Assembly (NCBI RefSeq): GCF_023715655.1
Contig: NZ_JAMBON010000014.1
Coordinates: 1 to 64,000, forward strand
Reading direction: 5' to 3'
Length of the DNA: 64,000 nt
From: Oceanobacillus luteolus
GTDB taxonomy: Bacteria; Bacillota; Bacilli; Bacillales; Amphibacillaceae
The notes below the pieces were generated by a model. The model saw only the letters and a program-made list of their open reading frames with translations. It was not told the DNA's origin and searched no databases. The position numbers were made by a program, and so were the translations under genes. This document shows, in pieces, positions 1 to 64,000 of this stretch; the first letter of the stretch is position 1; each line of letters opens with the position of its first letter.

Positions 1-133
1 CAAATGATCCTAAGACCATTATCTAGGAATATCCCAGAGCGTCCAAGTCATTTGACATATCAACAGGGTGAATTACAAGGAAATAATAGGCGGAAAATGT
101 AGGCCTAAACATAATATACGAGGGGGAGAGACG

Positions 134-589
134 ATGGCTACATTCGCAATTCTATTTACCGTCATTGGTGGCATTATGCTCAATAGTCAAGCGGCGGTGA
201 ATGGTACTCTTGGCAGAAATATAGGAGTAATTGAAGCTTCTTTTATTTCCTTCTTTACCGGCACAGGATTTCTAGCCATTCTTGTCCTTTTCTTCGGTCA
301 AGGTGACCTGTTGGCAATATTTGACGCTCCGAAATGGCAGTTGAGTGCCGTGTTTTGTGGTACGTTATATGTTCTTTTCAGTGTATTTGCTGTTCCTAAA
401 ATTGGAGTGGCCGCAACGAGCATCCTCGTCATTAGCGGACAACTATTCATGGGCCTCATTATTGATCATTTCGGCATGTTTAACGGAGCTGTGATACCTA
501 TTGACTCCAATCGTAGGCTGGCTATTTTCTTTATGGCGCTTGCACTTTTTTTCGTTTACAAAGGGAATAAAAGAGGCATTCAGGAATAA
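134..589 (+). CDS. YdcZ/DUF606-type DMT family transporter
   Basis: The 151-residue product is almost wholly hydrophobic, with about five membrane segments and the early motif LNSQAAVNGTLG that I associate with the DUF606 (YdcZ) branch of the drug/metabolite transporter superfamily. These half-size permeases often work as pairs, and no partner is visible here, although one could lie upstream of the window. I chose ATG 134 because the box AGGGGGAGAG lies just upstream; an in-frame ATG at 68 would add a hydrophilic leader with no ribosome site. It converges on the pyrophosphohydrolase gene at 607. The substrate is unknown. Confidence 0.75.
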   Translation: MATFAILFTVIGGIMLNSQAAVNGTLGRNIGVIEASFISFFTGTGFLAILVLFFGQGDLLAIFDAPKWQLSAVFCGTLYVLFSVFAVPKIGVAATSILVISGQLFMGLIIDHFGMFNGAVIPIDSNRRLAIFFMALALFFVYKGNKRGIQE

Positions 590-606
590 CCTAAATGCCT
601 CGGTCT

Positions 607-930
607 CTATTCTTCCACATCCATTAAATATACTTTATCCGCAAAAGCTCCATTTTCCTCAGCTTTTTGTTTACGCAGCTGTTCTAGTTTTTCAAATGAT
701 TCGCCATGTACTTCAGCAAGTGCATAAATTACTTCCAGAATATCTGCGAGTTCTCCCAGTGATTCCTCATCATTTGCTGCTTCTTGATATTCGCTGAGTT
801 CTTCCATCAACTTTTTTCGCAGTTCCAAAATATAACGGTCATGGTTCAGCGTCTCCACATTATACTTTTTCCCAGCCTCATCAAGTATCTCTGGAATACG
901 GTCACGAACAAGCTTATTGTAGGTTGTCAT
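607..930 (-). CDS. MazG-like / phosphoribosyl-ATP pyrophosphohydrolase-like protein
   Basis: This is a 107-residue all-alpha NTP pyrophosphohydrolase-like protein. It shows the metal-binding pattern of that superfamily: E43-E44 and E47 in KLMEELSEYQEA, then E60 and D63 in ESLGELADILEV. It starts with the conserved YNKLVRDRIPEIL segment seen in stand-alone bacterial members. Family members hydrolyse nucleoside triphosphates or related compounds to monophosphates and pyrophosphate, and are proposed house-cleaning enzymes. It is transcribed alone, and its neighbours give no pathway hint. A role in histidine synthesis is unlikely, because no his gene is nearby. Confidence 0.8.
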   Translation of the reverse strand: MTTYNKLVRDRIPEILDEAGKKYNVETLNHDRYILELRKKLMEELSEYQEAANDEESLGELADILEVIYALAEVHGESFEKLEQLRKQKAEENGAFADKVYLMDVEE

Positions 931-1056
931 CAGAACACTCCTTTTTTGTTACTTGTTATTATGCTGAGGATAAGTCCTAAAAATATTCCCTGAATTTTGG
1001 TAGGGAAAACATGAAGTTAATTAATTTGATGTAAAACGATGATAGAGCGGCCCTCT

Positions 1057-1316
1057 TGTCATGAAGACTTTCTATTTTGGTTGAAAACTGACAACAGAAG
1101 CTGTTTCTTGTCATGAATGACTTTTGATTTGGTGTAAAACTGACAATAGAGGGTGTCTCCTGTCATGAATGACTTTTGATTTGGTGTAAAACTGACAATA
1201 GAGTGGTCCTCTTGTCCTGAATCACCCTTGTTTCGGTTGAAAGCTAACAATAGAGCGTCTCTCAAGTCATGAAGCCCTTCTGCCTTGGTGAAAATCTTAC
1301 AATAGAAGATCGCTTT
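1057..1316. repeat. Tandem array of 52-bp imperfect repeats (five units)
   Basis: Five consecutive units begin at 1057, 1109, 1161, 1213 and 1265, an exact 52-bp step; a decayed partial unit precedes them from about 1021. Units 2 and 3 are nearly identical and the outer ones diverge. Each unit opens with a TTGTCATGAA-like block and ends with a TGACAATAGAG-like block, so TTGTCA and TGACAA can pair across the unit. The array fills the gap between the 607-930 gene and the 3-prime end of menC. Short frames across it look incidental. Function is unknown. Confidence 0.85.
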
Positions 1317-1325
1317 TCATCTAAA

Positions 1326-2432
1326 TCAACGATAATGCTTCTTCCCCACAGTGAAAGCTTCCACAGCTTCTCTGTCTATTTTATAACCAATCCCGACAGT
1401 TTGGGGTACTTCAATCATCCCGTCCACTGCCACGACTTCCGGAGTTATAATATCTCTTTCCCAATATCGATTTGAACCTGACGTATCACCTGGCAAGGTA
1501 AAATTCGGCAATGAGGTCAGCGCAATGTTATGGGCCCGTCCAATTCCTGATTCAAGCATGCCGCCACACCAAACTGGGATCCCTTTTTCCGCGCAGTAAT
1601 CATGGATTCTCCTAGCTTCGGTTAGGCCGCCAACCCGGCCGATTTTCACATTAATCACCTTTGTGCTTCCAAGCTCGACCGCTTTTCTCGCATCTTCTAA
1701 AGAACATATACTTTCATCAAGGCATATTGGGGTTTTCAGTTCTTTTTGTAGGACGCCATGGTCAACGATATCATCTGCAGCCAAAGGTTGTTCAATCATC
1801 ATGAGATCAAACTCATCGAGTTGCTTTAATAACTCGATATCATTCAAGGTGTAGGCTGAATTCGCATCGGCCATAATCGCAACCTTCGGAAATTCATTAC
1901 GTAGGGCGCGGATGACATCTACATCCCAGCCTGGCTTTATTTTCACCTTCATCCGTTTATAGCCTTCCTTCACGTAGCTATCCACCAGCGCGATGAGCTC
2001 TTCGATTGTTGGCTGAATCCCGATACTGACGCCGACTTCGATACGTTCCTGTTTCCCTCCTAAAGCTTGAGCGAGCGACTGATTAGTTTGCTGGGCATAG
2101 ATGTCCCATATCGCTCCTTCAATCGCTGCTTTTGCCATGTTGTTTTTACGGATTGGGGCAAATATTTCACTTACCTCATCTGGATAAGTTATTTCTTTGT
2201 GTAAAATAAGTGGAATCAAAAAATCCTCGAGCATATGCCAGTTCGTTTTCATCGTTTCTTCCGTATACCATGGGGAATAAAAAGCGACCGATTCCCCCCA
2301 GCCGATGATACCATCCTCACTTTTCGCTTCAAGTAATAAAAAGTCTCTGTTCTTTAATGTTCCGAAGCTGGTCGAAAAGGGTGACTTCAATTCCATTTGT
2401 AAGTGATGGATGGTGATTTCTGTAAGTTTCAT
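1326..2432 (-). CDS. menC: o-succinylbenzoate synthase / N-acylamino acid racemase family enolase
   Basis: The 368-residue protein belongs to the MenC/NAAAR branch of the enolase superfamily. The expected residues are visible: the KxK pair K162 and K164, metal ligands D189, E214 and D239, and K263 on the opposite face. MenC dehydrates SHCHC to o-succinylbenzoate in menaquinone synthesis. This branch is catalytically promiscuous and some members racemise N-acyl amino acids. AAGGAGAAG precedes ATG 2432. The start overlaps the 3-prime end of the upstream exporter gene by four bases, so the two are translationally coupled. No other men gene is in the window, so the menaquinone role is likely rather than proven. 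Confidence 0.8.
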
Positions 2433-3430
2433 GACTCTTCTCCTTCTTGTTCTTTGGAACGTTTGGATATAGCTCCAAGTTGGTCCATAATCTTCTTTTT
2501 AATCGTCAAGTAGTTTTTTATTTCAAAGTTCAAATAGAATAAATTTGCCCGAACTTCAAATTCATCCCTTGATTTCGGTAAGTCCATTTCACGGATCGAT
2601 TGCTCATAAGCCTCAAGCAAATCCAGGGAGTAGTCAATGTTCATCGAGCGGACATTTTTGCTGATGTACAAAAATAAATCCGCGATCATCCCTTTTTGTT
2701 TTACATGTACTTCGGAGCTGGCGACAATACCGACAATCGTTACCATTCGTTTAACAATTTCAAGTTGTTCGGAGCGCATGTTGAAATAATAGTAATCCTT
2801 ATTTTTTTCACGATATAAATGGTTTTCGATATCTTGAATGACGATGGATTTGGCTTGATTGATTAAACCTTGGGCTTCCTTGATTTCCTTGCCGTCCCAG
2901 TTCCGGTCTTTATCTTGTAAAAATGCGTGAAACTCATGAAAAATCTTCGTAAACTTCTCTTCCACTTTGAATTTATGTTGATTTATATCTTCTTTAAAGC
3001 TTGGCATGACACTATTCGTAAGTATCGCTATTCCCATACCAATAGCAATGATTAATAGCTCATCAAGGAAGATCTCCACACTCACATCCCCGATAGAATA
3101 AATATGGAGCAGCACAACCATACTCGTGACAAAGCCATTTTGAATCTTGGCCTTTACCAAAATTGGCATGAAAAAGAGAATGAATAGAGCGAAGACAACC
3201 GGATGATAGCCAGCTAATTCAAATACAATCGCACCTAGCACCAACGATAAAAGCGATGCGAAAAGCTTATCTTTAATCGTATGGAGGGTCCGTTTTTTCG
3301 TTGTTTCAATACACATGATTACGATAATTGCAGCAAAAGTGGCAAATTCCAAATTGAATAGACTTGCTAGCCACATGGCAATTCCTGCACCAACGGCAGT
3401 TTTAATTGTTCGATATCCCATACCGACCAT
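2429..3430 (-). CDS. Aromatic acid exporter (ArAE/DUF939) family membrane protein
   Basis: The roughly 333-residue protein has an N-terminal membrane half (about residues 5-140, five or six helices) and a long soluble, partly coiled C-terminal half. This is the architecture of the aromatic acid exporter family (DUF939) in Bacilli. It is the first gene of a two-gene unit with the menC-like gene. I prefer ATG 3430, which sits eight bases after GAGGAAGG, over the in-frame GTG at 3439, which abuts that box. Export of an aromatic or benzoate-type acid is inferred from the family; pairing with an enzyme that makes succinylbenzoate is suggestive. Confidence 0.7.
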
Positions 3431-3540
3431 CTGAAACACCTTCCTCTGTATACAACCATTATAAACTATTGAGACTCACTTGTTATGCTATACTAAAGTT
3501 ATTAGACAATAAAGACAATCAATGAAATGGGGAGATCATC

Positions 3541-4383
3541 TTGAGTAAAGCCATACCTGAAGTGACATTAAACGATGGACTGACGGTACCTGTAATCGGT
3601 CTTGGTACCTATAAGCTGAAAGGGGCAGCTGGGGTTCGGTCGATTACAAGTGCGATTGACCACGGCTATCGTTTACTCGACAGTGCTTATAATTATGAAA
3701 ATGAAGGAACCGTGGGCGAAGCTATCAGAAGAAGTTCGGTCCGCCGTGAGGAATTGCTGATTGCGTCAAAGTTACCTGGTCGATATCATACATATGACCT
3801 CGCAGTTGAGGCGATTCAAGAATCGTTATATCGGGCGAATTTAGATTATTATGATCTATATTTGATCCATTGGCCAAATCCAAAACAGGATGTCTATGTG
3901 GAAGCCTGGCAGGCGTTAATTGATGCGAAAAAATGGGGCTTGGTCCGTTCTATTGGAGTAAGTAACTTCCTGCCAGAACATATCGAACGTCTGGAAAGAG
4001 AGACTGGTGTGAAGCCAAGTGTGAATCAAATTGAATTACATCCATTTTTCAATCAAGAAGAGCAGCGGAAGTGGCATCAGGAAAACAATGTACAGACTCA
4101 GTCTTGGAGCCCACTTGCACGGGTGAAGAATGTGTTGGACAATGACATTTTAACTCCAATCGCAGCACGTCACAATAAATCGGTATCGCAAGTTATTTTA
4201 CGCTGGCATTATCAACTAGGATCGATTTCCATTCCAAGATCCACATCTTCCGAACGTCAGCTTGAGAACATTTCCATTTTTGATTTTTCATTAACGGATG
4301 ATGAAATGAATAAAATTGCCACCTTGTCCCGCATAGATGGCAGACAAAAAAATCAAGACCCTGCAGAATATGAGGAATTTTAA
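3541..4383 (+). CDS. Aldo/keto reductase
   Basis: A complete 280-residue NADPH-dependent aldo/keto reductase. The catalytic tetrad is visible as D47, Y52, K77 and H110 (DSAYNYENE, ASKLPG, LIHWPNP). The cofactor-binding IPRSTSSERQLEN segment lies near residue 235. The start is TTG 3541 after GGGGAG. These (alpha/beta)8-barrel enzymes reduce carbonyls such as methylglyoxal or 2,5-diketogluconate; the substrate here cannot be named. It is divergent from the ArAE exporter and appears monocistronic. Confidence 0.9.
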   Translation: MSKAIPEVTLNDGLTVPVIGLGTYKLKGAAGVRSITSAIDHGYRLLDSAYNYENEGTVGEAIRRSSVRREELLIASKLPGRYHTYDLAVEAIQESLYRANLDYYDLYLIHWPNPKQDVYVEAWQALIDAKKWGLVRSIGVSNFLPEHIERLERETGVKPSVNQIELHPFFNQEEQRKWHQENNVQTQSWSPLARVKNVLDNDILTPIAARHNKSVSQVILRWHYQLGSISIPRSTSSERQLENISIFDFSLTDDEMNKIATLSRIDGRQKNQDPAEYEEF

Positions 4384-4447
4384 AGCGTCGTAAAAAAGCT
4401 CACTAGCAACATTTTAATAGGCTACACCTTTAGGAAGGAAGACGGCT

Positions 4448-4951
4448 ATGAAAGAGCTGTATATTAAACAGAAAGTATTAAGTATGAGGGGCCGATTTAC
4501 GGTAAAAGATGCGGATGAACGTGATGTTTACTTTGTCGAGGGCAGCTTCCTTAAGGTCCCGAAAGTTTTTACAGTATCCGATACCGGGGGCTCGGAAGTC
4601 GCGCAGATCACGAAACATTTCTTAACATGGTTGCCGAAATTCACGGTTTCAATCGATGGGCAGGAAGTCATCACGATTAAAAAAGAATTCACTTTCTTCA
4701 AATCGAAATTTACGATTGATGCGCTTGGCTTAGAGGTGGAAGGTGACTGGTGGGACATGGACTTTGGAATCTACCAGCACGGTGAATTAATCGGTGAAGT
4801 GAGTAAAAAGTGGTTCTCTTGGGGAGACAGCTACCAGGTGAAAGTGATGGACGAATCAGTGGAAAAGCTAATCATCGCCCTTGTCATTGCCATAGATTGC
4901 GTGAAAGCAGATCAGTCGTCCGCAGCATCCTCCGCAAGCTTTGGAGATTAG
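4448..4951 (+). CDS. LURP-one-related (YxjI-like) protein
   Basis: A 167-residue protein of the LURP-one/DUF567 family, similar in layout to B. subtilis YxjI. It is made of alternating short beta strands (KQKVLSMRGRFTV, FTFFKSKFTIDALG) forming the Tubby-like barrel, with one hydrophobic C-terminal helix (IIALVIAIDCVKA). Function in bacteria is unknown; the fold suggests membrane or phospholipid association. GGAAGACGG precedes the ATG. A strong terminator follows directly. It may be co-transcribed with the reductase, 64 bases upstream. Confidence 0.8.
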   Translation: MKELYIKQKVLSMRGRFTVKDADERDVYFVEGSFLKVPKVFTVSDTGGSEVAQITKHFLTWLPKFTVSIDGQEVITIKKEFTFFKSKFTIDALGLEVEGDWWDMDFGIYQHGELIGEVSKKWFSWGDSYQVKVMDESVEKLIIALVIAIDCVKADQSSAASSASFGD

Positions 4952-4952
4952 A

Positions 4953-4993
4953 AAATGGGACAGAGGAGAATCAATTTCCCCTCTGTCCCATTT
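4953..4993 (+). terminator. Intrinsic terminator after the LURP-one gene
   Basis: Perfect 14-bp arms AAATGGGACAGAGG and CCTCTGTCCCATTT flank a 13-base loop just after the stop codon at 4951. The downstream sequence is TTAATTGTT, a weak T tract. Confidence 0.8.
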
Positions 4994-5017
4994 AATTGTT
5001 CATATCAGAGCTAAAAG

Positions 5018-5238
5018 CGCTCACCCCAGAGTCGAAACCGCTCATACCTTAGCCAAAAGCGCTCACCCCAGATCCGAAACCGCTCATACCATATTCAAAA
5101 GCGCTCGCCCCGGAGTCGAAACCGCTCATACCATATTCAAAAGCGCTCGCCCCAGACCCGGAACCGCTCATACCTTAGCCAAAAGCGCTCACCCCATAGC
5201 CCGAATCGCTCATGCCACAGTCAAATCCGCTCGCCCCA
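5018..5238. repeat. 21-bp tandem repeat array (CGCTC-phased)
   Basis: The pentamer CGCTC recurs at 5018, 5039, 5060, 5081, 5102, 5123, 5144, 5165, 5186, 5207 and 5228, an exact 21-bp step over eleven copies. Odd units read CGCTCACCCC or CGCTCGCCCC and even units read CGCTCATACC, giving a 42-bp higher-order repeat. Because 21 is a multiple of three, one plus-strand frame stays open and would encode a seven-residue repeat of the KSAHPxxETAHTxx kind. No ribosome site supports its translation. The array lies between two convergent genes. Confidence 0.9.
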
Positions 5239-5249
5239 ACAAGAATCCT

Positions 5250-6446
5250 CTATTTTCCGCTCGTATAGTTATCAAAATACCCTTGAATAAAGACAAACGG
5301 TGTACCTTTATCTCCGCTGCCTGAGGTTAAATCAGATAAAGAACCAATCAAGTCCGTAAGTTTTCTTGGTGTTGTACCTTGGGCTTCCACTGATCCAACA
5401 AGGTCATCACTTTTGTTTTCAATATACTCTGCGATTGCTTTGTCCAGTTCTTCACCGCGAAGATGGCTGAAGTTATTGTCAGCCAAATATTTTAATTTAA
5501 TTTCATTTGGCGTTCCTTCCAAGCCTTTCGTATAAGCCGGTGAAACGACAGGGTCAGCAAGCTCCCAAATTTTCCCTGCAGGGTCTTTGAAAGCACCATC
5601 TCCGTAAACCATTACTTCAACAGTTTTTCCTGTTGCTTCTTTAATTTTTGCTTGGATACCATCAACGAGCCCTTGGCATTTATTCGGGAATAGCTTCACG
5701 CTATCATCCGTCGCTTTATTACAGCCGAGCAGTCCAAAAGCTTCGTTATAGCCGCTGCCGTTCACTGGTTCCGTTAAAATATCATCCAAACCATACACAG
5801 TTTCCGCACCGTGATTCTTTAAGATACGTTTTGTCCGGAAGCGGGAGTGGATGTCGCATGCGAGTACATGCTTTGTATAATCAAGAATGGACTTTGCGTG
5901 ATTGGAAAAGATAATCTCACAGCTGATTCCTTCCGCTTCGACAAGGCTGCGGTAATATTCGATATAATCAACGCCTGTAAAAGGGTGTTTCTGGTTGCCG
6001 AATAGTTCACGGAACTGTTCTTCTGTTAAGTTGTCTGTCCATGGATTGATGCCTTTTTCATCGAGATCATCAATGCTTACTAAGTGGTTACCGACCTCAT
6101 CTGAAGGATAGCTCAGCATAAGCACGACCTTTTTCACACCTCTTGCTATCCCGCTTAAGCAGTTTGCAAAACGGTTACGGCTTAGAATTGGGAAAATCAC
6201 TCCGACCGTCTCATCACCGAATTTCTCACTCACATCCGCTGCAATCGCATCAATACTAGCGTAATTCCCTTGTGCTCGTGCAACGATGGATTCAGTCAGG
6301 GATACGATGTCGCGATCTTGAATCGTGATTCCTTCCACCTCTGCGGCGTTCAATACGGTATCCACAACGATTTTCTCTAAATCATCACCTTCGTTTATAA
6401 TTGGTGCTCTGAGTCCACGTACTGTCGTTCCAACTACTCTTTCCAA
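5250..6446 (-). CDS. Coenzyme F420-0:L-glutamate ligase (CofE)-like protein
   Basis: A 398-residue protein resembling the CofE family, beginning GTTVRGLRAPIINEGDD. CofE adds gamma-linked glutamates to coenzyme F420-0 with GTP. Bacillales are not known F420 producers and no cofC, cofD, cofG or cofH is in the window, so the substrate here is probably different; I infer gamma-glutamyl or amide-bond ligation at most. The start is TTG 6446 after GAGGAGAG. The C-terminal half (from about residue 180) extends beyond the core ligase and contains Gly/Asp-rich VYGDGAFKDP. A LysR gene lies divergently 130 bases away and may control it. Confidence 0.65.
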   Translation of the reverse strand: MERVVGTTVRGLRAPIINEGDDLEKIVVDTVLNAAEVEGITIQDRDIVSLTESIVARAQGNYASIDAIAADVSEKFGDETVGVIFPILSRNRFANCLSGIARGVKKVVLMLSYPSDEVGNHLVSIDDLDEKGINPWTDNLTEEQFRELFGNQKHPFTGVDYIEYYRSLVEAEGISCEIIFSNHAKSILDYTKHVLACDIHSRFRTKRILKNHGAETVYGLDDILTEPVNGSGYNEAFGLLGCNKATDDSVKLFPNKCQGLVDGIQAKIKEATGKTVEVMVYGDGAFKDPAGKIWELADPVVSPAYTKGLEGTPNEIKLKYLADNNFSHLRGEELDKAIAEYIENKSDDLVGSVEAQGTTPRKLTDLIGSLSDLTSGSGDKGTPFVFIQGYFDNYTSGK

Positions 6447-6576
6447 TCTAATCTCTCCTCTGTTTCAAGGTATATGTAGGTATCATTAACTTTTGATTTC
6501 TCCTTCTTTACTATACCTTCATTCTCTGGTATAAGTAAAATTAATAATAATAATAAGAGGTATTAGGTGGGTTAAT

Positions 6577-7467
6577 ATGAAGGGGCAATTGGATTTATAC
6601 CGTGTTTTTCATATCGTCAGTAAAAATAAAAGTTTTTCCAAAGCGGCGAAAGAGTTGTTTATGACTCAGTCTGCTGTCAGTCAATCGATTTTACGATTGG
6701 AAAAAGAATTGGAGGTCCAGCTTTTCCATCGTACCCCAAAAGGCGCTGTTTTAACCAATGAGGGGAAAGTTTTGCATGAACATGTAAGCTCGGCTCTCGG
6801 AATTATTGATGTGGCGGAGGACAAAATCCAAGCGTTCAAGGGGCTGAGAAGGGGAGAATTACGGATTGCGGTTGGGGATACGATTTCCCGGTATTTTTTA
6901 TTACCTTTTTTAGAAGAGTATCATGCGAGATTCCCCGGAATTAAACTGAAGATATTAAATGGAACGACTCCGGAAATATTGGATTATATAAAAGCCCGTG
7001 AAGCGGATGTCGGTGTGTGTAACTTGCCGATTGCGGATGAACAGTTCAGGGTCATTCCGTGTATGAAAATCCACGATATTTTTGTTTGTGGGGAAAAATA
7101 TCGCCGCATCTCGAAGATACCTGTTAGTTTTGATCATTTGATGCAGCTGCCTTTAATCCTATTTGAAAAGAATACGATTTCCCGAAGATATGTCGATGAA
7201 TTTTTTGAGGAAAGAGGTTACGCGATTTCACCTGTTTTTGAGTTGGGTTCCTATGATTTGCTTATGGATTTTGCAAAGAGCAATCTAGGGATTTCTTGTG
7301 TTGTGCGTGAATTTTCACAGGAATATTTAAACAGGGGAATACTTCATGAAGTGCTATTGGAGGAGACAATCCCTAGTCGAGAGATTGGCATCGTTAATTT
7401 AAAATCCGTTCCGTTATCTCCGGCTGCTGAAAAATTTGTCCAACAAATCAACCCGACTAATAAATGA
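6577..7467 (+). CDS. LysR family transcriptional regulator
   Basis: A full-length 296-residue LysR regulator. The N-terminal helix-turn-helix is clear (KNKSFSKAAKELFMTQSAVSQ, LEKELEVQLFHRTPKGAVLT) and is followed by the periplasmic-binding-like effector domain from about residue 90. AGGTGGG lies upstream of the ATG. Its divergent placement to the CofE-like gene across a 130-bp spacer is the usual arrangement in which LysR proteins control the opposite gene and themselves. The effector is unknown. Confidence 0.9.
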   Translation: MKGQLDLYRVFHIVSKNKSFSKAAKELFMTQSAVSQSILRLEKELEVQLFHRTPKGAVLTNEGKVLHEHVSSALGIIDVAEDKIQAFKGLRRGELRIAVGDTISRYFLLPFLEEYHARFPGIKLKILNGTTPEILDYIKAREADVGVCNLPIADEQFRVIPCMKIHDIFVCGEKYRRISKIPVSFDHLMQLPLILFEKNTISRRYVDEFFEERGYAISPVFELGSYDLLMDFAKSNLGISCVVREFSQEYLNRGILHEVLLEETIPSREIGIVNLKSVPLSPAAEKFVQQINPTNK

Positions 7468-7489
7468 TAGAAGTTACCTTGCTATCTAA

Positions 7490-7509
7490 ATGTATAGACA
7501 GGTATACAT
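7490..7509. promoter_or_regulatory. NagR/GntR-type operator upstream of the PTS IIA gene
   Basis: The inverted repeat ATGTATA-N6-TATACAT has perfect 7-bp arms. It contains the 10-mer TGTATAGACA, which recurs exactly at 8803 and 12413. It ends 55 bases before the IIA start codon. Binding by the GntR protein encoded at 11619-12344 is inferred. Confidence 0.6.
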
Positions 7510-7564
7510 GTGGAGTGCTAAACTATTTTTAAAGGTAGTTTTTAAAGAAAGGAGTCAACGAACC

Positions 7565-8044
7565 ATGCTAAAAAAATTATTCAAGAAATCAAATGGAGTG
7601 GAAATTCATGCTCCTTTAAATGGAAAAGTCGTTAACCTGAAGGATGTTCCGGACCCCGTGTTCAGCCAAAAAATGATGGGTGAAGGTATTGCTATTGTTC
7701 CTTCAGAAGGAAAGGTCTTCTCTCCAGTGAACGGAGAAATCGTCACGATTCCAGAGTCAAAACATGCGATTGGAATGCGTACGAAAGACGGTACGGAAGT
7801 TCTTATTCATATCGGGTTGGAAACGGTATCCCTAAACGGAAAAGGATTCACGACCTTAGTGAGTGTTGGAGATCAAGTAAAAGTCGGCGAGCAGTTATTG
7901 GATGTGGATTTAGAATATATCAAAGAAAATGCTGCCGATATCATCACCCCTGTCATCATTACAAACAGCAATGATAAACAGGTGACCGTGGCAGAGGAAA
8001 CCGAAGCGCGGGCAGGAGAAACGGTGCTTCTTACAGTAAAATAA
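7565..8044 (+). CDS. PTS glucose-type EIIA component
   Basis: A stand-alone 159-residue IIA protein of the glucose/N-acetylglucosamine PTS family. The phosphorylated histidine is H82 in VLIHIGLETV and the helper histidine is H67 in SKHAIGMRT. It would accept phosphate from HPr and pass it to the IIB domain of the NagP-like permease at 9010, which lacks its own IIA. ATG 7565 follows AAAGGAG; in-frame starts further upstream would run through the operator. It heads an amino-sugar operon with the SIS protein. Confidence 0.9.
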   Translation: MLKKLFKKSNGVEIHAPLNGKVVNLKDVPDPVFSQKMMGEGIAIVPSEGKVFSPVNGEIVTIPESKHAIGMRTKDGTEVLIHIGLETVSLNGKGFTTLVSVGDQVKVGEQLLDVDLEYIKENAADIITPVIITNSNDKQVTVAEETEARAGETVLLTVK

Positions 8045-8063
8045 GAGCTGAAAGGTGGATTCT

Positions 8064-8795
8064 ATGATTCACACATACTTTAAACGTATCAGCGAACTGT
8101 TGCAGCATGTTGAAACAAAAGAAATGCAAGCAATGAACCAAGCTGCGGAAAAAATTGCTGCATCAATCCAATCGGAAGGAATTATTCATGTATTTGGCTG
8201 CGGCCACTCTCATATATTAGCAGAAGAGGTATATTATCGAGCTGGTGGCTTGGCTGTGATCCATCCGATTTTTGATGAGGATGTGATGCTCCATAAAGAT
8301 GCAGTACGTGCTTCTGTGCTTGAGAGAAAAAGCGGGTATGCGGAAAAGTTTATGGAAAATCAGCCCATACGTAGAGGAGATATCATGATAGTTGTCTCTA
8401 CATCGGGAAGAAACCCAGTCCCGATCGACGTTGCACTTCTTGCAAAGGAAAAAGATGCGTACATCATTGGAATCTCTTCCAGTGTCTATGCAGAAACTCA
8501 GACTTCGCGGCATGAGAGCGGTAAATGTTTGAAAGATGTTGTAGATTTGCAGATCGATAACCATGTTCCGCTAGGAGATGCTATCTTGAAGCATGACGGA
8601 GTAGCAGTGCCTTTTGCACCAAGTTCAACGGTTATTGGAGCGGCAATTGTCAATAGTATAATTGCCCAAGCTATTGCGAATGTAGCAGAGAAAGGGATGG
8701 AGCCTCCAGTTTTATTGAGTGGTAATATCGATCAAGCTGACGAGCGTAACAAAAAGTTAATGAAAGAGTATTATTTGCGTCTATCCCAGACATAA
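8064..8795 (+). CDS. SIS-domain sugar-phosphate protein (UPF0309 family)
   Basis: A 243-residue protein with one SIS (sugar isomerase) fold: VFGCGHSHILAEEVYYRAGG near residue 45 and IMIVVSTSGRNPVPIDVALLA near residue 110, the phosphosugar-binding Ser/Thr segments. It resembles the UPF0309 family, whose activity is not established to my knowledge. Its place between PTS IIA and the NagP-like permease suggests action on an amino-sugar or N-acetylmuramate-type phosphate. ATG 8064 follows AAAGGTGG; GTG 8055 overlaps that box and is less likely. No nagB is visible in the window, so this gene is a candidate for a step at the hexosamine-phosphate level. Confidence 0.7.
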   Translation: MIHTYFKRISELLQHVETKEMQAMNQAAEKIAASIQSEGIIHVFGCGHSHILAEEVYYRAGGLAVIHPIFDEDVMLHKDAVRASVLERKSGYAEKFMENQPIRRGDIMIVVSTSGRNPVPIDVALLAKEKDAYIIGISSSVYAETQTSRHESGKCLKDVVDLQIDNHVPLGDAILKHDGVAVPFAPSSTVIGAAIVNSIIAQAIANVAEKGMEPPVLLSGNIDQADERNKKLMKEYYLRLSQT

Positions 8796-8820
8796 GTATA
8801 GTTGTATAGACAACCATACT
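8795..8820. promoter_or_regulatory. NagR/GntR-type operator upstream of nagP
   Basis: A 26-bp near-perfect palindrome: AGTAT and ATACT outer arms, GTTGT and ACAAC inner arms, and a central TATAG-like core. It includes an exact TGTATAGACA. It sits immediately after the SIS gene stop and 190 bases before nagP, so nagP probably has its own regulated promoter. Confidence 0.6.
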
Positions 8821-8921
8821 TAGCATCTGGTAAAATAGAATTAGCAAGTTACCTCGTTTAATAGCTGCCAAATCTGTTTACACGGACAGAAAGGAGGGAG
8901 CCTGGATTTTTATTGGTGATT

Positions 8922-8935
8922 TGGTAGCGCTATCA
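8922..8935. promoter_or_regulatory. Candidate CcpA cre site in the nagP leader
   Basis: TGGTAGCGCTATCA matches the catabolite-responsive element pattern TGNAANCGNWNNCA except at one position and is itself nearly palindromic. It lies 75 bases before the nagP start, where a CcpA roadblock would give glucose repression. This is inferred by motif only. Confidence 0.45.
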
Positions 8936-9009
8936 TATAGTTGTATATCATCATCAGACAAGTTGCTTGCTGCGATATCATCAAATTTTTTAAAAAAAGG
9001 ATGATTATT

Positions 9010-10464
9010 ATGTTGAAGTATTTACAAAATCTTGGTCGGTCACTAATGCTCCCTGTAGCAGTTTTGCCAGCAGCAGCAGTCCTCTTGGGGATTGGCTACT
9101 GGATCGACCATGATGGGTGGGGCTCCGAAAACGTTGCTGCGGCTTTCCTTATTGCAGCCGGAGGCTCGATACTTGATTTCCTTCCTGCGATATTTGCAGT
9201 TGGGGTAGCAGTTGGAATGTCAAAAGAAAGAGACGGTGCCGCCGCGCTTGCTGGTCTCGTTGGTTATTTAGTTATAACTAACATGCTTTCTGTTGATAAA
9301 ATGGCAATGTTCCAAGGAATTGAAGCGGATAGTGTCAATGCAGCGTTTGCTAATATTGAAAACGTTTTTGTCGGAATTATTTCTGGTCTTATTGCTGCAG
9401 CGATGTACAACCGCTTTAGTAAAACAAAGCTTCCGGATGCGCTCGCTTTCTTCAGTGGAAGAAGGAGTGTGCCAATTGTGACGGCAGCTGTCATGCTTGT
9501 CATTTCATTATTAATGATGGTTGTATGGCCTATTGCTTATAGTGGGTTAGTTTCCTTCGGTACAGCGATTAGTAATATGGGTTCTGTTGGGGCTGGGCTT
9601 TACGGGTTTTTCAACCGATTGCTGATTCCAACTGGGCTGCATCATGCGCTGAACTCTGTGTTTTGGTTTGACGTAGCTGGAATTAATGATATTGCTAATT
9701 TCTGGTCTGGTAATGGGGAAAAAGGTGTTACCGGTATGTACCAAGCTGGGTTTTTCCCAATCATGATGTTCGGATTGCCGGCAGCTTGCTTAGCAATGTA
9801 CCATACTGCGAAAAGCAAAAGAAGAAAACAAGCGGCTTCCTTACTCATGGCAGCAGCATTCGCTTCTTTCTTAACCGGTGTAACCGAGCCGATTGAATTC
9901 TCCTTCATGTTCTTAGCACCATTCCTTTATGTTGTGCATGCTGCATTAACGGGATTATCCCTGTTCATTGCTTCTACCTTTGGCTGGACAGCGGGCTTTG
10001 GTTTTAGTGCAGGATTTATCGACTTTTTCCTAAGTTCACGCTTGCCGCTAGCGAATATGCCGCTCATGCTCGTCGTGCAAGGACTTGGATTTGCGGTGGT
10101 TTATTACTTCCTGTTCCGTTTCTTGATCGTTAAATTCGATATGAAAACGCCAGGACGTGAAGATGATGAGGAGGTAGTGGCAGCAGCAAGTCAATCTGGT
10201 TCCGCATCGGATGATCGTTTTGCCGTCATGGCTCGTGAAATCTATGCTGGACTTGGTGGGGATGATAACGTGTTATCTGTGGATAACTGTGCAACCCGAT
10301 TAAGATTGGAAGTAAAAGATGCTGAACTAGTAGACCAAGCAAAAATTAAAGCGACAGGTGTACCAGGAGTAAACGTCATTGGAAAAAATAATGTCCAAGT
10401 CATCGTAGGTACACAAGTGCAAGCAGTTGCGGATGAAGTGAAGAAAATTAGAAAAGAAAACTAA
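9010..10464 (+). CDS. nagP: PTS N-acetylglucosamine-type EIICB permease (NagP-like)
   Basis: A 484-residue fused IIC-IIB transporter. The IIC domain has about ten membrane helices with the family motifs IPTGLHHALNSVFWFDVAG and TGVTEPIEFSFMFL. The IIB domain follows the linker KTPGRED and carries the phosphocysteine C427 in DNCATRLRLEVKD. It imports and phosphorylates N-acetylglucosamine or a close relative. It lacks a IIA domain, which the gene at 7565 supplies. ATG 9010 has AAAAGG nine bases upstream; ATG 9001 abuts that box. The leader carries an operator and a cre-like site. Confidence 0.88.
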   Translation: MLKYLQNLGRSLMLPVAVLPAAAVLLGIGYWIDHDGWGSENVAAAFLIAAGGSILDFLPAIFAVGVAVGMSKERDGAAALAGLVGYLVITNMLSVDKMAMFQGIEADSVNAAFANIENVFVGIISGLIAAAMYNRFSKTKLPDALAFFSGRRSVPIVTAAVMLVISLLMMVVWPIAYSGLVSFGTAISNMGSVGAGLYGFFNRLLIPTGLHHALNSVFWFDVAGINDIANFWSGNGEKGVTGMYQAGFFPIMMFGLPAACLAMYHTAKSKRRKQAASLLMAAAFASFLTGVTEPIEFSFMFLAPFLYVVHAALTGLSLFIASTFGWTAGFGFSAGFIDFFLSSRLPLANMPLMLVVQGLGFAVVYYFLFRFLIVKFDMKTPGREDDEEVVAAASQSGSASDDRFAVMAREIYAGLGGDDNVLSVDNCATRLRLEVKDAELVDQAKIKATGVPGVNVIGKNNVQVIVGTQVQAVADEVKKIRKEN

Positions 10465-10470
10465 TCATAG

Positions 10471-10503
10471 AGGCTAGCATTCTGCTTTTTAGAATACTAG
10501 CCT
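10471..10503 (+). terminator. Hairpin after nagP
   Basis: Thirteen-base arms with one mismatch (AGGCTAGCATTCT and AGAATACTAGCCT) surround a 7-base loop, followed by TTCTT. It could terminate or attenuate transcription into the next gene, whose start is 20 bases downstream. Confidence 0.6.
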
Positions 10504-10522
10504 TTCTTCCATGGAGGTGCAC

Positions 10523-11419
10523 ATGAAACGACTAATCAGCTCAACCGCATCCGATTTTGCAAACTTGGATAAGGACCAACTGTTACAATCGATTAAAGCA
10601 TCCGAGGGCCGTACGCTTATTGCCGAAGTCATGTGTCATGCTCAGCCGCTGTATCCAGGTATCACCAATGCGGAATATGCTGCGGCTTTTGGAGCGGATA
10701 TGATTTTGCTGAATGTGTTGGATGTGGAGAAACCGAGTATAGAGGGGTTGGAAATTGAGAATATAGAAGATAGCATTCAAACATTAAAGAAAATGATCGG
10801 CCGTCCAGTTGGAGTGAATCTGGAGCCGGTGGATTCTAGTGCAAGACGATTGGAAACGCTCGATGTATTGCCGGAAGGGAGACGGGCAACTGCCAAATCA
10901 TTAAGAAAGCTAAAAGCATTGGGGGCGGATTTTGTCTGCTTGACCGGCAACCCGAAAACAGGTGTGACGAATCAGGAGATTTTAGCATCGATTCAACTTG
11001 CGAAAGAAGCGGGATTGCTTATTATCGCCGGCAAGATGCATGGCGCGGGGATCGATGAGAAATTAACTGATAAAGAAACAGTGCGGAATTTTGTGGAGGC
11101 TGGAGCGGATATTGTCCTGCTGCCGGGAGTCGGAACAGTTCCGGGAACGACGTTAGAGAAAACAGCAAGTCTTGTGGAGGAAGTCCACTCTCTTGGAGCA
11201 ATGGCACTGACTTCAATCGGAACGAGCCAAGAGGGAGCAGAGAGGGAAACAATCCAGCAAATCGCGTTGTATAATAAAATGGCTGGTGCAGATGTGCATC
11301 ATATTGGTGATGCCGGCATGTATGGGATGGCTATTCCAGAGCGGATTATGGATTATTCCATAGCCATCCGCGGAAAAAGGCATACGTATTTTCGCATGGC
11401 ATCTTCCATTTTCCGCTGA
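10523..11419 (+). CDS. Barrel-like protein of unknown function in the amino-sugar locus
   Basis: A 298-residue cytoplasmic protein. Repeated strand-end motifs (AAFGADMILLNVLDVEKP, GVNLEPV, CLTGNPKTGVTNQEI, IIAGKMHGAGI, DIVLLPGVGTVPG, HHIGDAG) look like a TIM barrel with a phosphate-binding PGVGTVPG loop. It follows nagP directly, with GGAGGTG before ATG 10523, so a role in handling the imported phosphosugar is inferred. I cannot name the reaction; related proteins next to PTS genes are annotated inconsistently. An aldolase, epimerase or lyase are all possible. Confidence 0.6.
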   Translation: MKRLISSTASDFANLDKDQLLQSIKASEGRTLIAEVMCHAQPLYPGITNAEYAAAFGADMILLNVLDVEKPSIEGLEIENIEDSIQTLKKMIGRPVGVNLEPVDSSARRLETLDVLPEGRRATAKSLRKLKALGADFVCLTGNPKTGVTNQEILASIQLAKEAGLLIIAGKMHGAGIDEKLTDKETVRNFVEAGADIVLLPGVGTVPGTTLEKTASLVEEVHSLGAMALTSIGTSQEGAERETIQQIALYNKMAGADVHHIGDAGMYGMAIPERIMDYSIAIRGKRHTYFRMASSIFR

Positions 11420-11437
11420 TATGCAAAAGAGGAAGCG

Positions 11438-11611
11438 CCCGTTTAAGTACGGAGGTCTAGCAAGTCCGGTAGTCGTAGTGCTCGTCGTGTTGCAAGTTAA
11501 GTCAGTGAAGCGGCACTCGCAAAGCCACACGATGTAGTCCTTAGATGTAAATTCATGAAGAGAGTACATGCAGATGCTTCGCTGAAGCTGGACGTGGAAA
11601 AGATAAACGGG
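11438..11611. repeat. Possible degenerate intergenic repeat element
   Basis: The spacer begins with GAAGCGCCCGTTTA and ends with GCTGGACG and then TAAACGGG, so CCCGTTTA (11438-11445) and TAAACGGG (11604-11611) form terminal inverted repeats. It resembles decayed repeat elements I recall from Bacillales intergenic regions. No reading frame of substance is supported in it. Confidence 0.4.
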
Positions 11612-11630
11612 AGTACATTTACTCCCGTTT
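11605..11630. terminator. Bidirectional hairpin terminator overlapping the nagR-like stop codon
   Basis: AAACGGGAGT and ACTCCCGTTT arms flank an ACATTT loop. The minus-strand regulator stop codon (11619-11621) lies in the loop region, and the two flanking genes converge here. Confidence 0.65.
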
Positions 11631-12344
11631 CATTTGCAAATTGAATTTATATTTATCGGCCCGGTAAGCGGACTTTACATACTCGATCGGTGTATCGTCT
11701 TGAAGGAAGCTTGTGCGTTTCATTAAAAGAATCGGGTTACCTTTTTTGATGCGCAGTTGCTTGATTTCCTCTTCATTTGCGAGTGCCGCTTCAATGCTTT
11801 GCTTTCCATAGGCGATTTGCAGTTGCAAGTTATTTTCCAAGTGTTGATAAAAAGACGTGGAGATGTCTTGCTCTGTCATATCTCCAACTATTCTTTGTGG
11901 AGTGTAGACAGTTTCAAGGGCAACTGGTTCATCATTTGCCATCCGGATTCTTTTAATTTCATAGACAGCATCTTCTTCACTTATTTTTAAAATAGCTGCA
12001 ATTTGTTCGTTTCCTGTGATTGTTTGAAAGTGAAGTAATTTATTGGATGGGGTAAACCCGCGGTTTTTCATATCTTCACTGAAACTTGTCAGACCAGAGA
12101 GATCTTGTTCAAATTTCTGTTCAGCTATAAAGGTGCCTTTACCTTTTTGACGGTATAATAATCCTTCACTTACGAGGTTATTAATCGCTTGCCTTACAGT
12201 CATCCGGCTAATATTATACTTCTCAGTGAATTCACGTTCTGACGGTAAAATATCTCCCGGCTGTAGCTGTTCTGATTCAATGAATTGTCTAATTTGCAAT
12301 TCCAGCTGATAATAAATTGGAATCGGTGAATTTTTGTCAATCAT
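11619..12344 (-). CDS. nagR: GntR/HutC-family transcriptional regulator (NagR-like)
   Basis: A 241-residue HutC-subfamily GntR repressor. The winged helix is at residues 10-75 (LQPGDILPSEREFTEKYNISRMTVRQ) and the UTRA effector-binding domain occupies the rest (RMANDEPVALETVY). It is divergent from nagA across a 115-bp region carrying two operator-like sites. NagR/YvoA of B. subtilis responds to glucosamine-6-P or GlcNAc-6-P; the same is inferred here from context. The likely targets are the three TGTATAGACA sites at 7491, 8803 and 12413, and its own promoter. Confidence 0.8.
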   Translation of the reverse strand: MIDKNSPIPIYYQLELQIRQFIESEQLQPGDILPSEREFTEKYNISRMTVRQAINNLVSEGLLYRQKGKGTFIAEQKFEQDLSGLTSFSEDMKNRGFTPSNKLLHFQTITGNEQIAAILKISEEDAVYEIKRIRMANDEPVALETVYTPQRIVGDMTEQDISTSFYQHLENNLQLQIAYGKQSIEAALANEEEIKQLRIKKGNPILLMKRTSFLQDDTPIEYVKSAYRADKYKFNLQMKRE

Positions 12345-12374
12345 GTAACCCCGCCTTTTTTCATCTTACAACCA

Positions 12375-12430
12375 TTGTACCAAACAAAATTACACATGTA
12401 TAGATGTACTGATGTATAGACAAGTATGAG
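12375..12430 (+). promoter_or_regulatory. nagA promoter with overlapping NagR-type operators
   Basis: TTGTAC (12375-12380) and TATAGA (12399-12404) are 18 bases apart and form a plausible sigma-A promoter. A partial operator, TGTATAGATG, overlaps the -10, and a full core TGTATAGACA (12413-12422) lies just downstream within TACTGATGTATAGACAAGTA. A bound repressor would block initiation. Confidence 0.55.
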
Positions 12431-12459
12431 AACGACTTTGCTCGAAAGGATGAACAATC

Positions 12460-13632
12460 ATGAAAAAATCAGCACTTCTTATAAAAAACGCAACAATCTA
12501 CTTGGAAAATCAGGTTCTTAACCGAGCCAATCTCTATGTGGAAAACGGACAAATCAAGGAAATTATTGATGAAGGTGAACTGTCGAGTGAGATGTTGAAT
12601 GAGGCTCATATCATCGATGCAGAAAATCTAAACGTTATTCCAGGGTTCATCGACAGCCATATCCATGGAGCAAACGGCGCCGACGTGATGGACAGTACGC
12701 ACGAAGCATTACAGACGATGGCCCAATTTTTACCCAAGGAGGGTACTACTGCATTCCTTGCAACAACAATTACCCAATCTCCGGATAATATTGAGCAAGC
12801 ATTGACGAATATAGTAAGTTACGAGAATACACCTGGTCAAGCGGAAGTGGCTGGGGTACATCTTGAAGGTCCTTTTGTTGAGAAGTCAAAAGCGGGTGCG
12901 CAGCCGAAGGAATTCATCATGCAGCCGGATCTTCAACTCTTCAATGAGTGGCAGCGGCTCTCGGGAAATAATATTAGAACGATTACCCTTGCACCGGAGC
13001 ATGATACAGACGGTAGTTTTATTCAAGCTTTGAATGAATCGGGTGTCATCGTATCTGCTGGTCATACCGATGTTGGTTTCCATGAAATGAAGCAAGCGGT
13101 CAGGCATGGTGTTCGGCAATTGACGCACCTCTGTAATGCTATGAATGGCATCCACCACCGTGATGTTGGGGCAGTCGGTGCTGGATTTTTATTGAAAGAG
13201 TTATCTGCGGAACTCATCGCAGACGGCATCCATGTTACGAAAGAAATGCTTCAAATCATCTATAACCAGATGGGAAGTGATCGTCTAATTTTGATAACAG
13301 ATGCGATGCGGGCGAAAGGGCTTGAACCAGGTGACTATGAGCTCGGAGGCCAGCCGGTTGAAGTGACGGAGGATCGTGCTGTATTGGAAGATGGGACACT
13401 TGCAGGAAGTATTTTAACGATGGATGCAGCCGCCAAACTTATGCTTGAATTGGATGGCGTAGGTTGGCATGACATTATCCGGATGGCCTCGGTCAATCCA
13501 GCTAAACAGGTTGGCATGTTTGATCGGAAAGGCAGTATTGCAAAAGGTAAAGATGCGGATTTGGTTATTGTTGATGATGGTTTCAATATCAAATTTACGA
13601 TTTGTCGTGGCGTTATTGCTTATGAGGGTTGA
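12460..13632 (+). CDS. nagA: N-acetylglucosamine-6-phosphate deacetylase
   Basis: A complete 390-residue amidohydrolase. Metal and catalytic residues are visible: H67 and H69 in DSHIHG, E136 in HLEGPF, H202 in SAGHTD, H223 in LTHLCNAM and the catalytic D281 in ITDAM. It removes acetate from GlcNAc-6-P to give glucosamine-6-P in the cytoplasm, the first step after PTS import by the NagP-like permease. The usual partner nagB is not adjacent. GAAAGGATG precedes the ATG. Confidence 0.95.
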   Translation: MKKSALLIKNATIYLENQVLNRANLYVENGQIKEIIDEGELSSEMLNEAHIIDAENLNVIPGFIDSHIHGANGADVMDSTHEALQTMAQFLPKEGTTAFLATTITQSPDNIEQALTNIVSYENTPGQAEVAGVHLEGPFVEKSKAGAQPKEFIMQPDLQLFNEWQRLSGNNIRTITLAPEHDTDGSFIQALNESGVIVSAGHTDVGFHEMKQAVRHGVRQLTHLCNAMNGIHHRDVGAVGAGFLLKELSAELIADGIHVTKEMLQIIYNQMGSDRLILITDAMRAKGLEPGDYELGGQPVEVTEDRAVLEDGTLAGSILTMDAAAKLMLELDGVGWHDIIRMASVNPAKQVGMFDRKGSIAKGKDADLVIVDDGFNIKFTICRGVIAYEG

Positions 13633-13668
13633 TGGGTAAAAAATTAAACTCATCCAGGGGGGATGACA

Positions 13669-14058
13669 ATGCGTATGGGCATGCGTCTTGCTGAAATTGT
13701 TTTAGGTATTATTTTTCTTGGTGCCGGATTAAATGGATATCTCGTATTATTTGGTTTTGAACCACTGGCTCCCACCAGTCCGGCAGCAATGGAGTTTCTA
13801 GGCTCTGGTTACTTTCTTGCATTAGAAAAAGGCGTCGAAATTGTAGCGGGGATATTTTTGTTGATACGAAGGTATGTGCCATTGATGTTACTGATTTTAG
13901 CAGGAATTATCGTCAATATATTAGCTTTTCATATTTTTGTAGATGCTGATCTACTTCTCCTGGCAATCCTTATTACCGTTCTTGAAGGAGTATTACTATG
14001 GCACTATCGAGAGAGTTATAGAGGGTTACTGGAAAGCAGGCCTAAACACTTCCGTTGA
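13669..14058 (+). CDS. DoxX-like small membrane protein
   Basis: About 129 residues with four predicted membrane helices, and a GAGLNGYLVLFGF segment after the first helix, as in small DoxX-like proteins. Function is unknown. The box CAGGGGGG sits six bases before ATG 13669, so I prefer it to the in-frame ATG 13663. It lies 30 bp after nagA and may be read through from it, but the sequence suggests no amino-sugar role. Confidence 0.6.
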   Translation: MRMGMRLAEIVLGIIFLGAGLNGYLVLFGFEPLAPTSPAAMEFLGSGYFLALEKGVEIVAGIFLLIRRYVPLMLLILAGIIVNILAFHIFVDADLLLLAILITVLEGVLLWHYRESYRGLLESRPKHFR

Positions 14059-14170
14059 TGCTCTATATTCTCCACCAGCTTAATTTGTGGGATTATTCAT
14101 ATAATTATAATACAATAGATATAGAGACTATAGTATTGCAATATCCATCTATATTAGGAGGGGAATATTC

Positions 14171-15166
14171 GTGAAGAAAATTATCAATGATCCAAATTCA
14201 GCTGTACAGGATATGTTGGATGGCTTCGTCGCAGCATATCCAAATGATGTAAAACGTTTGCCTGGTACAACAGTCATTGCTAGAAAGGATGCCCCTGTTA
14301 CGAATAAGGTTGGAATTGTCAGTGGTGGAGGGAGTGGACATGAACCAGCACATGCAGGATATGTCGGTGAAGGGATGCTTGATGCGGCAGTAGCAGGTGA
14401 AGTGTTTACATCTCCAACTCCAGATCAAGTATTTGAAGGAATTAAAGCCGTTGATAATGGTGCTGGTGTGTTATTGGTCATTAAAAACTATACCGGTGAC
14501 ATCATGAATTTCGAGATGGCTGCTGAGCTTGCAGAAGCGGAAGGCATTAATGTGAAGCAAGTAGTTGTCAATGATGATGTTGCGGTGGAGGATAGTTCTT
14601 TTACAACCGGACGACGCGGGATAGCGGGTACAGTTTTCGTGCATAAGATTGCTGGAGCAAAGGCTGCACAAGGTGCCTCTTTAGAGGAAGTTCAAGCGGT
14701 GGCTGAGAAGACCATCCAAAATGTAAGGTCCATCGGGATGGCGCTCACGCCATGTATCGTGCCGGCTGCAGGAACGCCTAGTTTTGAACTAAAAGAAAAT
14801 GAAATGGAAATTGGCATTGGTATCCACGGAGAACCTGGAATTGAACGGAAAGAAATTACAACTGCTGATGAAATCGCTGTTGAACTCACTGAAAAGGTGA
14901 TTGCTGATTTAGGTCTGAAAAGTGGCGAGGAAGTTGCAGTGATGGTTAATGGGTTAGGTGGAACTCCAGAGATGGAGCTATTTATCGTAAATAAAAAAGT
15001 GAATCAATTACTATCTGATAAAGGAATTACCATTTATGATACATTCGTTGGAGAATATATGACTTCTCTGGAAATGGCCGGTTGTTCTGTAACGCTTTTA
15101 AGATTGGACCAAGAACTAAAAACCCTATTGGATGCTGAATCCAAAGCTCCAGCATTTCGTCGTTGA
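14171..15166 (+). CDS. dhaK: Dihydroxyacetone kinase subunit DhaK
   Basis: A 331-residue DhaK subunit. H219 in GIGIHGEPG is the histidine that binds dihydroxyacetone covalently as a hemiaminal, and the GGGSGHEPAHAGYVG motif is conserved. It is the substrate-binding part of the PTS-dependent kinase that makes dihydroxyacetone phosphate. The start is GTG 14171 after AGGAGGGGA. It heads the compact dhaKLM operon. A TATTGCAATA palindrome at 14134-14143 in the leader may be regulatory. Confidence 0.95.
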   Translation: MKKIINDPNSAVQDMLDGFVAAYPNDVKRLPGTTVIARKDAPVTNKVGIVSGGGSGHEPAHAGYVGEGMLDAAVAGEVFTSPTPDQVFEGIKAVDNGAGVLLVIKNYTGDIMNFEMAAELAEAEGINVKQVVVNDDVAVEDSSFTTGRRGIAGTVFVHKIAGAKAAQGASLEEVQAVAEKTIQNVRSIGMALTPCIVPAAGTPSFELKENEMEIGIGIHGEPGIERKEITTADEIAVELTEKVIADLGLKSGEEVAVMVNGLGGTPEMELFIVNKKVNQLLSDKGITIYDTFVGEYMTSLEMAGCSVTLLRLDQELKTLLDAESKAPAFRR

Positions 15167-15181
15167 AATGGAGGTGCAATG

Positions 15182-15802
15182 ATGAAATTAGATGTGGCTC
15201 ATATATTAGATTGGATGGAAAAGGCTAATGACAAAATACAACAAAATAAAACCTATTTAACATCTTTAGACCAAGCGATTGGCGATGGGGACCATGGAAT
15301 TAATATGGCTCGTGGATTCCAAGAAGTAATTGGAAAGATTTCAGCATCAGATTATAGCAATGTGTCTGACCTGTTAAAGGATATTTCTATGACTCTATTA
15401 TCAAAAGTCGGAGGCGCATCGGGCCCATTGTATGGGACAGCATTTTTGAAGATGTCCATGGCTTTAAAGGATAGTGATTCGGTTGATTATCCTCAATTCG
15501 TTCATGCGATGGAGGAAGCCCTTCAAGGAATAAAACAGCGGGGAAAGGCAGAAAAAGGAGAGAAGACACTTGTAGATGTTTGGGAGACATTACTGGAGCA
15601 ACTGAAGGAGCAAGATGACTTCGATTCTGTCAGATTTGAGGAAACGGCCAAGCTTGCTATGGAGTCAACGAAAGAACTTGAAGCTAAAAAAGGACGGGCT
15701 GCCTATTTGAGAGAACGTTCCATCGGGCATTTGGATCCGGGGTCGGTCTCCTCGTATTATATTTTTTCTTCTTTGTCTGATGTAGTGAAGGAGAGTGTTT
15801 GA
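15182..15802 (+). CDS. dhaL: Dihydroxyacetone kinase ADP-binding subunit DhaL
   Basis: A roughly 206-residue DhaL subunit, which holds the tightly bound ADP that DhaM rephosphorylates. The Mg-nucleotide motif AIGDGDHGINMARG and the glycine-rich VGGASGPLYGTAFL segment are present. GGAGGTG lies 12 bases after the dhaK stop; ATG 15182 gives better spacing than ATG 15179. It overlaps the dhaM start by four bases. Confidence 0.93.
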   Translation: MKLDVAHILDWMEKANDKIQQNKTYLTSLDQAIGDGDHGINMARGFQEVIGKISASDYSNVSDLLKDISMTLLSKVGGASGPLYGTAFLKMSMALKDSDSVDYPQFVHAMEEALQGIKQRGKAEKGEKTLVDVWETLLEQLKEQDDFDSVRFEETAKLAMESTKELEAKKGRAAYLRERSIGHLDPGSVSSYYIFSSLSDVVKESV

Positions 15803-16185
15803 ACGTTATGAGCAAGGTAGGGATTGTGCTCGTTTCCCACAGTTCTAAAGTGGTGGCAGGCATTAAAGATATCATCAGTCAAATGGTGCCGAATGTGTCT
15901 GTTGCACTTGCCGGTGGTACTGAAGAAGATTCCATCGGGACAAGCATTGATAAAATTCAACAGGCAGTCGAAGAAGTGTACAATGAACAAGGTGTGCTTA
16001 TTTTTTATGATATCGGCAGTGCGAAAATGAATGCGGAAATTGCTGTTGAAATAAGTGAACACGATAATTTGAAAGTGGTGGAAGCTCCTATATTGGAAGG
16101 TGCTTTTGTAGCAGCAGTGGAAGCAGGGATGGGAAAATCAATAGAAGAAGTGGTCAAGGCTGCTGAGAATGCAAGTCAGATATGA
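15799..16185 (+). CDS. dhaM: PTS-dependent dihydroxyacetone kinase phosphotransferase subunit DhaM
   Basis: A short 128-residue DhaM consisting only of the mannose-type IIA-like domain, with H14 in LVSHSSKV as the phosphorylation site. It passes phosphate from HPr to ADP on DhaL. TTG 15799 overlaps the dhaL stop and is preceded by AAGGAGAG at good spacing; ATG 15808 is an alternative. The HPr and EI-like domains found in E. coli DhaM are absent, as is normal in Firmicutes. Confidence 0.93.
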   Translation: MNVMSKVGIVLVSHSSKVVAGIKDIISQMVPNVSVALAGGTEEDSIGTSIDKIQQAVEEVYNEQGVLIFYDIGSAKMNAEIAVEISEHDNLKVVEAPILEGAFVAAVEAGMGKSIEEVVKAAENASQI

Positions 16186-16224
16186 GAAGCTCATTTCACT
16201 TTGAAAAGTAAGTTTAAACAATTT

Positions 16225-16259
16225 AAAAATCACACGCCCCCTGGGTACGTGTGATTTTT
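16225..16259. terminator. Bidirectional terminator between dhaM and the cDPGS-like gene
   Basis: Perfect 12-bp arms AAAAATCACACG and CGTGTGATTTTT surround an 11-base loop, with A and T tracts on both sides. It serves the two converging genes. Confidence 0.9.
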
Positions 16260-16262
16260 TAG

Positions 16263-17609
16263 TTATGCAAACTGTAAGTGATGTTTTTCGATAAACTCTT
16301 TTAAGATGCTCTCCAAGTTCGGCCCTTCCACCTCGTCTAGATCATAGAACACACGAGTAGTAGGTTTGTTGATATTGATGACACGAGTCAAGTCGATTGG
16401 TGTACCAATAATCACTGCATCACAGTCCGTATTATTGATGGTCTCCTCTAAATCTTTCAGTTGCTGTTCCCCATATCCCATTGCAGGAAGCACTTTTTCA
16501 ATATGAGGGTAAGTTTTGAATGTTTCTTTCAATGTTCCGACTAAATATGGGCTAGGATCTACAATTTCTGAAGCTCCAAGACGTTCTGCAGCAACAGAAC
16601 CTGCGCCGATTTTCATCTCTCCGTGTGTAAGTGTCGGGCCATCTTCTACAACTAAAACTTTTTTACCTGTAATCAATTCTGGTTTATCAACAGTAATCGT
16701 CGATTCAGCCTTGATGATTTTGCTATCAGGGGCTGCAGCTTTTATATTATTTTCCACTGTTGCAACTGCTTCTTCCGGAGCACTATCCACTTTGTTTATG
16801 ATGGACACGTCTGTCGTTCTCAAACAAACTTCACCAGGATAATATTTCAGTTCATGACCTGGACGGTGCGGGTCAAGTACGGTAATTGCGAGGTCTGGCT
16901 CATAGAAAGAGAAGTCATTGTTTCCACCATCCCAAAGAATGACATCACAGCCATCTGGATCATTTTCCGCAGCTTTTAAAATATCTGCATAATCGACACC
17001 TGCATATACAATATTACCTCTTGTCACATGTGGCTCATACTCTTCCATTTCCTCGATTGTACAATCATGTTTTTTCAAGTCGTCGACAGTCGCGAAACGT
17101 TGTACACGTTGTGCATTCAAGTCACCGTAAGGCATCGGGTGACGTACAGCAACGACTTTTAAGTTTTGCTTAAGCAACGTTTCAATGATTTTACGGGAAG
17201 TTTGGCTTTTTCCTGTCCCTGTACGTACGGCTGTAACGGAAATGACCGGTTTGTTACTTTTTAACATCGTACTGTTTGGTCCAAGTAATTTGAAATCTGC
17301 ACCAGCAGCATTCACAACTGCACTGATTCCCATCAAATCTTCATAGCTGATATCACTGAATGCGAAGACACATTCATCGACATCTAGTTCTTTAATTAAT
17401 TGAGGAAGCTCATCTTGGGAATAAATTGGAATCCCCTCTGGATATAAGCTTCCAGCAAGTTCACTCGGATATTTACGTCCATCTATATCAGGAATTTGCG
17501 CTGCAGTGAATGCAACGACGTTATATGCATCATTATCACGATAATACGTGTTGAAATTATGAAAGTCTCGACCAGCTGCACCAATGATAATCACGTTTTT
17601 AGTTTCCAT
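16263..17609 (-). CDS. Cyclic 2,3-diphosphoglycerate synthetase-like P-loop protein
   Basis: A 448-residue protein with an N-terminal Rossmann-like segment (VIIIGAAGRDFHNFN) and a P-loop at residues 131-138 in TAVRTGTGKSQTSRKI, followed by VILWDGGNND. The layout and length match the family of archaeal cyclic 2,3-diphosphoglycerate synthetase, which makes an osmo- and thermoprotective anion in methanogens. Bacterial homologues are widespread but mostly uncharacterised, so cDPG synthesis is not assumed here. I prefer ATG 17609, nine bases from AGGAG, over ATG 17615. It is monocistronic. Confidence 0.65.
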   Translation of the reverse strand: METKNVIIIGAAGRDFHNFNTYYRDNDAYNVVAFTAAQIPDIDGRKYPSELAGSLYPEGIPIYSQDELPQLIKELDVDECVFAFSDISYEDLMGISAVVNAAGADFKLLGPNSTMLKSNKPVISVTAVRTGTGKSQTSRKIIETLLKQNLKVVAVRHPMPYGDLNAQRVQRFATVDDLKKHDCTIEEMEEYEPHVTRGNIVYAGVDYADILKAAENDPDGCDVILWDGGNNDFSFYEPDLAITVLDPHRPGHELKYYPGEVCLRTTDVSIINKVDSAPEEAVATVENNIKAAAPDSKIIKAESTITVDKPELITGKKVLVVEDGPTLTHGEMKIGAGSVAAERLGASEIVDPSPYLVGTLKETFKTYPHIEKVLPAMGYGEQQLKDLEETINNTDCDAVIIGTPIDLTRVININKPTTRVFYDLDEVEGPNLESILKEFIEKHHLQFA

Positions 17610-17842
17610 TTGCATCAGCTCCTATGCGTTTCTAAGAATTGATTATAATTATACTCCTCGATGTATAATTATGCAAGGGTTAAATAAAAATAATTTTGAT
17701 AAAACTTTCTACTTATATAATATGTAGATTCAGAGAAAGTGTGGAAGAACTTTATTTGATAGAATCGGTGTCTTATAATCTCCAATAAAAGGAGATTAAG
17801 GTGGGTTGCAGCAAGGATGGGTAATGAAGAGTGGTTGGGAAG

Positions 17843-17871
17843 GACAGAGGCTCAAATTCAACCTCTGTCTC
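17843..17871. terminator. Hairpin at the 3-prime end of the BtuF-like gene
   Basis: GACAGAGG and CCTCTGTC arms enclose the stop codon of the minus-strand gene at 17858. There is no clear U tract, so function as a terminator is tentative. Confidence 0.4.
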
Positions 17872-18634
17872 CAAAAGTCTTAAAATAGGTAGCAGCTTCC
17901 ACCATTTTTGCGCCATACCAGAACATTTCTCCGTCGACGATTCTAATTTTTACATCTGGTAGCATCTCACGGAATTCATCCAGATGGTCGTCCCGGAATG
18001 GGTATGGTTCTGTAGCCAGGAAAACTTCCTCAAGCTCTGCCTGTTTGAAATCCAAATCCGTCACTACTGGATATCTGCCTTCTGTTTCTGTAAAAGGATT
18101 GATAAAACCCATTTCCTCAAGCAGTGAATTTATGTATGTATTTTTTCCGACCACCATATATGGCTTTTTCCAAATGACGTAGGCCACTCTCTTTCCACTA
18201 GCATGTGGCAGGTTTTGAAATGCAACTTTAATTTGTTTGCTGAGAGTTGCCGCATTTTCTTCTCGACCCGTTAAGCGCCCCAAGTCATTCAACATCCGGA
18301 ACACATCATTGAAATGCTGAACTTCAAACACGAAAACCGGGTAATGCTGTTCTAGTGTTTCTACAATTTCCTTCGTATTCTCTTCTTTTTCAGCAATAAT
18401 GAGATTTGGCTTCAGTTCGTGGATCCTATCCAGCTTTATATCTTTTGTTCCGCCAATATTAATGGCGCTTTTCACTTTATCCTCAGGAAATTTACAAAAT
18501 CTCGTCCTGCCGACAATTTCCTTTTCCAATCCAATGTGATACATCGTTTCCGTTATTGCAGGAACTAGTGAAATAATCCGCTTTGGTGGTTCGTCCAGTG
18601 GAACTATCCGTCCAAGATGATCTCGAATCCCCAT
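17858..18634 (-). CDS. BtuF-like helical-backbone metal receptor without a signal peptide
   Basis: A 258-residue class III solute-binding-protein fold: the N-terminal lobe shows RIISLVPAITETMYHIGLEKEIVGRTRFC, then the long backbone helix near residue 125, then the C-terminal lobe (PYMVVGKNTYINSLLEEMGF). Related proteins bind cobalamin or iron chelates for ABC import. This one begins MGIRDHLGRIVPLDEPP with no signal sequence or lipobox, so it should be cytoplasmic. No btuC or btuD is nearby. Chelate binding inside the cell is possible but unproven. Confidence 0.7.
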   Translation of the reverse strand: MGIRDHLGRIVPLDEPPKRIISLVPAITETMYHIGLEKEIVGRTRFCKFPEDKVKSAINIGGTKDIKLDRIHELKPNLIIAEKEENTKEIVETLEQHYPVFVFEVQHFNDVFRMLNDLGRLTGREENAATLSKQIKVAFQNLPHASGKRVAYVIWKKPYMVVGKNTYINSLLEEMGFINPFTETEGRYPVVTDLDFKQAELEEVFLATEPYPFRDDHLDEFREMLPDVKIRIVDGEMFWYGAKMVEAATYFKTFGDRG

Positions 18635-18747
18635 ATAACCCCCCCTGACTAGAATAAATCATGCGATGGAATAGCAGAATAACACTGATGCTATAAAACT
18701 GTAAACCTTTACATGAGGCTTAAAAACATTATACAGGAGGAATGGGT

Positions 18748-19485
18748 ATGGGTAAATTACAAGACAAGGTAGCCGTTATTACAGGAGGGGTCTCAGGAAT
18801 TGGAGCGGCCTCTGCGACACTTTTTGCAGCAGAAGGGGCAAAGCTGGTACTTGTCGATATGAATCAGGAGCTAGGTGATCGTTTTATTGAAGAATTAAAA
18901 GGGCAGGGTGGCGATGCAGTGTTTGTCAAAGCCGATGTGACGAATGAGGCGGATGTGCAAAACGTATTCGACACAGCGAAGTCCCAGTTTGGCAAGGTGG
19001 ATATACTTTTCAATAACGCGGGAATCGGAAGTGTGAAACCAACCGAAGAGTTAACGTATGCTGAATGGAGAAGAACGGTAGAAGTGGACTTGGATGCGGT
19101 CTTTTTAAATGCCCAGTTTGCGATCAAAGAGTTTTTGCAAAACGGTGGCGGTGTCATAGTCAACACAGCTTCGATGTATGGTTGGGTAGGTTCTCCGGGA
19201 AGTGCAGCCTATAACGCAGCGAAAGGTGGAGTGATTAACCTTACCCGTTCCCTTGGTCTTGAATATGCTGAAAGAAACATCCGTATCAACGCTCTTTGTC
19301 CTGGTTTTATTGAAACACCGATTTTAGGCGATACGGACAGGGAATTCTTGACGAATGCAACGCCGATGAAACGTTTAGGACAACCTGAGGAAATGGCTAA
19401 AGCAGCACTATTCTTGGCAAGTGATGACTCTTCCTTTATGACTGGAAACTCGTTGATCGTCGATGGTGGATACACTGCCCAATAA
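18748..19485 (+). CDS. Short-chain dehydrogenase/reductase
   Basis: A 245-residue classical SDR. The cofactor motif is TGGVSGIG, the structural motif is NNAGIG, and the active site includes S in NTASMYGW and the YNAAK pair. D at the end of the second strand (LVLVDMN) favours NAD(H). The C-terminal FMTGNSLIVDGGYTAQ is typical. The substrate is unknown; many such proteins are annotated as glucose-1-dehydrogenase or 3-oxoacyl reductase without evidence. ATG 18748 follows AGGAGGA; ATG 18742 abuts that box. Confidence 0.88.
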   Translation: MGKLQDKVAVITGGVSGIGAASATLFAAEGAKLVLVDMNQELGDRFIEELKGQGGDAVFVKADVTNEADVQNVFDTAKSQFGKVDILFNNAGIGSVKPTEELTYAEWRRTVEVDLDAVFLNAQFAIKEFLQNGGGVIVNTASMYGWVGSPGSAAYNAAKGGVINLTRSLGLEYAERNIRINALCPGFIETPILGDTDREFLTNATPMKRLGQPEEMAKAALFLASDDSSFMTGNSLIVDGGYTAQ

Positions 19486-19639
19486 GTTCATCTCTGAACC
19501 CTCTCTGACTTAAACAGGGAGGGTTATAATATGTGTTATAAAACTTCTGCTTATATAGATAAAAGCATTTAAACTATACTCATTTGGGCTGTGTTAAGAT
19601 AGTATAGGATGATTTACTACATAAAAGGAGTTTTAGACG

Positions 19640-20977
19640 GTGAGCAAACATGAAAAATTAATTGTACTAGCAGTATCCTTAGGGGTTATCTTGAATCCTT
19701 TAAACACGACGATGATTACCGTCGCTCTACCTGCCATCCAGCAGGATTTTCAATTGAACGCTACTGATATATCTTGGCTGATCGCTTCTTACTTTATTAT
19801 CAGCGCCATATTCACCCCATTAATTGGAAAATTAAGCGACAGTTACGGCAGAAGGTTAATATTTGTGATTGGACTCCTTCTCGTCGTAGTTTCCTCTATC
19901 CTGGCTCCATTATCAAATACGATGATTGTATTATTGATTATGCGCGGCATACAAGCCATTGGTACATCCGCCTTATTCCCGGCAGGGGTAGGCATTATCC
20001 GGAATGTGATCCAACATAAACAAAATCGAGTCATTGGAACATTAGCTGTATTTGCCACGACCTCGGCTGCTTTCGGACCTACTATTGGTGGGTTGCTAAT
20101 TCAATTTGGGGGCTGGCCAGTCATTTTTTATGTGAATCTGCCCATTCTGGCATTGGGAATCTTCTTGACGTTACGATATATTCCGAAAGACGAGCAATCC
20201 AGTGGGAAGGATCATTCATGGGATATCTTTGGAATCCTATTATTCAGTTTGACGATTATTGCTTGGATGATATTTTTACTAGGATTGGAGCAGGAAGTAC
20301 AAATAGGTACGTTGACTCTCTCGATTATTGTTACGGTTGTATTCTATATGCATGAAAAGAAAAGGGAAAATCCTTTTATAAATGTAAACTTTTTCCGTTC
20401 AAATTTAAATATTACGCTTATATTTGGACAATACATTCTCTCGACGGTCATTTTCTTCGCAGTATTACTCAGCTTTCCAACATTCTTACAGAGTGCAATC
20501 GGAACAACGTCGAGAACAGCAGGATTGGTCATGCTCTCGTTGTCGATATTTGCAATGGTGATGACTCCAATTGCAACGAGGTGGATGGAACGTTCGGGAT
20601 TCCGGATTCCTCTTCTAGTCAGTGTGGGGGTAGGGATAATCGGCGTACTCATGATGTTTATGGTAAAAGGCAATTCATCACTCTTCTTAGTTGGCTTAGT
20701 TCTTGCTATCATAGGGATCAGCAATGGAATCCAGAATATCGGTTTACAAAATCTGTTGTTTACGTTCATTGATAAAGCAGACAGCGGAATTGCCTCAGGT
20801 CTGTTGATGACATCGAGATTCATTGGAAATATTCTTGCTTCCAGTCTTTATGGAATTGCTTTTGCCACAGGTATGGGCAATCAAAATATGATGACGATGA
20901 CAATGGTGCTCCTATTTATTGCAGCCCTCCTGTTTCCAGGAATGCTCTATGTAACAAGGAGAAATAAAGAAGCATGA
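19640..20977 (+). CDS. MFS drug-exporter-type transporter
   Basis: A 445-residue major facilitator with about twelve to fourteen helices. The DHA-type signatures are LNTTMITVALPAIQQDF in helix 1, GKLSDSYGRRLIF in the loop 2-3 region and RGIQAIGTSALFPAGVGII. This points to proton-driven multidrug export. The start is GTG 19640 after AAAGGAG. A 15-bp perfect hairpin terminator overlaps the stop codon. No regulator is adjacent, and the upstream SDR is separated by 154 bases. Confidence 0.85.
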   Translation: MSKHEKLIVLAVSLGVILNPLNTTMITVALPAIQQDFQLNATDISWLIASYFIISAIFTPLIGKLSDSYGRRLIFVIGLLLVVVSSILAPLSNTMIVLLIMRGIQAIGTSALFPAGVGIIRNVIQHKQNRVIGTLAVFATTSAAFGPTIGGLLIQFGGWPVIFYVNLPILALGIFLTLRYIPKDEQSSGKDHSWDIFGILLFSLTIIAWMIFLLGLEQEVQIGTLTLSIIVTVVFYMHEKKRENPFINVNFFRSNLNITLIFGQYILSTVIFFAVLLSFPTFLQSAIGTTSRTAGLVMLSLSIFAMVMTPIATRWMERSGFRIPLLVSVGVGIIGVLMMFMVKGNSSLFLVGLVLAIIGISNGIQNIGLQNLLFTFIDKADSGIASGLLMTSRFIGNILASSLYGIAFATGMGNQNMMTMTMVLLFIAALLFPGMLYVTRRNKEA

Positions 20978-21005
20978 AACGTATTTTTCAGTTTCATGCT
21001 TCTTT
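20966..21005 (+). terminator. Intrinsic terminator of the MFS gene
   Basis: Perfect 15-bp arms AAAGAAGCATGAAAC and GTTTCATGCTTCTTT flank a 10-base loop and are followed by TTTAT. The left arm includes the stop codon. Confidence 0.9.
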
Positions 21006-21201
21006 TTTATGTCTAATCTTCAGTAATCCGACGAAAAACGAAGCAATTGTAAGAAAAACAACGCTATACACTTTATAAAATAAAAATTGTACGTATTAAA
21101 CACGTTATATAAAGTTTAAATTGAGTTTAGTTAGCAAGCAATCTAAGCTATACTTAAGAAGTGATTTCAGAAAACATGAAAATTGTCGGAGGTGCGTTGT
21201 T

Positions 21202-22365
21202 TTGTTGGAATTTAAAAATGTTACAAAACGCTACAGCAGCCAAGGTAGACCTGCTGTTAACAGCTTAAATTTAAAAATAGAAAAAGGAGAATTTGTTTGT
21301 TTTATCGGTCCTAGTGGTTGTGGGAAAACAACGACGATGAAAATGGTGAACCGGTTGATTGATATATCAGAAGGACAGATTTTAATAAATGGAAAAGATA
21401 TTATGAAGCAAAATCCGGTAGAGCTTCGCCGCTCCATTGGTTATGTCATCCAGCAAATCGGGCTGATGCCACATATGACGATCAAGGAAAATATCGTACT
21501 TGTCGGTACCCTTCTCAAATGGTCGAAGGAAGAAAAAGATGCACGGGCAAAAGAACTGATTAAACTTGTTGACTTACCGGAAGATTACCTCGATAAATAT
21601 CCACATGAACTGAGTGGGGGACAACAACAGCGAATTGGGGTATTACGTGCGTTAGCTGCTAACCCACCATTGATTCTCATGGACGAACCATTTGGAGCAC
21701 TAGACCCGATCACAAGGGACTCGCTTCAAGATGAGTTCAAAAAATTGCAACGTGAATTAGGAAAAACGATTGTGTTCGTCACCCATGATATGGATGAAGC
21801 GTTGAAGCTTGCGGATCGAATCGTCATTATGCGTGACGGGGAAATTGTCCAAGCAGACACACCGGAAGAAATCTTAAGAAACCCGGCGAATGAGTTTGTC
21901 GAAGAATTCCTAGGAAAAGAACGTCTCATTCAAGGCCGTCCTGATGTTGTTACAGTTGGACAAATCACCGGTGGCTCTCCAGTGACGATTGAACCACAAG
22001 CCACATTAAAAACTGCTCTGGCTACGATGAAGGACAAAAAAGTCGATGCACTGCTTGTCATTGACTCGAATCGTAAGCTACAGGGATATATCGATATTGA
22101 AATGGTGAACTTGAACTATAAAAAAGCAACTACAGTTGAAAAAGTAATGGAAACAGATTTGTTTGCTGTTACGGAAGACAGCTTATTACGTGATACAGTT
22201 CACAAGATACTTCGTCGTGGTGCGAAATTTGTACCGGTTGTAGACGAAGAAAATCGTTTGACAGGAATCGTCACTCGTGCAGCTTTGGCGAATCTATTGT
22301 ATGACACGATTTGGGGCGATGGAATGGAATTGGAAGACGAAAAGCCAAAGCTTCGTGCACTGTAG
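21202..22365 (+). CDS. opuCA: OpuC-type osmoprotectant ABC transporter ATP-binding protein with CBS domains
   Basis: A 387-residue ATPase. Walker A is GPSGCGKTT, the signature is LSGGQQQR, Walker B is LILMDEPFGALDP and the H-loop is FVTHDMDEA. Two CBS domains follow from about residue 255; in the family they sense ionic strength. It powers import of quaternary-amine osmolytes such as glycine betaine, carnitine or choline. TTG 21202 lies seven bases from GGAGGTG; TTG 21205 is an alternative. It is the first gene of a four-gene operon in the classical OpuCA-CB-CC-CD order. Confidence 0.9.
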   Translation: MLEFKNVTKRYSSQGRPAVNSLNLKIEKGEFVCFIGPSGCGKTTTMKMVNRLIDISEGQILINGKDIMKQNPVELRRSIGYVIQQIGLMPHMTIKENIVLVGTLLKWSKEEKDARAKELIKLVDLPEDYLDKYPHELSGGQQQRIGVLRALAANPPLILMDEPFGALDPITRDSLQDEFKKLQRELGKTIVFVTHDMDEALKLADRIVIMRDGEIVQADTPEEILRNPANEFVEEFLGKERLIQGRPDVVTVGQITGGSPVTIEPQATLKTALATMKDKKVDALLVIDSNRKLQGYIDIEMVNLNYKKATTVEKVMETDLFAVTEDSLLRDTVHKILRRGAKFVPVVDEENRLTGIVTRAALANLLYDTIWGDGMELEDEKPKLRAL

Positions 22366-22378
22366 GAGGTGGATGTAA

Positions 22379-23026
22379 ATGACAGAGTTTTTTGCTGCCC
22401 ATGGTAGTGACTTAATCTACAAAACTGGGGAACATTTATATATTTCACTGGCAGCTATTTTATTAGGAATCATTGTGGCTGTGCCACTGGGAATAGCGTT
22501 GTCCAGGGTACCGAAGTTTGCGGATCGGTTTATCTCCCTTGTCGGAGTTCTGCAAACTATCCCGAGTTTAGCGATTCTAGCATTTTTCATCCCATTCTTA
22601 GGGGTTGGAAAATTGCCTGCAATCATTGCTTTATTCTTCTATTCGTTACTGCCGATTTTACGGAATACGTATGTCGGAGTGAGAGATGTGGATAAAGGGA
22701 TAGTTGAAGCCGGAAAAGGTATGGGAATGAATACCTGGCAATCCATTATAAAAATGGAATTCCCATTAGCGCTTCCTGTTATTATGGCGGGTATTCGCTT
22801 GTCTACCGTGTACTTGATTGGTTGGGCGACACTAGCAGCCTTTATTGGTGGCGGTGGACTTGGTGATTTTATTTTTGATGGATTGAATTTATATCGACCG
22901 GACTTGATTTTAGCTGGAACAATTCCAGCAACGATTCTTGCGGTTATCGCAGATCGGTTACTTGCTGTTTTGGAAACTAAAATGACGCCTAAAGGATTGA
23001 GAGAATCCTATAAAACAGCTGCATAA
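22379..23026 (+). CDS. opuCB: OpuC-type ABC transporter permease (first)
   Basis: A 215-residue permease with about five helices and the inner-membrane EAA-type loop ([32 protein letters not shown]) that docks on the ATPase. GGAGGTG precedes ATG 22379, 13 bases after the opuCA stop. It forms the membrane channel with the second permease at 23961, to which it is clearly paralogous. Confidence 0.9.
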
Positions 23027-23044
23027 TGTTGGAGGTGAAATGTT

Positions 23045-23959
23045 TTGAGAAAGGGAATTATACTAATTGCTTTATTATTGATGCTTTCGGGATGTTCGTT
23101 ACCTGGATTGACAGGATCAGCCGCCAATACAGTGAAAATTGGAACGCTTGTTCAATCGGAATCCCATATATTAGCGGAGATGTTAGCTATCCTCATTGAA
23201 AGGGATATCGGTGCAGATACAGAGCTTGTTACTCACCTTGGTTCTTCCATCGTTCAGCATCAAGGAATGGTGCAAGGTGACCTTGATATTACGGCAACAA
23301 GATATACAGGAACTGATTTGTCCGGGGCGCTCGGGATGGAACCGGTGACGGATCCGGATGAGGCTCTAGAAATTGTTGAAAAGGAATTCCAGGAACAATT
23401 TGACCAAACATGGGGACCGACTTACGGGTTTGATAATAGTTATTCCATTGCGATTACTAATGAATTTGCTGAGGAAAATAATATTGAGACGATTTCTGAC
23501 TTGGAGCCGTTTGCAGATGAGTTACGATTCGGTGTAGATAATGCGTGGGTTAACAGAAAAGGAGACGGATATGACGGATTCCAGGAGATGTACTTTGAGT
23601 TTGGAGAAGTGTATCCGATGAATCTGGGACTCGTTTATCAAGCTGCGGCGACAGGCAGTATGGATGTAGTGCTTGCCTATTCTTCAGATGGTAGAATCAA
23701 AGAATTCGATCTAAAAGTATTAGAAGATGATCGCCGCTTCTTCCCTCCTTACGACGCATCTCCCGTTGTTCGAAATGAAACATTGGAACTTTATCCGGAA
23801 ATTGCAGATATTATGAATCGTCTACACGGACAAATCTCAACCGAACAAATGCAAGAGTTGAATTACCAAGCAGATGTTTTACTCATCAATCCTCGAAAAG
23901 TTGCAGAGGACTTCTTAAAGGAAAATAATTATTTTGAAGACGTGAAGGAGGGTCAGTAA
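23045..23959 (+). CDS. opuCC: OpuC-type glycine betaine/carnitine/choline-binding lipoprotein
   Basis: A 304-residue lipoprotein: basic MRKG, a hydrophobic stretch, then the lipobox LSGC with C17 as the lipidation site. The mature part is an OpuAC/OpuCC-like binding domain (VKIGTLVQSESHILAEML, GDLDITATRYTGTDLSGAL). It is anchored outside the membrane and delivers osmolyte to the permeases. The start is TTG 23045 after GGAGGTGAAA. Several Tyr and Trp residues could form the aromatic cage for the quaternary amine, but I did not align them residue by residue. Confidence 0.9.
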   Translation: MRKGIILIALLLMLSGCSLPGLTGSAANTVKIGTLVQSESHILAEMLAILIERDIGADTELVTHLGSSIVQHQGMVQGDLDITATRYTGTDLSGALGMEPVTDPDEALEIVEKEFQEQFDQTWGPTYGFDNSYSIAITNEFAEENNIETISDLEPFADELRFGVDNAWVNRKGDGYDGFQEMYFEFGEVYPMNLGLVYQAAATGSMDVVLAYSSDGRIKEFDLKVLEDDRRFFPPYDASPVVRNETLELYPEIADIMNRLHGQISTEQMQELNYQADVLLINPRKVAEDFLKENNYFEDVKEGQ

Positions 23960-23960
23960 G

Positions 23961-24608
23961 ATGGAAACATTACAACAACTCATCACTTATGTCAGCACGA
24001 ATGCCGATTATATTTGGGTTGAATTTTACCGGCATTTTCTAATGGCGGCGTATGGAGTATTGTTTGCAGCTATTATTGCCATCCCTCTTGGCATATTGAT
24101 TGCAAAATATGGGAAACTTAGTGCCTGGGTGCTATCTCTTGGAAGTATCATTCAGACCATCCCTGCCCTAGGGGCGATGGCAGTCATCATGCTCGTATTC
24201 GGTCTTGGTGTCAATACAGCTATTTTTACTTTGATGCTATACTCCATCTTGCCGATTACACAAAATACGTATGTCGGGATGAAGAGCGTCGACAAGAATG
24301 TCGTAGAAGCAGCCTATGCGTCTGGAATGACTCGCTTCCAAGTGCTTCGGATGGTTGAATTGCCTTTGGCAGTCAGTGTCATCATGGCAGGTTTACGGAC
24401 AGCCATCGTTATCGGTATCGGGATTGCAGCGGTTGGTGCATTCGTCGGCGCTGGGGGATTAGGTGCGATTATCGTTACCGGTACGAATGCAACAGACGGT
24501 ACAGCAATTATTTTAGCTGGAGCAATTCCGACAGCATTCATGGCAATTATTGCTGATGTGGTGATGGGCTGGATTGAACGTAAACTCCACCCGGTGAAAA
24601 CATCATAG
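23961..24608 (+). CDS. opuCD: OpuC-type ABC transporter permease (second)
   Basis: A 215-residue permease paralogous to the one at 22379 and of equal length. Its coupling loop reads VVEAAYASGMTRFQVLRMVELPLAVSV. It begins one base after the opuCC stop, with GGAGGGTCAGTAAG spanning the junction. It ends the operon; a short hairpin follows at 24630. Confidence 0.9.
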   Translation: METLQQLITYVSTNADYIWVEFYRHFLMAAYGVLFAAIIAIPLGILIAKYGKLSAWVLSLGSIIQTIPALGAMAVIMLVFGLGVNTAIFTLMLYSILPITQNTYVGMKSVDKNVVEAAYASGMTRFQVLRMVELPLAVSVIMAGLRTAIVIGIGIAAVGAFVGAGGLGAIIVTGTNATDGTAIILAGAIPTAFMAIIADVVMGWIERKLHPVKTS

Positions 24609-24629
24609 TTTAATCTATTATGAAATTGT

Positions 24630-24652
24630 CGTTCAGAGCTCACTTCTGAACG
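24630..24652 (+). terminator. Weak hairpin after the opuC operon
   Basis: CGTTCAGA and TCTGAACG arms flank a 7-base loop 21 bases after the last gene. There is no T tract, so it may only stabilise the 3-prime end. Confidence 0.4.
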
Positions 24653-24764
24653 GCAATAATTAAAAGTGAAATTGTAATAGCTTTCATCATTCTATTAGAT
24701 ATAGAATTATGGTAGTATAGTTAAGTTATCATGTTGCTGACCAGATGATGGAAGGGGGGATTGG

Positions 24765-25304
24765 ATGATGGAACGCATGGAAAGTATTGAAGATATCAAA
24801 TTACAATTTATAGATAAAATTTCCGAGAGTATGAACGCTTTTGGAGCCCCATCAACTGTTGGCAGGGTACTTGGGATTATTTATATGAACGGTGGACCGA
24901 TGACGCTAGATGAATTGGCTGCTGAAACTGGTATGAGCAAAACAAGGATGAGTCAAGTCGTTCGCAGGATGCTTGACATCGACATGCTGGAGCGGGCATT
25001 TAAAAAAGGGGTACGCAAAGACTTATATCAGGTGGAAAAAGATCATTACGAAACCTTTATTTCCTTATTCAATTCCACATGGCAAAAAGCGATCACCAAG
25101 AACAGAAATTTTGAACAAAAACTGAAAAGAAGACTAAGCGAGATGAAAGAGTCTCCAGATTTGACAGAGGAAGAAGAACAACTCATTAATGAACTTCTCG
25201 TTGAATTCAAAGAGTGGATGGATTATCATGACTGGGTACGCCGAGTCGCCGAATTCTTCGAGAGTGGTGAAATATTTAAACATGTCCCTAAGAAGGAAAG
25301 TTAA
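24765..25304 (+). CDS. GbsR/MarR-type transcriptional regulator
   Basis: A 179-residue GbsR-family protein. A winged helix (GGPMTLDELAAETGMSKTRMSQ, then VRRMLDIDMLERAFKKGVRKDLYQ) is followed by a helical C-terminal part with WMDYHDWVRRVAEFFESGE. Family members sense choline and repress choline/glycine betaine genes. Its position right behind the opuC operon supports control of that operon. ATG 24765 has GGGGGG at good spacing. It has its own upstream region and terminator. Confidence 0.85.
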   Translation: MMERMESIEDIKLQFIDKISESMNAFGAPSTVGRVLGIIYMNGGPMTLDELAAETGMSKTRMSQVVRRMLDIDMLERAFKKGVRKDLYQVEKDHYETFISLFNSTWQKAITKNRNFEQKLKRRLSEMKESPDLTEEEEQLINELLVEFKEWMDYHDWVRRVAEFFESGEIFKHVPKKES

Positions 25305-25330
25305 TGCTTGCAGAAATATGCTTTTATATA

Positions 25331-25390
25331 AAAGAGACAGACGCTTTTGAGATGTACTCTATAAAGTACACTTCTAAGCTCTGTCTCTTT
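25331..25390. terminator. Bidirectional terminator between the GbsR-like and DoxX genes
   Basis: AAAGAGACAG and CTGTCTCTTT form the 10-bp base of a long hairpin, with an inner GTACT/AGTAC stem. It separates convergent genes. Confidence 0.75.
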
Positions 25391-25405
25391 GTTGATTAAG
25401 CTCTA

Positions 25406-25924
25406 TTAAGCTGGTTGATTAACTGCTTCACCACGATTTGGTTCTGGACAGTTATTTTTGCCAAAACGTGCCTTGATATATGGGGCAACAAAACGGTCAA
25501 CACCATAATAGTAACTAGCTGAACCTGTGAATAAAATCACAATAGCAACCGTAAAAAGAATAGGATTTGTGCTTAATGTTCCTGCAAGTAAAAAGTTTAA
25601 GTTCATGAAGGCACCGGCAATTAAAGCTGGGATTGTAGCTGCACCTAGGATTAAACCAATACCGACTAAAAGCTCTCCCCAAGGAATTAAGATATTAATA
25701 AGTCCAACGTTAGGAATCGCAAATCCTTCTAAAAATGCTGCGTACCAGCCTTGTACTGTAGGGTTTTCACCAGTTGCATTTGTAAGTGCGAATTGTAGGA
25801 AACCTGTTGCATCAAATTCCCCGGTCACTTTTCCGAAACCTGCAGTAATCCATTTTACACCAAGCCATATACGTAACACAGTCCAGACAATAGACATAAT
25901 AGGTCCTTTAAGAAAGTTTTTCAT
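25406..25924 (-). CDS. DoxX family membrane protein
   Basis: A 172-residue DoxX protein with about four helices: VLRIWLGVKWITAGFGKVTG in helix 1, then ILIPWGELLVGIGLILGAAT. The C-terminus is hydrophilic. DoxX proteins are linked to quinone or thiosulfate redox chemistry and catechol stress, but the reaction here is unknown. AGGAGATAATCAA precedes the ATG. A sequence close to a Rex box lies 25 bases upstream, which would fit NADH-dependent control. Confidence 0.8.
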   Translation of the reverse strand: MKNFLKGPIMSIVWTVLRIWLGVKWITAGFGKVTGEFDATGFLQFALTNATGENPTVQGWYAAFLEGFAIPNVGLINILIPWGELLVGIGLILGAATIPALIAGAFMNLNFLLAGTLSTNPILFTVAIVILFTGSASYYYGVDRFVAPYIKARFGKNNCPEPNRGEAVNQPA

Positions 25925-25948
25925 TTGATTATCTCCTCACATAATATA

Positions 25949-25966
25949 TTGTGAAACATTTCACTA
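25949..25966. promoter_or_regulatory. Candidate Rex box upstream of the DoxX gene
   Basis: TTGTGAA-ACAT-TTCACTA matches the Rex redox-repressor pattern TTGTGAA-N4-TTCACAA at all but one position. A further TTCACAA and TTGTGAG lie at about 26012 and 26035 in the same divergent spacer. The assignment is by motif only. Confidence 0.5.
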
Positions 25967-26083
25967 ACTTACAATTCAACTATAATCCTTTTTTCTCGAG
26001 TTTGCAATATACTTCACAAGGATGTAACATTTTTTTGTGAGAGAATGATTTATTTAAAAAACTTCTTGACATCCTTCACTGAT

Positions 26084-26108
26084 GTTTCATTTTTTTTATA
26101 ACGGATAA
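26084..26108 (+). promoter_or_regulatory. Candidate sigma-B promoter for the YflT-like gene
   Basis: GTTTCA and GGATAA are separated by 13 bases, close to the general-stress pattern GTTTAA-N12-15-GGGTAT. It lies 42 bases before the start codon. YflT-like genes of Bacillus are sigma-B members, which is the main support. Confidence 0.4.
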
Positions 26109-26149
26109 ACATACAGTACAACACGAAACAAATTTCTGAGGAGGATGTA

Positions 26150-26473
26150 ATGATGGAAAACGTATATGTAGTAGAAAATAGTGTGAAAGCTAAAGATAAA
26201 ATTGATCAACTGACACTCCAAGGGTATACAAAAGATGAAATTTATGTGGTAGCTCATGAAGAAGATCGTACGGAACAGTTATCAGACAACTTACATGTGA
26301 ACGAAGTAGGTATGAAAGAAGAAGGTGTATTTGATAAAATCGCGAATGTCTTCCGTTCTCGAGGAGACGAGCTTCGTTCCCAATTTGAAAACCTTGGTCT
26401 ATCTGAAGCAGAAGCTGACCGTTATGAGGAAGAGCTTGATAAAGGCTATATTGTGATTGTCGCTAAACGATAA
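26150..26473 (+). CDS. YflT/GSP17M-like general stress protein
   Basis: A 107-residue soluble protein matching the general stress protein 17M (YflT) family: NVYVVENSVKAKDKIDQLTLQGYTKDEIYVVA at the N-terminus and YEEELDKGYIVIVAK at the end. The biochemical function is unknown. GAGGAGGAT precedes ATG 26150 (26153 is also possible). It is divergent from the DoxX gene. Confidence 0.85.
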   Translation: MMENVYVVENSVKAKDKIDQLTLQGYTKDEIYVVAHEEDRTEQLSDNLHVNEVGMKEEGVFDKIANVFRSRGDELRSQFENLGLSEAEADRYEEELDKGYIVIVAKR

Positions 26474-26567
26474 GGTTAAATAGTAATAAATGAAAAAGGC
26501 AGCGCCAAGATATGGTCTGCCTTCTTTCATGATGTTGACTACAAATGGTAGTGTATTGTCGATTCAC

Positions 26568-26984
26568 TTATTCGCCATCGTAATTTAATTGCCAATGAAT
26601 CCCAAACTTATCTACAACTTTACCGTACAGTTTGCTCCAGAATGTTTCTTGCAATTCAACGGCAACTGTTCCGCCATCTTTCAGTTGTTCATACCAATTA
26701 CGAAGATCGTCCATATTTTGATGGACTAATGCTAAGGTAATATTGTCACCTTGGGTAAAAGGCTGTCCTGGGAACGTATCGGAAAACATCACCCTGTTTC
26801 CGCTGATGTTCAAACGGGCATGCATGATTCGATTTTTCGCCTCTTCGGGAAGTTCAAAACCCGGTTGCTCTGGAGTATCACCAAAGGTTGTCAACATTTC
26901 AATCTCCGAATTGAAGACTTTTGAATAAAATTCTACAGCTTCGCGACAATTTCCATTAAAAACCAAATATACCTCTACTGACAT
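26568..26984 (-). CDS. PhnB-like VOC family protein
   Basis: A 138-residue glyoxalase/bleomycin-resistance-fold protein of the PhnB-like (3-demethylubiquinone methyltransferase-like) group: EVYLVFNGNCREAVEFYSKVF at the N-terminus, MHARLNISGNRVMFSD in the middle and DKFGIHWQLN at the C-terminus. Substrate and activity are unknown. ATG 26984 lies ten bases from GGAG; TTG 26993 almost abuts that box and is less likely. Confidence 0.8.
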   Translation of the reverse strand: MSVEVYLVFNGNCREAVEFYSKVFNSEIEMLTTFGDTPEQPGFELPEEAKNRIMHARLNISGNRVMFSDTFPGQPFTQGDNITLALVHQNMDDLRNWYEQLKDGGTVAVELQETFWSKLYGKVVDKFGIHWQLNYDGE

Positions 26985-27157
26985 GTTGAACAAACTCCAT
27001 TTCTGAATTTGATTACTTCGTTCACTCTTGCTTTCACCTGAAGAACAGCGATTTATGAATTAAATCTTAAAAACCCTTTTATTTACTATTCGCTATTACT
27101 TACTATTATCCTTTATAACTTTTTCAAAAGGCAAACAAGCATCGCATTCCCTTTACC

Positions 27158-29533
27158 TTAACTATCCCGATTTACAATATATTGAAGGAAATGTCTTAGA
27201 AAATTCGTCCGCTGTTTGATTTGTTTAAGCGTTTCTGCTGCAAGCGTGTAATGCTCCCACATCGCAATCTTCGCTTGTTCCAATCCTAAAACTGTCACGA
27301 ATGTTGATGTTTCATTTTCAATATCTTGGCCAGTAGGCTTCCCAAGCAATGCTTCATCACTTTCTGCATCGAGTAGATCATCTTTAATTTGGAACGCAAT
27401 CCCAGCATGATACGCGTATTTCTTCAAGGTCGCAATCTCCGCTGCATCCTTGCCAGCCAAAATCGCCGGCATGACGAGAGATGCCTCAAAGGCTAGACCA
27501 GTTTTATAAAAACAGATCGCCTCTAAATGTTCGAGGGTCAACTGCTTATTTTTTGATTCCAGATCCATCAATTGACCTTTGCACATCTCTGTAATCGTGC
27601 TTGATGAATATTGAATTAATTTCAGTACAAGCTTCGCATCAAATGCTTCCAATGTCGTCTGCTCGTAAACAGCCTTTTGAGTTAGGTAAAGCCCGGTAAT
27701 TTCAGCCATCGCGGTATGATAAACTTCATGTAAAGTAGGGCGCCCTCTTCTGAATTCTGCATTATCCTGGGCAGGAAGGTCATCAAAAATCAAGGATGCG
27801 GTATGCATGTATTCCAATGATTTTAATACGGGAACTAACGCCTCTTCTTTAAGATCAAATTCTTCGACGCCCATAAACCAAGTTAATATCGGTCGTAATC
27901 TTTTTCCGCCGCTTTCCAAAGAATAATTGGCAGCTTTGGCCAGGGGTACTTCCAAATTTGCTGACAGCCCTGTTGCGTTAGGAATATCTTCAACAGATAT
28001 GAATTCATTGATGGCTATTCGAAGTTCCTCAATCTTCGCCAAAAATTCATCTCTTTCCTCTTCTTCCTGTCCATAATTTGCAATCATATGGTCGCGGATC
28101 AGCTTATCAAGGAAATCTACATCTTCTGCCTTTTGGATTAGCCTTTGAAGATGATTCCAAAAGTCTTCTTCCCCAGGCTTTATGACCGCCATCAAATCTT
28201 CATATGAGCTGTCTCCGATCCGCTTTTTAAAACGCTGCTGACTATTGATTGCCCGGCTCACCATGACTTCCCGTACGACGTCATCAGAATCATACACATG
28301 ATGAAGTAAATAAGTAACTACCGTCCAATACAGTTCAAACGGATTCAGTAAATCCTTGCGTTTTTCATGATACGTTAAATAATACGTGTATGGAGTGACA
28401 GCCCCCGCTTCTAAATCCATAAACATATCCGTAAAGTCATCTGCCAACTGATTATAAATTCCATAATAAAATGTCCGATCATGGAAACCGTCATCTACCG
28501 GAGCGCCAATGATGGAACGGACGATCAATCGGGAAAAGGCTGATTTTAATATAATTGGAACGAAAATTTCTTCATTACGATAATGTGGATTGTCCAATGT
28601 TTTTAAACGGTCTCTTTCCTGTGCTTCAAAAAATACATATGCTTCCTCGAAAAAGCGATTGCGTAAAGCTTCTGGCTGCTTCTCCTTTATATATTCAAAT
28701 CCTGCCTTCAGTTCGGTGTGGATAAAACCGATGAAATCGGGGTGAGATCCAGTCCACTGCGTCATGTCTGGTACTTCACCTGTAACAAGGGTTGAACGGA
28801 TAAAAGCAGAATACTGCTTTTTCTCAACTGCAGTCAATAGATCAGAATCTAGTAAGTCATCGATGAATGGGTAGGTAAGGCCGTACGCATATCCTAATCG
28901 GATGGACTCATCCAATGCCTCTCTTCGCTCATCAGGAGTCACATCTTTCGGTAGATGATCCAATTGATGCATGAGTACCCCAGCAATCAATTTCAGTAAT
29001 TTCCTACGAGCTTCTGATGCATCCAATCCGTCAGGGATGACCTGTTGGATGTTCTTGACTTTTTCAATTAACCATATAAACGAGCTTTCAATTCCTTCCT
29101 TTTGGGCCAGTCTGAATAGACTTTCCATCCGGAATAATTCATTCTTATCACTGATTAGTATGTTTTTAAAGAATGCTTTTGTGCGTTCAAGCTTTTCTCC
29201 TGAATCTGCTTCGGTTAAGGACTTTCCTAAATCACGTATAAAAATGTAGGCGACACTGCGATCAAGAAATCTTTCTAATTGCTTTGTGCCATCCAACCAT
29301 TTGATGTAGCGATGATAGTTTTTTCGACTAGGTTTGTTTTTGCGTTTCATTAGGAAGTCCACAGCAGAGTGCTTTCCGACATGCTGTTTTTCCCAGATTT
29401 TCAAGTCTTCCAGCAAGGTGGAGGCATACGTTTTTGCCGCAACCCCATGAGAAAGCTCAGAAAAATATTCCATCGCTCTCTTTTCCTGCACCTGATAGCT
29501 TTCTTCTCTTTTCTTACTCCATTCTTTATCCAT
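27158..29533 (-). CDS. Large polyprenyl synthetase-like protein with a terpene-synthase-like N-terminal region
   Basis: A 791-residue fusion. Residues about 500-790 are a trans-isoprenyl diphosphate synthase of the FPP/GGPP type: GGKRLRP at 542-548, first Asp-rich motif DDLPAQD at 584-590, RRGRP at 595-599 and second motif KDDLLDAESD at 717-726. Residues 1-500 are all-helical and carry two more Asp clusters, FIDDLLDSD at 223-231 and LADDFTDMFMD at 363-373, each resembling a second Asp-rich motif. I infer a partner prenyltransferase or terpene-synthase domain, so the protein may both make and use a prenyl diphosphate. Typical synthases are about 300 residues. It lies divergent from the large regulator at 29780. 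Confidence 0.75.
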   Translation of the reverse strand: MDKEWSKKREESYQVQEKRAMEYFSELSHGVAAKTYASTLLEDLKIWEKQHVGKHSAVDFLMKRKNKPSRKNYHRYIKWLDGTKQLERFLDRSVAYIFIRDLGKSLTEADSGEKLERTKAFFKNILISDKNELFRMESLFRLAQKEGIESSFIWLIEKVKNIQQVIPDGLDASEARRKLLKLIAGVLMHQLDHLPKDVTPDERREALDESIRLGYAYGLTYPFIDDLLDSDLLTAVEKKQYSAFIRSTLVTGEVPDMTQWTGSHPDFIGFIHTELKAGFEYIKEKQPEALRNRFFEEAYVFFEAQERDRLKTLDNPHYRNEEIFVPIILKSAFSRLIVRSIIGAPVDDGFHDRTFYYGIYNQLADDFTDMFMDLEAGAVTPYTYYLTYHEKRKDLLNPFELYWTVVTYLLHHVYDSDDVVREVMVSRAINSQQRFKKRIGDSSYEDLMAVIKPGEEDFWNHLQRLIQKAEDVDFLDKLIRDHMIANYGQEEEERDEFLAKIEELRIAINEFISVEDIPNATGLSANLEVPLAKAANYSLESGGKRLRPILTWFMGVEEFDLKEEALVPVLKSLEYMHTASLIFDDLPAQDNAEFRRGRPTLHEVYHTAMAEITGLYLTQKAVYEQTTLEAFDAKLVLKLIQYSSSTITEMCKGQLMDLESKNKQLTLEHLEAICFYKTGLAFEASLVMPAILAGKDAAEIATLKKYAYHAGIAFQIKDDLLDAESDEALLGKPTGQDIENETSTFVTVLGLEQAKIAMWEHYTLAAETLKQIKQRTNFLRHFLQYIVNRDS

Positions 29534-29779
29534 CTATAATACCCTCTATCTTTATTTCAATTATTACGTAAAACGAGCTAACATCATAATTTTACTTCAT
29601 TCCTCTATATGAAAGGGAATGATCACATTTGATAAAATAATATTCTCAACGTAACACGAATATAATGAATAAGCTAGACTGAACAACTATCCATACTTTG
29701 TAAAATTGATTTCACTGGTTAGTCAAGCTATGGTAAAATGAAAGAAAATACTAAATTGTCCAGAAAGGGGGATTGGGAA

Positions 29780-32700
29780 ATGAGAAATATACCGATAGTG
29801 AAAGGGCAGATTTCGGCACCGCCAACAAGTAATCGGTTTATTGAACGTAGTCAATTGAATAAAAAGTTCAGGGATATCCCGAACAATCCACTCACTCTTG
29901 TATATGCCGGTGCTGGTTATGGTAAAAGTACGGCACTCACTTTGTTTGCTGAGAAGCAAAAAGCAGTTTCCTGGTATTCCATTTCCCAACATGACGACGA
30001 TCTGTTACCCTTTATCGTAAAAACCATTTATGCCATTCGCCATTGCCATCCTGAATTTGGCGAAACCCTCCAAAAGGAAATCCAACATCTTGATAACTAT
30101 ATGACAACTGAAGAAATTTATTCCATAGCGACGTTATTTATTAATGAGATAGCTGAACGGCAAGAGAAAATTATTTTAATTTTGGACGACTTTCATCATG
30201 TGATGCAGGTGACTGACATTGAAAATTGGTTGCTGTATGTCCTTGAATATATGCCGCCGAATTTCCATCTTATCGTGGCAAGCAGAAGAAAACCACGCTG
30301 GAAAATACTGCCGAAGTTGATGGGGCAAGGTGATTTACTTGAGATTACGCAGTATGACTTAGTCCTTTCGCCAGCAGAGATGTCTTATATATTGGAAGAA
30401 ATTTATGAAATGAGTTTATCCGACAAGGAAGTAGCTAATATTTATCGTCTTACGGAAGGTTGGGCAATCGCTTTTAATATGTTGGCCCAACAGCTCGTCG
30501 AGAATACGTCGATTACGACTTTGCTTAGCAATCAGAAAAAGTCGCTCAGGGATTTGTTTTCCTATTTAGCGACGGAAGTACTTTCGAAACAATCACTAAT
30601 CACCCAACAATTTCTTATGCAATCCAGCATTTTACATGTGCTCACTCCGGAAACTTGTGATTATGTATTAGATATCCAAGGATCTGAGGAAATTCTGACC
30701 AACCTGCTGGAACAGAATCTGTTTATTGAGGAAGGAGATGGAACCTATCGTTATCACGCTCTGTTTCAAGCATTTTTAGAAAATGCGATGAAAGAAAAAT
30801 ACGAAGTCGAATGGAAAGCGCTCCATAAGCGAGCCGCTAATTACTTTGAGCGGAAAGGGGATAGCGAATCTGCATTATACCATTACCAGGAAATCAATGA
30901 AGAGCAGGCTATTGCAGCTATTCTTAATAAGAAGGGAAGTTCCATGCTTCAGGCTGGTCGATTACAAGCTTTATATGATTTATTGAACGGATTGCATGAT
31001 GTCTATAAAGTGAAATATCCGCGACTCTACTTTTACCAAGGTGAAATTGAGCGATATCGTTCATTATATGAAGAGGCTGAACAAAGCTATGATGCGATGA
31101 TTGCAGCCTTGGAAGAGGGAAATGAAGATACCTATTTAATGAGTCTTGCACTTGAAGGCAAGGCACAAATTTATCTCGATACGATTCAACCGGATCGTGC
31201 AGAACGGTTTGTTAATCAAGCGCTTATCCTTCGGGAACAGGCAAATGCCACAAAGAAGGAAATGGCTAAAATTTATATCCTGATGGCTGAAAACTTGTTG
31301 AATGCAGGACAAGCTGTAAAAGCAGAAGCTTGGTATGACCGGGCGAAACGGCTGAACCTACCGTTGGAGGAGAGCAACCTGCAGGCCCGTATCTATTTAA
31401 GGACCGGCCGGTTACAGAAGGCGAAAGAAGTTTTAATCGAAAAGAAAACGAAAAGCCGCACACAGAAACACTTACCCCAATCCCATCGGGAGACGGATGT
31501 AATTTTATCGTTGATTGCAGCCTTTATGGGAGACGCAGAGGAAAGTAAACGACTAGCGACAGAAAGTATCCAACTAGGTTTGAAAACCCAATCTCCTTTC
31601 GTTGAGGCATGTGGTTGGATGCGTCTGGGCCATTCCGCTCAGCTGACGAATCAATACGACCAGAAGCTCGCTATCCAATGTTATGAAACGGCTTTGAATG
31701 TGATGGAGAAAATTAATGTATCCCGTGGAAAAGCAGAACCGTATATGGGTCTATCCATTTTATACGGACATGCGAAAAACTATCATCTTGCCATCGATCA
31801 TGCAGAACGTGGGCTAATCGAAACAGAAAAAGTAAAAGATCGCTGGCTTGGTGCGCTTATCAAACTCGGAATGGTCATTACAGAAATTTATCAAAGTAAC
31901 TATGAAAGGGCATCGGAAATTCTGGAGCAAGTAAGAAATGATATGCGTGCTTGTGGTGATCGCTATGCACTCATGTTGACGCATTTTTGGTCCGCTTATA
32001 TCGCTTTTGAACAGCAAGATACAGATACATTCAAAATGGAAATGACGGAATTTCTCCAAGCCGTCCAATTGGAAGGCTATGAATTCTTCCTGAAGAAACG
32101 GACTAGTTTCGGCCCGCTTGATATGCAAAATATCGCTCCAATGCTTCTTGAGGCGCGAAAGTTGAAGGTGGAAACTGCTTTCGTTTCACGGATGCTCACC
32201 GAGCTTGGAGTTGATCATGCGATTAAGAATCATCCGGGTTATACATTAGTTATTCATACGCTCGGCAACTTGAGATTGACTTTAGGCACAAAGGAAATAG
32301 CTCTTCAAGATTGGCAACGTGGAAAGGCGAAGGAATTATTTGAGTTATTGATTACCCATCGTCATATGAAATTACAGAAAGAGGAAATCTTCCAGTATTT
32401 ATGGCCGGATCAGGAGGAGGAAACGGCGAATAAAAACTTCAAGGTGACATTGAACGCTTTGCTTAAAGTACTGGAACCTCATAGAAAAGCACGGGAGGAA
32501 TCTTTCTTCGTTTTACGTGAAGGTAGTGCGTACGGATTAAACCCTAATGCTGCCTATGAAATGGATAGTATGATATTTGAAAATCTCATCAGCAAAGGGT
32601 TGGAAGAAACCAATCCGAGACATGCTGCCGAAATTCTGGAAGAAGGGCTTAATCTTTATAAAGGAGATTATTTAAACGATCTCCGTTTTAAATCATGGAC

Positions 32701-33016
32701 AAACTCAGAACGGGAACGGCTACGTCAGCTCTTTCTACGAGGTGCTGAACTACTTGCCCAGCACGCGATTCGGCTGCTGGAATTCAATCTCGCCCTAGAG
32801 TGGTGTGAACGGATTCTTGCGGTAGATCCGACTTGGGAGGAGGCGTATCGACTGCTCATGTATTGTTATTATCAAAACAACAACCGCCCACAAGCAATCC
32901 GTTGGTATGAGAAATGTTGCGAAGTGCTTGAGGACGAGTTGGGGGTAGAGCCGATGGAGCAGACGAGGGAAATGTATAAATTGGTGTTGGATGCTGAAGA
33001 GCTGGATGTTTACTAG
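29780..33016 (+). CDS. Large STAND-type regulator: AAA/NACHT-like ATPase, TPR repeats, winged helix and BTAD
   Basis: A 1078-residue MalT/SARP-like regulator. Walker A is AGAGYGKST at 43-51 and Walker B is ILILDDFHH near 133-140. A TPR-rich region spans about 370-800. An OmpR/SARP-type winged helix lies at about 823-915 (LTLGTKEIALQDWQRGKAKELFELL), and a bacterial transcriptional activator (BTAD) TPR domain ends the protein (GDYLNDLRFKSWTNSERERL, CCEVLEDELGVEP). ATG 29780 follows AAAGGGGGATTGGG. It faces the prenyl-synthase gene across 246 bases, so control of that gene is the simplest inference; the effector is unknown. Confidence 0.85.
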   Translation: MRNIPIVKGQISAPPTSNRFIERSQLNKKFRDIPNNPLTLVYAGAGYGKSTALTLFAEKQKAVSWYSISQHDDDLLPFIVKTIYAIRHCHPEFGETLQKEIQHLDNYMTTEEIYSIATLFINEIAERQEKIILILDDFHHVMQVTDIENWLLYVLEYMPPNFHLIVASRRKPRWKILPKLMGQGDLLEITQYDLVLSPAEMSYILEEIYEMSLSDKEVANIYRLTEGWAIAFNMLAQQLVENTSITTLLSNQKKSLRDLFSYLATEVLSKQSLITQQFLMQSSILHVLTPETCDYVLDIQGSEEILTNLLEQNLFIEEGDGTYRYHALFQAFLENAMKEKYEVEWKALHKRAANYFERKGDSESALYHYQEINEEQAIAAILNKKGSSMLQAGRLQALYDLLNGLHDVYKVKYPRLYFYQGEIERYRSLYEEAEQSYDAMIAALEEGNEDTYLMSLALEGKAQIYLDTIQPDRAERFVNQALILREQANATKKEMAKIYILMAENLLNAGQAVKAEAWYDRAKRLNLPLEESNLQARIYLRTGRLQKAKEVLIEKKTKSRTQKHLPQSHRETDVILSLIAAFMGDAEESKRLATESIQLGLKTQSPFVEACGWMRLGHSAQLTNQYDQKLAIQCYETALNVMEKINVSRGKAEPYMGLSILYGHAKNYHLAIDHAERGLIETEKVKDRWLGALIKLGMVITEIYQSNYERASEILEQVRNDMRACGDRYALMLTHFWSAYIAFEQQDTDTFKMEMTEFLQAVQLEGYEFFLKKRTSFGPLDMQNIAPMLLEARKLKVETAFVSRMLTELGVDHAIKNHPGYTLVIHTLGNLRLTLGTKEIALQDWQRGKAKELFELLITHRHMKLQKEEIFQYLWPDQEEETANKNFKVTLNALLKVLEPHRKAREESFFVLREGSAYGLNPNAAYEMDSMIFENLISKGLEETNPRHAAEILEEGLNLYKGDYLNDLRFKSWTNSERERLRQLFLRGAELLAQHAIRLLEFNLALEWCERILAVDPTWEEAYRLLMYCYYQNNNRPQAIRWYEKCCEVLEDELGVEPMEQTREMYKLVLDAEELDVY

Positions 33017-33081
33017 AAACAGGTATTAATAATGACTGGGATAGAAAAAATCCTTGGTAATCCAGTCCTTAAGTGGTATTA

Positions 33082-33237
33082 AGTACATGAACGTGACCCT
33101 AAGTTTTGCCCTTCATGTACTTAACTCATTTCTAAGCGCATGAATGGGATTAGCATTCCGTCGTTCGTGTTCTTAACTCGCTTCTAAGAGCACGAATAGA
33201 ATTAGATTTCATTCCTTCGAGTTCTTAGCTTGCTAAA
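33082..33237. repeat. Tandem array of three 52-bp imperfect repeats
   Basis: Units begin at 33082, 33134 and 33186, an exact 52-bp step. Each opens with an A(G/A)NNCANGAA-like block and closes with TTC(A/G)NGT(A/T)CT; in unit 1 AGTACATGAA and TTCATGTACT are perfect complements. The 3-prime arm of unit 2 pairs well with the 5-prime arm of unit 3. It fills the gap after the regulator. No coding signal is seen. Confidence 0.75.
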
Positions 33238-33301
33238 CACCCAAGAATTTGATTGACTTTTAGTAGAGCAAGTTAGATTAATATGGTGGGAGGATGCATG
33301 G

Positions 33302-33784
33302 ATGATTAGTGAGTCGGATTTGAAGTATTTACGGCGTTGTGTGGAACTGGCTGAAACTGCATTAAGGAAAGGTGACGAGCCGTTTGGTTCTGTACTAGTG
33401 TCAGCAGACGGCGAAGTTCTCATGGAAGATCATAATCATGTTGCAGGTGGTGATCACACACAACATCCTGAATTTGCTTTGGCAAGATGGGCAGCTAATA
33501 ATATGACGCCTGAAGAAAGAAGCAAGGCAGTCGTGTATACCTCTGGTGAACATTGTCCGATGTGCGCAGCAGCCCACGGCTGGGTTGGCTTAGGTCGGAT
33601 TGTTTATGCAAGCTCGTCTGAACAGTTAGTTCAATGGCTGAGTGAAATTGGAGTCCCGCCATCACGTGTCAGGAATTTACCGATCCAGGACGTGATCCGC
33701 GATGTTACAGTGGATGGACCGGTACCTGAATTAGTGGAACAAGTTCATAAGCTGCACCTTGAGTTTTATGAAAAGAAACGTTGA
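33302..33784 (+). CDS. Nucleoside deaminase (CMP/dCMP deaminase fold)
   Basis: A 160-residue zinc deaminase. The zinc and proton-shuttle motif HPEFAL near residue 56 and the second motif EHCPMCAAAH near 77-86 are intact. Related proteins are guanine or cytosine deaminases, or tRNA adenosine deaminases. The HPE variant and absence of TadA-like features suggest a small-molecule nucleobase deaminase. GGGAGGATG lies upstream of ATG 33302; the ATG at 33298 stops at once. It is monocistronic with a terminator behind it. Confidence 0.82.
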   Translation: MISESDLKYLRRCVELAETALRKGDEPFGSVLVSADGEVLMEDHNHVAGGDHTQHPEFALARWAANNMTPEERSKAVVYTSGEHCPMCAAAHGWVGLGRIVYASSSEQLVQWLSEIGVPPSRVRNLPIQDVIRDVTVDGPVPELVEQVHKLHLEFYEKKR

Positions 33785-33811
33785 TGCATTTGACATTTAA
33801 CGTGATTTACG

Positions 33812-33842
33812 AAAAAGGAGTCCGATTTGGATCTCCTTTTTT
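33812..33842 (+). terminator. Intrinsic terminator of the deaminase gene
   Basis: AAAAAGGAGTCC and GGATCTCCTTTTT arms (one bulged base) flank a short GATTT loop and end in a run of seven T. Confidence 0.85.
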
Positions 33843-34023
33843 TATTCTGTTGCCAAGCACTTGCCGATGAAGTTGGAAGTTCATCTTATGTTCCCTCTAT
33901 CATTGAAAAATCTCCCTAGAGGGCACGTGAGACTATCTCCTATTTGCTCTACCGAAAACCCTCCCCGATTTTACGGGAATACAGTATACATCTTCAGTAT
34001 CAATTTATTTTAGGACTAGTTGT

Positions 34024-34884
34024 TTACTGTTTATCTTCCTCGTTTTCTTCCATCCTCGGCTCAAACTGAGGTACAATAACATAGTCTTTTCCGTCGGTTT
34101 CAATTAAAATATTTCCTGATTTTGCAGTGGAATAAATCTGTGTTTTGAGCTTCCTAAGGTTCTTAATTACGCGATCGGTCGGATGGCCATATCCGTTCGA
34201 TTGGCTGTATGTCAAGACTGCGGTCTCCGGATCTACTTCTTTTAAGAAGGCCATCGTGTTTGCATTGAAACCGTGGTGGGCTGCTTTTAAGACTTCTACA
34301 TCTAGATTGTATTTTTCTTTGATTTCTTCTTCCTGTTCTGCTTCAACATCACTCATAAATAGAAAATCGATATCGTTATAAGATACTTTTAATACGATTG
34401 AGGACTCATTGTTGCTGAATATATCCCCGCCGGAATTTAATACTTGAATATCCAAAGAGTCATCTAATGGGATCCTCTCCTTTTCATCCGCTGTTGTGAT
34501 AGGAATGCCTTCTCTAAGAATATGCCATTGATAGATTAGATAAGTCTTTGTTAAATCAACTCGTCCGTTATCGATGAGCTGTTTGACCGGAAAATTTTTC
34601 ATTACATTTATGAGACCGCCAATATGGTCAAAATGCGGATGTGTTGCAACCATTAAATCGATTTCTTCAATATCGGCTTGATTTAAATAGTCGACAAGTT
34701 TAGTTCCAGCATCTTGCTGGCCGCCATCAATTAAAACAGATTTTCCTTTTGGGGTTTCAATTAATACGCTATCCCCATGACCAACATCTATGAAATGGAC
34801 CCGCAATGGGGGATTCGGATCAGCATGGATGCTGGCAGGAAAGATGAAAATTAGAATGAAAATAAAGCTGAACCACTTTTTCAT
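34024..34884 (-). CDS. Secreted ComEC/Rec2-like metallo-beta-lactamase-fold hydrolase
   Basis: A 286-residue protein with a signal peptide (KKWFSFIFILIFIFPASIHA). The metallo-beta-lactamase domain has HFIDVGHGDSVLIETP, the metal motif THPHFDHIGG and later AAHHGF, as in the C-terminal domain of ComEC and its stand-alone relatives. The likely site is the cell surface or medium. Members act on nucleic acid or phosphodiester substrates, but the substrate here is unknown. The tail is acidic (EENEEDKQ). Confidence 0.85.
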   Translation of the reverse strand: MKKWFSFIFILIFIFPASIHADPNPPLRVHFIDVGHGDSVLIETPKGKSVLIDGGQQDAGTKLVDYLNQADIEEIDLMVATHPHFDHIGGLINVMKNFPVKQLIDNGRVDLTKTYLIYQWHILREGIPITTADEKERIPLDDSLDIQVLNSGGDIFSNNESSIVLKVSYNDIDFLFMSDVEAEQEEEIKEKYNLDVEVLKAAHHGFNANTMAFLKEVDPETAVLTYSQSNGYGHPTDRVIKNLRKLKTQIYSTAKSGNILIETDGKDYVIVPQFEPRMEENEEDKQ

Positions 34885-35012
34885 AGTAAAGTCCCCCTTT
34901 AGATGTATGATAATTCCCTAGTTAATTGCTAATTAAACTATCCGAAGCAAGAGCGGAGGGGCCCTACTAGATGCATGCCATGAACAATGTGCAAAAAACC
35001 CCCTAATTTATA

Positions 35013-35050
35013 CAAAAAAAGAAGTGTTATCCAGAGATAAACACTTCTTA
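35013..35050 (-). terminator. Terminator of the ferredoxin-reductase-like gene
   Basis: Read on the minus strand, AAGAAGTGTT and AACACTTCTT arms are followed by a run of U (plus-strand ACAAAAAAA at 35012-35020). It lies five bases after the stop codon. Confidence 0.8.
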
Positions 35051-35055
35051 CTTCT

Positions 35056-35772
35056 TTAAACCGACAAATCCACTGGTAAAAAATTAGGCAATTGTTTCTC
35101 ATTCTTATCCAGCAAGATTTGTTGAGGCTGGATGCCGTGCTCACGTAATAATTCAATGTTTTGCATAAGGAACTCATCACTGCCGACGATGTAGAACAAT
35201 CCCTCTTTATCCATCGCAAGTTCTTCTACTTTTTCATAATAGTCTTTACGGTTATCGACGAATTCGGAAGTGAAATTCTTGTCAGCTGCAGTTTTGAAAA
35301 TATCAGGGAAGAGGAAATCCTTAGACGAATCGATGTTCAGAGAATGAATGTGTGGAACGTTCTCAGGATGTTCCAGATAATCAAGGACTAGCGGTCTAAA
35401 TGTTGCCAGACCTACACCTGATGAGAGAAGATAAATATTTTTATTCTCCCTTTTCAACGGTACATTGCAACGTGTTTTAAAGACGGCAACCTTACTGCCG
35501 ACTTCTAGATTTCTTAAAATCGCCTTGTACTCGGAACATTGTTCTCTGATGCGTGTCGTGATCCCAATGGAATTTTCTTTAGGCAACGTACAGATGGACA
35601 TATGTCGAACGAGGGATTTATTTGGTTTCTCCCCCGCATTAAATCCTTCTAAAGCCAGATGGATAAATGAGCCTTCTTCCCAAGTGAAGCCTTCCGGGCA
35701 CTCAAGCAAGTATGTTTTCACCTCAGCTGTCTCTTCGATAATCTTATCTATTTTCGTCCAATATATTTGCAT
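35056..35772 (-). CDS. Ferredoxin-NADP reductase-fold oxidoreductase
   Basis: A 238-residue protein with an FAD-binding barrel (LVRHMSICTLPKENSIGITTRI, where RxxS contacts flavin in the family) and a nucleotide-binding domain (IYLLSSGVGLATFRPLVLDYL, FYIVGSDEFL). It lacks an iron-sulfur domain. An electron-transfer role with an unknown partner is inferred. I place the start at ATG 35772 because AAGGAG lies between it and the upstream in-frame ATGs. It is divergent from the TetR gene at 35935. Confidence 0.75.
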   Translation of the reverse strand: MQIYWTKIDKIIEETAEVKTYLLECPEGFTWEEGSFIHLALEGFNAGEKPNKSLVRHMSICTLPKENSIGITTRIREQCSEYKAILRNLEVGSKVAVFKTRCNVPLKRENKNIYLLSSGVGLATFRPLVLDYLEHPENVPHIHSLNIDSSKDFLFPDIFKTAADKNFTSEFVDNRKDYYEKVEELAMDKEGLFYIVGSDEFLMQNIELLREHGIQPQQILLDKNEKQLPNFLPVDLSV

Positions 35773-35934
35773 GATGGTATTCTCCTTCATCAATAAAAGC
35801 TTTTGTTATTATTAACATACTATAAATGATAACAATTCTCAATTAAATGTATGATATATTCCTAAAACTTTTTATAAATCCTCTTGCAAATTTTCTAATA
35901 ATTAATTATATTCTAAAACTGAGAGGTGAGTCAT

Positions 35935-36534
35935 ATGTCAGAAATTAAAAGTTCGCGACTAACGAAAAAAGGAATCGAGACGAAAAGAAGGATATTAACA
36001 ACTGCGGAACAAGTTTTTGGGGAGAAAGGTTATTATGAAACATCTGTTGCGGAGATTACGCTCCGAACTGGAGTAGCACAAGGGACATTCTACAATTACT
36101 TTCCAACGAAAAAAGCTGTTTTCGATGAATTGATTTACCAATTGAGCTCTGATCTTCGTTTTGCCATTAAGGAGGCAATGGAGGAGCAGGAGGGATTCGA
36201 GGAAAAACAACGGGCCGGCTACCATGCATTTTTTAAATGGGTGCTTGACCATAGAAACCTCTATAGTGTTGTCCAGCAGTTGGTATTGGTAGATCCTTCT
36301 TTATATCGCTGGTATTATGAAAAGCTTGCCGATGGCTTCATCAAATCCATTGAAACAGCGATTGATGGTGGGGATTGTAAACCCCTCCTACCTGAAACAA
36401 TTGCTTACTCGATGATGGGCATCGGTCAATTTATTGGAATGCGCTGGGTCCTTTGGGAGAATGAGCTTGTCCCGGATGATGTGTTCGATGAAGTCATGGA
36501 AGTTATCTTTCATGGAATAAATGGCAGGGGGTAG
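35935..36534 (+). CDS. TetR family regulator (FadR-like)
   Basis: A 199-residue TetR protein. The helix-turn-helix is at about residues 25-60 (VAEITLRTGVAQGTFYNYFPTKKAVFDELI). The ligand domain is of the kind seen in acyl-CoA-responsive Bacillus regulators. It heads the acyl-metabolism run, and its stop codon is five bases before the ligase start, so it is probably autoregulatory and controls the whole operon with an acyl-CoA as inducer (inference). AGAGGTGAG precedes ATG 35935. Confidence 0.85.
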   Translation: MSEIKSSRLTKKGIETKRRILTTAEQVFGEKGYYETSVAEITLRTGVAQGTFYNYFPTKKAVFDELIYQLSSDLRFAIKEAMEEQEGFEEKQRAGYHAFFKWVLDHRNLYSVVQQLVLVDPSLYRWYYEKLADGFIKSIETAIDGGDCKPLLPETIAYSMMGIGQFIGMRWVLWENELVPDDVFDEVMEVIFHGINGRG

Positions 36535-36539
36535 TGAAC

Positions 36540-38033
36540 ATGGAATCGATTGCTTATTGGATTCATAAACGAGCGGAGATTACTCCGAACCGTACTGCAC
36601 TCATAAGTGAACAGAATCGTTATACGTACAAGGAGCTTTCAGAAAAAGTCACGCAGATGGCAAGTGTGCTGCATCATGAATACAAGCTGGAAAAAGGGGA
36701 GCGTGTGGCCATCTTATCTTATAACCGTGAGGAGTATATGATTGCCTACTTTGCAATTGCTCAACTGGGTTTAATTGCCGTCCCTTTAAACATCCGCTTG
36801 CGTGCCGCAGAATTAGCCTTTCAAGTAAATGATAGTGGAACAAAGATGATTCTCTATGAAAACAGCACAGAAGAGTTATTAGAGGCCATAAAAACTTTTT
36901 ACCGATTTGAAAACGCTTACTCATTTGATGAAGAATTTCCCAAACAAAAGAACACCATTCCAAACGTTTCTATCGACTTTAATGATGATCCGTTTATTAT
37001 TTGTTACACGTCTGGCACGACGGGGAGACCTAAAGGAGCGGTATTAACTCAAGCGAATATGTTTTGGAACGCATTGAATAATCAATATGCCCTAGATATT
37101 ACATCAAAGGATATCACGCATGTTCTATTGCCGCTCTTCCATATCGGCGGGATTGGCTTATTCGCTTTCCCTACTTTGCTTGCCGGTGGGACGATCGTCG
37201 TACCGAATAAATTTCATCCGGAAGAAGTGATCCGGGCAATTGAAATGTACGGAATAACCATAGTTATGGGTGTCCCGACCATTCACGATACAATCCGTAA
37301 ACATCCGTTATTTGCAACTGCAGATTTTTCTTCTGTCCGCTGGTTCTATAGCGGGGGTGCACCTTGTCCTAAGGAACTTATCCATAGCTTCCTTGAGCGT
37401 GGCTTGCCGTTTGGTCAGGGAATGGGAATGACGGAAACTTCACCGACGATTTTCATGTTATCTGAAGAAGATTATAGGCGAAAAGTCGGTTCGATTGGAA
37501 AACCAGTGATGTTTTGTGACATAGCACTTGTGGATGAAGCAGGTAAGCCTGTAAAGCAGGGGGAGGTTGGAGAACTCATCCTCAAAGGTCCGAACATCCT
37601 GAAAGAATATTGGGGACTTCCAGAACAAACGAAAGAAGCGATTCGTGATGGTTGGTTCTATACTGGTGATCTGATGCGCCAAGATGAAGAAGGATTCATT
37701 TATGTAGCGGGACGAAAGAAAGACATGATTATTTCCGGCGGGGAAAATATTTATCCGCTCGAAGTGGAGCAAATCATCTATACACACGAGGCTGTCAGTG
37801 AAGCAGCTGTTATAGGGATAGAAAATGAAAAATGGGGAGAGATACCAATTGCATTCATTTCCCTAAGTGATGGAAAAACAATAAGCGATGAAGAACTCAT
37901 TTCGTTTTGCAAGACGAAGCTAGCAAACTATAAAGTTCCGAAACGCATTTATGTGTTAGATGAATTGCCGAAAAATGCGACTGGAAAGATTGATAAAGTG
38001 AAGCTGAAAGAGTTAATCAGTACGGTTCCCTAA
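36540..38033 (+). CDS. Acyl-CoA ligase (AMP-binding, class I)
   Basis: A 497-residue ANL-superfamily enzyme. The P-loop is YTSGTTGRPKGAV; A5 reads MGMTETSP, A7 FYTGDLMRQDEEGFIYVAGRKKDMI, A8 SGGENIYPLEVE and A10 NATGKIDKVKL with the catalytic lysine. It activates a carboxylic acid to acyl-AMP and then to the CoA thioester. It is in an operon with a Liv-type importer, so the acid may come from outside. ATG 36540 is eight bases from CAGGGGG. It is paralogous to the ligase at 47997. Confidence 0.9.
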   Translation: MESIAYWIHKRAEITPNRTALISEQNRYTYKELSEKVTQMASVLHHEYKLEKGERVAILSYNREEYMIAYFAIAQLGLIAVPLNIRLRAAELAFQVNDSGTKMILYENSTEELLEAIKTFYRFENAYSFDEEFPKQKNTIPNVSIDFNDDPFIICYTSGTTGRPKGAVLTQANMFWNALNNQYALDITSKDITHVLLPLFHIGGIGLFAFPTLLAGGTIVVPNKFHPEEVIRAIEMYGITIVMGVPTIHDTIRKHPLFATADFSSVRWFYSGGAPCPKELIHSFLERGLPFGQGMGMTETSPTIFMLSEEDYRRKVGSIGKPVMFCDIALVDEAGKPVKQGEVGELILKGPNILKEYWGLPEQTKEAIRDGWFYTGDLMRQDEEGFIYVAGRKKDMIISGGENIYPLEVEQIIYTHEAVSEAAVIGIENEKWGEIPIAFISLSDGKTISDEELISFCKTKLANYKVPKRIYVLDELPKNATGKIDKVKLKELISTVP

Positions 38034-38069
38034 TTCAGAATATTAATAATAGAAAGTGAGGTGTCAATC

Positions 38070-38483
38070 ATGGATTTTGAGATTGGACAGACTGCATCCT
38101 TTTCCAGAACGATTACCGAAACAGACTTCATGATGTATGCCGGTTTGAGCGGTGACTATAACCCGATTCATGTCGACAAAGTGTATGCTAAGAAGACATT
38201 TTTTAAAGAACGGATCAGTCATGGATTATTGACTGCGAGTTTCCTATCCCGGTTGTTGGGAATGCATTTGCCTGGCCCAGGTTCTGTCTATGTTTCGCAA
38301 ACATTGCATTTTGAGAAGCCGGTATATATCGGAGATACGATTACAGCCAAAGCTGAGGTAATAGACTTGGAGAATTCCAAACGGCTGCTGACATTGGCAA
38401 CGACTTGTGAGAATCAACACGGAGATATTGTTTTACAGGGCGAGGGATTGATGAAACTTCCAAAAAAGGAGGAGCAAAGATGA
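38070..38483 (+). CDS. MaoC-like (R)-specific enoyl-CoA hydratase
   Basis: A 137-residue hotdog-fold hydratase. The hydratase-2 motif D-x4-H is present in SGDYNPIHVD, followed by ISHGLLTASFLSRLLGMHLPGPGSVY. PhaJ-type members interconvert enoyl-CoA and (R)-3-hydroxyacyl-CoA. Here it lies with a FabG/PhaB-like reductase and a PhaZ-like hydrolase, a combination that points to (R)-3-hydroxyacyl units. AAGTGAGGTG precedes ATG 38070. It overlaps the next gene by four bases (ATGA). Confidence 0.85.
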   Translation: MDFEIGQTASFSRTITETDFMMYAGLSGDYNPIHVDKVYAKKTFFKERISHGLLTASFLSRLLGMHLPGPGSVYVSQTLHFEKPVYIGDTITAKAEVIDLENSKRLLTLATTCENQHGDIVLQGEGLMKLPKKEEQR

Positions 38484-39487
38484 TCGGTATTCAAGCTACG
38501 AGTATTTATGAACCTGCTCTAAAAGCGACAGCGGGAGAATTGGCAATTAAAACAGGGATTCCGGAAGAGGTGATTATTGAAAAGTTCGGACTCTATGAAA
38601 AGAGGGTTGCTCCAGAGCATGAACATGCTTCCGATTTGGCGGTCGCAGCGGGAAAAGAGATTCTGAAATCCGTCGATCCCCTTGAGATTGATGTTGTCAT
38701 CTATTTTGGCAGTCCGTATAAAGATTATCCAATCTGGACTGCTTCCTCCAAAGCACAATATGAACTTGGTACAAAAAATGCATACTCGTTTGAGATGATG
38801 AATGTGAGCTCTTGCTTTCCAATCGCTGTCAAGGTTGCCAAGGACATGATTTATTCTGATAAAAGTATTAACCATATTTTACTGGTTGGTGGCTCGAAGG
38901 AATCACAGGCTATCAACTACGAGAATCCGCGCTCCCGCTTTATGTTCAATTTTGCGGATGGAGGAGCGGCTGCTTTAGTGTCCAGGAATGCGACGAAAAG
39001 TGAAATTCTAGCGTCATCTATTATTACGGATGGCTCCTTTCATGCGGATGTCCTTGTTCCTGGAGGAGGTTCTGTCCATCCTGTCAGTGAAGAAGTGGTC
39101 CAAGAAAAATCGCATTATTTAGATGTGCCTGATCCACAAGGAATGAAAGAAAGATTGGACCCAGTATCCATTCCAAATTTCACCCGTGTCATTCATGAGG
39201 CAGTAGAAAAGAGTGGTGCAAATATAAAAGATTTAAAAGTACTTCTACCATTACACACTAAAAAGTCGATGTTTCGGGATTTGCTGAAATCAGTAGGTTT
39301 ACAAGAGGAACAAGCCGTTTATTTAACGCATCATGGACATATGTCTGCACTGGACCCTTGTTTTGGGATTCATTTGGCAGAAAAAGCGGGGATGCTGAAT
39401 CAGGGAGACCTTGCCGTCATCGTTTCTGCAGGCACAGGTTATACATGGGCTGCCACTGCCATTCGGTGGTTGGAATCTGCGATGTAA
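38480..39487 (+). CDS. KASIII-like (FabH-type) condensing enzyme 1
   Basis: A 335-residue thiolase-fold enzyme of the 3-oxoacyl-ACP synthase III group. The probable nucleophile is C112 (MMNVSSCFPIA) and the first active-site His is H259 (LLPLHTKKS). At the position of the FabH Asn I see H287 in YLTHHGHMSA. That would give a Cys-His-His site, unlike the Cys-His-Asn of fatty-acid FabH. It is unlikely to be housekeeping FabH, because it sits in a catabolic-looking operon. A role in condensation, acyl transfer or thiolysis is inferred. Confidence 0.8.
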   Translation: MIGIQATSIYEPALKATAGELAIKTGIPEEVIIEKFGLYEKRVAPEHEHASDLAVAAGKEILKSVDPLEIDVVIYFGSPYKDYPIWTASSKAQYELGTKNAYSFEMMNVSSCFPIAVKVAKDMIYSDKSINHILLVGGSKESQAINYENPRSRFMFNFADGGAAALVSRNATKSEILASSIITDGSFHADVLVPGGGSVHPVSEEVVQEKSHYLDVPDPQGMKERLDPVSIPNFTRVIHEAVEKSGANIKDLKVLLPLHTKKSMFRDLLKSVGLQEEQAVYLTHHGHMSALDPCFGIHLAEKAGMLNQGDLAVIVSAGTGYTWAATAIRWLESAM

Positions 39488-39558
39488 CTTCCTTGTAACT
39501 TAAAGTGACTATGATGACTTCAAGTAGTAATGAATTTCTAAAAGGGGGCAAACGTATC

Positions 39559-40761
39559 ATGAAAGTTAAACGTATTTGGGGTTTACTATTGATTGTCTTT
39601 ATAATCGGTATTCTTGCGGCATGCGGCGATGATGGGGAAGCTGCATCAGGCGATCAAGATGTTGTAAAAGTTGGGGTACTTATTTCCGGAACGGGAGCAT
39701 TAGAGACATACGGTCTGCAAACCCAACGAGGCTTCGAATTAGGTATTGAATATGGGACAGACGGTACCAATGAAGTAGCAGGCAAAAAAATCGAGTATAT
39801 TTTTGAAGATACAGAAACCGATCCAACGGTTGCAAGACAAAAAGCATTGAAGTTGTTGGAAGAAGATGAAGTGGATTTCCTTGTCGGATCTTCCAGTTCA
39901 GGGGATACACTGGCAGTCACTCCGTTAGCAGAGGAGTATGAAACGATTATGGTAGTTGAACCTGCGGCGGCAGATAGTATTACTGGAGCGGAATACAATG
40001 ACTACGTATTCCGAACTGCTAGAAACTCTTCTCAGGATGCTAAGGCTGCAGCTGTTGCAGTTGCAGGAGAAGGAGTTAAAATTGCTACCCTTGCACCAGA
40101 TTATTCATTTGGGCATGACGGTGCAAAAGCATTCATTGAAGCTGCGGAAGAGCTAGGGGCAGAGCTTGTACTGGAAGAATATGCAGACCAGGCAGCTACA
40201 GACTTCACAGCGAACATCCAGAAGATTATTGAAGCAAAACCAGATTATTTATTCGTTGTTTGGGCAGGAGCGAATACGCCATGGAACCAAATTGCGGATA
40301 TGCGTCTGGACGAGCAAGGAATTAAAGTGACAACAGGTGTGGCAGATATTGCTACGTTGCCATCAATGACACCGTTAGTTGGAATGGAAGGGTTTACACT
40401 GTATTATCATGACCTTCCAGACAACGAAGTGAATGATTGGCTCGTAGAAAAACATATGGAAGAGCATGACTCTCCACCAGATCTGTTTACAGCAGGGGGA
40501 ATGAGTTCCGCACTTGCGATTATTGAGGCGCTTAAACAAACGGATGGAGATACCGATGGTGCCAAGTTAATTGAAACCATGGAAGGCATGAGTTTTGAGA
40601 CACCGAAAGGGACAATGACGTTCAGACCGGAAGACCATCAGGCGTTACAGGAAATGTATTCCGTCACATTGGAAGAAAGTGATGAATTCGACTATCCTGT
40701 TCCGGTTCTGAAGGAAGTCCTGACACCAGAACAAACGGCACCACCGATTATGAATCAATAA
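39559..40761 (+). CDS. Branched-chain-type ABC transporter substrate-binding lipoprotein
   Basis: A 400-residue lipoprotein: MKVKRIWG, a hydrophobic core, then the lipobox LAAC with C22. The mature domain is a LivK/type I periplasmic-binding fold (VKVGVLISGTGALETYGLQT, DEVDFLVGSSSSGDTLAVTPL). This class binds amino acids, amides, urea or aromatic acids. Context with acyl ligases suggests a carboxylic or hydroxy acid. AAAGGGGGC precedes ATG 39559. A perfect hairpin follows the gene, as often seen after binding-protein genes. Confidence 0.88.
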   Translation: MKVKRIWGLLLIVFIIGILAACGDDGEAASGDQDVVKVGVLISGTGALETYGLQTQRGFELGIEYGTDGTNEVAGKKIEYIFEDTETDPTVARQKALKLLEEDEVDFLVGSSSSGDTLAVTPLAEEYETIMVVEPAAADSITGAEYNDYVFRTARNSSQDAKAAAVAVAGEGVKIATLAPDYSFGHDGAKAFIEAAEELGAELVLEEYADQAATDFTANIQKIIEAKPDYLFVVWAGANTPWNQIADMRLDEQGIKVTTGVADIATLPSMTPLVGMEGFTLYYHDLPDNEVNDWLVEKHMEEHDSPPDLFTAGGMSSALAIIEALKQTDGDTDGAKLIETMEGMSFETPKGTMTFRPEDHQALQEMYSVTLEESDEFDYPVPVLKEVLTPEQTAPPIMNQ

Positions 40762-40770
40762 AAAATTTAA

Positions 40771-40804
40771 GACAAATCCTTTCTTCCTATAGAAAGGATT
40801 TGTC
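40771..40804 (+). terminator. Perfect hairpin between the binding-protein and ATPase genes
   Basis: Arms GACAAATCCTTTCT and AGAAAGGATTTGTC (14 bp, perfect) flank the loop TCCTAT. The T tract is poor, so partial termination or 3-prime protection of the upstream mRNA is more likely than full termination. Confidence 0.7.
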
Positions 40805-40833
40805 CTCCATTTTAACGTGAAGGAGGAAGTGGC

Positions 40834-41586
40834 TTGACAGCAATACTAGAGACAAAGGACTTATCGATTGCTTTTGGTGGGCATGTGGCTGTTAACGGTG
40901 TAACTGTGGAGATACCCGAGAAGAAGTTCACCTCGATCATTGGACCAAACGGAGCAGGAAAAACCACTTTTTTCAACCTACTGAGCGGTCAGCTCTCTCC
41001 TACCAACGGGTCAATATATTTTAAAGGCGAAGACATCACTAAAGTATCAACTACAAAACGAGCCCGCATGGGAATTGGTAGGTCCTTTCAAATTACAAAT
41101 GTTTTCCCGAATTTAACAGTTTTAGAAAATGTTCGTTTAGCAGTGCAGTCAAAAAATAAGGTTAGATATAATATTTTCTCTCATTTTAAGCATTACCCGG
41201 GTTTTGAGAAGCGTTCCTTAGAGTTATTGGATATCGTTTTCTTAAAGGAAAAAGCGAATGCAATTGCAGCAAGCCTCGCCCATGGAGAAAAGCGGAAATT
41301 GGAAATTGCGATGCTTCTCGCTTTGGAAACTGAAATTTTACTATTGGATGAGCCGACAGCCGGAATGTCTGTCGAGGAAGTTCCCGCAATTATGGATGTG
41401 ATCAGGAATATCAAAGATGAAGGCAATCGTACCATCGTACTGATAGAGCATAAAATGGATATGATTATGGGGTTGTCTGATGAAGTGTTGGTGCTTTATC
41501 ACGGAGAGTTGATTGCTAAGGGCACACCTGCAGAAATTGTTGAAAATGAAACGGTGCAGGCGGCGTATTTAGGAGGTGGCGTGTAA
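40834..41586 (+). CDS. Branched-chain-type ABC transporter ATP-binding protein (LivG-like)
   Basis: A 250-residue ATPase with Walker A GPNGAGKTT, the LivG-type insertion ARMGIGRSFQITNVFPNLTVLENV, signature LAHGEKRKLEIAM, Walker B ILLLDEPTAGM and VLIEHKMD. The start is TTG 40834 after AAGGAGGAAG. It overlaps the next gene by one base. It energises the importer with the LivF-like subunit. Confidence 0.92.
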   Translation: MTAILETKDLSIAFGGHVAVNGVTVEIPEKKFTSIIGPNGAGKTTFFNLLSGQLSPTNGSIYFKGEDITKVSTTKRARMGIGRSFQITNVFPNLTVLENVRLAVQSKNKVRYNIFSHFKHYPGFEKRSLELLDIVFLKEKANAIAASLAHGEKRKLEIAMLLALETEILLLDEPTAGMSVEEVPAIMDVIRNIKDEGNRTIVLIEHKMDMIMGLSDEVLVLYHGELIAKGTPAEIVENETVQAAYLGGGV

Positions 41587-42293
41587 TGGAAAATCTGCTC
41601 GAATTAAAAAAAGTGGAGGCATTTGTCCAACATTATCATATTTTACACGACATCTCTTTTGAAGTGCCTAAGGGTGAAGTGACGGTCCTATTAGGCAGAA
41701 ATGGAGCCGGAAAAACGACGACGCTTCGAACAATCATGGGACTGAACCGGGTGTCCAAGGGAAGCATTTCCTTTAAAGGTGAATCCATTGTAGGACGCAC
41801 TACTTTTGATATTGCGAATAGTGGAATCGGCTATGTCCCCGAGGACCAAGGGATCTTCGGTGGCTTGACGGTTGGTGAAAATCTACGGGTCGCGATGAAG
41901 AAGGAAGATGAAAAAACGACGGAGAGACTCGAGTGGATATTGGAGCTTTTTCCAGATTTAAAGAAGTTCTGGAAGAAGGAAGGCGGACAGTTAAGTGGTG
42001 GGCAAAAGCAAATGCTCTCAATCGCCAGAGCCTATGTAAATGAAAATGATCTCTTGCTTATCGACGAACCAAGTAAAGGACTCGCTCCAATTATGGTGGA
42101 CAAAGTGACAGAATCCATCCAGCAAATGAAGGAACAGACGACCATCGTATTGGTGGAGCAGAATTTTATGATGGCTAGTCAAATCGGCACCCGCTTCTAC
42201 ATTATTGATGATGGAGTTACAGTCCATAGCGGTGCAATGGATGAACTGAAGGAAGATAAGCAATCGATGAAAAAATACCTTGGGATTTCATAG
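41586..42293 (+). CDS. Branched-chain-type ABC transporter ATP-binding protein (LivF-like)
   Basis: A 235-residue ATPase: Walker A GRNGAGKTT, GIGYVPEDQGIFGGLTVGENL, signature LSGGQKQMLSIARA, Walker B LLIDEPSKGLAP and VLVEQNF. The ATG uses the final A of the LivG-like stop codon, so translation is coupled. It pairs with the LivG-like protein as the second ATPase. Confidence 0.92.
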   Translation: MENLLELKKVEAFVQHYHILHDISFEVPKGEVTVLLGRNGAGKTTTLRTIMGLNRVSKGSISFKGESIVGRTTFDIANSGIGYVPEDQGIFGGLTVGENLRVAMKKEDEKTTERLEWILELFPDLKKFWKKEGGQLSGGQKQMLSIARAYVNENDLLLIDEPSKGLAPIMVDKVTESIQQMKEQTTIVLVEQNFMMASQIGTRFYIIDDGVTVHSGAMDELKEDKQSMKKYLGIS

Positions 42294-42304
42294 GGGGAGT
42301 GAAA

Positions 42305-43165
42305 ATGGAGTTATTCATAAGCTTAGTCATTAACGGGCTTGCGACGGGCATGTTAATCTTCCTCCTTGCTGCCGGTCTGACACTGATATTTGGATTAATG
42401 AGTGTGTTGAACTTTGCACATGGTGGGTTATTCATTTGGGGAGCGTATACCGGTGTTTGGGTCTTTCAGATGACAAATAGCTTTACACTGGGAATTGTCG
42501 CTGCAATTCTAATTGGTCTACTACTTGGTCTGGTTACAGAGCGTCTCGTCATACGTCCAGTATATGGAAACCATATGCAGCAAATTTTAATTACGTTAGG
42601 ATTTATGCTCGTTTTGCAAGAATTGATTAAAGTAGCATTCGGTCCTGACCAAAAAGCGGTTTTCCCACCTGATTTTCTTGCGGGAAGCTTCATGGTTGGA
42701 GACATCGTACTTATCAAATATCGTTTGTTTATTATTGCGGTTGGTATCCTCGTCTTTGTCATTGCCAGTTTAATCTTGAAAAAGTCACGAATCGGCTTGA
42801 TCGTTCGAGCTGGGGTAATGGATAAGGAAATGGTGCAGGCGCTTGGAATCAATATCAAACTTGTTTTTATGCTTGTGTTCATGACAGGTGCTGGGTTGGC
42901 CGCATTAAGTGGAATCCTGCATGCGGTATATTCTGGTGTCATATATGCAGAGATGGGACTTGAATTCTCTATCTTGGCATTTATCGTTGTTGTTATCGGT
43001 GGAATGGGTAGTTTTCCTGGATCATTATTTGCAGCTATTCTGGTTGGATTAGCACAAGCCTTTATGGCTTACTATGTGCCGGCTCTATCATTGGCAGTGA
43101 ACATGCTTTTGATGACCATTGTACTCATTTTCCGACCACAAGGCTTGTTTCAGGTGAAGGGGTGA
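42305..43165 (+). CDS. Branched-chain-type ABC transporter permease (LivH-like)
   Basis: A 286-residue permease with about eight helices. LivH signatures are GLTLIFGLMSVLNFAHGGLFIWGAY near the start and LEFSILAFIVVVIGGMGSFPGSLFAA near the end. AGGGGGAG precedes ATG 42305; the in-frame GTG 42299 overlaps that box. It lies 11 bases after the LivF-like gene. Confidence 0.92.
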   Translation: MELFISLVINGLATGMLIFLLAAGLTLIFGLMSVLNFAHGGLFIWGAYTGVWVFQMTNSFTLGIVAAILIGLLLGLVTERLVIRPVYGNHMQQILITLGFMLVLQELIKVAFGPDQKAVFPPDFLAGSFMVGDIVLIKYRLFIIAVGILVFVIASLILKKSRIGLIVRAGVMDKEMVQALGINIKLVFMLVFMTGAGLAALSGILHAVYSGVIYAEMGLEFSILAFIVVVIGGMGSFPGSLFAAILVGLAQAFMAYYVPALSLAVNMLLMTIVLIFRPQGLFQVKG

Positions 43166-43171
43166 GGATAA

Positions 43172-44191
43172 GTGAATTTACGTCGTGTGGAAACGAGTAC
43201 GTGGATCTATTTAGCCATTAGTTTTCTATTAATCTTTATTCCGTTTATTGTAACGGGCAGAAGTATGCAATTTATCTTCATTCAAATCTTCATTTTTGCG
43301 ATTTTCGCGATGAGTTATGATATTTTGCTAGGGTTTACAGGTATCATTTCGTTCGGACATGTCATGTTCTTTGGGATTGGTGCTTATTCCACTGCGGTTA
43401 CTCTTGGACGGATGGATGCTACGATTGGTTCCTTCGTTCTGGGAGCAATCATCGCATTAGTTATTGCCGCAATTGTAAGTTTGATTGTTGGAGCGCTCAC
43501 GCTTAGGCTGAAAAGTCATTTCTATGCGATGCTCACTTTGGCGCTTGCAGGATTATTCCTCGTATTAGCGGAAAAATGGCGCTCGGTTACAGGAGGGAAT
43601 GACGGATTCACTTTCAGCCTGCCCGAATTTTTCCGTGATTCGGAGACGATGTATTGGTTCTCCTTACTGTCGATGGTGTTGATATTTTTCGGGCTAAGAC
43701 GGTTTACAAGATCTCCATTTGGCCGGGTGCTCATGGCAATCCGTGAGAATGAAAATCGGACAGAATCATTAGGTTTTCAGGTCACTTATTATAAAGTGTT
43801 GGCAAGTGTTGTCGCAGGTGTTGTTGCTAGTTTTGCAGGGGTATTATATGCCTTGTCACTCCGATTTGTAAATACAGCAGTGTTTGCAACAGACCTGACG
43901 ATTGATGTGTTACTCATGACGATTATCGGTGGAGTTGGAACATTGATTGGCCCGATTGTCGGAGCAGGGTTAGTGGAATTTGCACATCATTGGCTATCTG
44001 GTCTGGCGGATGTGCATTGGATTTTTGAACGGTGGATCATCCTTTACGGAATCGTCTATGTCCTCGTCGTTATCTTTTTCCCGCTCGGGATTGTCGGAAC
44101 TATTCAATCGAAGTTTATGAACCGTCCAGTGCGGGCGCTCCGAACGAATCGAAAATCAGACGGCAAGAAGGAAAATAGGAAAGGGGCTTGA
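43172..44191 (+). CDS. Branched-chain-type ABC transporter permease (LivM-like)
   Basis: A 339-residue permease. LivM signatures are AMSYDILLGFTGIISFGHVMFFGIGAYS and VLLMTIIGGVGTLIGPIVGAG. The start is GTG 43172, six bases after the LivH-like stop. The C-terminus is strongly basic (RALRTNRKSDGKKENRK). It completes a five-part importer with the binding protein, two ATPases and LivH. Confidence 0.92.
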   Translation: MNLRRVETSTWIYLAISFLLIFIPFIVTGRSMQFIFIQIFIFAIFAMSYDILLGFTGIISFGHVMFFGIGAYSTAVTLGRMDATIGSFVLGAIIALVIAAIVSLIVGALTLRLKSHFYAMLTLALAGLFLVLAEKWRSVTGGNDGFTFSLPEFFRDSETMYWFSLLSMVLIFFGLRRFTRSPFGRVLMAIRENENRTESLGFQVTYYKVLASVVAGVVASFAGVLYALSLRFVNTAVFATDLTIDVLLMTIIGGVGTLIGPIVGAGLVEFAHHWLSGLADVHWIFERWIILYGIVYVLVVIFFPLGIVGTIQSKFMNRPVRALRTNRKSDGKKENRKGA

Positions 44192-44198
44192 ACATATT

Positions 44199-45206
44199 GT
44201 GAACATTGGGATTGTAAGTACGGGAATCTACCTACCTGAGCAGCGGATGACATCAGAGGAAATTGCCGAAAAAGCAGGACTTCCATTAGAAGTTGTCGAA
44301 CAGAAGATGGGGATTAAGGAAAAACCTATACCTGGGGAAGATGATCATACAGTCGAAATGGGAGTGAGAGCGGCCAATAAGGCGATTGAAAAAGCGGGGA
44401 TTGACCCGAAGGAAATCGATCTTGTCATATATATTGGTGAGGAGTATAAGGAATATCCAGTTTGGACAGCGGGAATTAAACTGCAGCATGAAATTGGTGC
44501 GACGAATGCGTGGGCTTTTGATACAGCTCTCCGCTGTGGAACGACAGTCATGGCATTGAAACTTGCGAAAGACATGATGCTTCAGGATGATTCAATCGAG
44601 ACGGTACTGCTTGCAGGGGGATACCGGAACGGTGACTTGATAAACTATGAAAATAGCAGTACCCGGTTTATGTTTAATCTTGCTGCAGGGGGCGGCGCAT
44701 TGGTACTGAAAAAGGGGCATGCGGAGAATCGGATCTTAACATCGCATCTGATTACCGATGGTGCTTTTTCAGAAGATGTGATTGTCCCTGCAGGCGGGAC
44801 GAAACAGCCTATCAGCCAAGAAGCGGCGGAGGTCGGTCTTCACTTTTTTGACGTCCCGGATCCAGCCGGAATGAAGGCGCGCTTGGAAGAAAAATCAATG
44901 GTCAATTTTATCCAATGTATCGAGAAGGCTTTGGAAAAGAGCGGATACACAAAGAAAGACGTTGATTATGTCGCCATCCTTCATATGAAACGGTCGGCAC
45001 ATCACTATGTGCTGGATCAGCTTGGATTGTCAGCTGAACAATCGATTTATTTAGAGGATTATGGCCATATCGGGCAAATCGATCAAATATTATCATTAGA
45101 GCTTGCTGAAGCAGAAGGAAAGCTCAAAGATGGCTCCATTGTTGTCTTAGTTTCTGCGGGAATCGGTTATGCATGGGGTGCAAATGTCATTAAATGGGGA
45201 AAGTAA
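44199..45206 (+). CDS. KASIII-like (FabH-type) condensing enzyme 2
   Basis: A 335-residue paralogue of the enzyme at 38480, equal in length and alignable throughout (YPVWTAGIKLQHEIG matches YPIWTASSKAQYELG). The probable nucleophile is C113 (TALRCGTTV). H262 (AILHMKRSAHH) and H290 (EDYGHIGQ) again suggest Cys-His-His. Having two equal-length copies in one operon suggests a heteromeric enzyme or two successive steps. The start is GTG 44199, seven bases after the LivM-like stop. Confidence 0.8.
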   Translation: MNIGIVSTGIYLPEQRMTSEEIAEKAGLPLEVVEQKMGIKEKPIPGEDDHTVEMGVRAANKAIEKAGIDPKEIDLVIYIGEEYKEYPVWTAGIKLQHEIGATNAWAFDTALRCGTTVMALKLAKDMMLQDDSIETVLLAGGYRNGDLINYENSSTRFMFNLAAGGGALVLKKGHAENRILTSHLITDGAFSEDVIVPAGGTKQPISQEAAEVGLHFFDVPDPAGMKARLEEKSMVNFIQCIEKALEKSGYTKKDVDYVAILHMKRSAHHYVLDQLGLSAEQSIYLEDYGHIGQIDQILSLELAEAEGKLKDGSIVVLVSAGIGYAWGANVIKWGK

Positions 45207-45221
45207 GGAGGACTGATAATC

Positions 45222-46133
45222 ATGTTGGTTGAAGAGAAAAGTGTAGAGTTAGCGAACGGTGAAGAGATTTACTATCAGGAAAGAAATGGTGGTGAAGATC
45301 CGGTCATACTCATACACGGAAATATGACGTCTTCCGTTCACTGGGATGTAGTAATCGAAAAGCTGGACCCTCACTTCAAAGTGTATGCGATTGATTTGCG
45401 CGGATTTGGTAAATCGAGTTACAAGCAACCAATTACGGGAATAAAAGACTTTTCTGATGACTTGAAGTTATTTGTAGACGAACTGGAATTGAAAGATTTC
45501 GGTTTAGTTGGCTGGTCCCTCGGTGGTACGGTGAGTCAGCAGTTTTGTGCGGATTATCCAGGATATTGTAATCGTTTATATCTATTTGCTTCCGGCTCTT
45601 CACGCGGGTACCCTTACTATCCAGTAGGAGAAGACGGTTTGCCTGATGTCGCAAACCGTCTGCGCACGTTGGAGGAGATTCGTGAAGATGATAAGGCGAA
45701 ATATGTGCAGACCGCTTATGATACGCTGAATTATGACTTTTTAAGACAAATGTGGGATATGGTCATTTATGTAAATAAAAAGCCGGATGAAGCTCGCTAT
45801 GAAAAGTATTTGGAAGCGATGACGAATCAGCGGAATTTGGTGGATTGTTATCATGCGTTAAATACATTCAATATCAGTAATGTGCATAATGGCTTGGTGG
45901 AAGGCACCAATCAAGTGGATGATATCAATATCCCGGTGCTCATCGCATATGCAGATAATGATATGGTCGTTACGAAAAATATGACAGATGAGTTGATTGA
46001 GGATTTTGGTGAGCGGGCAGAAGTAGTTGAGCTTAAAAATTGCGGCCATTCCCCACAAGTCGATAATCTATCGCAAGTGGTCGAAACGATGGAACATTTC
46101 TTCGCTAGAAGTAGACAAGGGAGAGTTTTGTAG
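45222..46133 (+). CDS. Alpha/beta hydrolase, intracellular PHA depolymerase (PhaZ)-like
   Basis: A 303-residue alpha/beta hydrolase. The oxyanion segment is LIHGNMTSSVHWD, the nucleophile elbow is GWSLGG, the acid is probably in IAYADNDMVV and the base is H in CGHSP. The phrases RGFGKSSY, SRGYPYYPV and HNGLVEGTNQVDD closely resemble the intracellular short-chain-length polyhydroxyalkanoate depolymerase family I recall from Bacillus. It may cleave 3-hydroxyacyl esters or oligomers. No phaC, phaR or phasin is in the window. AAGGAGG precedes ATG 45222. Confidence 0.72.
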   Translation: MLVEEKSVELANGEEIYYQERNGGEDPVILIHGNMTSSVHWDVVIEKLDPHFKVYAIDLRGFGKSSYKQPITGIKDFSDDLKLFVDELELKDFGLVGWSLGGTVSQQFCADYPGYCNRLYLFASGSSRGYPYYPVGEDGLPDVANRLRTLEEIREDDKAKYVQTAYDTLNYDFLRQMWDMVIYVNKKPDEARYEKYLEAMTNQRNLVDCYHALNTFNISNVHNGLVEGTNQVDDINIPVLIAYADNDMVVTKNMTDELIEDFGERAEVVELKNCGHSPQVDNLSQVVETMEHFFARSRQGRVL

Positions 46134-46877
46134 ATGAAAAGATTGGATGGTAAAGTTGCCATAATTACGGGAGCGGCAAATGGAATTGGACTTGCAGCTG
46201 TCCGTGTTTTTGCGAGAGAAGGGGCCAAAGTGGTGCTCGCAGATTTTGACGAAAAGGCTGGAAAAGAACAGGAACGAGCCCTACAAGGGGAAGGAATAGA
46301 TTGTAAATTTATCCAGGTCGATGTTTCCGACTGGGAAAGTGTGCAATCCCTTGCCAAGGAAACGAAAAATGTATATGGCAAGATTGATATCTTAATCAAT
46401 AATGCCGGAATTACAAGGGATGCTATGTTGGCAAAAATGACGGTCAATCAGTTTCAGCAAGTCATCGACGTAAACCTGACTGGCGTATTCCATTGTACGA
46501 AGGCCGTAATCCCCTATATGATCGAACAAGGAAAAGGTAAAATCGTCAGCACTTCTTCGGTTTCAGGAGTGTATGGAAATGTCGGACAAACGAATTATGC
46601 AGCGGCCAAGTCGGGAATTATCGGTATGACAAAAAGCTGGGCGAAGGAGCTAGGGAGAAAAGGGATTAATGTCAATGCGGTCGTGCCAGGGTTTACAGAA
46701 ACGAGCATGGTAAATACTGTTCCCGAGAAAGTAATTGATCAGATCAAGGCACAAATTCCACAGCAACGCCTCGGGAAACCAGAGGAAATCGCCAATGCTT
46801 ATCTTTTCCTTTCGTCAGATGAATCGGATTATGTGAATGGCCACGCTCTTCATGTAGATGGCGGAATTATGATGTGA
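46134..46877 (+). CDS. FabG/PhaB-like 3-oxoacyl reductase (SDR)
   Basis: A 247-residue SDR. The cofactor motif is TGAANGIG, then NNAGITRDAMLAKM, the catalytic Ser in STSSVSGVYGN and YAAAK. NNAGITRD is characteristic of FabG and PhaB enzymes, which interconvert 3-oxoacyl and (R)-3-hydroxyacyl thioesters. It begins directly after the hydrolase stop and ends the operon at a good terminator. Pathway context with MaoC and the PhaZ-like hydrolase supports a hydroxyacyl-CoA substrate. Confidence 0.88.
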   Translation: MKRLDGKVAIITGAANGIGLAAVRVFAREGAKVVLADFDEKAGKEQERALQGEGIDCKFIQVDVSDWESVQSLAKETKNVYGKIDILINNAGITRDAMLAKMTVNQFQQVIDVNLTGVFHCTKAVIPYMIEQGKGKIVSTSSVSGVYGNVGQTNYAAAKSGIIGMTKSWAKELGRKGINVNAVVPGFTETSMVNTVPEKVIDQIKAQIPQQRLGKPEEIANAYLFLSSDESDYVNGHALHVDGGIMM

Positions 46878-46894
46878 TGCAGCAAATATAAAAA

Positions 46895-46922
46895 ACGAGC
46901 AGTGGCCAACAGCACTGCTCGT
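46895..46922. terminator. Terminator of the acyl-metabolism operon
   Basis: Perfect 10-bp arms ACGAGCAGTG and CACTGCTCGT with an 8-base loop, followed by ATTCTTTT and preceded by AAAAA on the other strand. The genes on both sides converge. Confidence 0.85.
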
Positions 46923-46942
46923 ATTCTTTTCTACACGTCTTC

Positions 46943-47353
46943 TTAATTCAACTTTGCAAATGCCACCAGAGTGCCTTGGTCACAGGATATAAAGCCATTC
47001 TTTTTATAAAAATGCCTTACATCAGGGGCTTCCTCTGTCAATAAAACTTTTTGACGAACGTCTTTATATTTCTCGAGGATTTGTACCATTAATCTACTGG
47101 CAATACCTTGGTTTTGATATGCATTTAATACAAGGATATCTTGGATATAAATAATGGTTAATCCATCTCCCACAACACGCACAAGTCCAACCAGTTTTTC
47201 ACCATCCCAAGCAGAGATGACGTCCAATGATTGTTCCAGCGCACGTTGAAGAACTTCCATTTCTTTTGTATATGCATACCATTCCACGTCATTATATAAG
47301 CTTTCCAATTGGTCGCGGTTTATATTTTTATCAGTTTTATAAGTAATTATCAT
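46943..47353 (-). CDS. GNAT family N-acetyltransferase
   Basis: A 136-residue GNAT protein with acetyl-CoA-binding motif A in IQDILVLNAYQNQGIASRLM (Q-N-Q-G-I-A) and the C-terminal HFYKKNGF. The substrate is unknown. It is monocistronic, facing the acyl operon tail to tail, and has no clear link to it. Confidence 0.85.
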   Translation of the reverse strand: MIITYKTDKNINRDQLESLYNDVEWYAYTKEMEVLQRALEQSLDVISAWDGEKLVGLVRVVGDGLTIIYIQDILVLNAYQNQGIASRLMVQILEKYKDVRQKVLLTEEAPDVRHFYKKNGFISCDQGTLVAFAKLN

Positions 47354-47509
47354 TTCCTCATCCTCCTCAAAATGTATTATTTTGAAGAGTCAATCCATAA
47401 TTTATCCACCAACATGCCTCCTTAAATATCTCTACCTAACTAATTCGACAATAGTAACCAAATTCCTGCTTTCTTGAATTGGAAATAGCAACGCTTCTAT
47501 CCGAGGTCC

Positions 47510-47591
47510 GCAGTCCAATACCCCTCGCTTTCCGCAGGCGGCCCGTGAGCCTCCTTGCTTTGCTGCAGGAGTCTCGGGGTATTTGGACTGC
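47510..47591. repeat. Hairpin-type intergenic repeat element, copy 1
   Basis: Terminal arms GCAGTCCAATACCCC and GGGGTATTTGGACTGC are complementary but for one extra base. The core CGCTTTCCGCAGGCGGCCCGTG and GAGCCTCCT is the reverse complement of the core in copy 2 (47743-47864). It is GC-rich compared with its surroundings. It lies in a 643-bp gene-free stretch (47354-47996), where I see only these two elements and AT-rich spacer. Confidence 0.75.
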
Positions 47592-47742
47592 TCCCTGCTA
47601 AAGCCAGGTTATACGCAATGAATTTTATTTAAAATATAGAATGAAGATTAGAATATTAGTTAATTGAATTAAACTACAAAACTATTTACAAAGGAATCTC
47701 TTTTAATATTTATAAATAAGCTATTTAACTGTTCTCCTCGGA

Positions 47743-47864
47743 GCATCCCCCGATACACCGAAGACTCCTGTGGGAGCAGAGGCATCGGTGAGACCCCGCA
47801 AGGCGCTTGCGCCTGAGGAGGCTCACCAGCCGCCCACGGAAAGCGAAGGTGTATCGGGGGATGC
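47743..47864. repeat. Hairpin-type intergenic repeat element, copy 2 (inverted)
   Basis: Perfect 17-bp terminal arms GCATCCCCCGATACACC and GGTGTATCGGGGGATGC enclose a core with GAGGAGGCTCACCAGC and CGCCCACGGAAAGCG, inverted relative to copy 1. The arms differ in sequence from those of copy 1, yet each pair is self-complementary. There is no transposase; it resembles repeat families I recall from Bacillales intergenic DNA. Confidence 0.8.
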
Positions 47865-47996
47865 GGAGCCACGGACGGAAGCGTATTGTCCGGATTCGGT
47901 TATATGGATAAATATGCTTTTTGAATCATGTAACTACGTTGTAACTTTGCTGGATTATAGTATGGTTAATTAATTCGTTGGCAAGGGGTGTCTCGG

Positions 47997-49502
47997 ATGG
48001 TTAATGATGTGAATTGGTTTGAGGGTCGGGTAAAACTCACACCGAAGGAAACAGCTATAGTTGATGCAAAGACAAATAAGTCTTGGACATATGAACAGTT
48101 ACACGAACGAGTAATGAAACTTACGGCAATATTCCATGCAAAAGGTGTGAAAAAAGGGGATCGAGTTGGTCTTCTATCACCTAATGATATCAGTTACTTT
48201 GATTTTTTCTTTGCCTGTATGAAAATAGGTGCAATATTTGTACCGTTCAATTGGCGGCTTGCAACATCTGAGTTGAATTATTGCCTAAATGATTCCGCTC
48301 CAATACTAGTAGGTGCATCACCCAATTTTGCAGCGAAACTAGCAGTTTGTGATCATCAGGTAAATACACTTATCATCGAGCACGATGATTACTTGGAAAA
48401 AGAGATCATTTCAGGATTTATAGATACCGAAACTAAAATGGAAGAGATTGATCCTCTAGCAATGATTTACACCGGAGGAACGACCGGAAGGCCAAAGGGT
48501 GTCATCCTGTCACACCGTTCGATTTTATGGAATGCATTAAATACGATTACGAGTTGGGGACTGACAAAAGATGATGTGACACTTACATGTTTACCGATGT
48601 TTCATACAGGTGGATTGAATGTATTGTCTCTGCCACTATTATTAGTCGGCGGAAAGGTCGTTCTTCGTTCTGACTTTGACCCAGAGCAAGTCATGTCAGA
48701 TATTAATAAGCACCAATGTACGGTTGTCATGTTAGTGCCTACGATGTATCATATGATAATCGAATCAGAAACCTTTAGAACCACTGAATTTCCAAGTATG
48801 AAACTGTTCGTTTCTGGCGGTGCTCCTTGTCCTCTTCGGGTATACCAGGCTTTCCTTGATAAAGGAATCGTCTTTAAAGAGGGGTATGGTTTAACCGAAG
48901 CGGGTCCGAATAACTTTTATATTGATCCGAGTGATGTTATGAACAAGATGGGCTCGGTAGGGAAACCGATGCTGTTTAATGAAATTAAAATTGTAGCCGA
49001 AGACTCGTTACATGCAGGTACAGATGAGGTGGGGGAACTGTATGTCCGTGGGAATCATGCATTTATGTATTATTGGAACCGACCAGAAGAAACAGAGGAG
49101 ACGCTTGTGGATGGATGGGTCAGGACCGGTGATTTGGCACGGCAGGATGCGGACGGATATGTATATATCGTGGGAAGGAAAAAGGATATGATCATCACAG
49201 GCGGCGAAAATGTCTATCCGCTAGAGATTGAACATTGGCTGGAATCTCATCCCGACATATCAGAAGCGGCAGTGGTTGGAATGCCGGATGAAAAATGGGG
49301 AGAAGCGGTAACGGCATTTATTGTAAGTGAAAGTAAACTTACTCCGGAAGAATTGGAAGCGTATTGTAACGAGCAATTGACTCGTTATAAAGTACCGAAG
49401 CAATTTATTTTTATAGAGGAATTGCCGAAGACAGATGTCGGTAAAGTAAATAAAAATTTATTGAAAGAATCATATAGCAAGCCAAATAAAAGTTTATTAT
49501 AA
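47997..49502 (+). CDS. Acyl-CoA ligase (AMP-binding), second copy
   Basis: A 501-residue ANL-superfamily ligase related to the one at 36540. Motifs are YTGGTTGRPKGVILS, GYGLTEAGPN, VRTGDLARQDADGYVYIVGRKKDMI, TGGENVYPLEIE and the lysine in KTDVGKVNK. It activates an unidentified acid to its CoA ester. It stands alone behind the hairpin repeats, but its likeness to the first ligase suggests a related substrate. AAGGGG lies eight bases before ATG 47997. Confidence 0.88.
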   Translation: MVNDVNWFEGRVKLTPKETAIVDAKTNKSWTYEQLHERVMKLTAIFHAKGVKKGDRVGLLSPNDISYFDFFFACMKIGAIFVPFNWRLATSELNYCLNDSAPILVGASPNFAAKLAVCDHQVNTLIIEHDDYLEKEIISGFIDTETKMEEIDPLAMIYTGGTTGRPKGVILSHRSILWNALNTITSWGLTKDDVTLTCLPMFHTGGLNVLSLPLLLVGGKVVLRSDFDPEQVMSDINKHQCTVVMLVPTMYHMIIESETFRTTEFPSMKLFVSGGAPCPLRVYQAFLDKGIVFKEGYGLTEAGPNNFYIDPSDVMNKMGSVGKPMLFNEIKIVAEDSLHAGTDEVGELYVRGNHAFMYYWNRPEETEETLVDGWVRTGDLARQDADGYVYIVGRKKDMIITGGENVYPLEIEHWLESHPDISEAAVVGMPDEKWGEAVTAFIVSESKLTPEELEAYCNEQLTRYKVPKQFIFIEELPKTDVGKVNKNLLKESYSKPNKSLL

Positions 49503-49509
49503 AAAAACC

Positions 49510-49572
49510 GGACTAAAGTTCGGAGTATTTGTCTAAAAAAACAAATGGGACAAATGTTCCGAACCTTAGTCC
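49510..49572. terminator. Long hairpin after the second acyl-CoA ligase
   Basis: GGACTAAAGTTCGGA and TCCGAACCTTAGTCC arms (one mismatch) with inner ATTTGT/ACAAAT pairing. It lies between convergent genes. Confidence 0.65.
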
Positions 49573-49581
49573 CCCTTCTTA

Positions 49582-49613
49582 AAGGGACGCTGGATGGATA
49601 TCCCGCGTCCCTT
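49582..49613 (-). terminator. Hairpin between the ligase and RND pump genes
   Basis: AAGGGACGC and GCGTCCCTT arms (9 bp, perfect) flank a 14-base loop. It lies 28 bases beyond the 3-prime end of the minus-strand RND gene and may terminate it. Confidence 0.55.
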
Positions 49614-49641
49614 AATTATTTTATGTTAAATATATTGTAGT

Positions 49642-52600
49642 TTATTTTACGAGTTCGATAGGTTTCGGTCCATTCGTGCTTTCTATTACTTTGTTTTTCC
49701 TTTCCCGTTTAAACAATTTCCGAATGCCATTGCCGAACGAATGGAAGAGTCGATATACTGCTGGGATTAATACGAGAGTTATCATCGTTGCAAAAAGCAG
49801 TCCGGATATGATGGCGGTTGCCATAGGTGCTTGATAATTCCCGGTTGTTCCGGTTGCCAATGCGAGTGGCATCATTCCACCAACTGTTGTGAAGGTCGTC
49901 ATAAAAATCGGCCGGATTCGGTCTTTACCTGCACTTACAATCGCCTCATTCACAGACATTCCTTTTCTCCGCAATTGGTTCGTGCGGTCAATTAGCAGGA
50001 TTGCATTGTTCAATACAATTCCAAATAACATCAAAATCCCCATCGCCGACATAATGCTGAGTTCTCGTTGTGTTGCAAACAACCCAACTACAACCCCAAT
50101 GAATGCCATCGGAATGGTGGACATCACAATCAGTGGATGTGCCAAGTTATTAAATTGTACTGCCATAACAAGATAGACGAGGAAGACAGAAATCACCAAA
50201 ATCAATGCGAGATCGTAAATCAACTCTTGTTGAGTTTCAATATCCCCGCCTGTTGAAACCGTATAGCCATTTGGCGTCTCAAAATCACTAAGCAATTGTT
50301 GTATCTCCCGATTAACTGTTCCCAAATCTGTATTCTCTATGTCAGCTGATACGGTAATATATCTTTCCCCATCCAAATGAGAGATTTCATTTGGGACTTC
50401 CACACTTTGTAAGTCGATGAATGTGCCTAAACTTTCTTCCCCTTGAGCTGTAGGAATTTTCCATTCTAATAATTCTGCTTCTGAAACGACTTCATCTTTC
50501 CATTTTACGACCAATGGAACGGTACGGTCATCCGTGCTGATTTCACTAATTGGCATTTGTAGAAATGCTTCTTCCATCGCTCCCCGCAATTGAAGTTCAG
50601 AAATGCCTGCGTCATCCATTTTCTTGCTGTCCAATTCGACTACTTTTTCAATTGATGTCCGTTCCATCGAGGTGTTGATTCCAACTAAGCCTTCAATATC
50701 ACTCAATTCTTCCTTAAGCGAATTGGCAATATCCAGCAACTGATCAAACTCTTCTCCTTTTACTTGAATTTGTACTGGTTGGCCAACAGTTGCTACCATC
50801 GCTCTCTCAACACTTACTATTGGATAATTTTCAGTGAGTCCACGTAAACTTCTTAAGATTTCCTCATTGACTTCCTTTTGTTCTCTCGTGATGTCCTCAT
50901 CTTTAGTCATATTAATCAGCATGAAGAGCAGCGTGCCATCGTCCATGATATAGCTTGTATCCACATCGTCAATTTGGTTCAATTCTTTTGTAGCTTGTGA
51001 AACGAGTTCTTCTTTTTCATTTGGTGTAATCCCAGGTTCCAATTCAACCAAGATTTCTGTATATCGATTTAGCATATCAGGCATAATCGTCATTGGAATT
51101 TTGAATAAGAGAAAGACTGAACCAGCGAACATGACGATAAAGATGACAACCATGGCCAAGCTATGACGTTTTCTCTTTACAATCCAAGAAATGATACGGT
51201 CATAAATTCGGAGCAGTTTTCCTTCTTTTACTTTTTTCTTCGGTGCTTTCAAAAATTTTTCCGAAAGGGCAGGGATGATAGTGAAAGCAACGAGAAGACT
51301 GCTGATCAATGTGACGGAAACAACAGCGAACAGAATGACCATGAACTGACCTACATCACCACTCATTAATCCAATCGGTATAAACACAACGATTGTCGTG
51401 AGTATGGAAGCAATGACTGCAGAGCTTACTTCTCTTGTTCCTTCCAGGACAGCTTGACGTGCATCAAGTCCTATTTCTTTCTTCTTGAATATGGATTCTA
51501 AAATAACGATGGAGGAGTCGACCATCATTCCTACACCAAGTCCTAAGGCGACTAATGTCATCATATTGAAACTATAACCCAACATCCAAATGGACATAAA
51601 TGTCAACAAAATGGAAGTTGGAATCGAGATGGCGATAATGACGGTGGCTCGGATATTGCGCAGATAAACAAGTAGAATGAGAATTGCGATAATTCCTCCG
51701 ATAATGATGTTTTCCGTTATCCCATTAATCGAATCTTCTACATAATCCGCTTGTGCGACAAGCTCATTTACCGTAAAGCCATCCACTAAATTTTCGTCTT
51801 TTATCTTTTGAATTTCTGTTCTTACAGCATCGGCCATTTCAATTTGAGTCACACCAGCAGATCTGCCGACTTGGACAAAAATAAAATCCTTCGATCCTTC
51901 TTTCCAGACATACGAAGATGTTTCCATTGGCTCTAAAGAGACTTGAGCAATATCAGAAACGGTGATTAAACCATTCTGTGTTGGGATTTTTATATTTTCA
52001 ATGTTCTCTTCCGAAGAAAGATTGGTCTCAAAACGTATTGCAGGTTGTTCATTTTCAGCAGTGAATTCCCCTAATGTTGCATCTGTATTTGCCTGCTGGA
52101 TAATCGATATCACCTGGTTACTGTCTAATCCATGTTCTGTCAAACGATCCTTGTTAAAGGAAATGACCATTTCATATTCCTGGATACCCATCAGAGCGAC
52201 ATCTTTTACTTCTGGTAAATCTTCTAAACGGGGCTCAAGGACTTCCTCTGCAAAACTTGTCATTTCATTCATGTCCCCGTCGGAGATGTCCATGAAAAAC
52301 TCATAGCTTTGACTCAAGCTCATTTGCTCTGCGATAACATCGGTCACTCCTGAAATATTGGCAGTCATTGTAGTAGTGGTCGTTTGGATTTCCTTGGAAA
52401 CTTCTTCACCACGGCCTTGCTCAATCATAATTTGAATATTGCTCATCCCAGTCATTGTTGTAGAAAAAACATCCTCTACACCTTCAATTCCAAGAATTGC
52501 TCGCTCCAATGGTGTAGTAATCTGCCGTTCCACTTCAATTGCCGCCATATCCCCAGCACTAATGGCGACATAAGCACCATCAAAATCAACTTCCGGCATT

Positions 52601-52701
52601 AATTCCGCATCTAACTTGGTGATGGAATAGGCCCCAACCAAAATCGTTAAAATAGTTAACAACCCGACCAAAATCTTCCTGTTTAAAATAAATCGAATCA
52701 T
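49642..52701 (-). CDS. RND efflux pump (SwrC/HAE1-like), copy 1
   Basis: A 1019-residue RND permease with twelve helices in the usual 1+5+1+5 layout and two large extracytoplasmic loops. The proton-relay region GLGVGMMVDSSIVILESIF carries the expected Asp. It resembles the stand-alone SwrC (YerP) pumps of Bacillus, which export surfactin-like lipopeptides and other amphiphiles. No membrane-fusion protein or regulator is adjacent. GGGGGAAG precedes the ATG. The C-terminus is basic. Confidence 0.88.
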   Translation of the reverse strand: MIRFILNRKILVGLLTILTILVGAYSITKLDAELMPEVDFDGAYVAISAGDMAAIEVERQITTPLERAILGIEGVEDVFSTTMTGMSNIQIMIEQGRGEEVSKEIQTTTTTMTANISGVTDVIAEQMSLSQSYEFFMDISDGDMNEMTSFAEEVLEPRLEDLPEVKDVALMGIQEYEMVISFNKDRLTEHGLDSNQVISIIQQANTDATLGEFTAENEQPAIRFETNLSSEENIENIKIPTQNGLITVSDIAQVSLEPMETSSYVWKEGSKDFIFVQVGRSAGVTQIEMADAVRTEIQKIKDENLVDGFTVNELVAQADYVEDSINGITENIIIGGIIAILILLVYLRNIRATVIIAISIPTSILLTFMSIWMLGYSFNMMTLVALGLGVGMMVDSSIVILESIFKKKEIGLDARQAVLEGTREVSSAVIASILTTIVVFIPIGLMSGDVGQFMVILFAVVSVTLISSLLVAFTIIPALSEKFLKAPKKKVKEGKLLRIYDRIISWIVKRKRHSLAMVVIFIVMFAGSVFLLFKIPMTIMPDMLNRYTEILVELEPGITPNEKEELVSQATKELNQIDDVDTSYIMDDGTLLFMLINMTKDEDITREQKEVNEEILRSLRGLTENYPIVSVERAMVATVGQPVQIQVKGEEFDQLLDIANSLKEELSDIEGLVGINTSMERTSIEKVVELDSKKMDDAGISELQLRGAMEEAFLQMPISEISTDDRTVPLVVKWKDEVVSEAELLEWKIPTAQGEESLGTFIDLQSVEVPNEISHLDGERYITVSADIENTDLGTVNREIQQLLSDFETPNGYTVSTGGDIETQQELIYDLALILVISVFLVYLVMAVQFNNLAHPLIVMSTIPMAFIGVVVGLFATQRELSIMSAMGILMLFGIVLNNAILLIDRTNQLRRKGMSVNEAIVSAGKDRIRPIFMTTFTTVGGMMPLALATGTTGNYQAPMATAIISGLLFATMITLVLIPAVYRLFHSFGNGIRKLFKRERKNKVIESTNGPKPIELVK

Positions 52702-52924
52702 TTACTTCCCCCGCCCCTGATTTTTTTGGAGACAATGGTTTGTTTTATTGTCCCAATCCCCTAATTAATCCTTAAGTTAAGCTTATAATGAAAACAAAAA
52801 TTCTATAATGAGCTAAAGATTTATTTTATCTCAGCCTTGAGACTTAGTTGGTTTAAGGCCGATGGATGAGGAGTCAGGGCTTGCCTTTAAAAACTTACTA
52901 GAGATATATACACGGACTCCCCAT

Positions 52925-53614
52925 CTATCCATAGATCTCGTTCATCCAATCCACAATGCTGAGTTGGTTTTCCTTCCTAAGGTCATCGACGTTATGATGG
53001 CCAATAATGTGACCGTCTTTTATAGCCACTACCTCATCCAGGATGTTTTCTATTTCTCTAATTTCATGAGTGGTAATTAAGATGAGCTGCTTTTCCAAAT
53101 CCACAAAGGAAATCAATCCTTTTACAATGGAATTCCGGACCATCGGGTCAAGGCCGGAAAAGGGTTCATCCATCAAAACTACCGGAGTATGGCGTGCTAA
53201 TGTTAGTACGATTTTGACCCGCCCACGGTTCCCTTTTGAAAGATGTTTTAATTTCTTTTCCGGTTCAAGCTTCATGAAATCCATGATCTCATATGCTTTT
53301 TCGATATCAAAGTCCCCAAATTGACTTGCATGAAACTCAATCGTATCCTTGACAGTAAAAAAGCGGTAATATTCATCAAGCTCTGACAGATAGGCAACAG
53401 AAGAAGCGATTTGCCGATTCACTTTTTCTCCATTTACCGTAATCTCACCACTTGTCGGATGGATCAATCCGGCAATCAACTTTAAAGTAGTCGATTTTCC
53501 GCTGCCATTTTCCCCGACAAGTCCGATCAATTTACCTTGATCAAGTTCCAAATCCACTTGATTCAGTGCAGTTCGGGATCCGTATTTTTTCGTTACATTC
53601 GTCAACTTAATCAC
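52925..53614 (-). CDS. ABC transporter ATP-binding protein (YtrB-like)
   Basis: A 229-residue ATPase: Walker A GENGSGKST, signature LSKGNRGRVKI, Walker B VVLMDEPFSGLDP and LITTHEIRE. LSKG-type signatures occur in YtrB/BcrA-type exporters. The start is GTG 53614 after AAAGGAG, four bases downstream of the GntR gene stop (no overlap). With the permease at 53995 it forms an ABC-2 exporter, and the three genes are one operon. Confidence 0.88.
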   Translation of the reverse strand: MIKLTNVTKKYGSRTALNQVDLELDQGKLIGLVGENGSGKSTTLKLIAGLIHPTSGEITVNGEKVNRQIASSVAYLSELDEYYRFFTVKDTIEFHASQFGDFDIEKAYEIMDFMKLEPEKKLKHLSKGNRGRVKIVLTLARHTPVVLMDEPFSGLDPMVRNSIVKGLISFVDLEKQLILITTHEIREIENILDEVVAIKDGHIIGHHNVDDLRKENQLSIVDWMNEIYG

Positions 53615-53617
53615 TGC

Positions 53618-53989
53618 TTATTCTCCTTTCCGATTTAAATATTCCGTTAATCCCTGTTTTATCTCTTCTTTTGTATAGCCCATTTCAAACATCTGCTTGG
53701 TGAAATTCATTAAGATTTCCTTTTTCATTTCTTCACGTATGGATGCAATCACTTCCGTATCCTCTGTAACAAATGTTCCTTGCCCACGTTTGGATTCAAC
53801 AATATCCATCGTTTCCAACTCCCTATAAGTTCGTTGTACCGTATTCGGATTGACATTTACTTCAATTGCCATTTCGCGGACGGATGGCAATTTACCACCT
53901 GCCGTCAGTTCACCCCGGATAATCCGTTTCTTAATCATTTCTGCAATTTGTTCGTATATAGGCTTAGATGAATGAAATAATTCTGCCAT
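53618..53989 (-). CDS. GntR family regulator (YtrA subfamily)
   Basis: A 123-residue short GntR protein: winged helix PIYEQIAEMIKKRIIRGEL and LPSVREMAIEVNVNPNTVQR, followed by a small helical dimerisation tail instead of a full effector domain. This is the YtrA type, whose genes sit in the ABC operons they repress. I place the start at ATG 53989, which has AGAGGTG upstream; earlier in-frame codons overlap the permease gene. The matching operator lies at 54811-54840. Confidence 0.88.
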   Translation of the reverse strand: MAELFHSSKPIYEQIAEMIKKRIIRGELTAGGKLPSVREMAIEVNVNPNTVQRTYRELETMDIVESKRGQGTFVTEDTEVIASIREEMKKEILMNFTKQMFEMGYTKEEIKQGLTEYLNRKGE

Positions 53990-53994
53990 GATGT

Positions 53995-54786
53995 CTACAC
54001 CTCTACTTTTTTGTCTATGATCCAGCATGCACCGAAAAACATAAGGATTGCCATAATCGAATCCCTAATAAAATGTCCAATATAGAAAATGGAAGTATCC
54101 ATCATTGTTCCTGCTTCAAAATAATCTTCCGTCATCGTAAACTTGAACTCAAATCCTGTAATGACGTCGTTTGCTGAAATAGCTCCCCAATCTGTGAGCA
54201 TTTGAATGAATGACAAATGGACGAATTGGTCGTAAAGATACCCGAACAGTAAGAAGGATGCAAATGTAATTAAAAAACTAAGGAAATCATTCATCCGCTG
54301 GCTACATGTCAGGAAGATTGACCAAAAGAACATGAACGTCAACGCCATCCGAATGGCTGAGGTGTAAATTCCAAAGGTGGATAGTCCAAGAAGATTTATC
54401 GTTGATTGCTCCGTCAAAAAATTATAATGGTCACTGAAGAAATTATTTGTAAATATCGCGATAGGAATAAAGGTTAGTGACATAAACAAGATGCCTGCTG
54501 CCAGTTTAGAGAGGAGCAAACCTGTGACTGGCATTGGTGTATGCAACCATAGATGCAATCTCTTTCTTTCGGAATTCAAAGCATAGAGGAGGTAGAGGAA
54601 TAAGAAGAATAAGTGGAACAGAAGAACAACTCCTAATGCTCCCATGATGAGTTCCTCTTCCAAGCCGAGACGATAACCAATGTAATAAGCTAAGGCAATG
54701 ACTCCAGCATAGAGAATCAAAACAAAGATGAATATGGGTAAACCAAGGCGCAATTCCTTCTTTGTTAAAGCCAACCAAGCGTTCAT
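53995..54786 (-). CDS. ABC-2 type permease of the YtrA-regulated operon
   Basis: A 263-residue membrane protein with about six helices and no recognisable motif beyond the ABC-2-like layout (ALNSERKRLHLWLHTPMPVTGLL after the second helix). It is the first gene of the operon, read before the regulator and ATPase. GGAGG precedes the ATG at good spacing. The substrate is unknown; related operons answer to cell-wall-active peptides. Confidence 0.75.
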   Translation of the reverse strand: MNAWLALTKKELRLGLPIFIFVLILYAGVIALAYYIGYRLGLEEELIMGALGVVLLFHLFFLFLYLLYALNSERKRLHLWLHTPMPVTGLLLSKLAAGILFMSLTFIPIAIFTNNFFSDHYNFLTEQSTINLLGLSTFGIYTSAIRMALTFMFFWSIFLTCSQRMNDFLSFLITFASFLLFGYLYDQFVHLSFIQMLTDWGAISANDVITGFEFKFTMTEDYFEAGTMMDTSIFYIGHFIRDSIMAILMFFGACWIIDKKVEV

Positions 54787-54810
54787 ATTTTTAGCCTCCT
54801 AAAAACAAAA

Positions 54811-54857
54811 ATTAGTGTACTATTTGTATAGTACACTAATACATCAATACATGTCAA
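54811..54857 (-). promoter_or_regulatory. Promoter and perfect GntR (YtrA-type) operator
   Basis: ATTAGTGTACTA and TAGTACACTAAT (54811-54840) are perfect 12-bp arms with a 6-base spacer. On the minus strand TTGACA (54852-54857) and TACTAT (54828-54833) are 18 bases apart, so the operator covers the -10 and start region. It lies 24 bases before the permease gene. Confidence 0.85.
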
Positions 54858-55007
54858 TGAATTTTTAGATAAATTAAAAAATATTCTGCAGTTACAGACT
54901 TTTATCAGGATGGGGGATAGACGGATATGTACATTAGACAAAATCTTAAAAGCATGGGAGAATCAAAGCTAAGCCTGCTTATTTAAAATTAATATGGAGG
55001 GATACAT

Positions 55008-55343
55008 ATGAGTCAATTACCTAATTGTCCAGAGTGCCAATCTGATCTTACATATGAGGATGGTGTTCTTTTAGTTTGTCCAATGTGCGGTCATGAATGG
55101 TCACCTGCTGCAGAGACAGAAGAAACAGAGTCAGTTGTGAAAGATGCATTTGGCAATATCCTTACAGATGGAGACTCCGTGACTTTAATCAAGGATCTTA
55201 AAGTAAAAGGAAGCTCGAATCCGCTGAAACAAGGAACAAAAGTGAAAAATATTACACTAATTGATGGCGATCATAACATTGATTGTAAAATTGATGGTTT
55301 CGGGCCGATGAAGTTAAAATCAGAATTTGTTAAAAAATTATAA
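55008..55343 (+). CDS. YjdM/PhnA-like zinc-ribbon protein
   Basis: A 111-residue protein with an N-terminal zinc ribbon (CPECQSD at 8-14 and CPMCGHEW near 29-36) and the C-terminal PhnA domain ([28 protein letters not shown]). It is widespread, and despite the historical name no phosphonate role is established. AATATGGAGGGATACAT precedes the ATG. It is monocistronic. Confidence 0.92.
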
Positions 55344-55530
55344 TGCAGGAAATGGGCAGGGAGAGTTGATACACTAACACTGCCCCTTTTTGCCACCTTA
55401 CTCCTAATTCATAAGTCTATTGTAAATAGTGAAAAGTTATGTTTGTATAATACCTGGAGCTTGTATGTTTAATCCAGAGGAACATAGGTTAAAAGAGTGA
55501 TAGAAATGAATAGGAAAGGTGAGAAAAGGA

Positions 55531-56322
55531 ATGGACAAAAATTTAAACCCTGATTCTGAAAACAATGAAAATCAAACGGAAGAGGAAATTACTGACCCCC
55601 AAGAAGAAACATTACATCAACATGCTTCAACCACTCAACCAGAGATCCACACCCCTCATCAAGCGAATATGGAACAAAGTTCTAATCAGCAAGAAACAAA
55701 ATCCCAAAACAAAATCAACTTTGACTTTGGAAAGAGCATGAATGAATCGAAGAGTATTGTGAAGGATGCTGTGTTCAGACCGCATTCCTTAATCGTTTCG
55801 AATCGATCCATCAGTATAGAAACAAGTGTCATCATTTTTGTAATCCTTACTATACTTGTAGGGGTATCTGCTTATTTTAGTGTTAAAAACTTTATGGACA
55901 ACGCGTTCGGCGGCTTTGGAAGCCTCTTTGGTCCCTCGATTGGAATCGACTTTTTATTCCTTACGATGCTAGGTTGGCTCGCTACATTTGCCATTGGGTA
56001 TTTTTCTTTGTACTTTATGCTATCCTACTTCGGCAACAGAAAAATGGATCACCAATTATTATTAACGAAATATGCTATCGTCAACATTCCGTTCGTCCTT
56101 GTATTTTGTTTAATTTTCACCCTCTTCGGATTCGTACTGATTGATTTCTTTTTAATCATGTATGTATTCGGACTCATGCTGTTCGGAATGATTCATATTT
56201 ATCTTTTCCTTATGAATGTGGATAAGCCAAAATATGATTTGTTTTGGTTGAGTTCAGGGTATTTACTAGTGTTGTTAGTCGCAACTTACTTTATTACTGG
56301 AATTGATTTTGGATTATTTTAA
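55531..56322 (+). CDS. Membrane protein of unknown function with acidic Gln/Asn-rich N-terminus
   Basis: A 263-residue protein. Residues 1-85 are hydrophilic, acidic and rich in Asn, Gln, Glu and His (likely disordered); about five helices follow from residue 98, spaced as in Yip1-like proteins (AYFSVKNFMDNAFGGFGSLFG, GYFSLYFMLSYFG). I do not recognise a family with confidence. AAAGGTGAG lies eight bases before ATG 55531. It is monocistronic and its neighbours give no clue. Confidence 0.55.
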   Translation: MDKNLNPDSENNENQTEEEITDPQEETLHQHASTTQPEIHTPHQANMEQSSNQQETKSQNKINFDFGKSMNESKSIVKDAVFRPHSLIVSNRSISIETSVIIFVILTILVGVSAYFSVKNFMDNAFGGFGSLFGPSIGIDFLFLTMLGWLATFAIGYFSLYFMLSYFGNRKMDHQLLLTKYAIVNIPFVLVFCLIFTLFGFVLIDFFLIMYVFGLMLFGMIHIYLFLMNVDKPKYDLFWLSSGYLLVLLVATYFITGIDFGLF

Positions 56323-56411
56323 TCAGATAAATAATACATCGTTTGGGTCAGTCAGGAGTTCCTTGATTGGCCCATTTTTTTGACAATAGAGTATGGATTA
56401 GGAGAAAGCAA

Positions 56412-57158
56412 ATGAATTTAGAAGGACCAATAGCAGTGGGAAATACTGCAGAGATCTATCTTTGTGAGGGTATGGTTGTCAAGGTATTTAAAGACCATTT
56501 ACCAGATACAGAGTCAGTTTATGAAGCGAAAAAGCAGGAGTTTGTGTATTCAAAAGGACTTCCTGTACCCCGAGTCATTGATGTTTTGAAAGTACATGGG
56601 AAACAAGCGATAGTCATGGAGCATATCAACGGGAAAACAATTGGTGAACTTGTATCTGAGAATAGACAGCAAACGGAGCATTACATGGATCTCTCCATTG
56701 ACGTGCAGCAACAGATTCATAGCGTTACAGCTGATTCATTCGAACCGATGGCGGTTAAATTAAGGAGTAAAATTAAGCAGGCTGTCATCGAAGAAAAATA
56801 TAAAACTAGTTTAGTTCGCAAATTAGAATCCATGCCGAATAACAATAGTTTATGCCATGGAGATTTCCACTTTTTTAATTTAATTGTTACAGATAATGAT
56901 GAAGTAAAAATAATAGACTGGGTAGATGCAAGTGCAGGGGATAGCTGTGCTGACATTTGTCGGACATACCTTTTGTACTCACAGCTTTCCACAGAGCTAG
57001 CTGAAATGTATATGCGAGTATATCTTAGTAAGAGTGATTTTTCTAGAGACGAAATCTTACAATGGGAGCCGATCCTTGCGGGCGCCAGGCTGGCTGAGAA
57101 TATAGAGAAGGCTGAGGCAGAACGTCTATTAGGTATAATTAAAGATGCCTGCTCCTGA
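56412..57158 (+). CDS. Aminoglycoside phosphotransferase (APH)-fold kinase
   Basis: A 248-residue kinase-like protein. The N-lobe has VVKVFKDHLPD (candidate ATP lysine) and IVMEHINGKTIGEL. The catalytic loop is LCHGDFHFFNLIV (Brenner motif HGDFHxxN) and the metal Asp is in VKIIDWVDA. Substrates in the family include sugars, choline and antibiotics; resistance cannot be inferred. ATG 56412 follows TAGGAGAAAG. The next acetyltransferase gene is 39 bases downstream and may be co-transcribed. Confidence 0.82.
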   Translation: MNLEGPIAVGNTAEIYLCEGMVVKVFKDHLPDTESVYEAKKQEFVYSKGLPVPRVIDVLKVHGKQAIVMEHINGKTIGELVSENRQQTEHYMDLSIDVQQQIHSVTADSFEPMAVKLRSKIKQAVIEEKYKTSLVRKLESMPNNNSLCHGDFHFFNLIVTDNDEVKIIDWVDASAGDSCADICRTYLLYSQLSTELAEMYMRVYLSKSDFSRDEILQWEPILAGARLAENIEKAEAERLLGIIKDACS

Positions 57159-57197
57159 TAATAGCTGATTCATTATGACTGTAGAAGGTGATGTGTC

Positions 57198-57671
57198 TTG
57201 ATCAAAGAACTCGATATCCGCGACCGTACTATTTCTGAAGAGGTCTTGGAGCTTCAAGTAGCCTCTTACAAAATAGAGGCGGAAATCATTAATTATCTGG
57301 AACTACCACCACTTAAAGAAACAATCGATATATTAGAACAGTGTGGAGAAACATTTTACGGTTATTTTTACAATGATAGACTTTGTGGCGTTTTATCAAT
57401 AAAAGAAGTAAATGAGGTAGTCGATATTCATCGGCTGTTTGTTCACCCTGATTATTTTGGAAGAGGGATTGCCCAAAAACTGTTTATCTTTCTCGAAGAA
57501 AAGTATCTAGGTATCACAATAAAAACTGCAACAGCATCTAAAAATATCCCAGCAGTTAAATTTTATAAAAAGAACGGTTTTAAAGTTACGAAAGAAATAA
57601 TCGTGAATGAACGACTGACCTTAATGGAATTTGAGAAAACTCGTTCTGAGGTTAAAAAGGGTCACTTCTAA
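57198..57671 (+). CDS. GNAT family N-acetyltransferase
   Basis: A 157-residue GNAT protein. The acetyl-CoA motif is FVHPDYFGRGIAQKL, and NIPAVKFYKKNGF is the conserved C-terminal segment. The start is probably TTG 57198 after AGAAGGTGATG. The substrate is unknown. It lies close behind the APH-fold kinase gene. Confidence 0.85.
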   Translation: MIKELDIRDRTISEEVLELQVASYKIEAEIINYLELPPLKETIDILEQCGETFYGYFYNDRLCGVLSIKEVNEVVDIHRLFVHPDYFGRGIAQKLFIFLEEKYLGITIKTATASKNIPAVKFYKKNGFKVTKEIIVNERLTLMEFEKTRSEVKKGHF

Positions 57672-57779
57672 AGAGAATGTTCATTATGAAAAAGTCGTAC
57701 TTTAAATAAATGCTGAAGTTCACAATTTAAATGTCGATATTCAAAAATAAGAATTCATTACTAACCTCAAGCTATAAAA

Positions 57780-57812
57780 AAGAGCGACCAGAATCCACTT
57801 CTGATCGCTCTT
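57780..57812. terminator. Terminator between the GNAT gene and the second RND pump
   Basis: AAGAGCGACCAGAA and TTCTGATCGCTCTT arms (one mismatch) flank a 5-base loop. The minus-strand product ends in a run of U, so it chiefly serves the RND gene. Confidence 0.85.
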
Positions 57813-57817
57813 AAAGT

Positions 57818-60800
57818 TTAATCTTCTATAATATTTTTTCTATCCTTTTTGAATAGCTTCGATAATAGTTCATACACAAGCGGTACGATGAATAGTGTCA
57901 GGAATGTCGAACTAGCAAGTCCGCCGACAACAGTAATACCTAGGTCTCTTGAAACAAGTCCACTACCACCGGTTACAGCCAATGGAATCAATGCTCCAAT
58001 CGTTGCGATAGCTGTCATTAAGATTGGACGGAGACGAGTTCCTCCACCTTCAATGATTGCTTCTCGCAATGTCATGCCACTGCGTTCCATTCTGATGATT
58101 CTATCGACAAGAACAATGGCGTTCGTGACGATAATTCCAATTAACATCAGAAGTCCCATCATAACCGTTACTGAGATTGTTTCTCCTGTCAGGTATAGGC
58201 CGACGAAGGAACCAATGACAGCAAATGGCAGGGAGAATAGGATAGCGAATGGTGCAATACCTTCGCTAAAGGTGACTACAAGAATAAAGTAGACAATCGC
58301 TATTGCTGCAAGCATTGCTACAGCTAGCTGTTCAAAGGTTTGCTCCATATCTGCAGCAACCCCGGCGATGCCGTATTCCACACCTTTTGGTAATTCCATT
58401 GCTTCAATAGCTTCATCCATTTCAGATGTCACTTGAGAAATATCTTGATCCAAAATCGTCCCAGATACTGAAGCGTAATATTGGTTATTACTTCTTGATA
58501 ACGAAGCAACTGTTGCATCTTCTTCAACGGTCACCAAATCCGATAATGGAAGCTCTGTACCAGGTGCAGCAGGAATTGCTATCGGTGTTTCCAGTAACTC
58601 ATCAATCGATGTGACAGCGGTCTGTTCCTCCTGCTGAACAATGACATCTAATGTATCTCCATCTTTTTCAACAGTTGTGATCACTTCTTGGGAACCAGTA
58701 CTACTTAGCGCCCCGACTACTTGACCTGTCGTTAAGCCATATTGTAATAGTTCCGCCTGATTTACGTTCAATATGTGTTCGACATATGTGCTTTCTGCTG
58801 TTGAGGTTACATCTGTCAAGCGGTCATTAGCAGCCATTTCTTCCTCAACCATTTCGACAGCTTTATTTAAATCATTTAAATTCTCACTGTAAAATGTATA
58901 GCTGAGTTCATTGGATGACATACTCATTCCACTGAAGTCTTGACTGATCCACTCACCAGGGTGGTCAATTTCTGATAGTTCGTCTTTAATTTCCTCTTTT
59001 ACTTCAGAGAAATTCTCCATCTCACTATCAAACGTTGCGAATATCAACGCTCCTCCACCAGCACCCATCATAGCGGCTTGTGGATCAGAGGAGTCTGTGA
59101 CAGAAAGCTGAATGATTTCTGTATCCTCACGGTCAATTAGTTTATCTTCCACTTCACCAACATATTCTAACGTGTCTTCCATTAGCTCACCAGGTTCTGG
59201 GGAGTAGGTGAGGTACATTACTTTTTCCTCTTCACTGCCTAGGAAACTGAATCCGATGAGTGGTGTTAGAAGTAAGCTTCCAACGAGTAAAGAAATTGCT
59301 GTGATGGACGTAATAATTTTATGATTTAAAGTCCAATTCAGGGCCTTTTTATATCCTTGAGTAAATTTCCCTTGTTCTTTATGTTTGATTACCGTCCGGT
59401 CACCATATAATTTCTTTTTAAATAACGTATGGGATAGGGAAGGTACAATGGTAATCGCCACAAGTAAAGAAGCAAGCAACGCGAGGGACATCGTTAATGC
59501 GAATGGCATGAATAGCTCACCGACCATTCCACCCATAAATGCGATTGGTGCAAATACCGCGATCGTTACTAGAGTGGACGAAAGGATTGGTTTGAACATT
59601 TCAATCGTAGCCTCACGAATCAATGCCCGTCCTGTTAGTTTCTCGTCTTTCAAATGCAGACGTCGATATATATTTTCCACTACGACAATTGAGTCATCAA
59701 TTACCCGACCGATTGCTACCGTAACTGCCCCGAGTGTCATAATGTTCATCGTAATATCGAGGTAGTTTAAAATAAGGAAAGCTATAAAAATGGAAACTGG
59801 AATAGAAATGATGGAAATGACCGTTGACTTGATATCACGTAAGAAAAGTAAAATGATGATAACGGCAATTAAACCACCAAATAATGCTTTTTCTACCATC
59901 GTACTCACGGAGTCTTCAATCGGTTGTCCTTGGTCAAGGGAAATATCAACGACTAGGCCATCCAATCGCTCTTGTTCTTCATCCATGAGTTCTTTTACAG
60001 CATTTACAACATCGACTGTGTTTGCTTGTTGGCCTTTAACAATTTGGATTGCAATCGCATCTTCACCGTTCGTCCGGGAAACGGATTCGACTTGACCAAC
60101 GGTTTCGATATCGGCAATCTCACCAAGCTCGATAAATGGTTCAGGATTCGTCTCTGTTGGTGTAACAGGAATAATCATTTCTTTCAGATCTTCGGCGGTC
60201 ATGAATTTACCATCTACAGATACGGCTTGTTCCCCTTCCGTAAATTCATATAATCCGAGGGATATATCCAGGTCACTTGCTTGGATGATATCTTTAACAG
60301 AATCCTCCGTAAGATCAAGCTCTTCTAGAGTCGTCTGGTCAAAAGTCAGTTGTACTTCTTCCACATGCTGACCAGTCATGGTAGCCGATGCTACACCATC
60401 CAGCTTTTCAATCTTAGGAAGGATAACGTTCGTGACGGTTGATGTCAGTTCAACAATATCCTCCGTTTCACTGCTGATACTTAACGCAACGACTGGCATC
60501 ATATCCATGCTGATTGCAGTTATCGATGGTTCTTGAGCATCATCTGGGAGAGTGACATTTTCTACTATATCTTGCAATTGTCGGCGTTTTTCATCCATAT
60601 CCACGCCATATTCGTATTCAATTTGAATATTAGAAAGACTGGCAGATGAAGTGGAGTATAAATTCTTCACATCCTCCAAGTCCTCAATCGCCCGTTCTAG
60701 TGGAATCGTAACATCATCCATCACCTGTTCAGCTGTTGCCCCAGGATAAACATCCATTACCATTAAATATGGAATGGAGATGTCCGGAATCGATTCGGTT

Positions 60801-60901
60801 TTCATTTGCGTACCGGCATAAATACCGCCAGCTGTAACAATAATGGTCAACAGCCATACGGCAAGTTTATTCTTCATTACAAAATTGACAATACCTTTCA
60901 T
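57818..60901 (-). CDS. RND efflux pump (SwrC/YerP-like), copy 2
   Basis: A 1027-residue RND permease with the standard duplicated topology. The relay region reads AVTVAIGRVIDDSIVVVENIYRR with paired Asp. It shows only distant likeness to the pump at 49642, so this is not a recent duplication. It is a stand-alone pump without fusion protein. A long TetR gene is divergent 98 bases away, as in the YerO-SwrC arrangement of Bacillus. It probably exports lipopeptides, surfactants or antibiotics. Confidence 0.88.
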   Translation of the reverse strand: MKGIVNFVMKNKLAVWLLTIIVTAGGIYAGTQMKTESIPDISIPYLMVMDVYPGATAEQVMDDVTIPLERAIEDLEDVKNLYSTSSASLSNIQIEYEYGVDMDEKRRQLQDIVENVTLPDDAQEPSITAISMDMMPVVALSISSETEDIVELTSTVTNVILPKIEKLDGVASATMTGQHVEEVQLTFDQTTLEELDLTEDSVKDIIQASDLDISLGLYEFTEGEQAVSVDGKFMTAEDLKEMIIPVTPTETNPEPFIELGEIADIETVGQVESVSRTNGEDAIAIQIVKGQQANTVDVVNAVKELMDEEQERLDGLVVDISLDQGQPIEDSVSTMVEKALFGGLIAVIIILLFLRDIKSTVISIISIPVSIFIAFLILNYLDITMNIMTLGAVTVAIGRVIDDSIVVVENIYRRLHLKDEKLTGRALIREATIEMFKPILSSTLVTIAVFAPIAFMGGMVGELFMPFALTMSLALLASLLVAITIVPSLSHTLFKKKLYGDRTVIKHKEQGKFTQGYKKALNWTLNHKIITSITAISLLVGSLLLTPLIGFSFLGSEEEKVMYLTYSPEPGELMEDTLEYVGEVEDKLIDREDTEIIQLSVTDSSDPQAAMMGAGGGALIFATFDSEMENFSEVKEEIKDELSEIDHPGEWISQDFSGMSMSSNELSYTFYSENLNDLNKAVEMVEEEMAANDRLTDVTSTAESTYVEHILNVNQAELLQYGLTTGQVVGALSSTGSQEVITTVEKDGDTLDVIVQQEEQTAVTSIDELLETPIAIPAAPGTELPLSDLVTVEEDATVASLSRSNNQYYASVSGTILDQDISQVTSEMDEAIEAMELPKGVEYGIAGVAADMEQTFEQLAVAMLAAIAIVYFILVVTFSEGIAPFAILFSLPFAVIGSFVGLYLTGETISVTVMMGLLMLIGIIVTNAIVLVDRIIRMERSGMTLREAIIEGGGTRLRPILMTAIATIGALIPLAVTGGSGLVSRDLGITVVGGLASSTFLTLFIVPLVYELLSKLFKKDRKNIIED

Positions 60902-60999
60902 GTTGCACCTACCTTAATTGACTTTATAAACTCATTTTCTTATAATAAATGACTATTGGGTCATAAGTCAACGATAATAGCGGAAAGTGGGACGGTAAA

Positions 61000-61884
61000 G
61001 TGGAAAAAAGAGAGCTGATTATGGAAAAGGCATTGGAGCTGTTTGCTGAGCGAGGATTTTCTGCTACTTCAGTGCAAGAAATAACTGAACACTCCGGCAT
61101 TTCAAAGGGTGCGTTTTATCTTTCATTCAAGTCAAAGGACGAGTTGATTTCGGAGATGATTCATGAGTACCTCGAGACTTTTGTCGCTGATGTTGACCAG
61201 CTGGTCAGCGAAAGTGATCCGGAACAATTACTGTATAATTTTTATTTTTATCATTTAGAGAGTTTTTCCGACCAATCGGGCTTTGCCAAGATTTTCGTGA
61301 AGGAGCAAACACATTTCTTTAACGAGGAGTTTCTTGCCCAGATTCTTTGCTATAATGAAATGATTCAAAACTCGATATTGGTCATGTTGGAGAATGTGTA
61401 TGGAGAAAGTGTGGCTACGACGAAATACGATTTAGTATACGCAATTCAAGGTTTAATGAAAAGTTATATGGAATTGCTGTTGTTCGGCAACTTACCATTG
61501 AACAATAAATACTTGGCAGAGTCACTCGTTGAGAAAACGAATGTATTGGCTAATCATATGACACTCCCAGCCATCACTTCGGAAATATTTTTCCTTTTAA
61601 GGGAACCATCCAAAGGTTCGCTGACGATTGAAAAAGTGATGGAGTCCATAGATGATGCGCTAGCTTACGTCCATGAGTCAATTGAAAGGGAGTCTCTATT
61701 GCTGCTAAAAGAAGAATTGAATCAACCATTTCTTAGCGAAGCTGTCAAAGCAGGCCTGCTTAAAAATATAAAAAACCATCCTAGTTGTAAACGGGTATCG
61801 TACTTTTTGCATATGTATTGGGGAATGAAACAGGAAGGAAGCAGCCATACAAGTTGTCATCTTCCGAATCATTTTGGGAAATAA
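61000..61884 (+). CDS. TetR family regulator (YerO-like)
   Basis: A 294-residue TetR protein, long for the family (usual length is about 190-220). The helix-turn-helix is in SVQEITEHSGISKGAFYLSFKSKDELI. The extended C-terminal part ends with a His/Cys-containing tail (TSCHLPNHFGK). Length and divergence from an RND pump match YerO of B. subtilis, so repression of the 57818-60901 pump is inferred. The start is GTG 61000 with a weak ribosome site. Confidence 0.85.
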   Translation: MEKRELIMEKALELFAERGFSATSVQEITEHSGISKGAFYLSFKSKDELISEMIHEYLETFVADVDQLVSESDPEQLLYNFYFYHLESFSDQSGFAKIFVKEQTHFFNEEFLAQILCYNEMIQNSILVMLENVYGESVATTKYDLVYAIQGLMKSYMELLLFGNLPLNNKYLAESLVEKTNVLANHMTLPAITSEIFFLLREPSKGSLTIEKVMESIDDALAYVHESIERESLLLLKEELNQPFLSEAVKAGLLKNIKNHPSCKRVSYFLHMYWGMKQEGSSHTSCHLPNHFGK

Positions 61885-61914
61885 AGGAACCTCGCGATTA
61901 CGTTAAGAAATAAT

Positions 61915-61946
61915 AAGGGCAATCAAAGTCATCTTTGATTGCCCTT
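61915..61946. terminator. Bidirectional terminator between the TetR gene and aspA
   Basis: Perfect 14-bp arms AAGGGCAATCAAAG and CTTTGATTGCCCTT with a 4-base loop, between convergent genes. Confidence 0.9.
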
Positions 61947-61957
61947 ACTTCGTATAT

Positions 61958-63376
61958 TTATTTACCAGCGTATACTTTATCTTTACCAGCAATTCCTGGG
62001 GAAGTTAGATTATTCAAATCAAGAATCATATCTACTTCTGCTTCTGTAAGAATTCCGTTATCGATACAAATCTCCCGGATTGGGCGGTTTGTTTCAAGGG
62101 CGATACGTGCCACTTCTGTTGCTTTTTCATAACCGACATACGGGTTGATTGCTGTAACAAGAGAAATACTGCGCTCGACCATATTGCGGCAATGTTCAAT
62201 GTTCGCTGTCATTCCTTCGATCGCATATTCTCTAAAGATACGTAGTCCATTTTCTAAAATGGAGATCGACTCCAGCAAGTTGAACACAAGTACTGGCTTC
62301 ATCACATTTAGCTCCAGCTGTCCGTTTTCTGCCGCCATTCCAATTGTTGTGTCGTTTCCAACGACTTGATAAGCGATTTGGTTGATAACTTCACAGATAA
62401 CTGGATTTACTTTTCCTGGCATAATGGAAGAACCACTTTGACGTGCTGGCAGGTTGATTTCACCAAAACCGGCAGTCGGGCCAGAACTCATTAAACGCAA
62501 GTCATTTGCGATTTTTGATATATTGAGAGCATGGATTTTCAGCATGCTTGAAACTTCAGTGTACACATCGGTATTTTGGGTTGCGTCTATTAAACTTTCA
62601 CTGCTTTTTATTTCAAAGCCGGTGAGGTCCGTTAAATACTCAACAACTTTTTCTGTATACTCCGGTAACGCGTTCAGACCTGTACCAACCGAAGTTCCGC
62701 CCATATTGACAGAGCGCAGGCCTTTCATCGAGCTGCTGATTCTTTCCAAGTCACGCTGCATCACAGAATAATAACCGATAAATTCCTGTCCGAGACGAAT
62801 CGGCACTGCGTCTTGCAGATGAGTTCTTCCCATTTTAATCACATGGTCAAATTCTTGTGATTTGCTCTTGAAGGCCTCTACAAGATCTGCGAGTTTTTCT
62901 GCTAGCCCATGCAACCTATCTATAAGGGCGATATTTACTGCTGTAGGGAATACATCATTTGTCGACTGAGCCATATTGACATGGGAATTCGGGCTGACCA
63001 ACTGATAGTTTCCTTTTTCCTCGCCTAGAATTTCAAGCGCTCTATTTGCAATCACTTCATTCGCATTCATATTGAAAGATGTACCGGCACCACCCTGAAT
63101 CGGGTCTACGATGAACTGGTCATTAAATTTGCCTGCAATTACTTCTTCAGCCGCTTGCTTGATTGCTTCAGCGAGTTTCTTATCAAGCTGCCCAAGTTCA
63201 GCGTTAGCCATAACAGCCGCTTTTTTCACATATCCAACCGCACGGATGAGGGTTTCATCCACTTTATAACCAGTGATCGGGAAATTGTCCCGCGCCCTGA
63301 CGCTTTGTACTCCGTAATAAGCTGCATCAGGTATTTGCACTTCCCCTAAAAAGTCTTTTTCCACACGTACTTCCAT
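61958..63376 (-). CDS. aspA: Aspartate ammonia-lyase
   Basis: A 472-residue member of the fumarase/aspartase superfamily with the signature GSSIMPGKVN and the substrate motifs SPNSHVNMAQSTNDV and GRTHLQDAVP. The wording matches aspartase rather than fumarase. It deaminates aspartate to fumarate, feeding the TCA cycle next to mqo. I place the start at ATG 63376, where GAGAGGG is upstream; the in-frame ATG 63394 contains that box. Confidence 0.9.
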   Translation of the reverse strand: MEVRVEKDFLGEVQIPDAAYYGVQSVRARDNFPITGYKVDETLIRAVGYVKKAAVMANAELGQLDKKLAEAIKQAAEEVIAGKFNDQFIVDPIQGGAGTSFNMNANEVIANRALEILGEEKGNYQLVSPNSHVNMAQSTNDVFPTAVNIALIDRLHGLAEKLADLVEAFKSKSQEFDHVIKMGRTHLQDAVPIRLGQEFIGYYSVMQRDLERISSSMKGLRSVNMGGTSVGTGLNALPEYTEKVVEYLTDLTGFEIKSSESLIDATQNTDVYTEVSSMLKIHALNISKIANDLRLMSSGPTAGFGEINLPARQSGSSIMPGKVNPVICEVINQIAYQVVGNDTTIGMAAENGQLELNVMKPVLVFNLLESISILENGLRIFREYAIEGMTANIEHCRNMVERSISLVTAINPYVGYEKATEVARIALETNRPIREICIDNGILTEAEVDMILDLNNLTSPGIAGKDKVYAGK

Positions 63377-63695
63377 TCCTGCATCCCTCTCCATTGCATA
63401 TATTTAATATAGAATTATAATTAAGCACTTCAACTCCCATTGTACAATGATTACCCCCTTTTGTCAGTAGCCTAAAAAAGTGATATTTCCAGTTCATTCA
63501 CGGTCCATCCTAAGATGAACCATTTCTATCCAGAAAATATTGTTTTTAACGGAATTTGTGGTTAGAGAAGAGGGAATATGATAAAATAATAGTGTTATAA
63601 ATATAAAGAAATATAGGTAGCATCCGTCGATGTTTTTTTAAAAATTAATTGTGGAAGCACTTTCATTTTAAAAAACAGATAAGGAAGAGGATAGT
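63377..63695. other. Divergent promoter region between aspA and mqo
   Basis: A 319-bp gene-free spacer. A plausible aspA promoter on the minus strand is TTGAAG (63428-63433) with TATATT (63406-63411), 16 bases apart. The mqo side is AT-rich without a clear -35. I see no riboswitch or repeat in it. Confidence 0.35.
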
Positions 63696-64000
63696 ATGAC
63701 TAAAAGGGAAAGCACAGATGTTATTTTAATTGGTGCGGGGATCATGAGTGCAACACTAGGTACTTTGATGAAGGAGTTGGCACCAGAATGGGATATTACC
63801 GTGTTTGAAAAGCTTGATAAAGCTGGGGAAGAAAGTTCGCATGAATTGAATAATGCTGGTACAGGGCATGCCGCATTATGTGAGTTGAATTATACTACGG
63901 AAAAACCGGATGGAACAATCGATATGACGAAAGCAAACAATGTCAACGAGCAATTCCAGGTTTCCTTACAATTTTGGTCTTACCTCGTAAAAAGAGGGTT
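63696..64000 (+). CDS. mqo: Malate:quinone oxidoreductase (partial, runs off the window)
   Basis: The first 101 residues are visible. The FAD-binding motif is [20 protein letters not shown], followed by [20 protein letters not shown] and [15 protein letters not shown], which are characteristic of Mqo. The enzyme is membrane-associated and oxidises malate to oxaloacetate with quinone. GGAAGAGGATAGT precedes ATG 63696. The full protein should be about 500 residues, and the rest lies beyond the window edge. Confidence 0.93.

What the first reader, a model, noticed from the sequence alone, without database searches (positions are those of the whole stretch)
27158..29533. Giant prenyl-synthase fusion with an uncharacterised Asp-rich N-terminal half
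The last 290 residues form a complete trans-prenyl diphosphate synthase, seen directly from GGKRLRP, DDLPAQD, RRGRP and KDDLLDAESD. The first 500 residues are not a normal part of such enzymes, and they hold two further motifs (FIDDLLDSD at 223, LADDFTDMFMD at 363) that look like class I prenyl/terpene-synthase metal sites. I infer a self-contained enzyme that makes a prenyl diphosphate and then cyclises or transfers it, possibly yielding an unknown terpenoid.
Basis: partly seen in the sequence, partly recalled or inferred. Interest (0 to 1): 0.75.

Follow-up and report, generated by a model that had tools for sequence, protein, structure and literature searches.

The report
Bacterial two-domain prenyl/terpene synthase fusion
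A Bacillus-related bacterium carries one long gene that joins an enzyme making terpene building blocks to a second, so far unnamed, terpene-synthase-like domain, an arrangement that published work describes in fungi, and the same fusion is conserved in many related bacteria.

The parts
27158..29533 (-). Whole fusion gene, 791 aa plus stop
   Evidence: single open frame; homologues of 783-824 aa in 80 of 80 kept loci
29102..29533 (-). Residues 1-144: helical N-terminal extension, less conserved (mean 37% identity to the window's protein)
   Evidence: barely tested by the fold search (one search covers 91-483)
28214..29101 (-). Residues 145-440: class I terpenoid-synthase-like helical core of the N-half (mean 58% identity)
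28847..28861 (-). D225-D226-L-L-D229: DDxxD motif at the C-terminal end of helix 200-229
28415..28441 (-). D365-D366-x-x-D369-x-x-x-D373: second metal motif at the end of helix 350-368, in the place of NSE/SARM
   Evidence: in 4 of the 6 members with a weak PF00348 match the matched stretch ends on this motif
27944..28036 (-). Residues 500-530: variable linker (mean 23% identity; pLDDT under 50 at 519-521)
27164..27955 (-). Residues 527-790: trans-prenyl diphosphate synthase domain
27890..27910 (-). GGKRLRP, IPP-binding signature of the C-half
27764..27784 (-). DDLPAQD, first Asp-rich motif (FARM, type II spacing)
27797..27799 (-). Ala579, fifth residue before FARM (Tyr in this genome's own FPP synthase L002): suggests a product longer than C15
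   Evidence: A in 80 of 81 rows, G in 1; A in 102 of 103
27368..27382 (-). DDLLD, second Asp-rich motif (SARM) of the C-half

Best explanation
It is a bacterial chimeric (bifunctional) class I isoprenoid synthase with two alpha-type domains. The C-terminal domain condenses DMAPP/IPP into a linear all-trans prenyl diphosphate, most likely geranylgeranyl (C20) or longer, because the aromatic residue that stops FPP synthases at C15 is Ala. The N-terminal domain, a new and sequence-isolated member of the class I terpenoid synthase fold, binds Mg2+ through DDxxD (225-229) and DDxxDxxxD (365-373), removes the diphosphate from that product and cyclises it or quenches it to a terpene alcohol or hydrocarbon. 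Shown by computation: gene, conservation, C-half identity, N-half fold prediction, motif invariance. Inferred: catalysis by each half, hand-over between them, chain length, product class.
Confidence: 0.6

Rival explanations
1. The N-half is a second prenyltransferase: it elongates the C-half's product further, couples two chains, or transfers the prenyl group to another acceptor, rather than making a terpene.
For: Second motif DDxxDxxxD is closer to a SARM than to NSE; the top Foldseek rows are polyprenyl diphosphate synthases; R177, K178, K181, invariant in 81 rows, lie about where GGKRxRP lies in the C-half relative to the first Asp motif (44-48 versus 40 residues before it).
Against: No GGKRxRP and no RRG after the first motif; PF00494 and PF10776 do not match the window's N-half at E up to 1; VIA ranks terpene synthases over prenyl synthases, 14.6 against 12.3 at best.
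Confidence: 0.2
2. The N-half is a catalytically dead or regulatory partner, a covalent version of the small subunits of heteromeric prenyl synthases, and the whole protein only makes a prenyl diphosphate.
For: Some trans-prenyl synthases are heteromers with a non-catalytic subunit (passage of PMC7839719); global pTM 0.83 suggests defined domain packing.
Against: The small subunit of that passage lacks the Asp motif, whereas here seven N-half Asp are invariant in 103 of 103 rows; the core is conserved almost as well as the C-half.
Confidence: 0.12
3. The fold match is only a generic helical bundle and the N-half has an unrelated function, for example binding a prenylated partner.
For: Weak E-values and large rmsd, borderline Z, no significant profile match.
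Against: The 50 listed Foldseek rows all fall in one superfamily rather than scattering over helical bundles; the two metal motifs fall at helix ends as in the C-half.
Confidence: 0.08

Closest known systems
Fungal chimeric terpene synthases (PTTS, e.g. fusicoccadiene synthase PaFS, MpMS, TvTS)
   Same: Order of domains: N-terminal class I terpene synthase, C-terminal trans-prenyltransferase in one chain of about 700 aa (passages of PMC8307374 and PMC9177416); four Asp-rich motifs
   Different: Bacterial; no NSE motif; about 145 extra N-terminal residues; the best solved relatives of the C-half are bacterial FPP/GGPP synthases. PMC8307374 (2021) calls PTTS 'occurring only in fungi'.
Bacterial type II farnesyl/geranylgeranyl diphosphate synthases (IspA, CrtE)
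   Same: C-half: fold, FARM, SARM, GGKRxRP
   Different: [quoted passage not shown] below the NCBIfam FPPsyn cut-off (228.8 of 275) while this genome's own FPP synthase scores 410.9; fused to an N-half
Stand-alone bacterial class I terpene synthases (BjKS and others)
   Same: Predicted fold of the N-half core; DDxxD
   Different: No sequence match found; second motif DDxxDxxxD in place of NSE
YtpB / DUF2600 large-terpene synthases (class IB)
   Same: Found in the same bacteria; class I-like fold and two unusual Asp motifs (passage of PMC7839719)
   Different: No PF10776 match for the window's N-half; motifs DYLDNLxD and DY(F,L,W)IDxxED (same passage) differ; the genome has a separate YtpB-type gene (L169)

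Membership tests
trans-prenyl diphosphate synthase (C-half) | Match to PF00348 above its cut-off | tested here: met
   173.4 bits, cut-off 27
trans-prenyl diphosphate synthase (C-half) | FARM, SARM and GGKRxRP intact | tested here: met
   103 of 103 rows, one exception at D590
farnesyl diphosphate synthase proper | Aromatic residue five before FARM | tested here: not met
   Ala in 80 of 81 rows, Gly in 1; Tyr in L002
farnesyl diphosphate synthase proper | NCBIfam NF045485 cut-off | tested here: not met
   228.8 bits, cut-off 275
class I terpene synthase (N-half) | Class I terpenoid synthase fold | tested here: met
   [not shown]
class I terpene synthase (N-half) | DDxxD/E motif | tested here: met
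   D225 D226 D229 in 103 of 103 rows
class I terpene synthase (N-half) | Canonical NSE/DTE motif (N/D)Dxx(S/T)xxxE | tested here: not met
   DDxxDxxxD in 103 of 103 rows
class I terpene synthase (N-half) | Ionisation and cyclisation of a prenyl diphosphate | not testable with these tools
   needs an enzyme assay
fungal-type chimeric terpene synthase (PTTS) | N-terminal TS domain and C-terminal PT domain in one chain | tested here: met
   (N-half by predicted fold only)
fungal-type chimeric terpene synthase (PTTS) | Common descent with fungal PTTS | tested here: inconclusive
   none named among the 60 of 168 rows shown or the 10 rows; no tree was made
YtpB / DUF2600 | Match to PF10776 | tested here: not met
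   no family at E up to 1 for the window's N-half; one search finds a separate gene at 452.9 bits
squalene/phytoene synthase | Match of the N-half to PF00494 | tested here: not met
   no family at E up to 1 for the window's N-half; one search finds a separate gene

The most novel reading that the evidence does not exclude
This is a widespread bacterial family of true chimeric class I terpene synthases, arisen independently of the fungal ones, whose N-terminal half is a new subclass of terpene synthase with a prenyltransferase-like second metal site, and which makes an unknown C20 or longer terpenoid shared by many soil and marine Bacillales.
Probability: 0.45. Interest if true: 0.75.

Novelty: new variant of a known kind. 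Interest (0 to 1): 0.6.

Why it matters
Chimeric prenyltransferase-terpene synthases are prized because one gene gives a complete terpene from C5 units, and a 2021 paper calls them exclusive to fungi (PMC8307374, passage). A conserved bacterial family in Oceanobacillus, Neobacillus, Sporosarcina, Metabacillus and Paenibacillus would open a new source of terpene scaffolds, suggest convergent evolution of the architecture, and add a terpene-synthase subclass that sequence models now miss (the N-half has no Pfam or NCBIfam match).

Tried and rejected
YtpB/DUF2600 and squalene/phytoene synthase identity for the N-half: rejected. In the scan of 75 members only 25 of 36 matched families were shown, neither of these among them.

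Internal duplication of the C-half as origin of the N-half: profile comparison gave nothing significant; the best local pairing places motif 365-373 on the SARM, the next one motif 225-229. A first comparison was spoilt by 13 shared residues and is not used.

Biosynthetic cluster: no gene is conserved beside the fusion in most loci. The commonest nearby neighbour, an ORF that I recall as SelO/YdiU-like, is in 21 of 80 loci (63 of the 80 have at least 21 kb). Of seven window neighbours tried, five (26150, 26568, 25406, 29738, 33302) had no homologue covering half the query in the other loci held, many of which have short flanks; the one at 24765 had one (L117), and the ABC-ATPase gene at 21121 had 29, as expected for that large family.

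Alternative sigma-factor control: none of eight recalled promoter patterns was common, the commonest (sigma-A type) being in 6 of 81 upstream regions; sigma-E type was in 4 of 81 against 23 of 1164 controls, too few to build on. Enriched 7- and 8-mers are largely the ribosome-binding site.

Plasmid-borne copies: none at E 1e-40. The first scan of genome contigs with the single protein found nothing; the alignment-based scan found 427.

Weak one-off family hits of N-half members (AvrM-A 8 of 75, PhoU 5 of 75, NF045864 9 of 75, Thy1 and others) were set aside as below cut-off or scattered; PF00348 hits of the N-half are below its cut-off too.

The 50 VIA rows showed no full-length fungal PTTS; that is not taken as absence of kinship.

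Prior description: ten searches of the paper library listed no bacterial prenyltransferase-terpene synthase fusion of this kind that I could recognise from titles and abstract starts; passages of eight papers were looked at. The library lacks most subscription journals and preprints.

Full report
What is there. Window 27158-29533 on the minus strand encodes one uninterrupted 791-residue protein. A ribosome-binding-like AGAGGG precedes the ATG.

Conservation. Matches: 55 of 159 genomes of the family, own included, at E 1e-60 (52 as one piece, one of them, G082, with an in-frame stop; G108, G011 and G022 as two pieces); 47 of 397 of the order at E 0.001, of which one (G272, model positions 18-115 only) is probably chance; 6 of 299 of the phylum, own included, one of them outside the class. 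In some searches the N-half matches, G272 aside, lie in open frames of 775-859 codons, which fits a fusion, though the C-half was not looked at in each. In the named genome collection 427 of 484 candidate stretches encode a relative; the 80 kept are all full fusions of 783-824 aa, in Neobacillus, Sporosarcina, Paenibacillus, Metabacillus, Psychrobacillus, Oceanobacillus, Virgibacillus and others; the other 347 were not seen. The nearest named one is Oceanobacillus alkalisoli (65% over the whole protein). Identity to the window's protein averages 37% for residues 1-144, 58% for 145-440, 38% for 441-499, 23% for the linker and 63% for 531-791. Pairwise distances of the two halves correlate at 0.903, as expected for one long-lived unit.

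Surroundings. The gene stands alone: no neighbour is conserved in most loci. In the window it is divergent from a 1092-aa BTAD-domain regulator at 29738-33016, of which no homologue was found in the other loci held. The genome also has its own DUF2600 and squalene/phytoene-type genes, so the N-half would be a third terpenoid-synthase-type activity.

Mechanism. Most likely (0.6) the C-half makes a linear diphosphate and the N-half ionises it, as in fungal chimeric synthases (passages of PMC8307374 and PMC9177416). Shown: sequence, conservation, predicted folds. Inferred: activity of each half, hand-over, chain length, product. Rivals are a second prenyltransferase (0.2), a regulatory partner (0.12) and a generic bundle (0.08).

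Novelty. PMC8307374 (2021) says such chimeras occur only in fungi; ten searches here (listed under tried and rejected) showed no bacterial case, but the library is partial. I rate it a new variant of a known kind.

Noticed in passing
window 29738-33016 (+): 1092-aa ATPase/TPR regulator ending in a BTAD domain (PF03704), divergent from the fusion gene across 204 bp; such SARP-like regulators often control secondary metabolism (recalled). No homologue in the other loci held.
   Followed up: partly
L169 1495-2541 (-) and L170 1294-2157 (-): The same genome has a separate DUF2600/YtpB-type gene and a squalene/phytoene-synthase-type gene, besides the FPP- and HepT-type prenyl synthases L002 and L003.
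   Followed up: partly
L043 7995-10435, L044 8001-10366, L045 7992-10384: Three genomes carry the family as two adjacent ORFs; in L043 the break lies near the linker between the halves, in L045 inside the C-half, in L044 inside the N-half. Gene decay, sequencing error or, in L043, real fission.
   Followed up: no
fold search of the N-half (model m4353ca8f4a23) against viral models: Two uncharacterised giant-virus proteins (Cedratvirus kamchatka A0A6G8MX44, Pithovirus LCPAC403 A0A481ZCB8) match the N-half model with E 1.2e-4 and 1.8e-4, lower than any PDB row (2.3e-3, another library): possible isoprenoid-synthase-like proteins in giant viruses.
   Followed up: no
window 36534-49502 (+): Long same-strand run with two ketoacyl-ACP-synthase-III-like genes, two acyl-CoA-ligase-like genes, a branched-chain-amino-acid-type ABC transporter, a hydrolase and a dehydrogenase (these names by eye): looks like an uncharacterised catabolic or biosynthetic operon.
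   Followed up: no
upstream of the fusion gene in the window and L053-L132: TAAATATA occurs in 20 of 81 upstream regions of 200 bases against 16 of 1164 control regions, and AT-rich stretches look alike between loci: possibly a shared promoter element.
   Followed up: no
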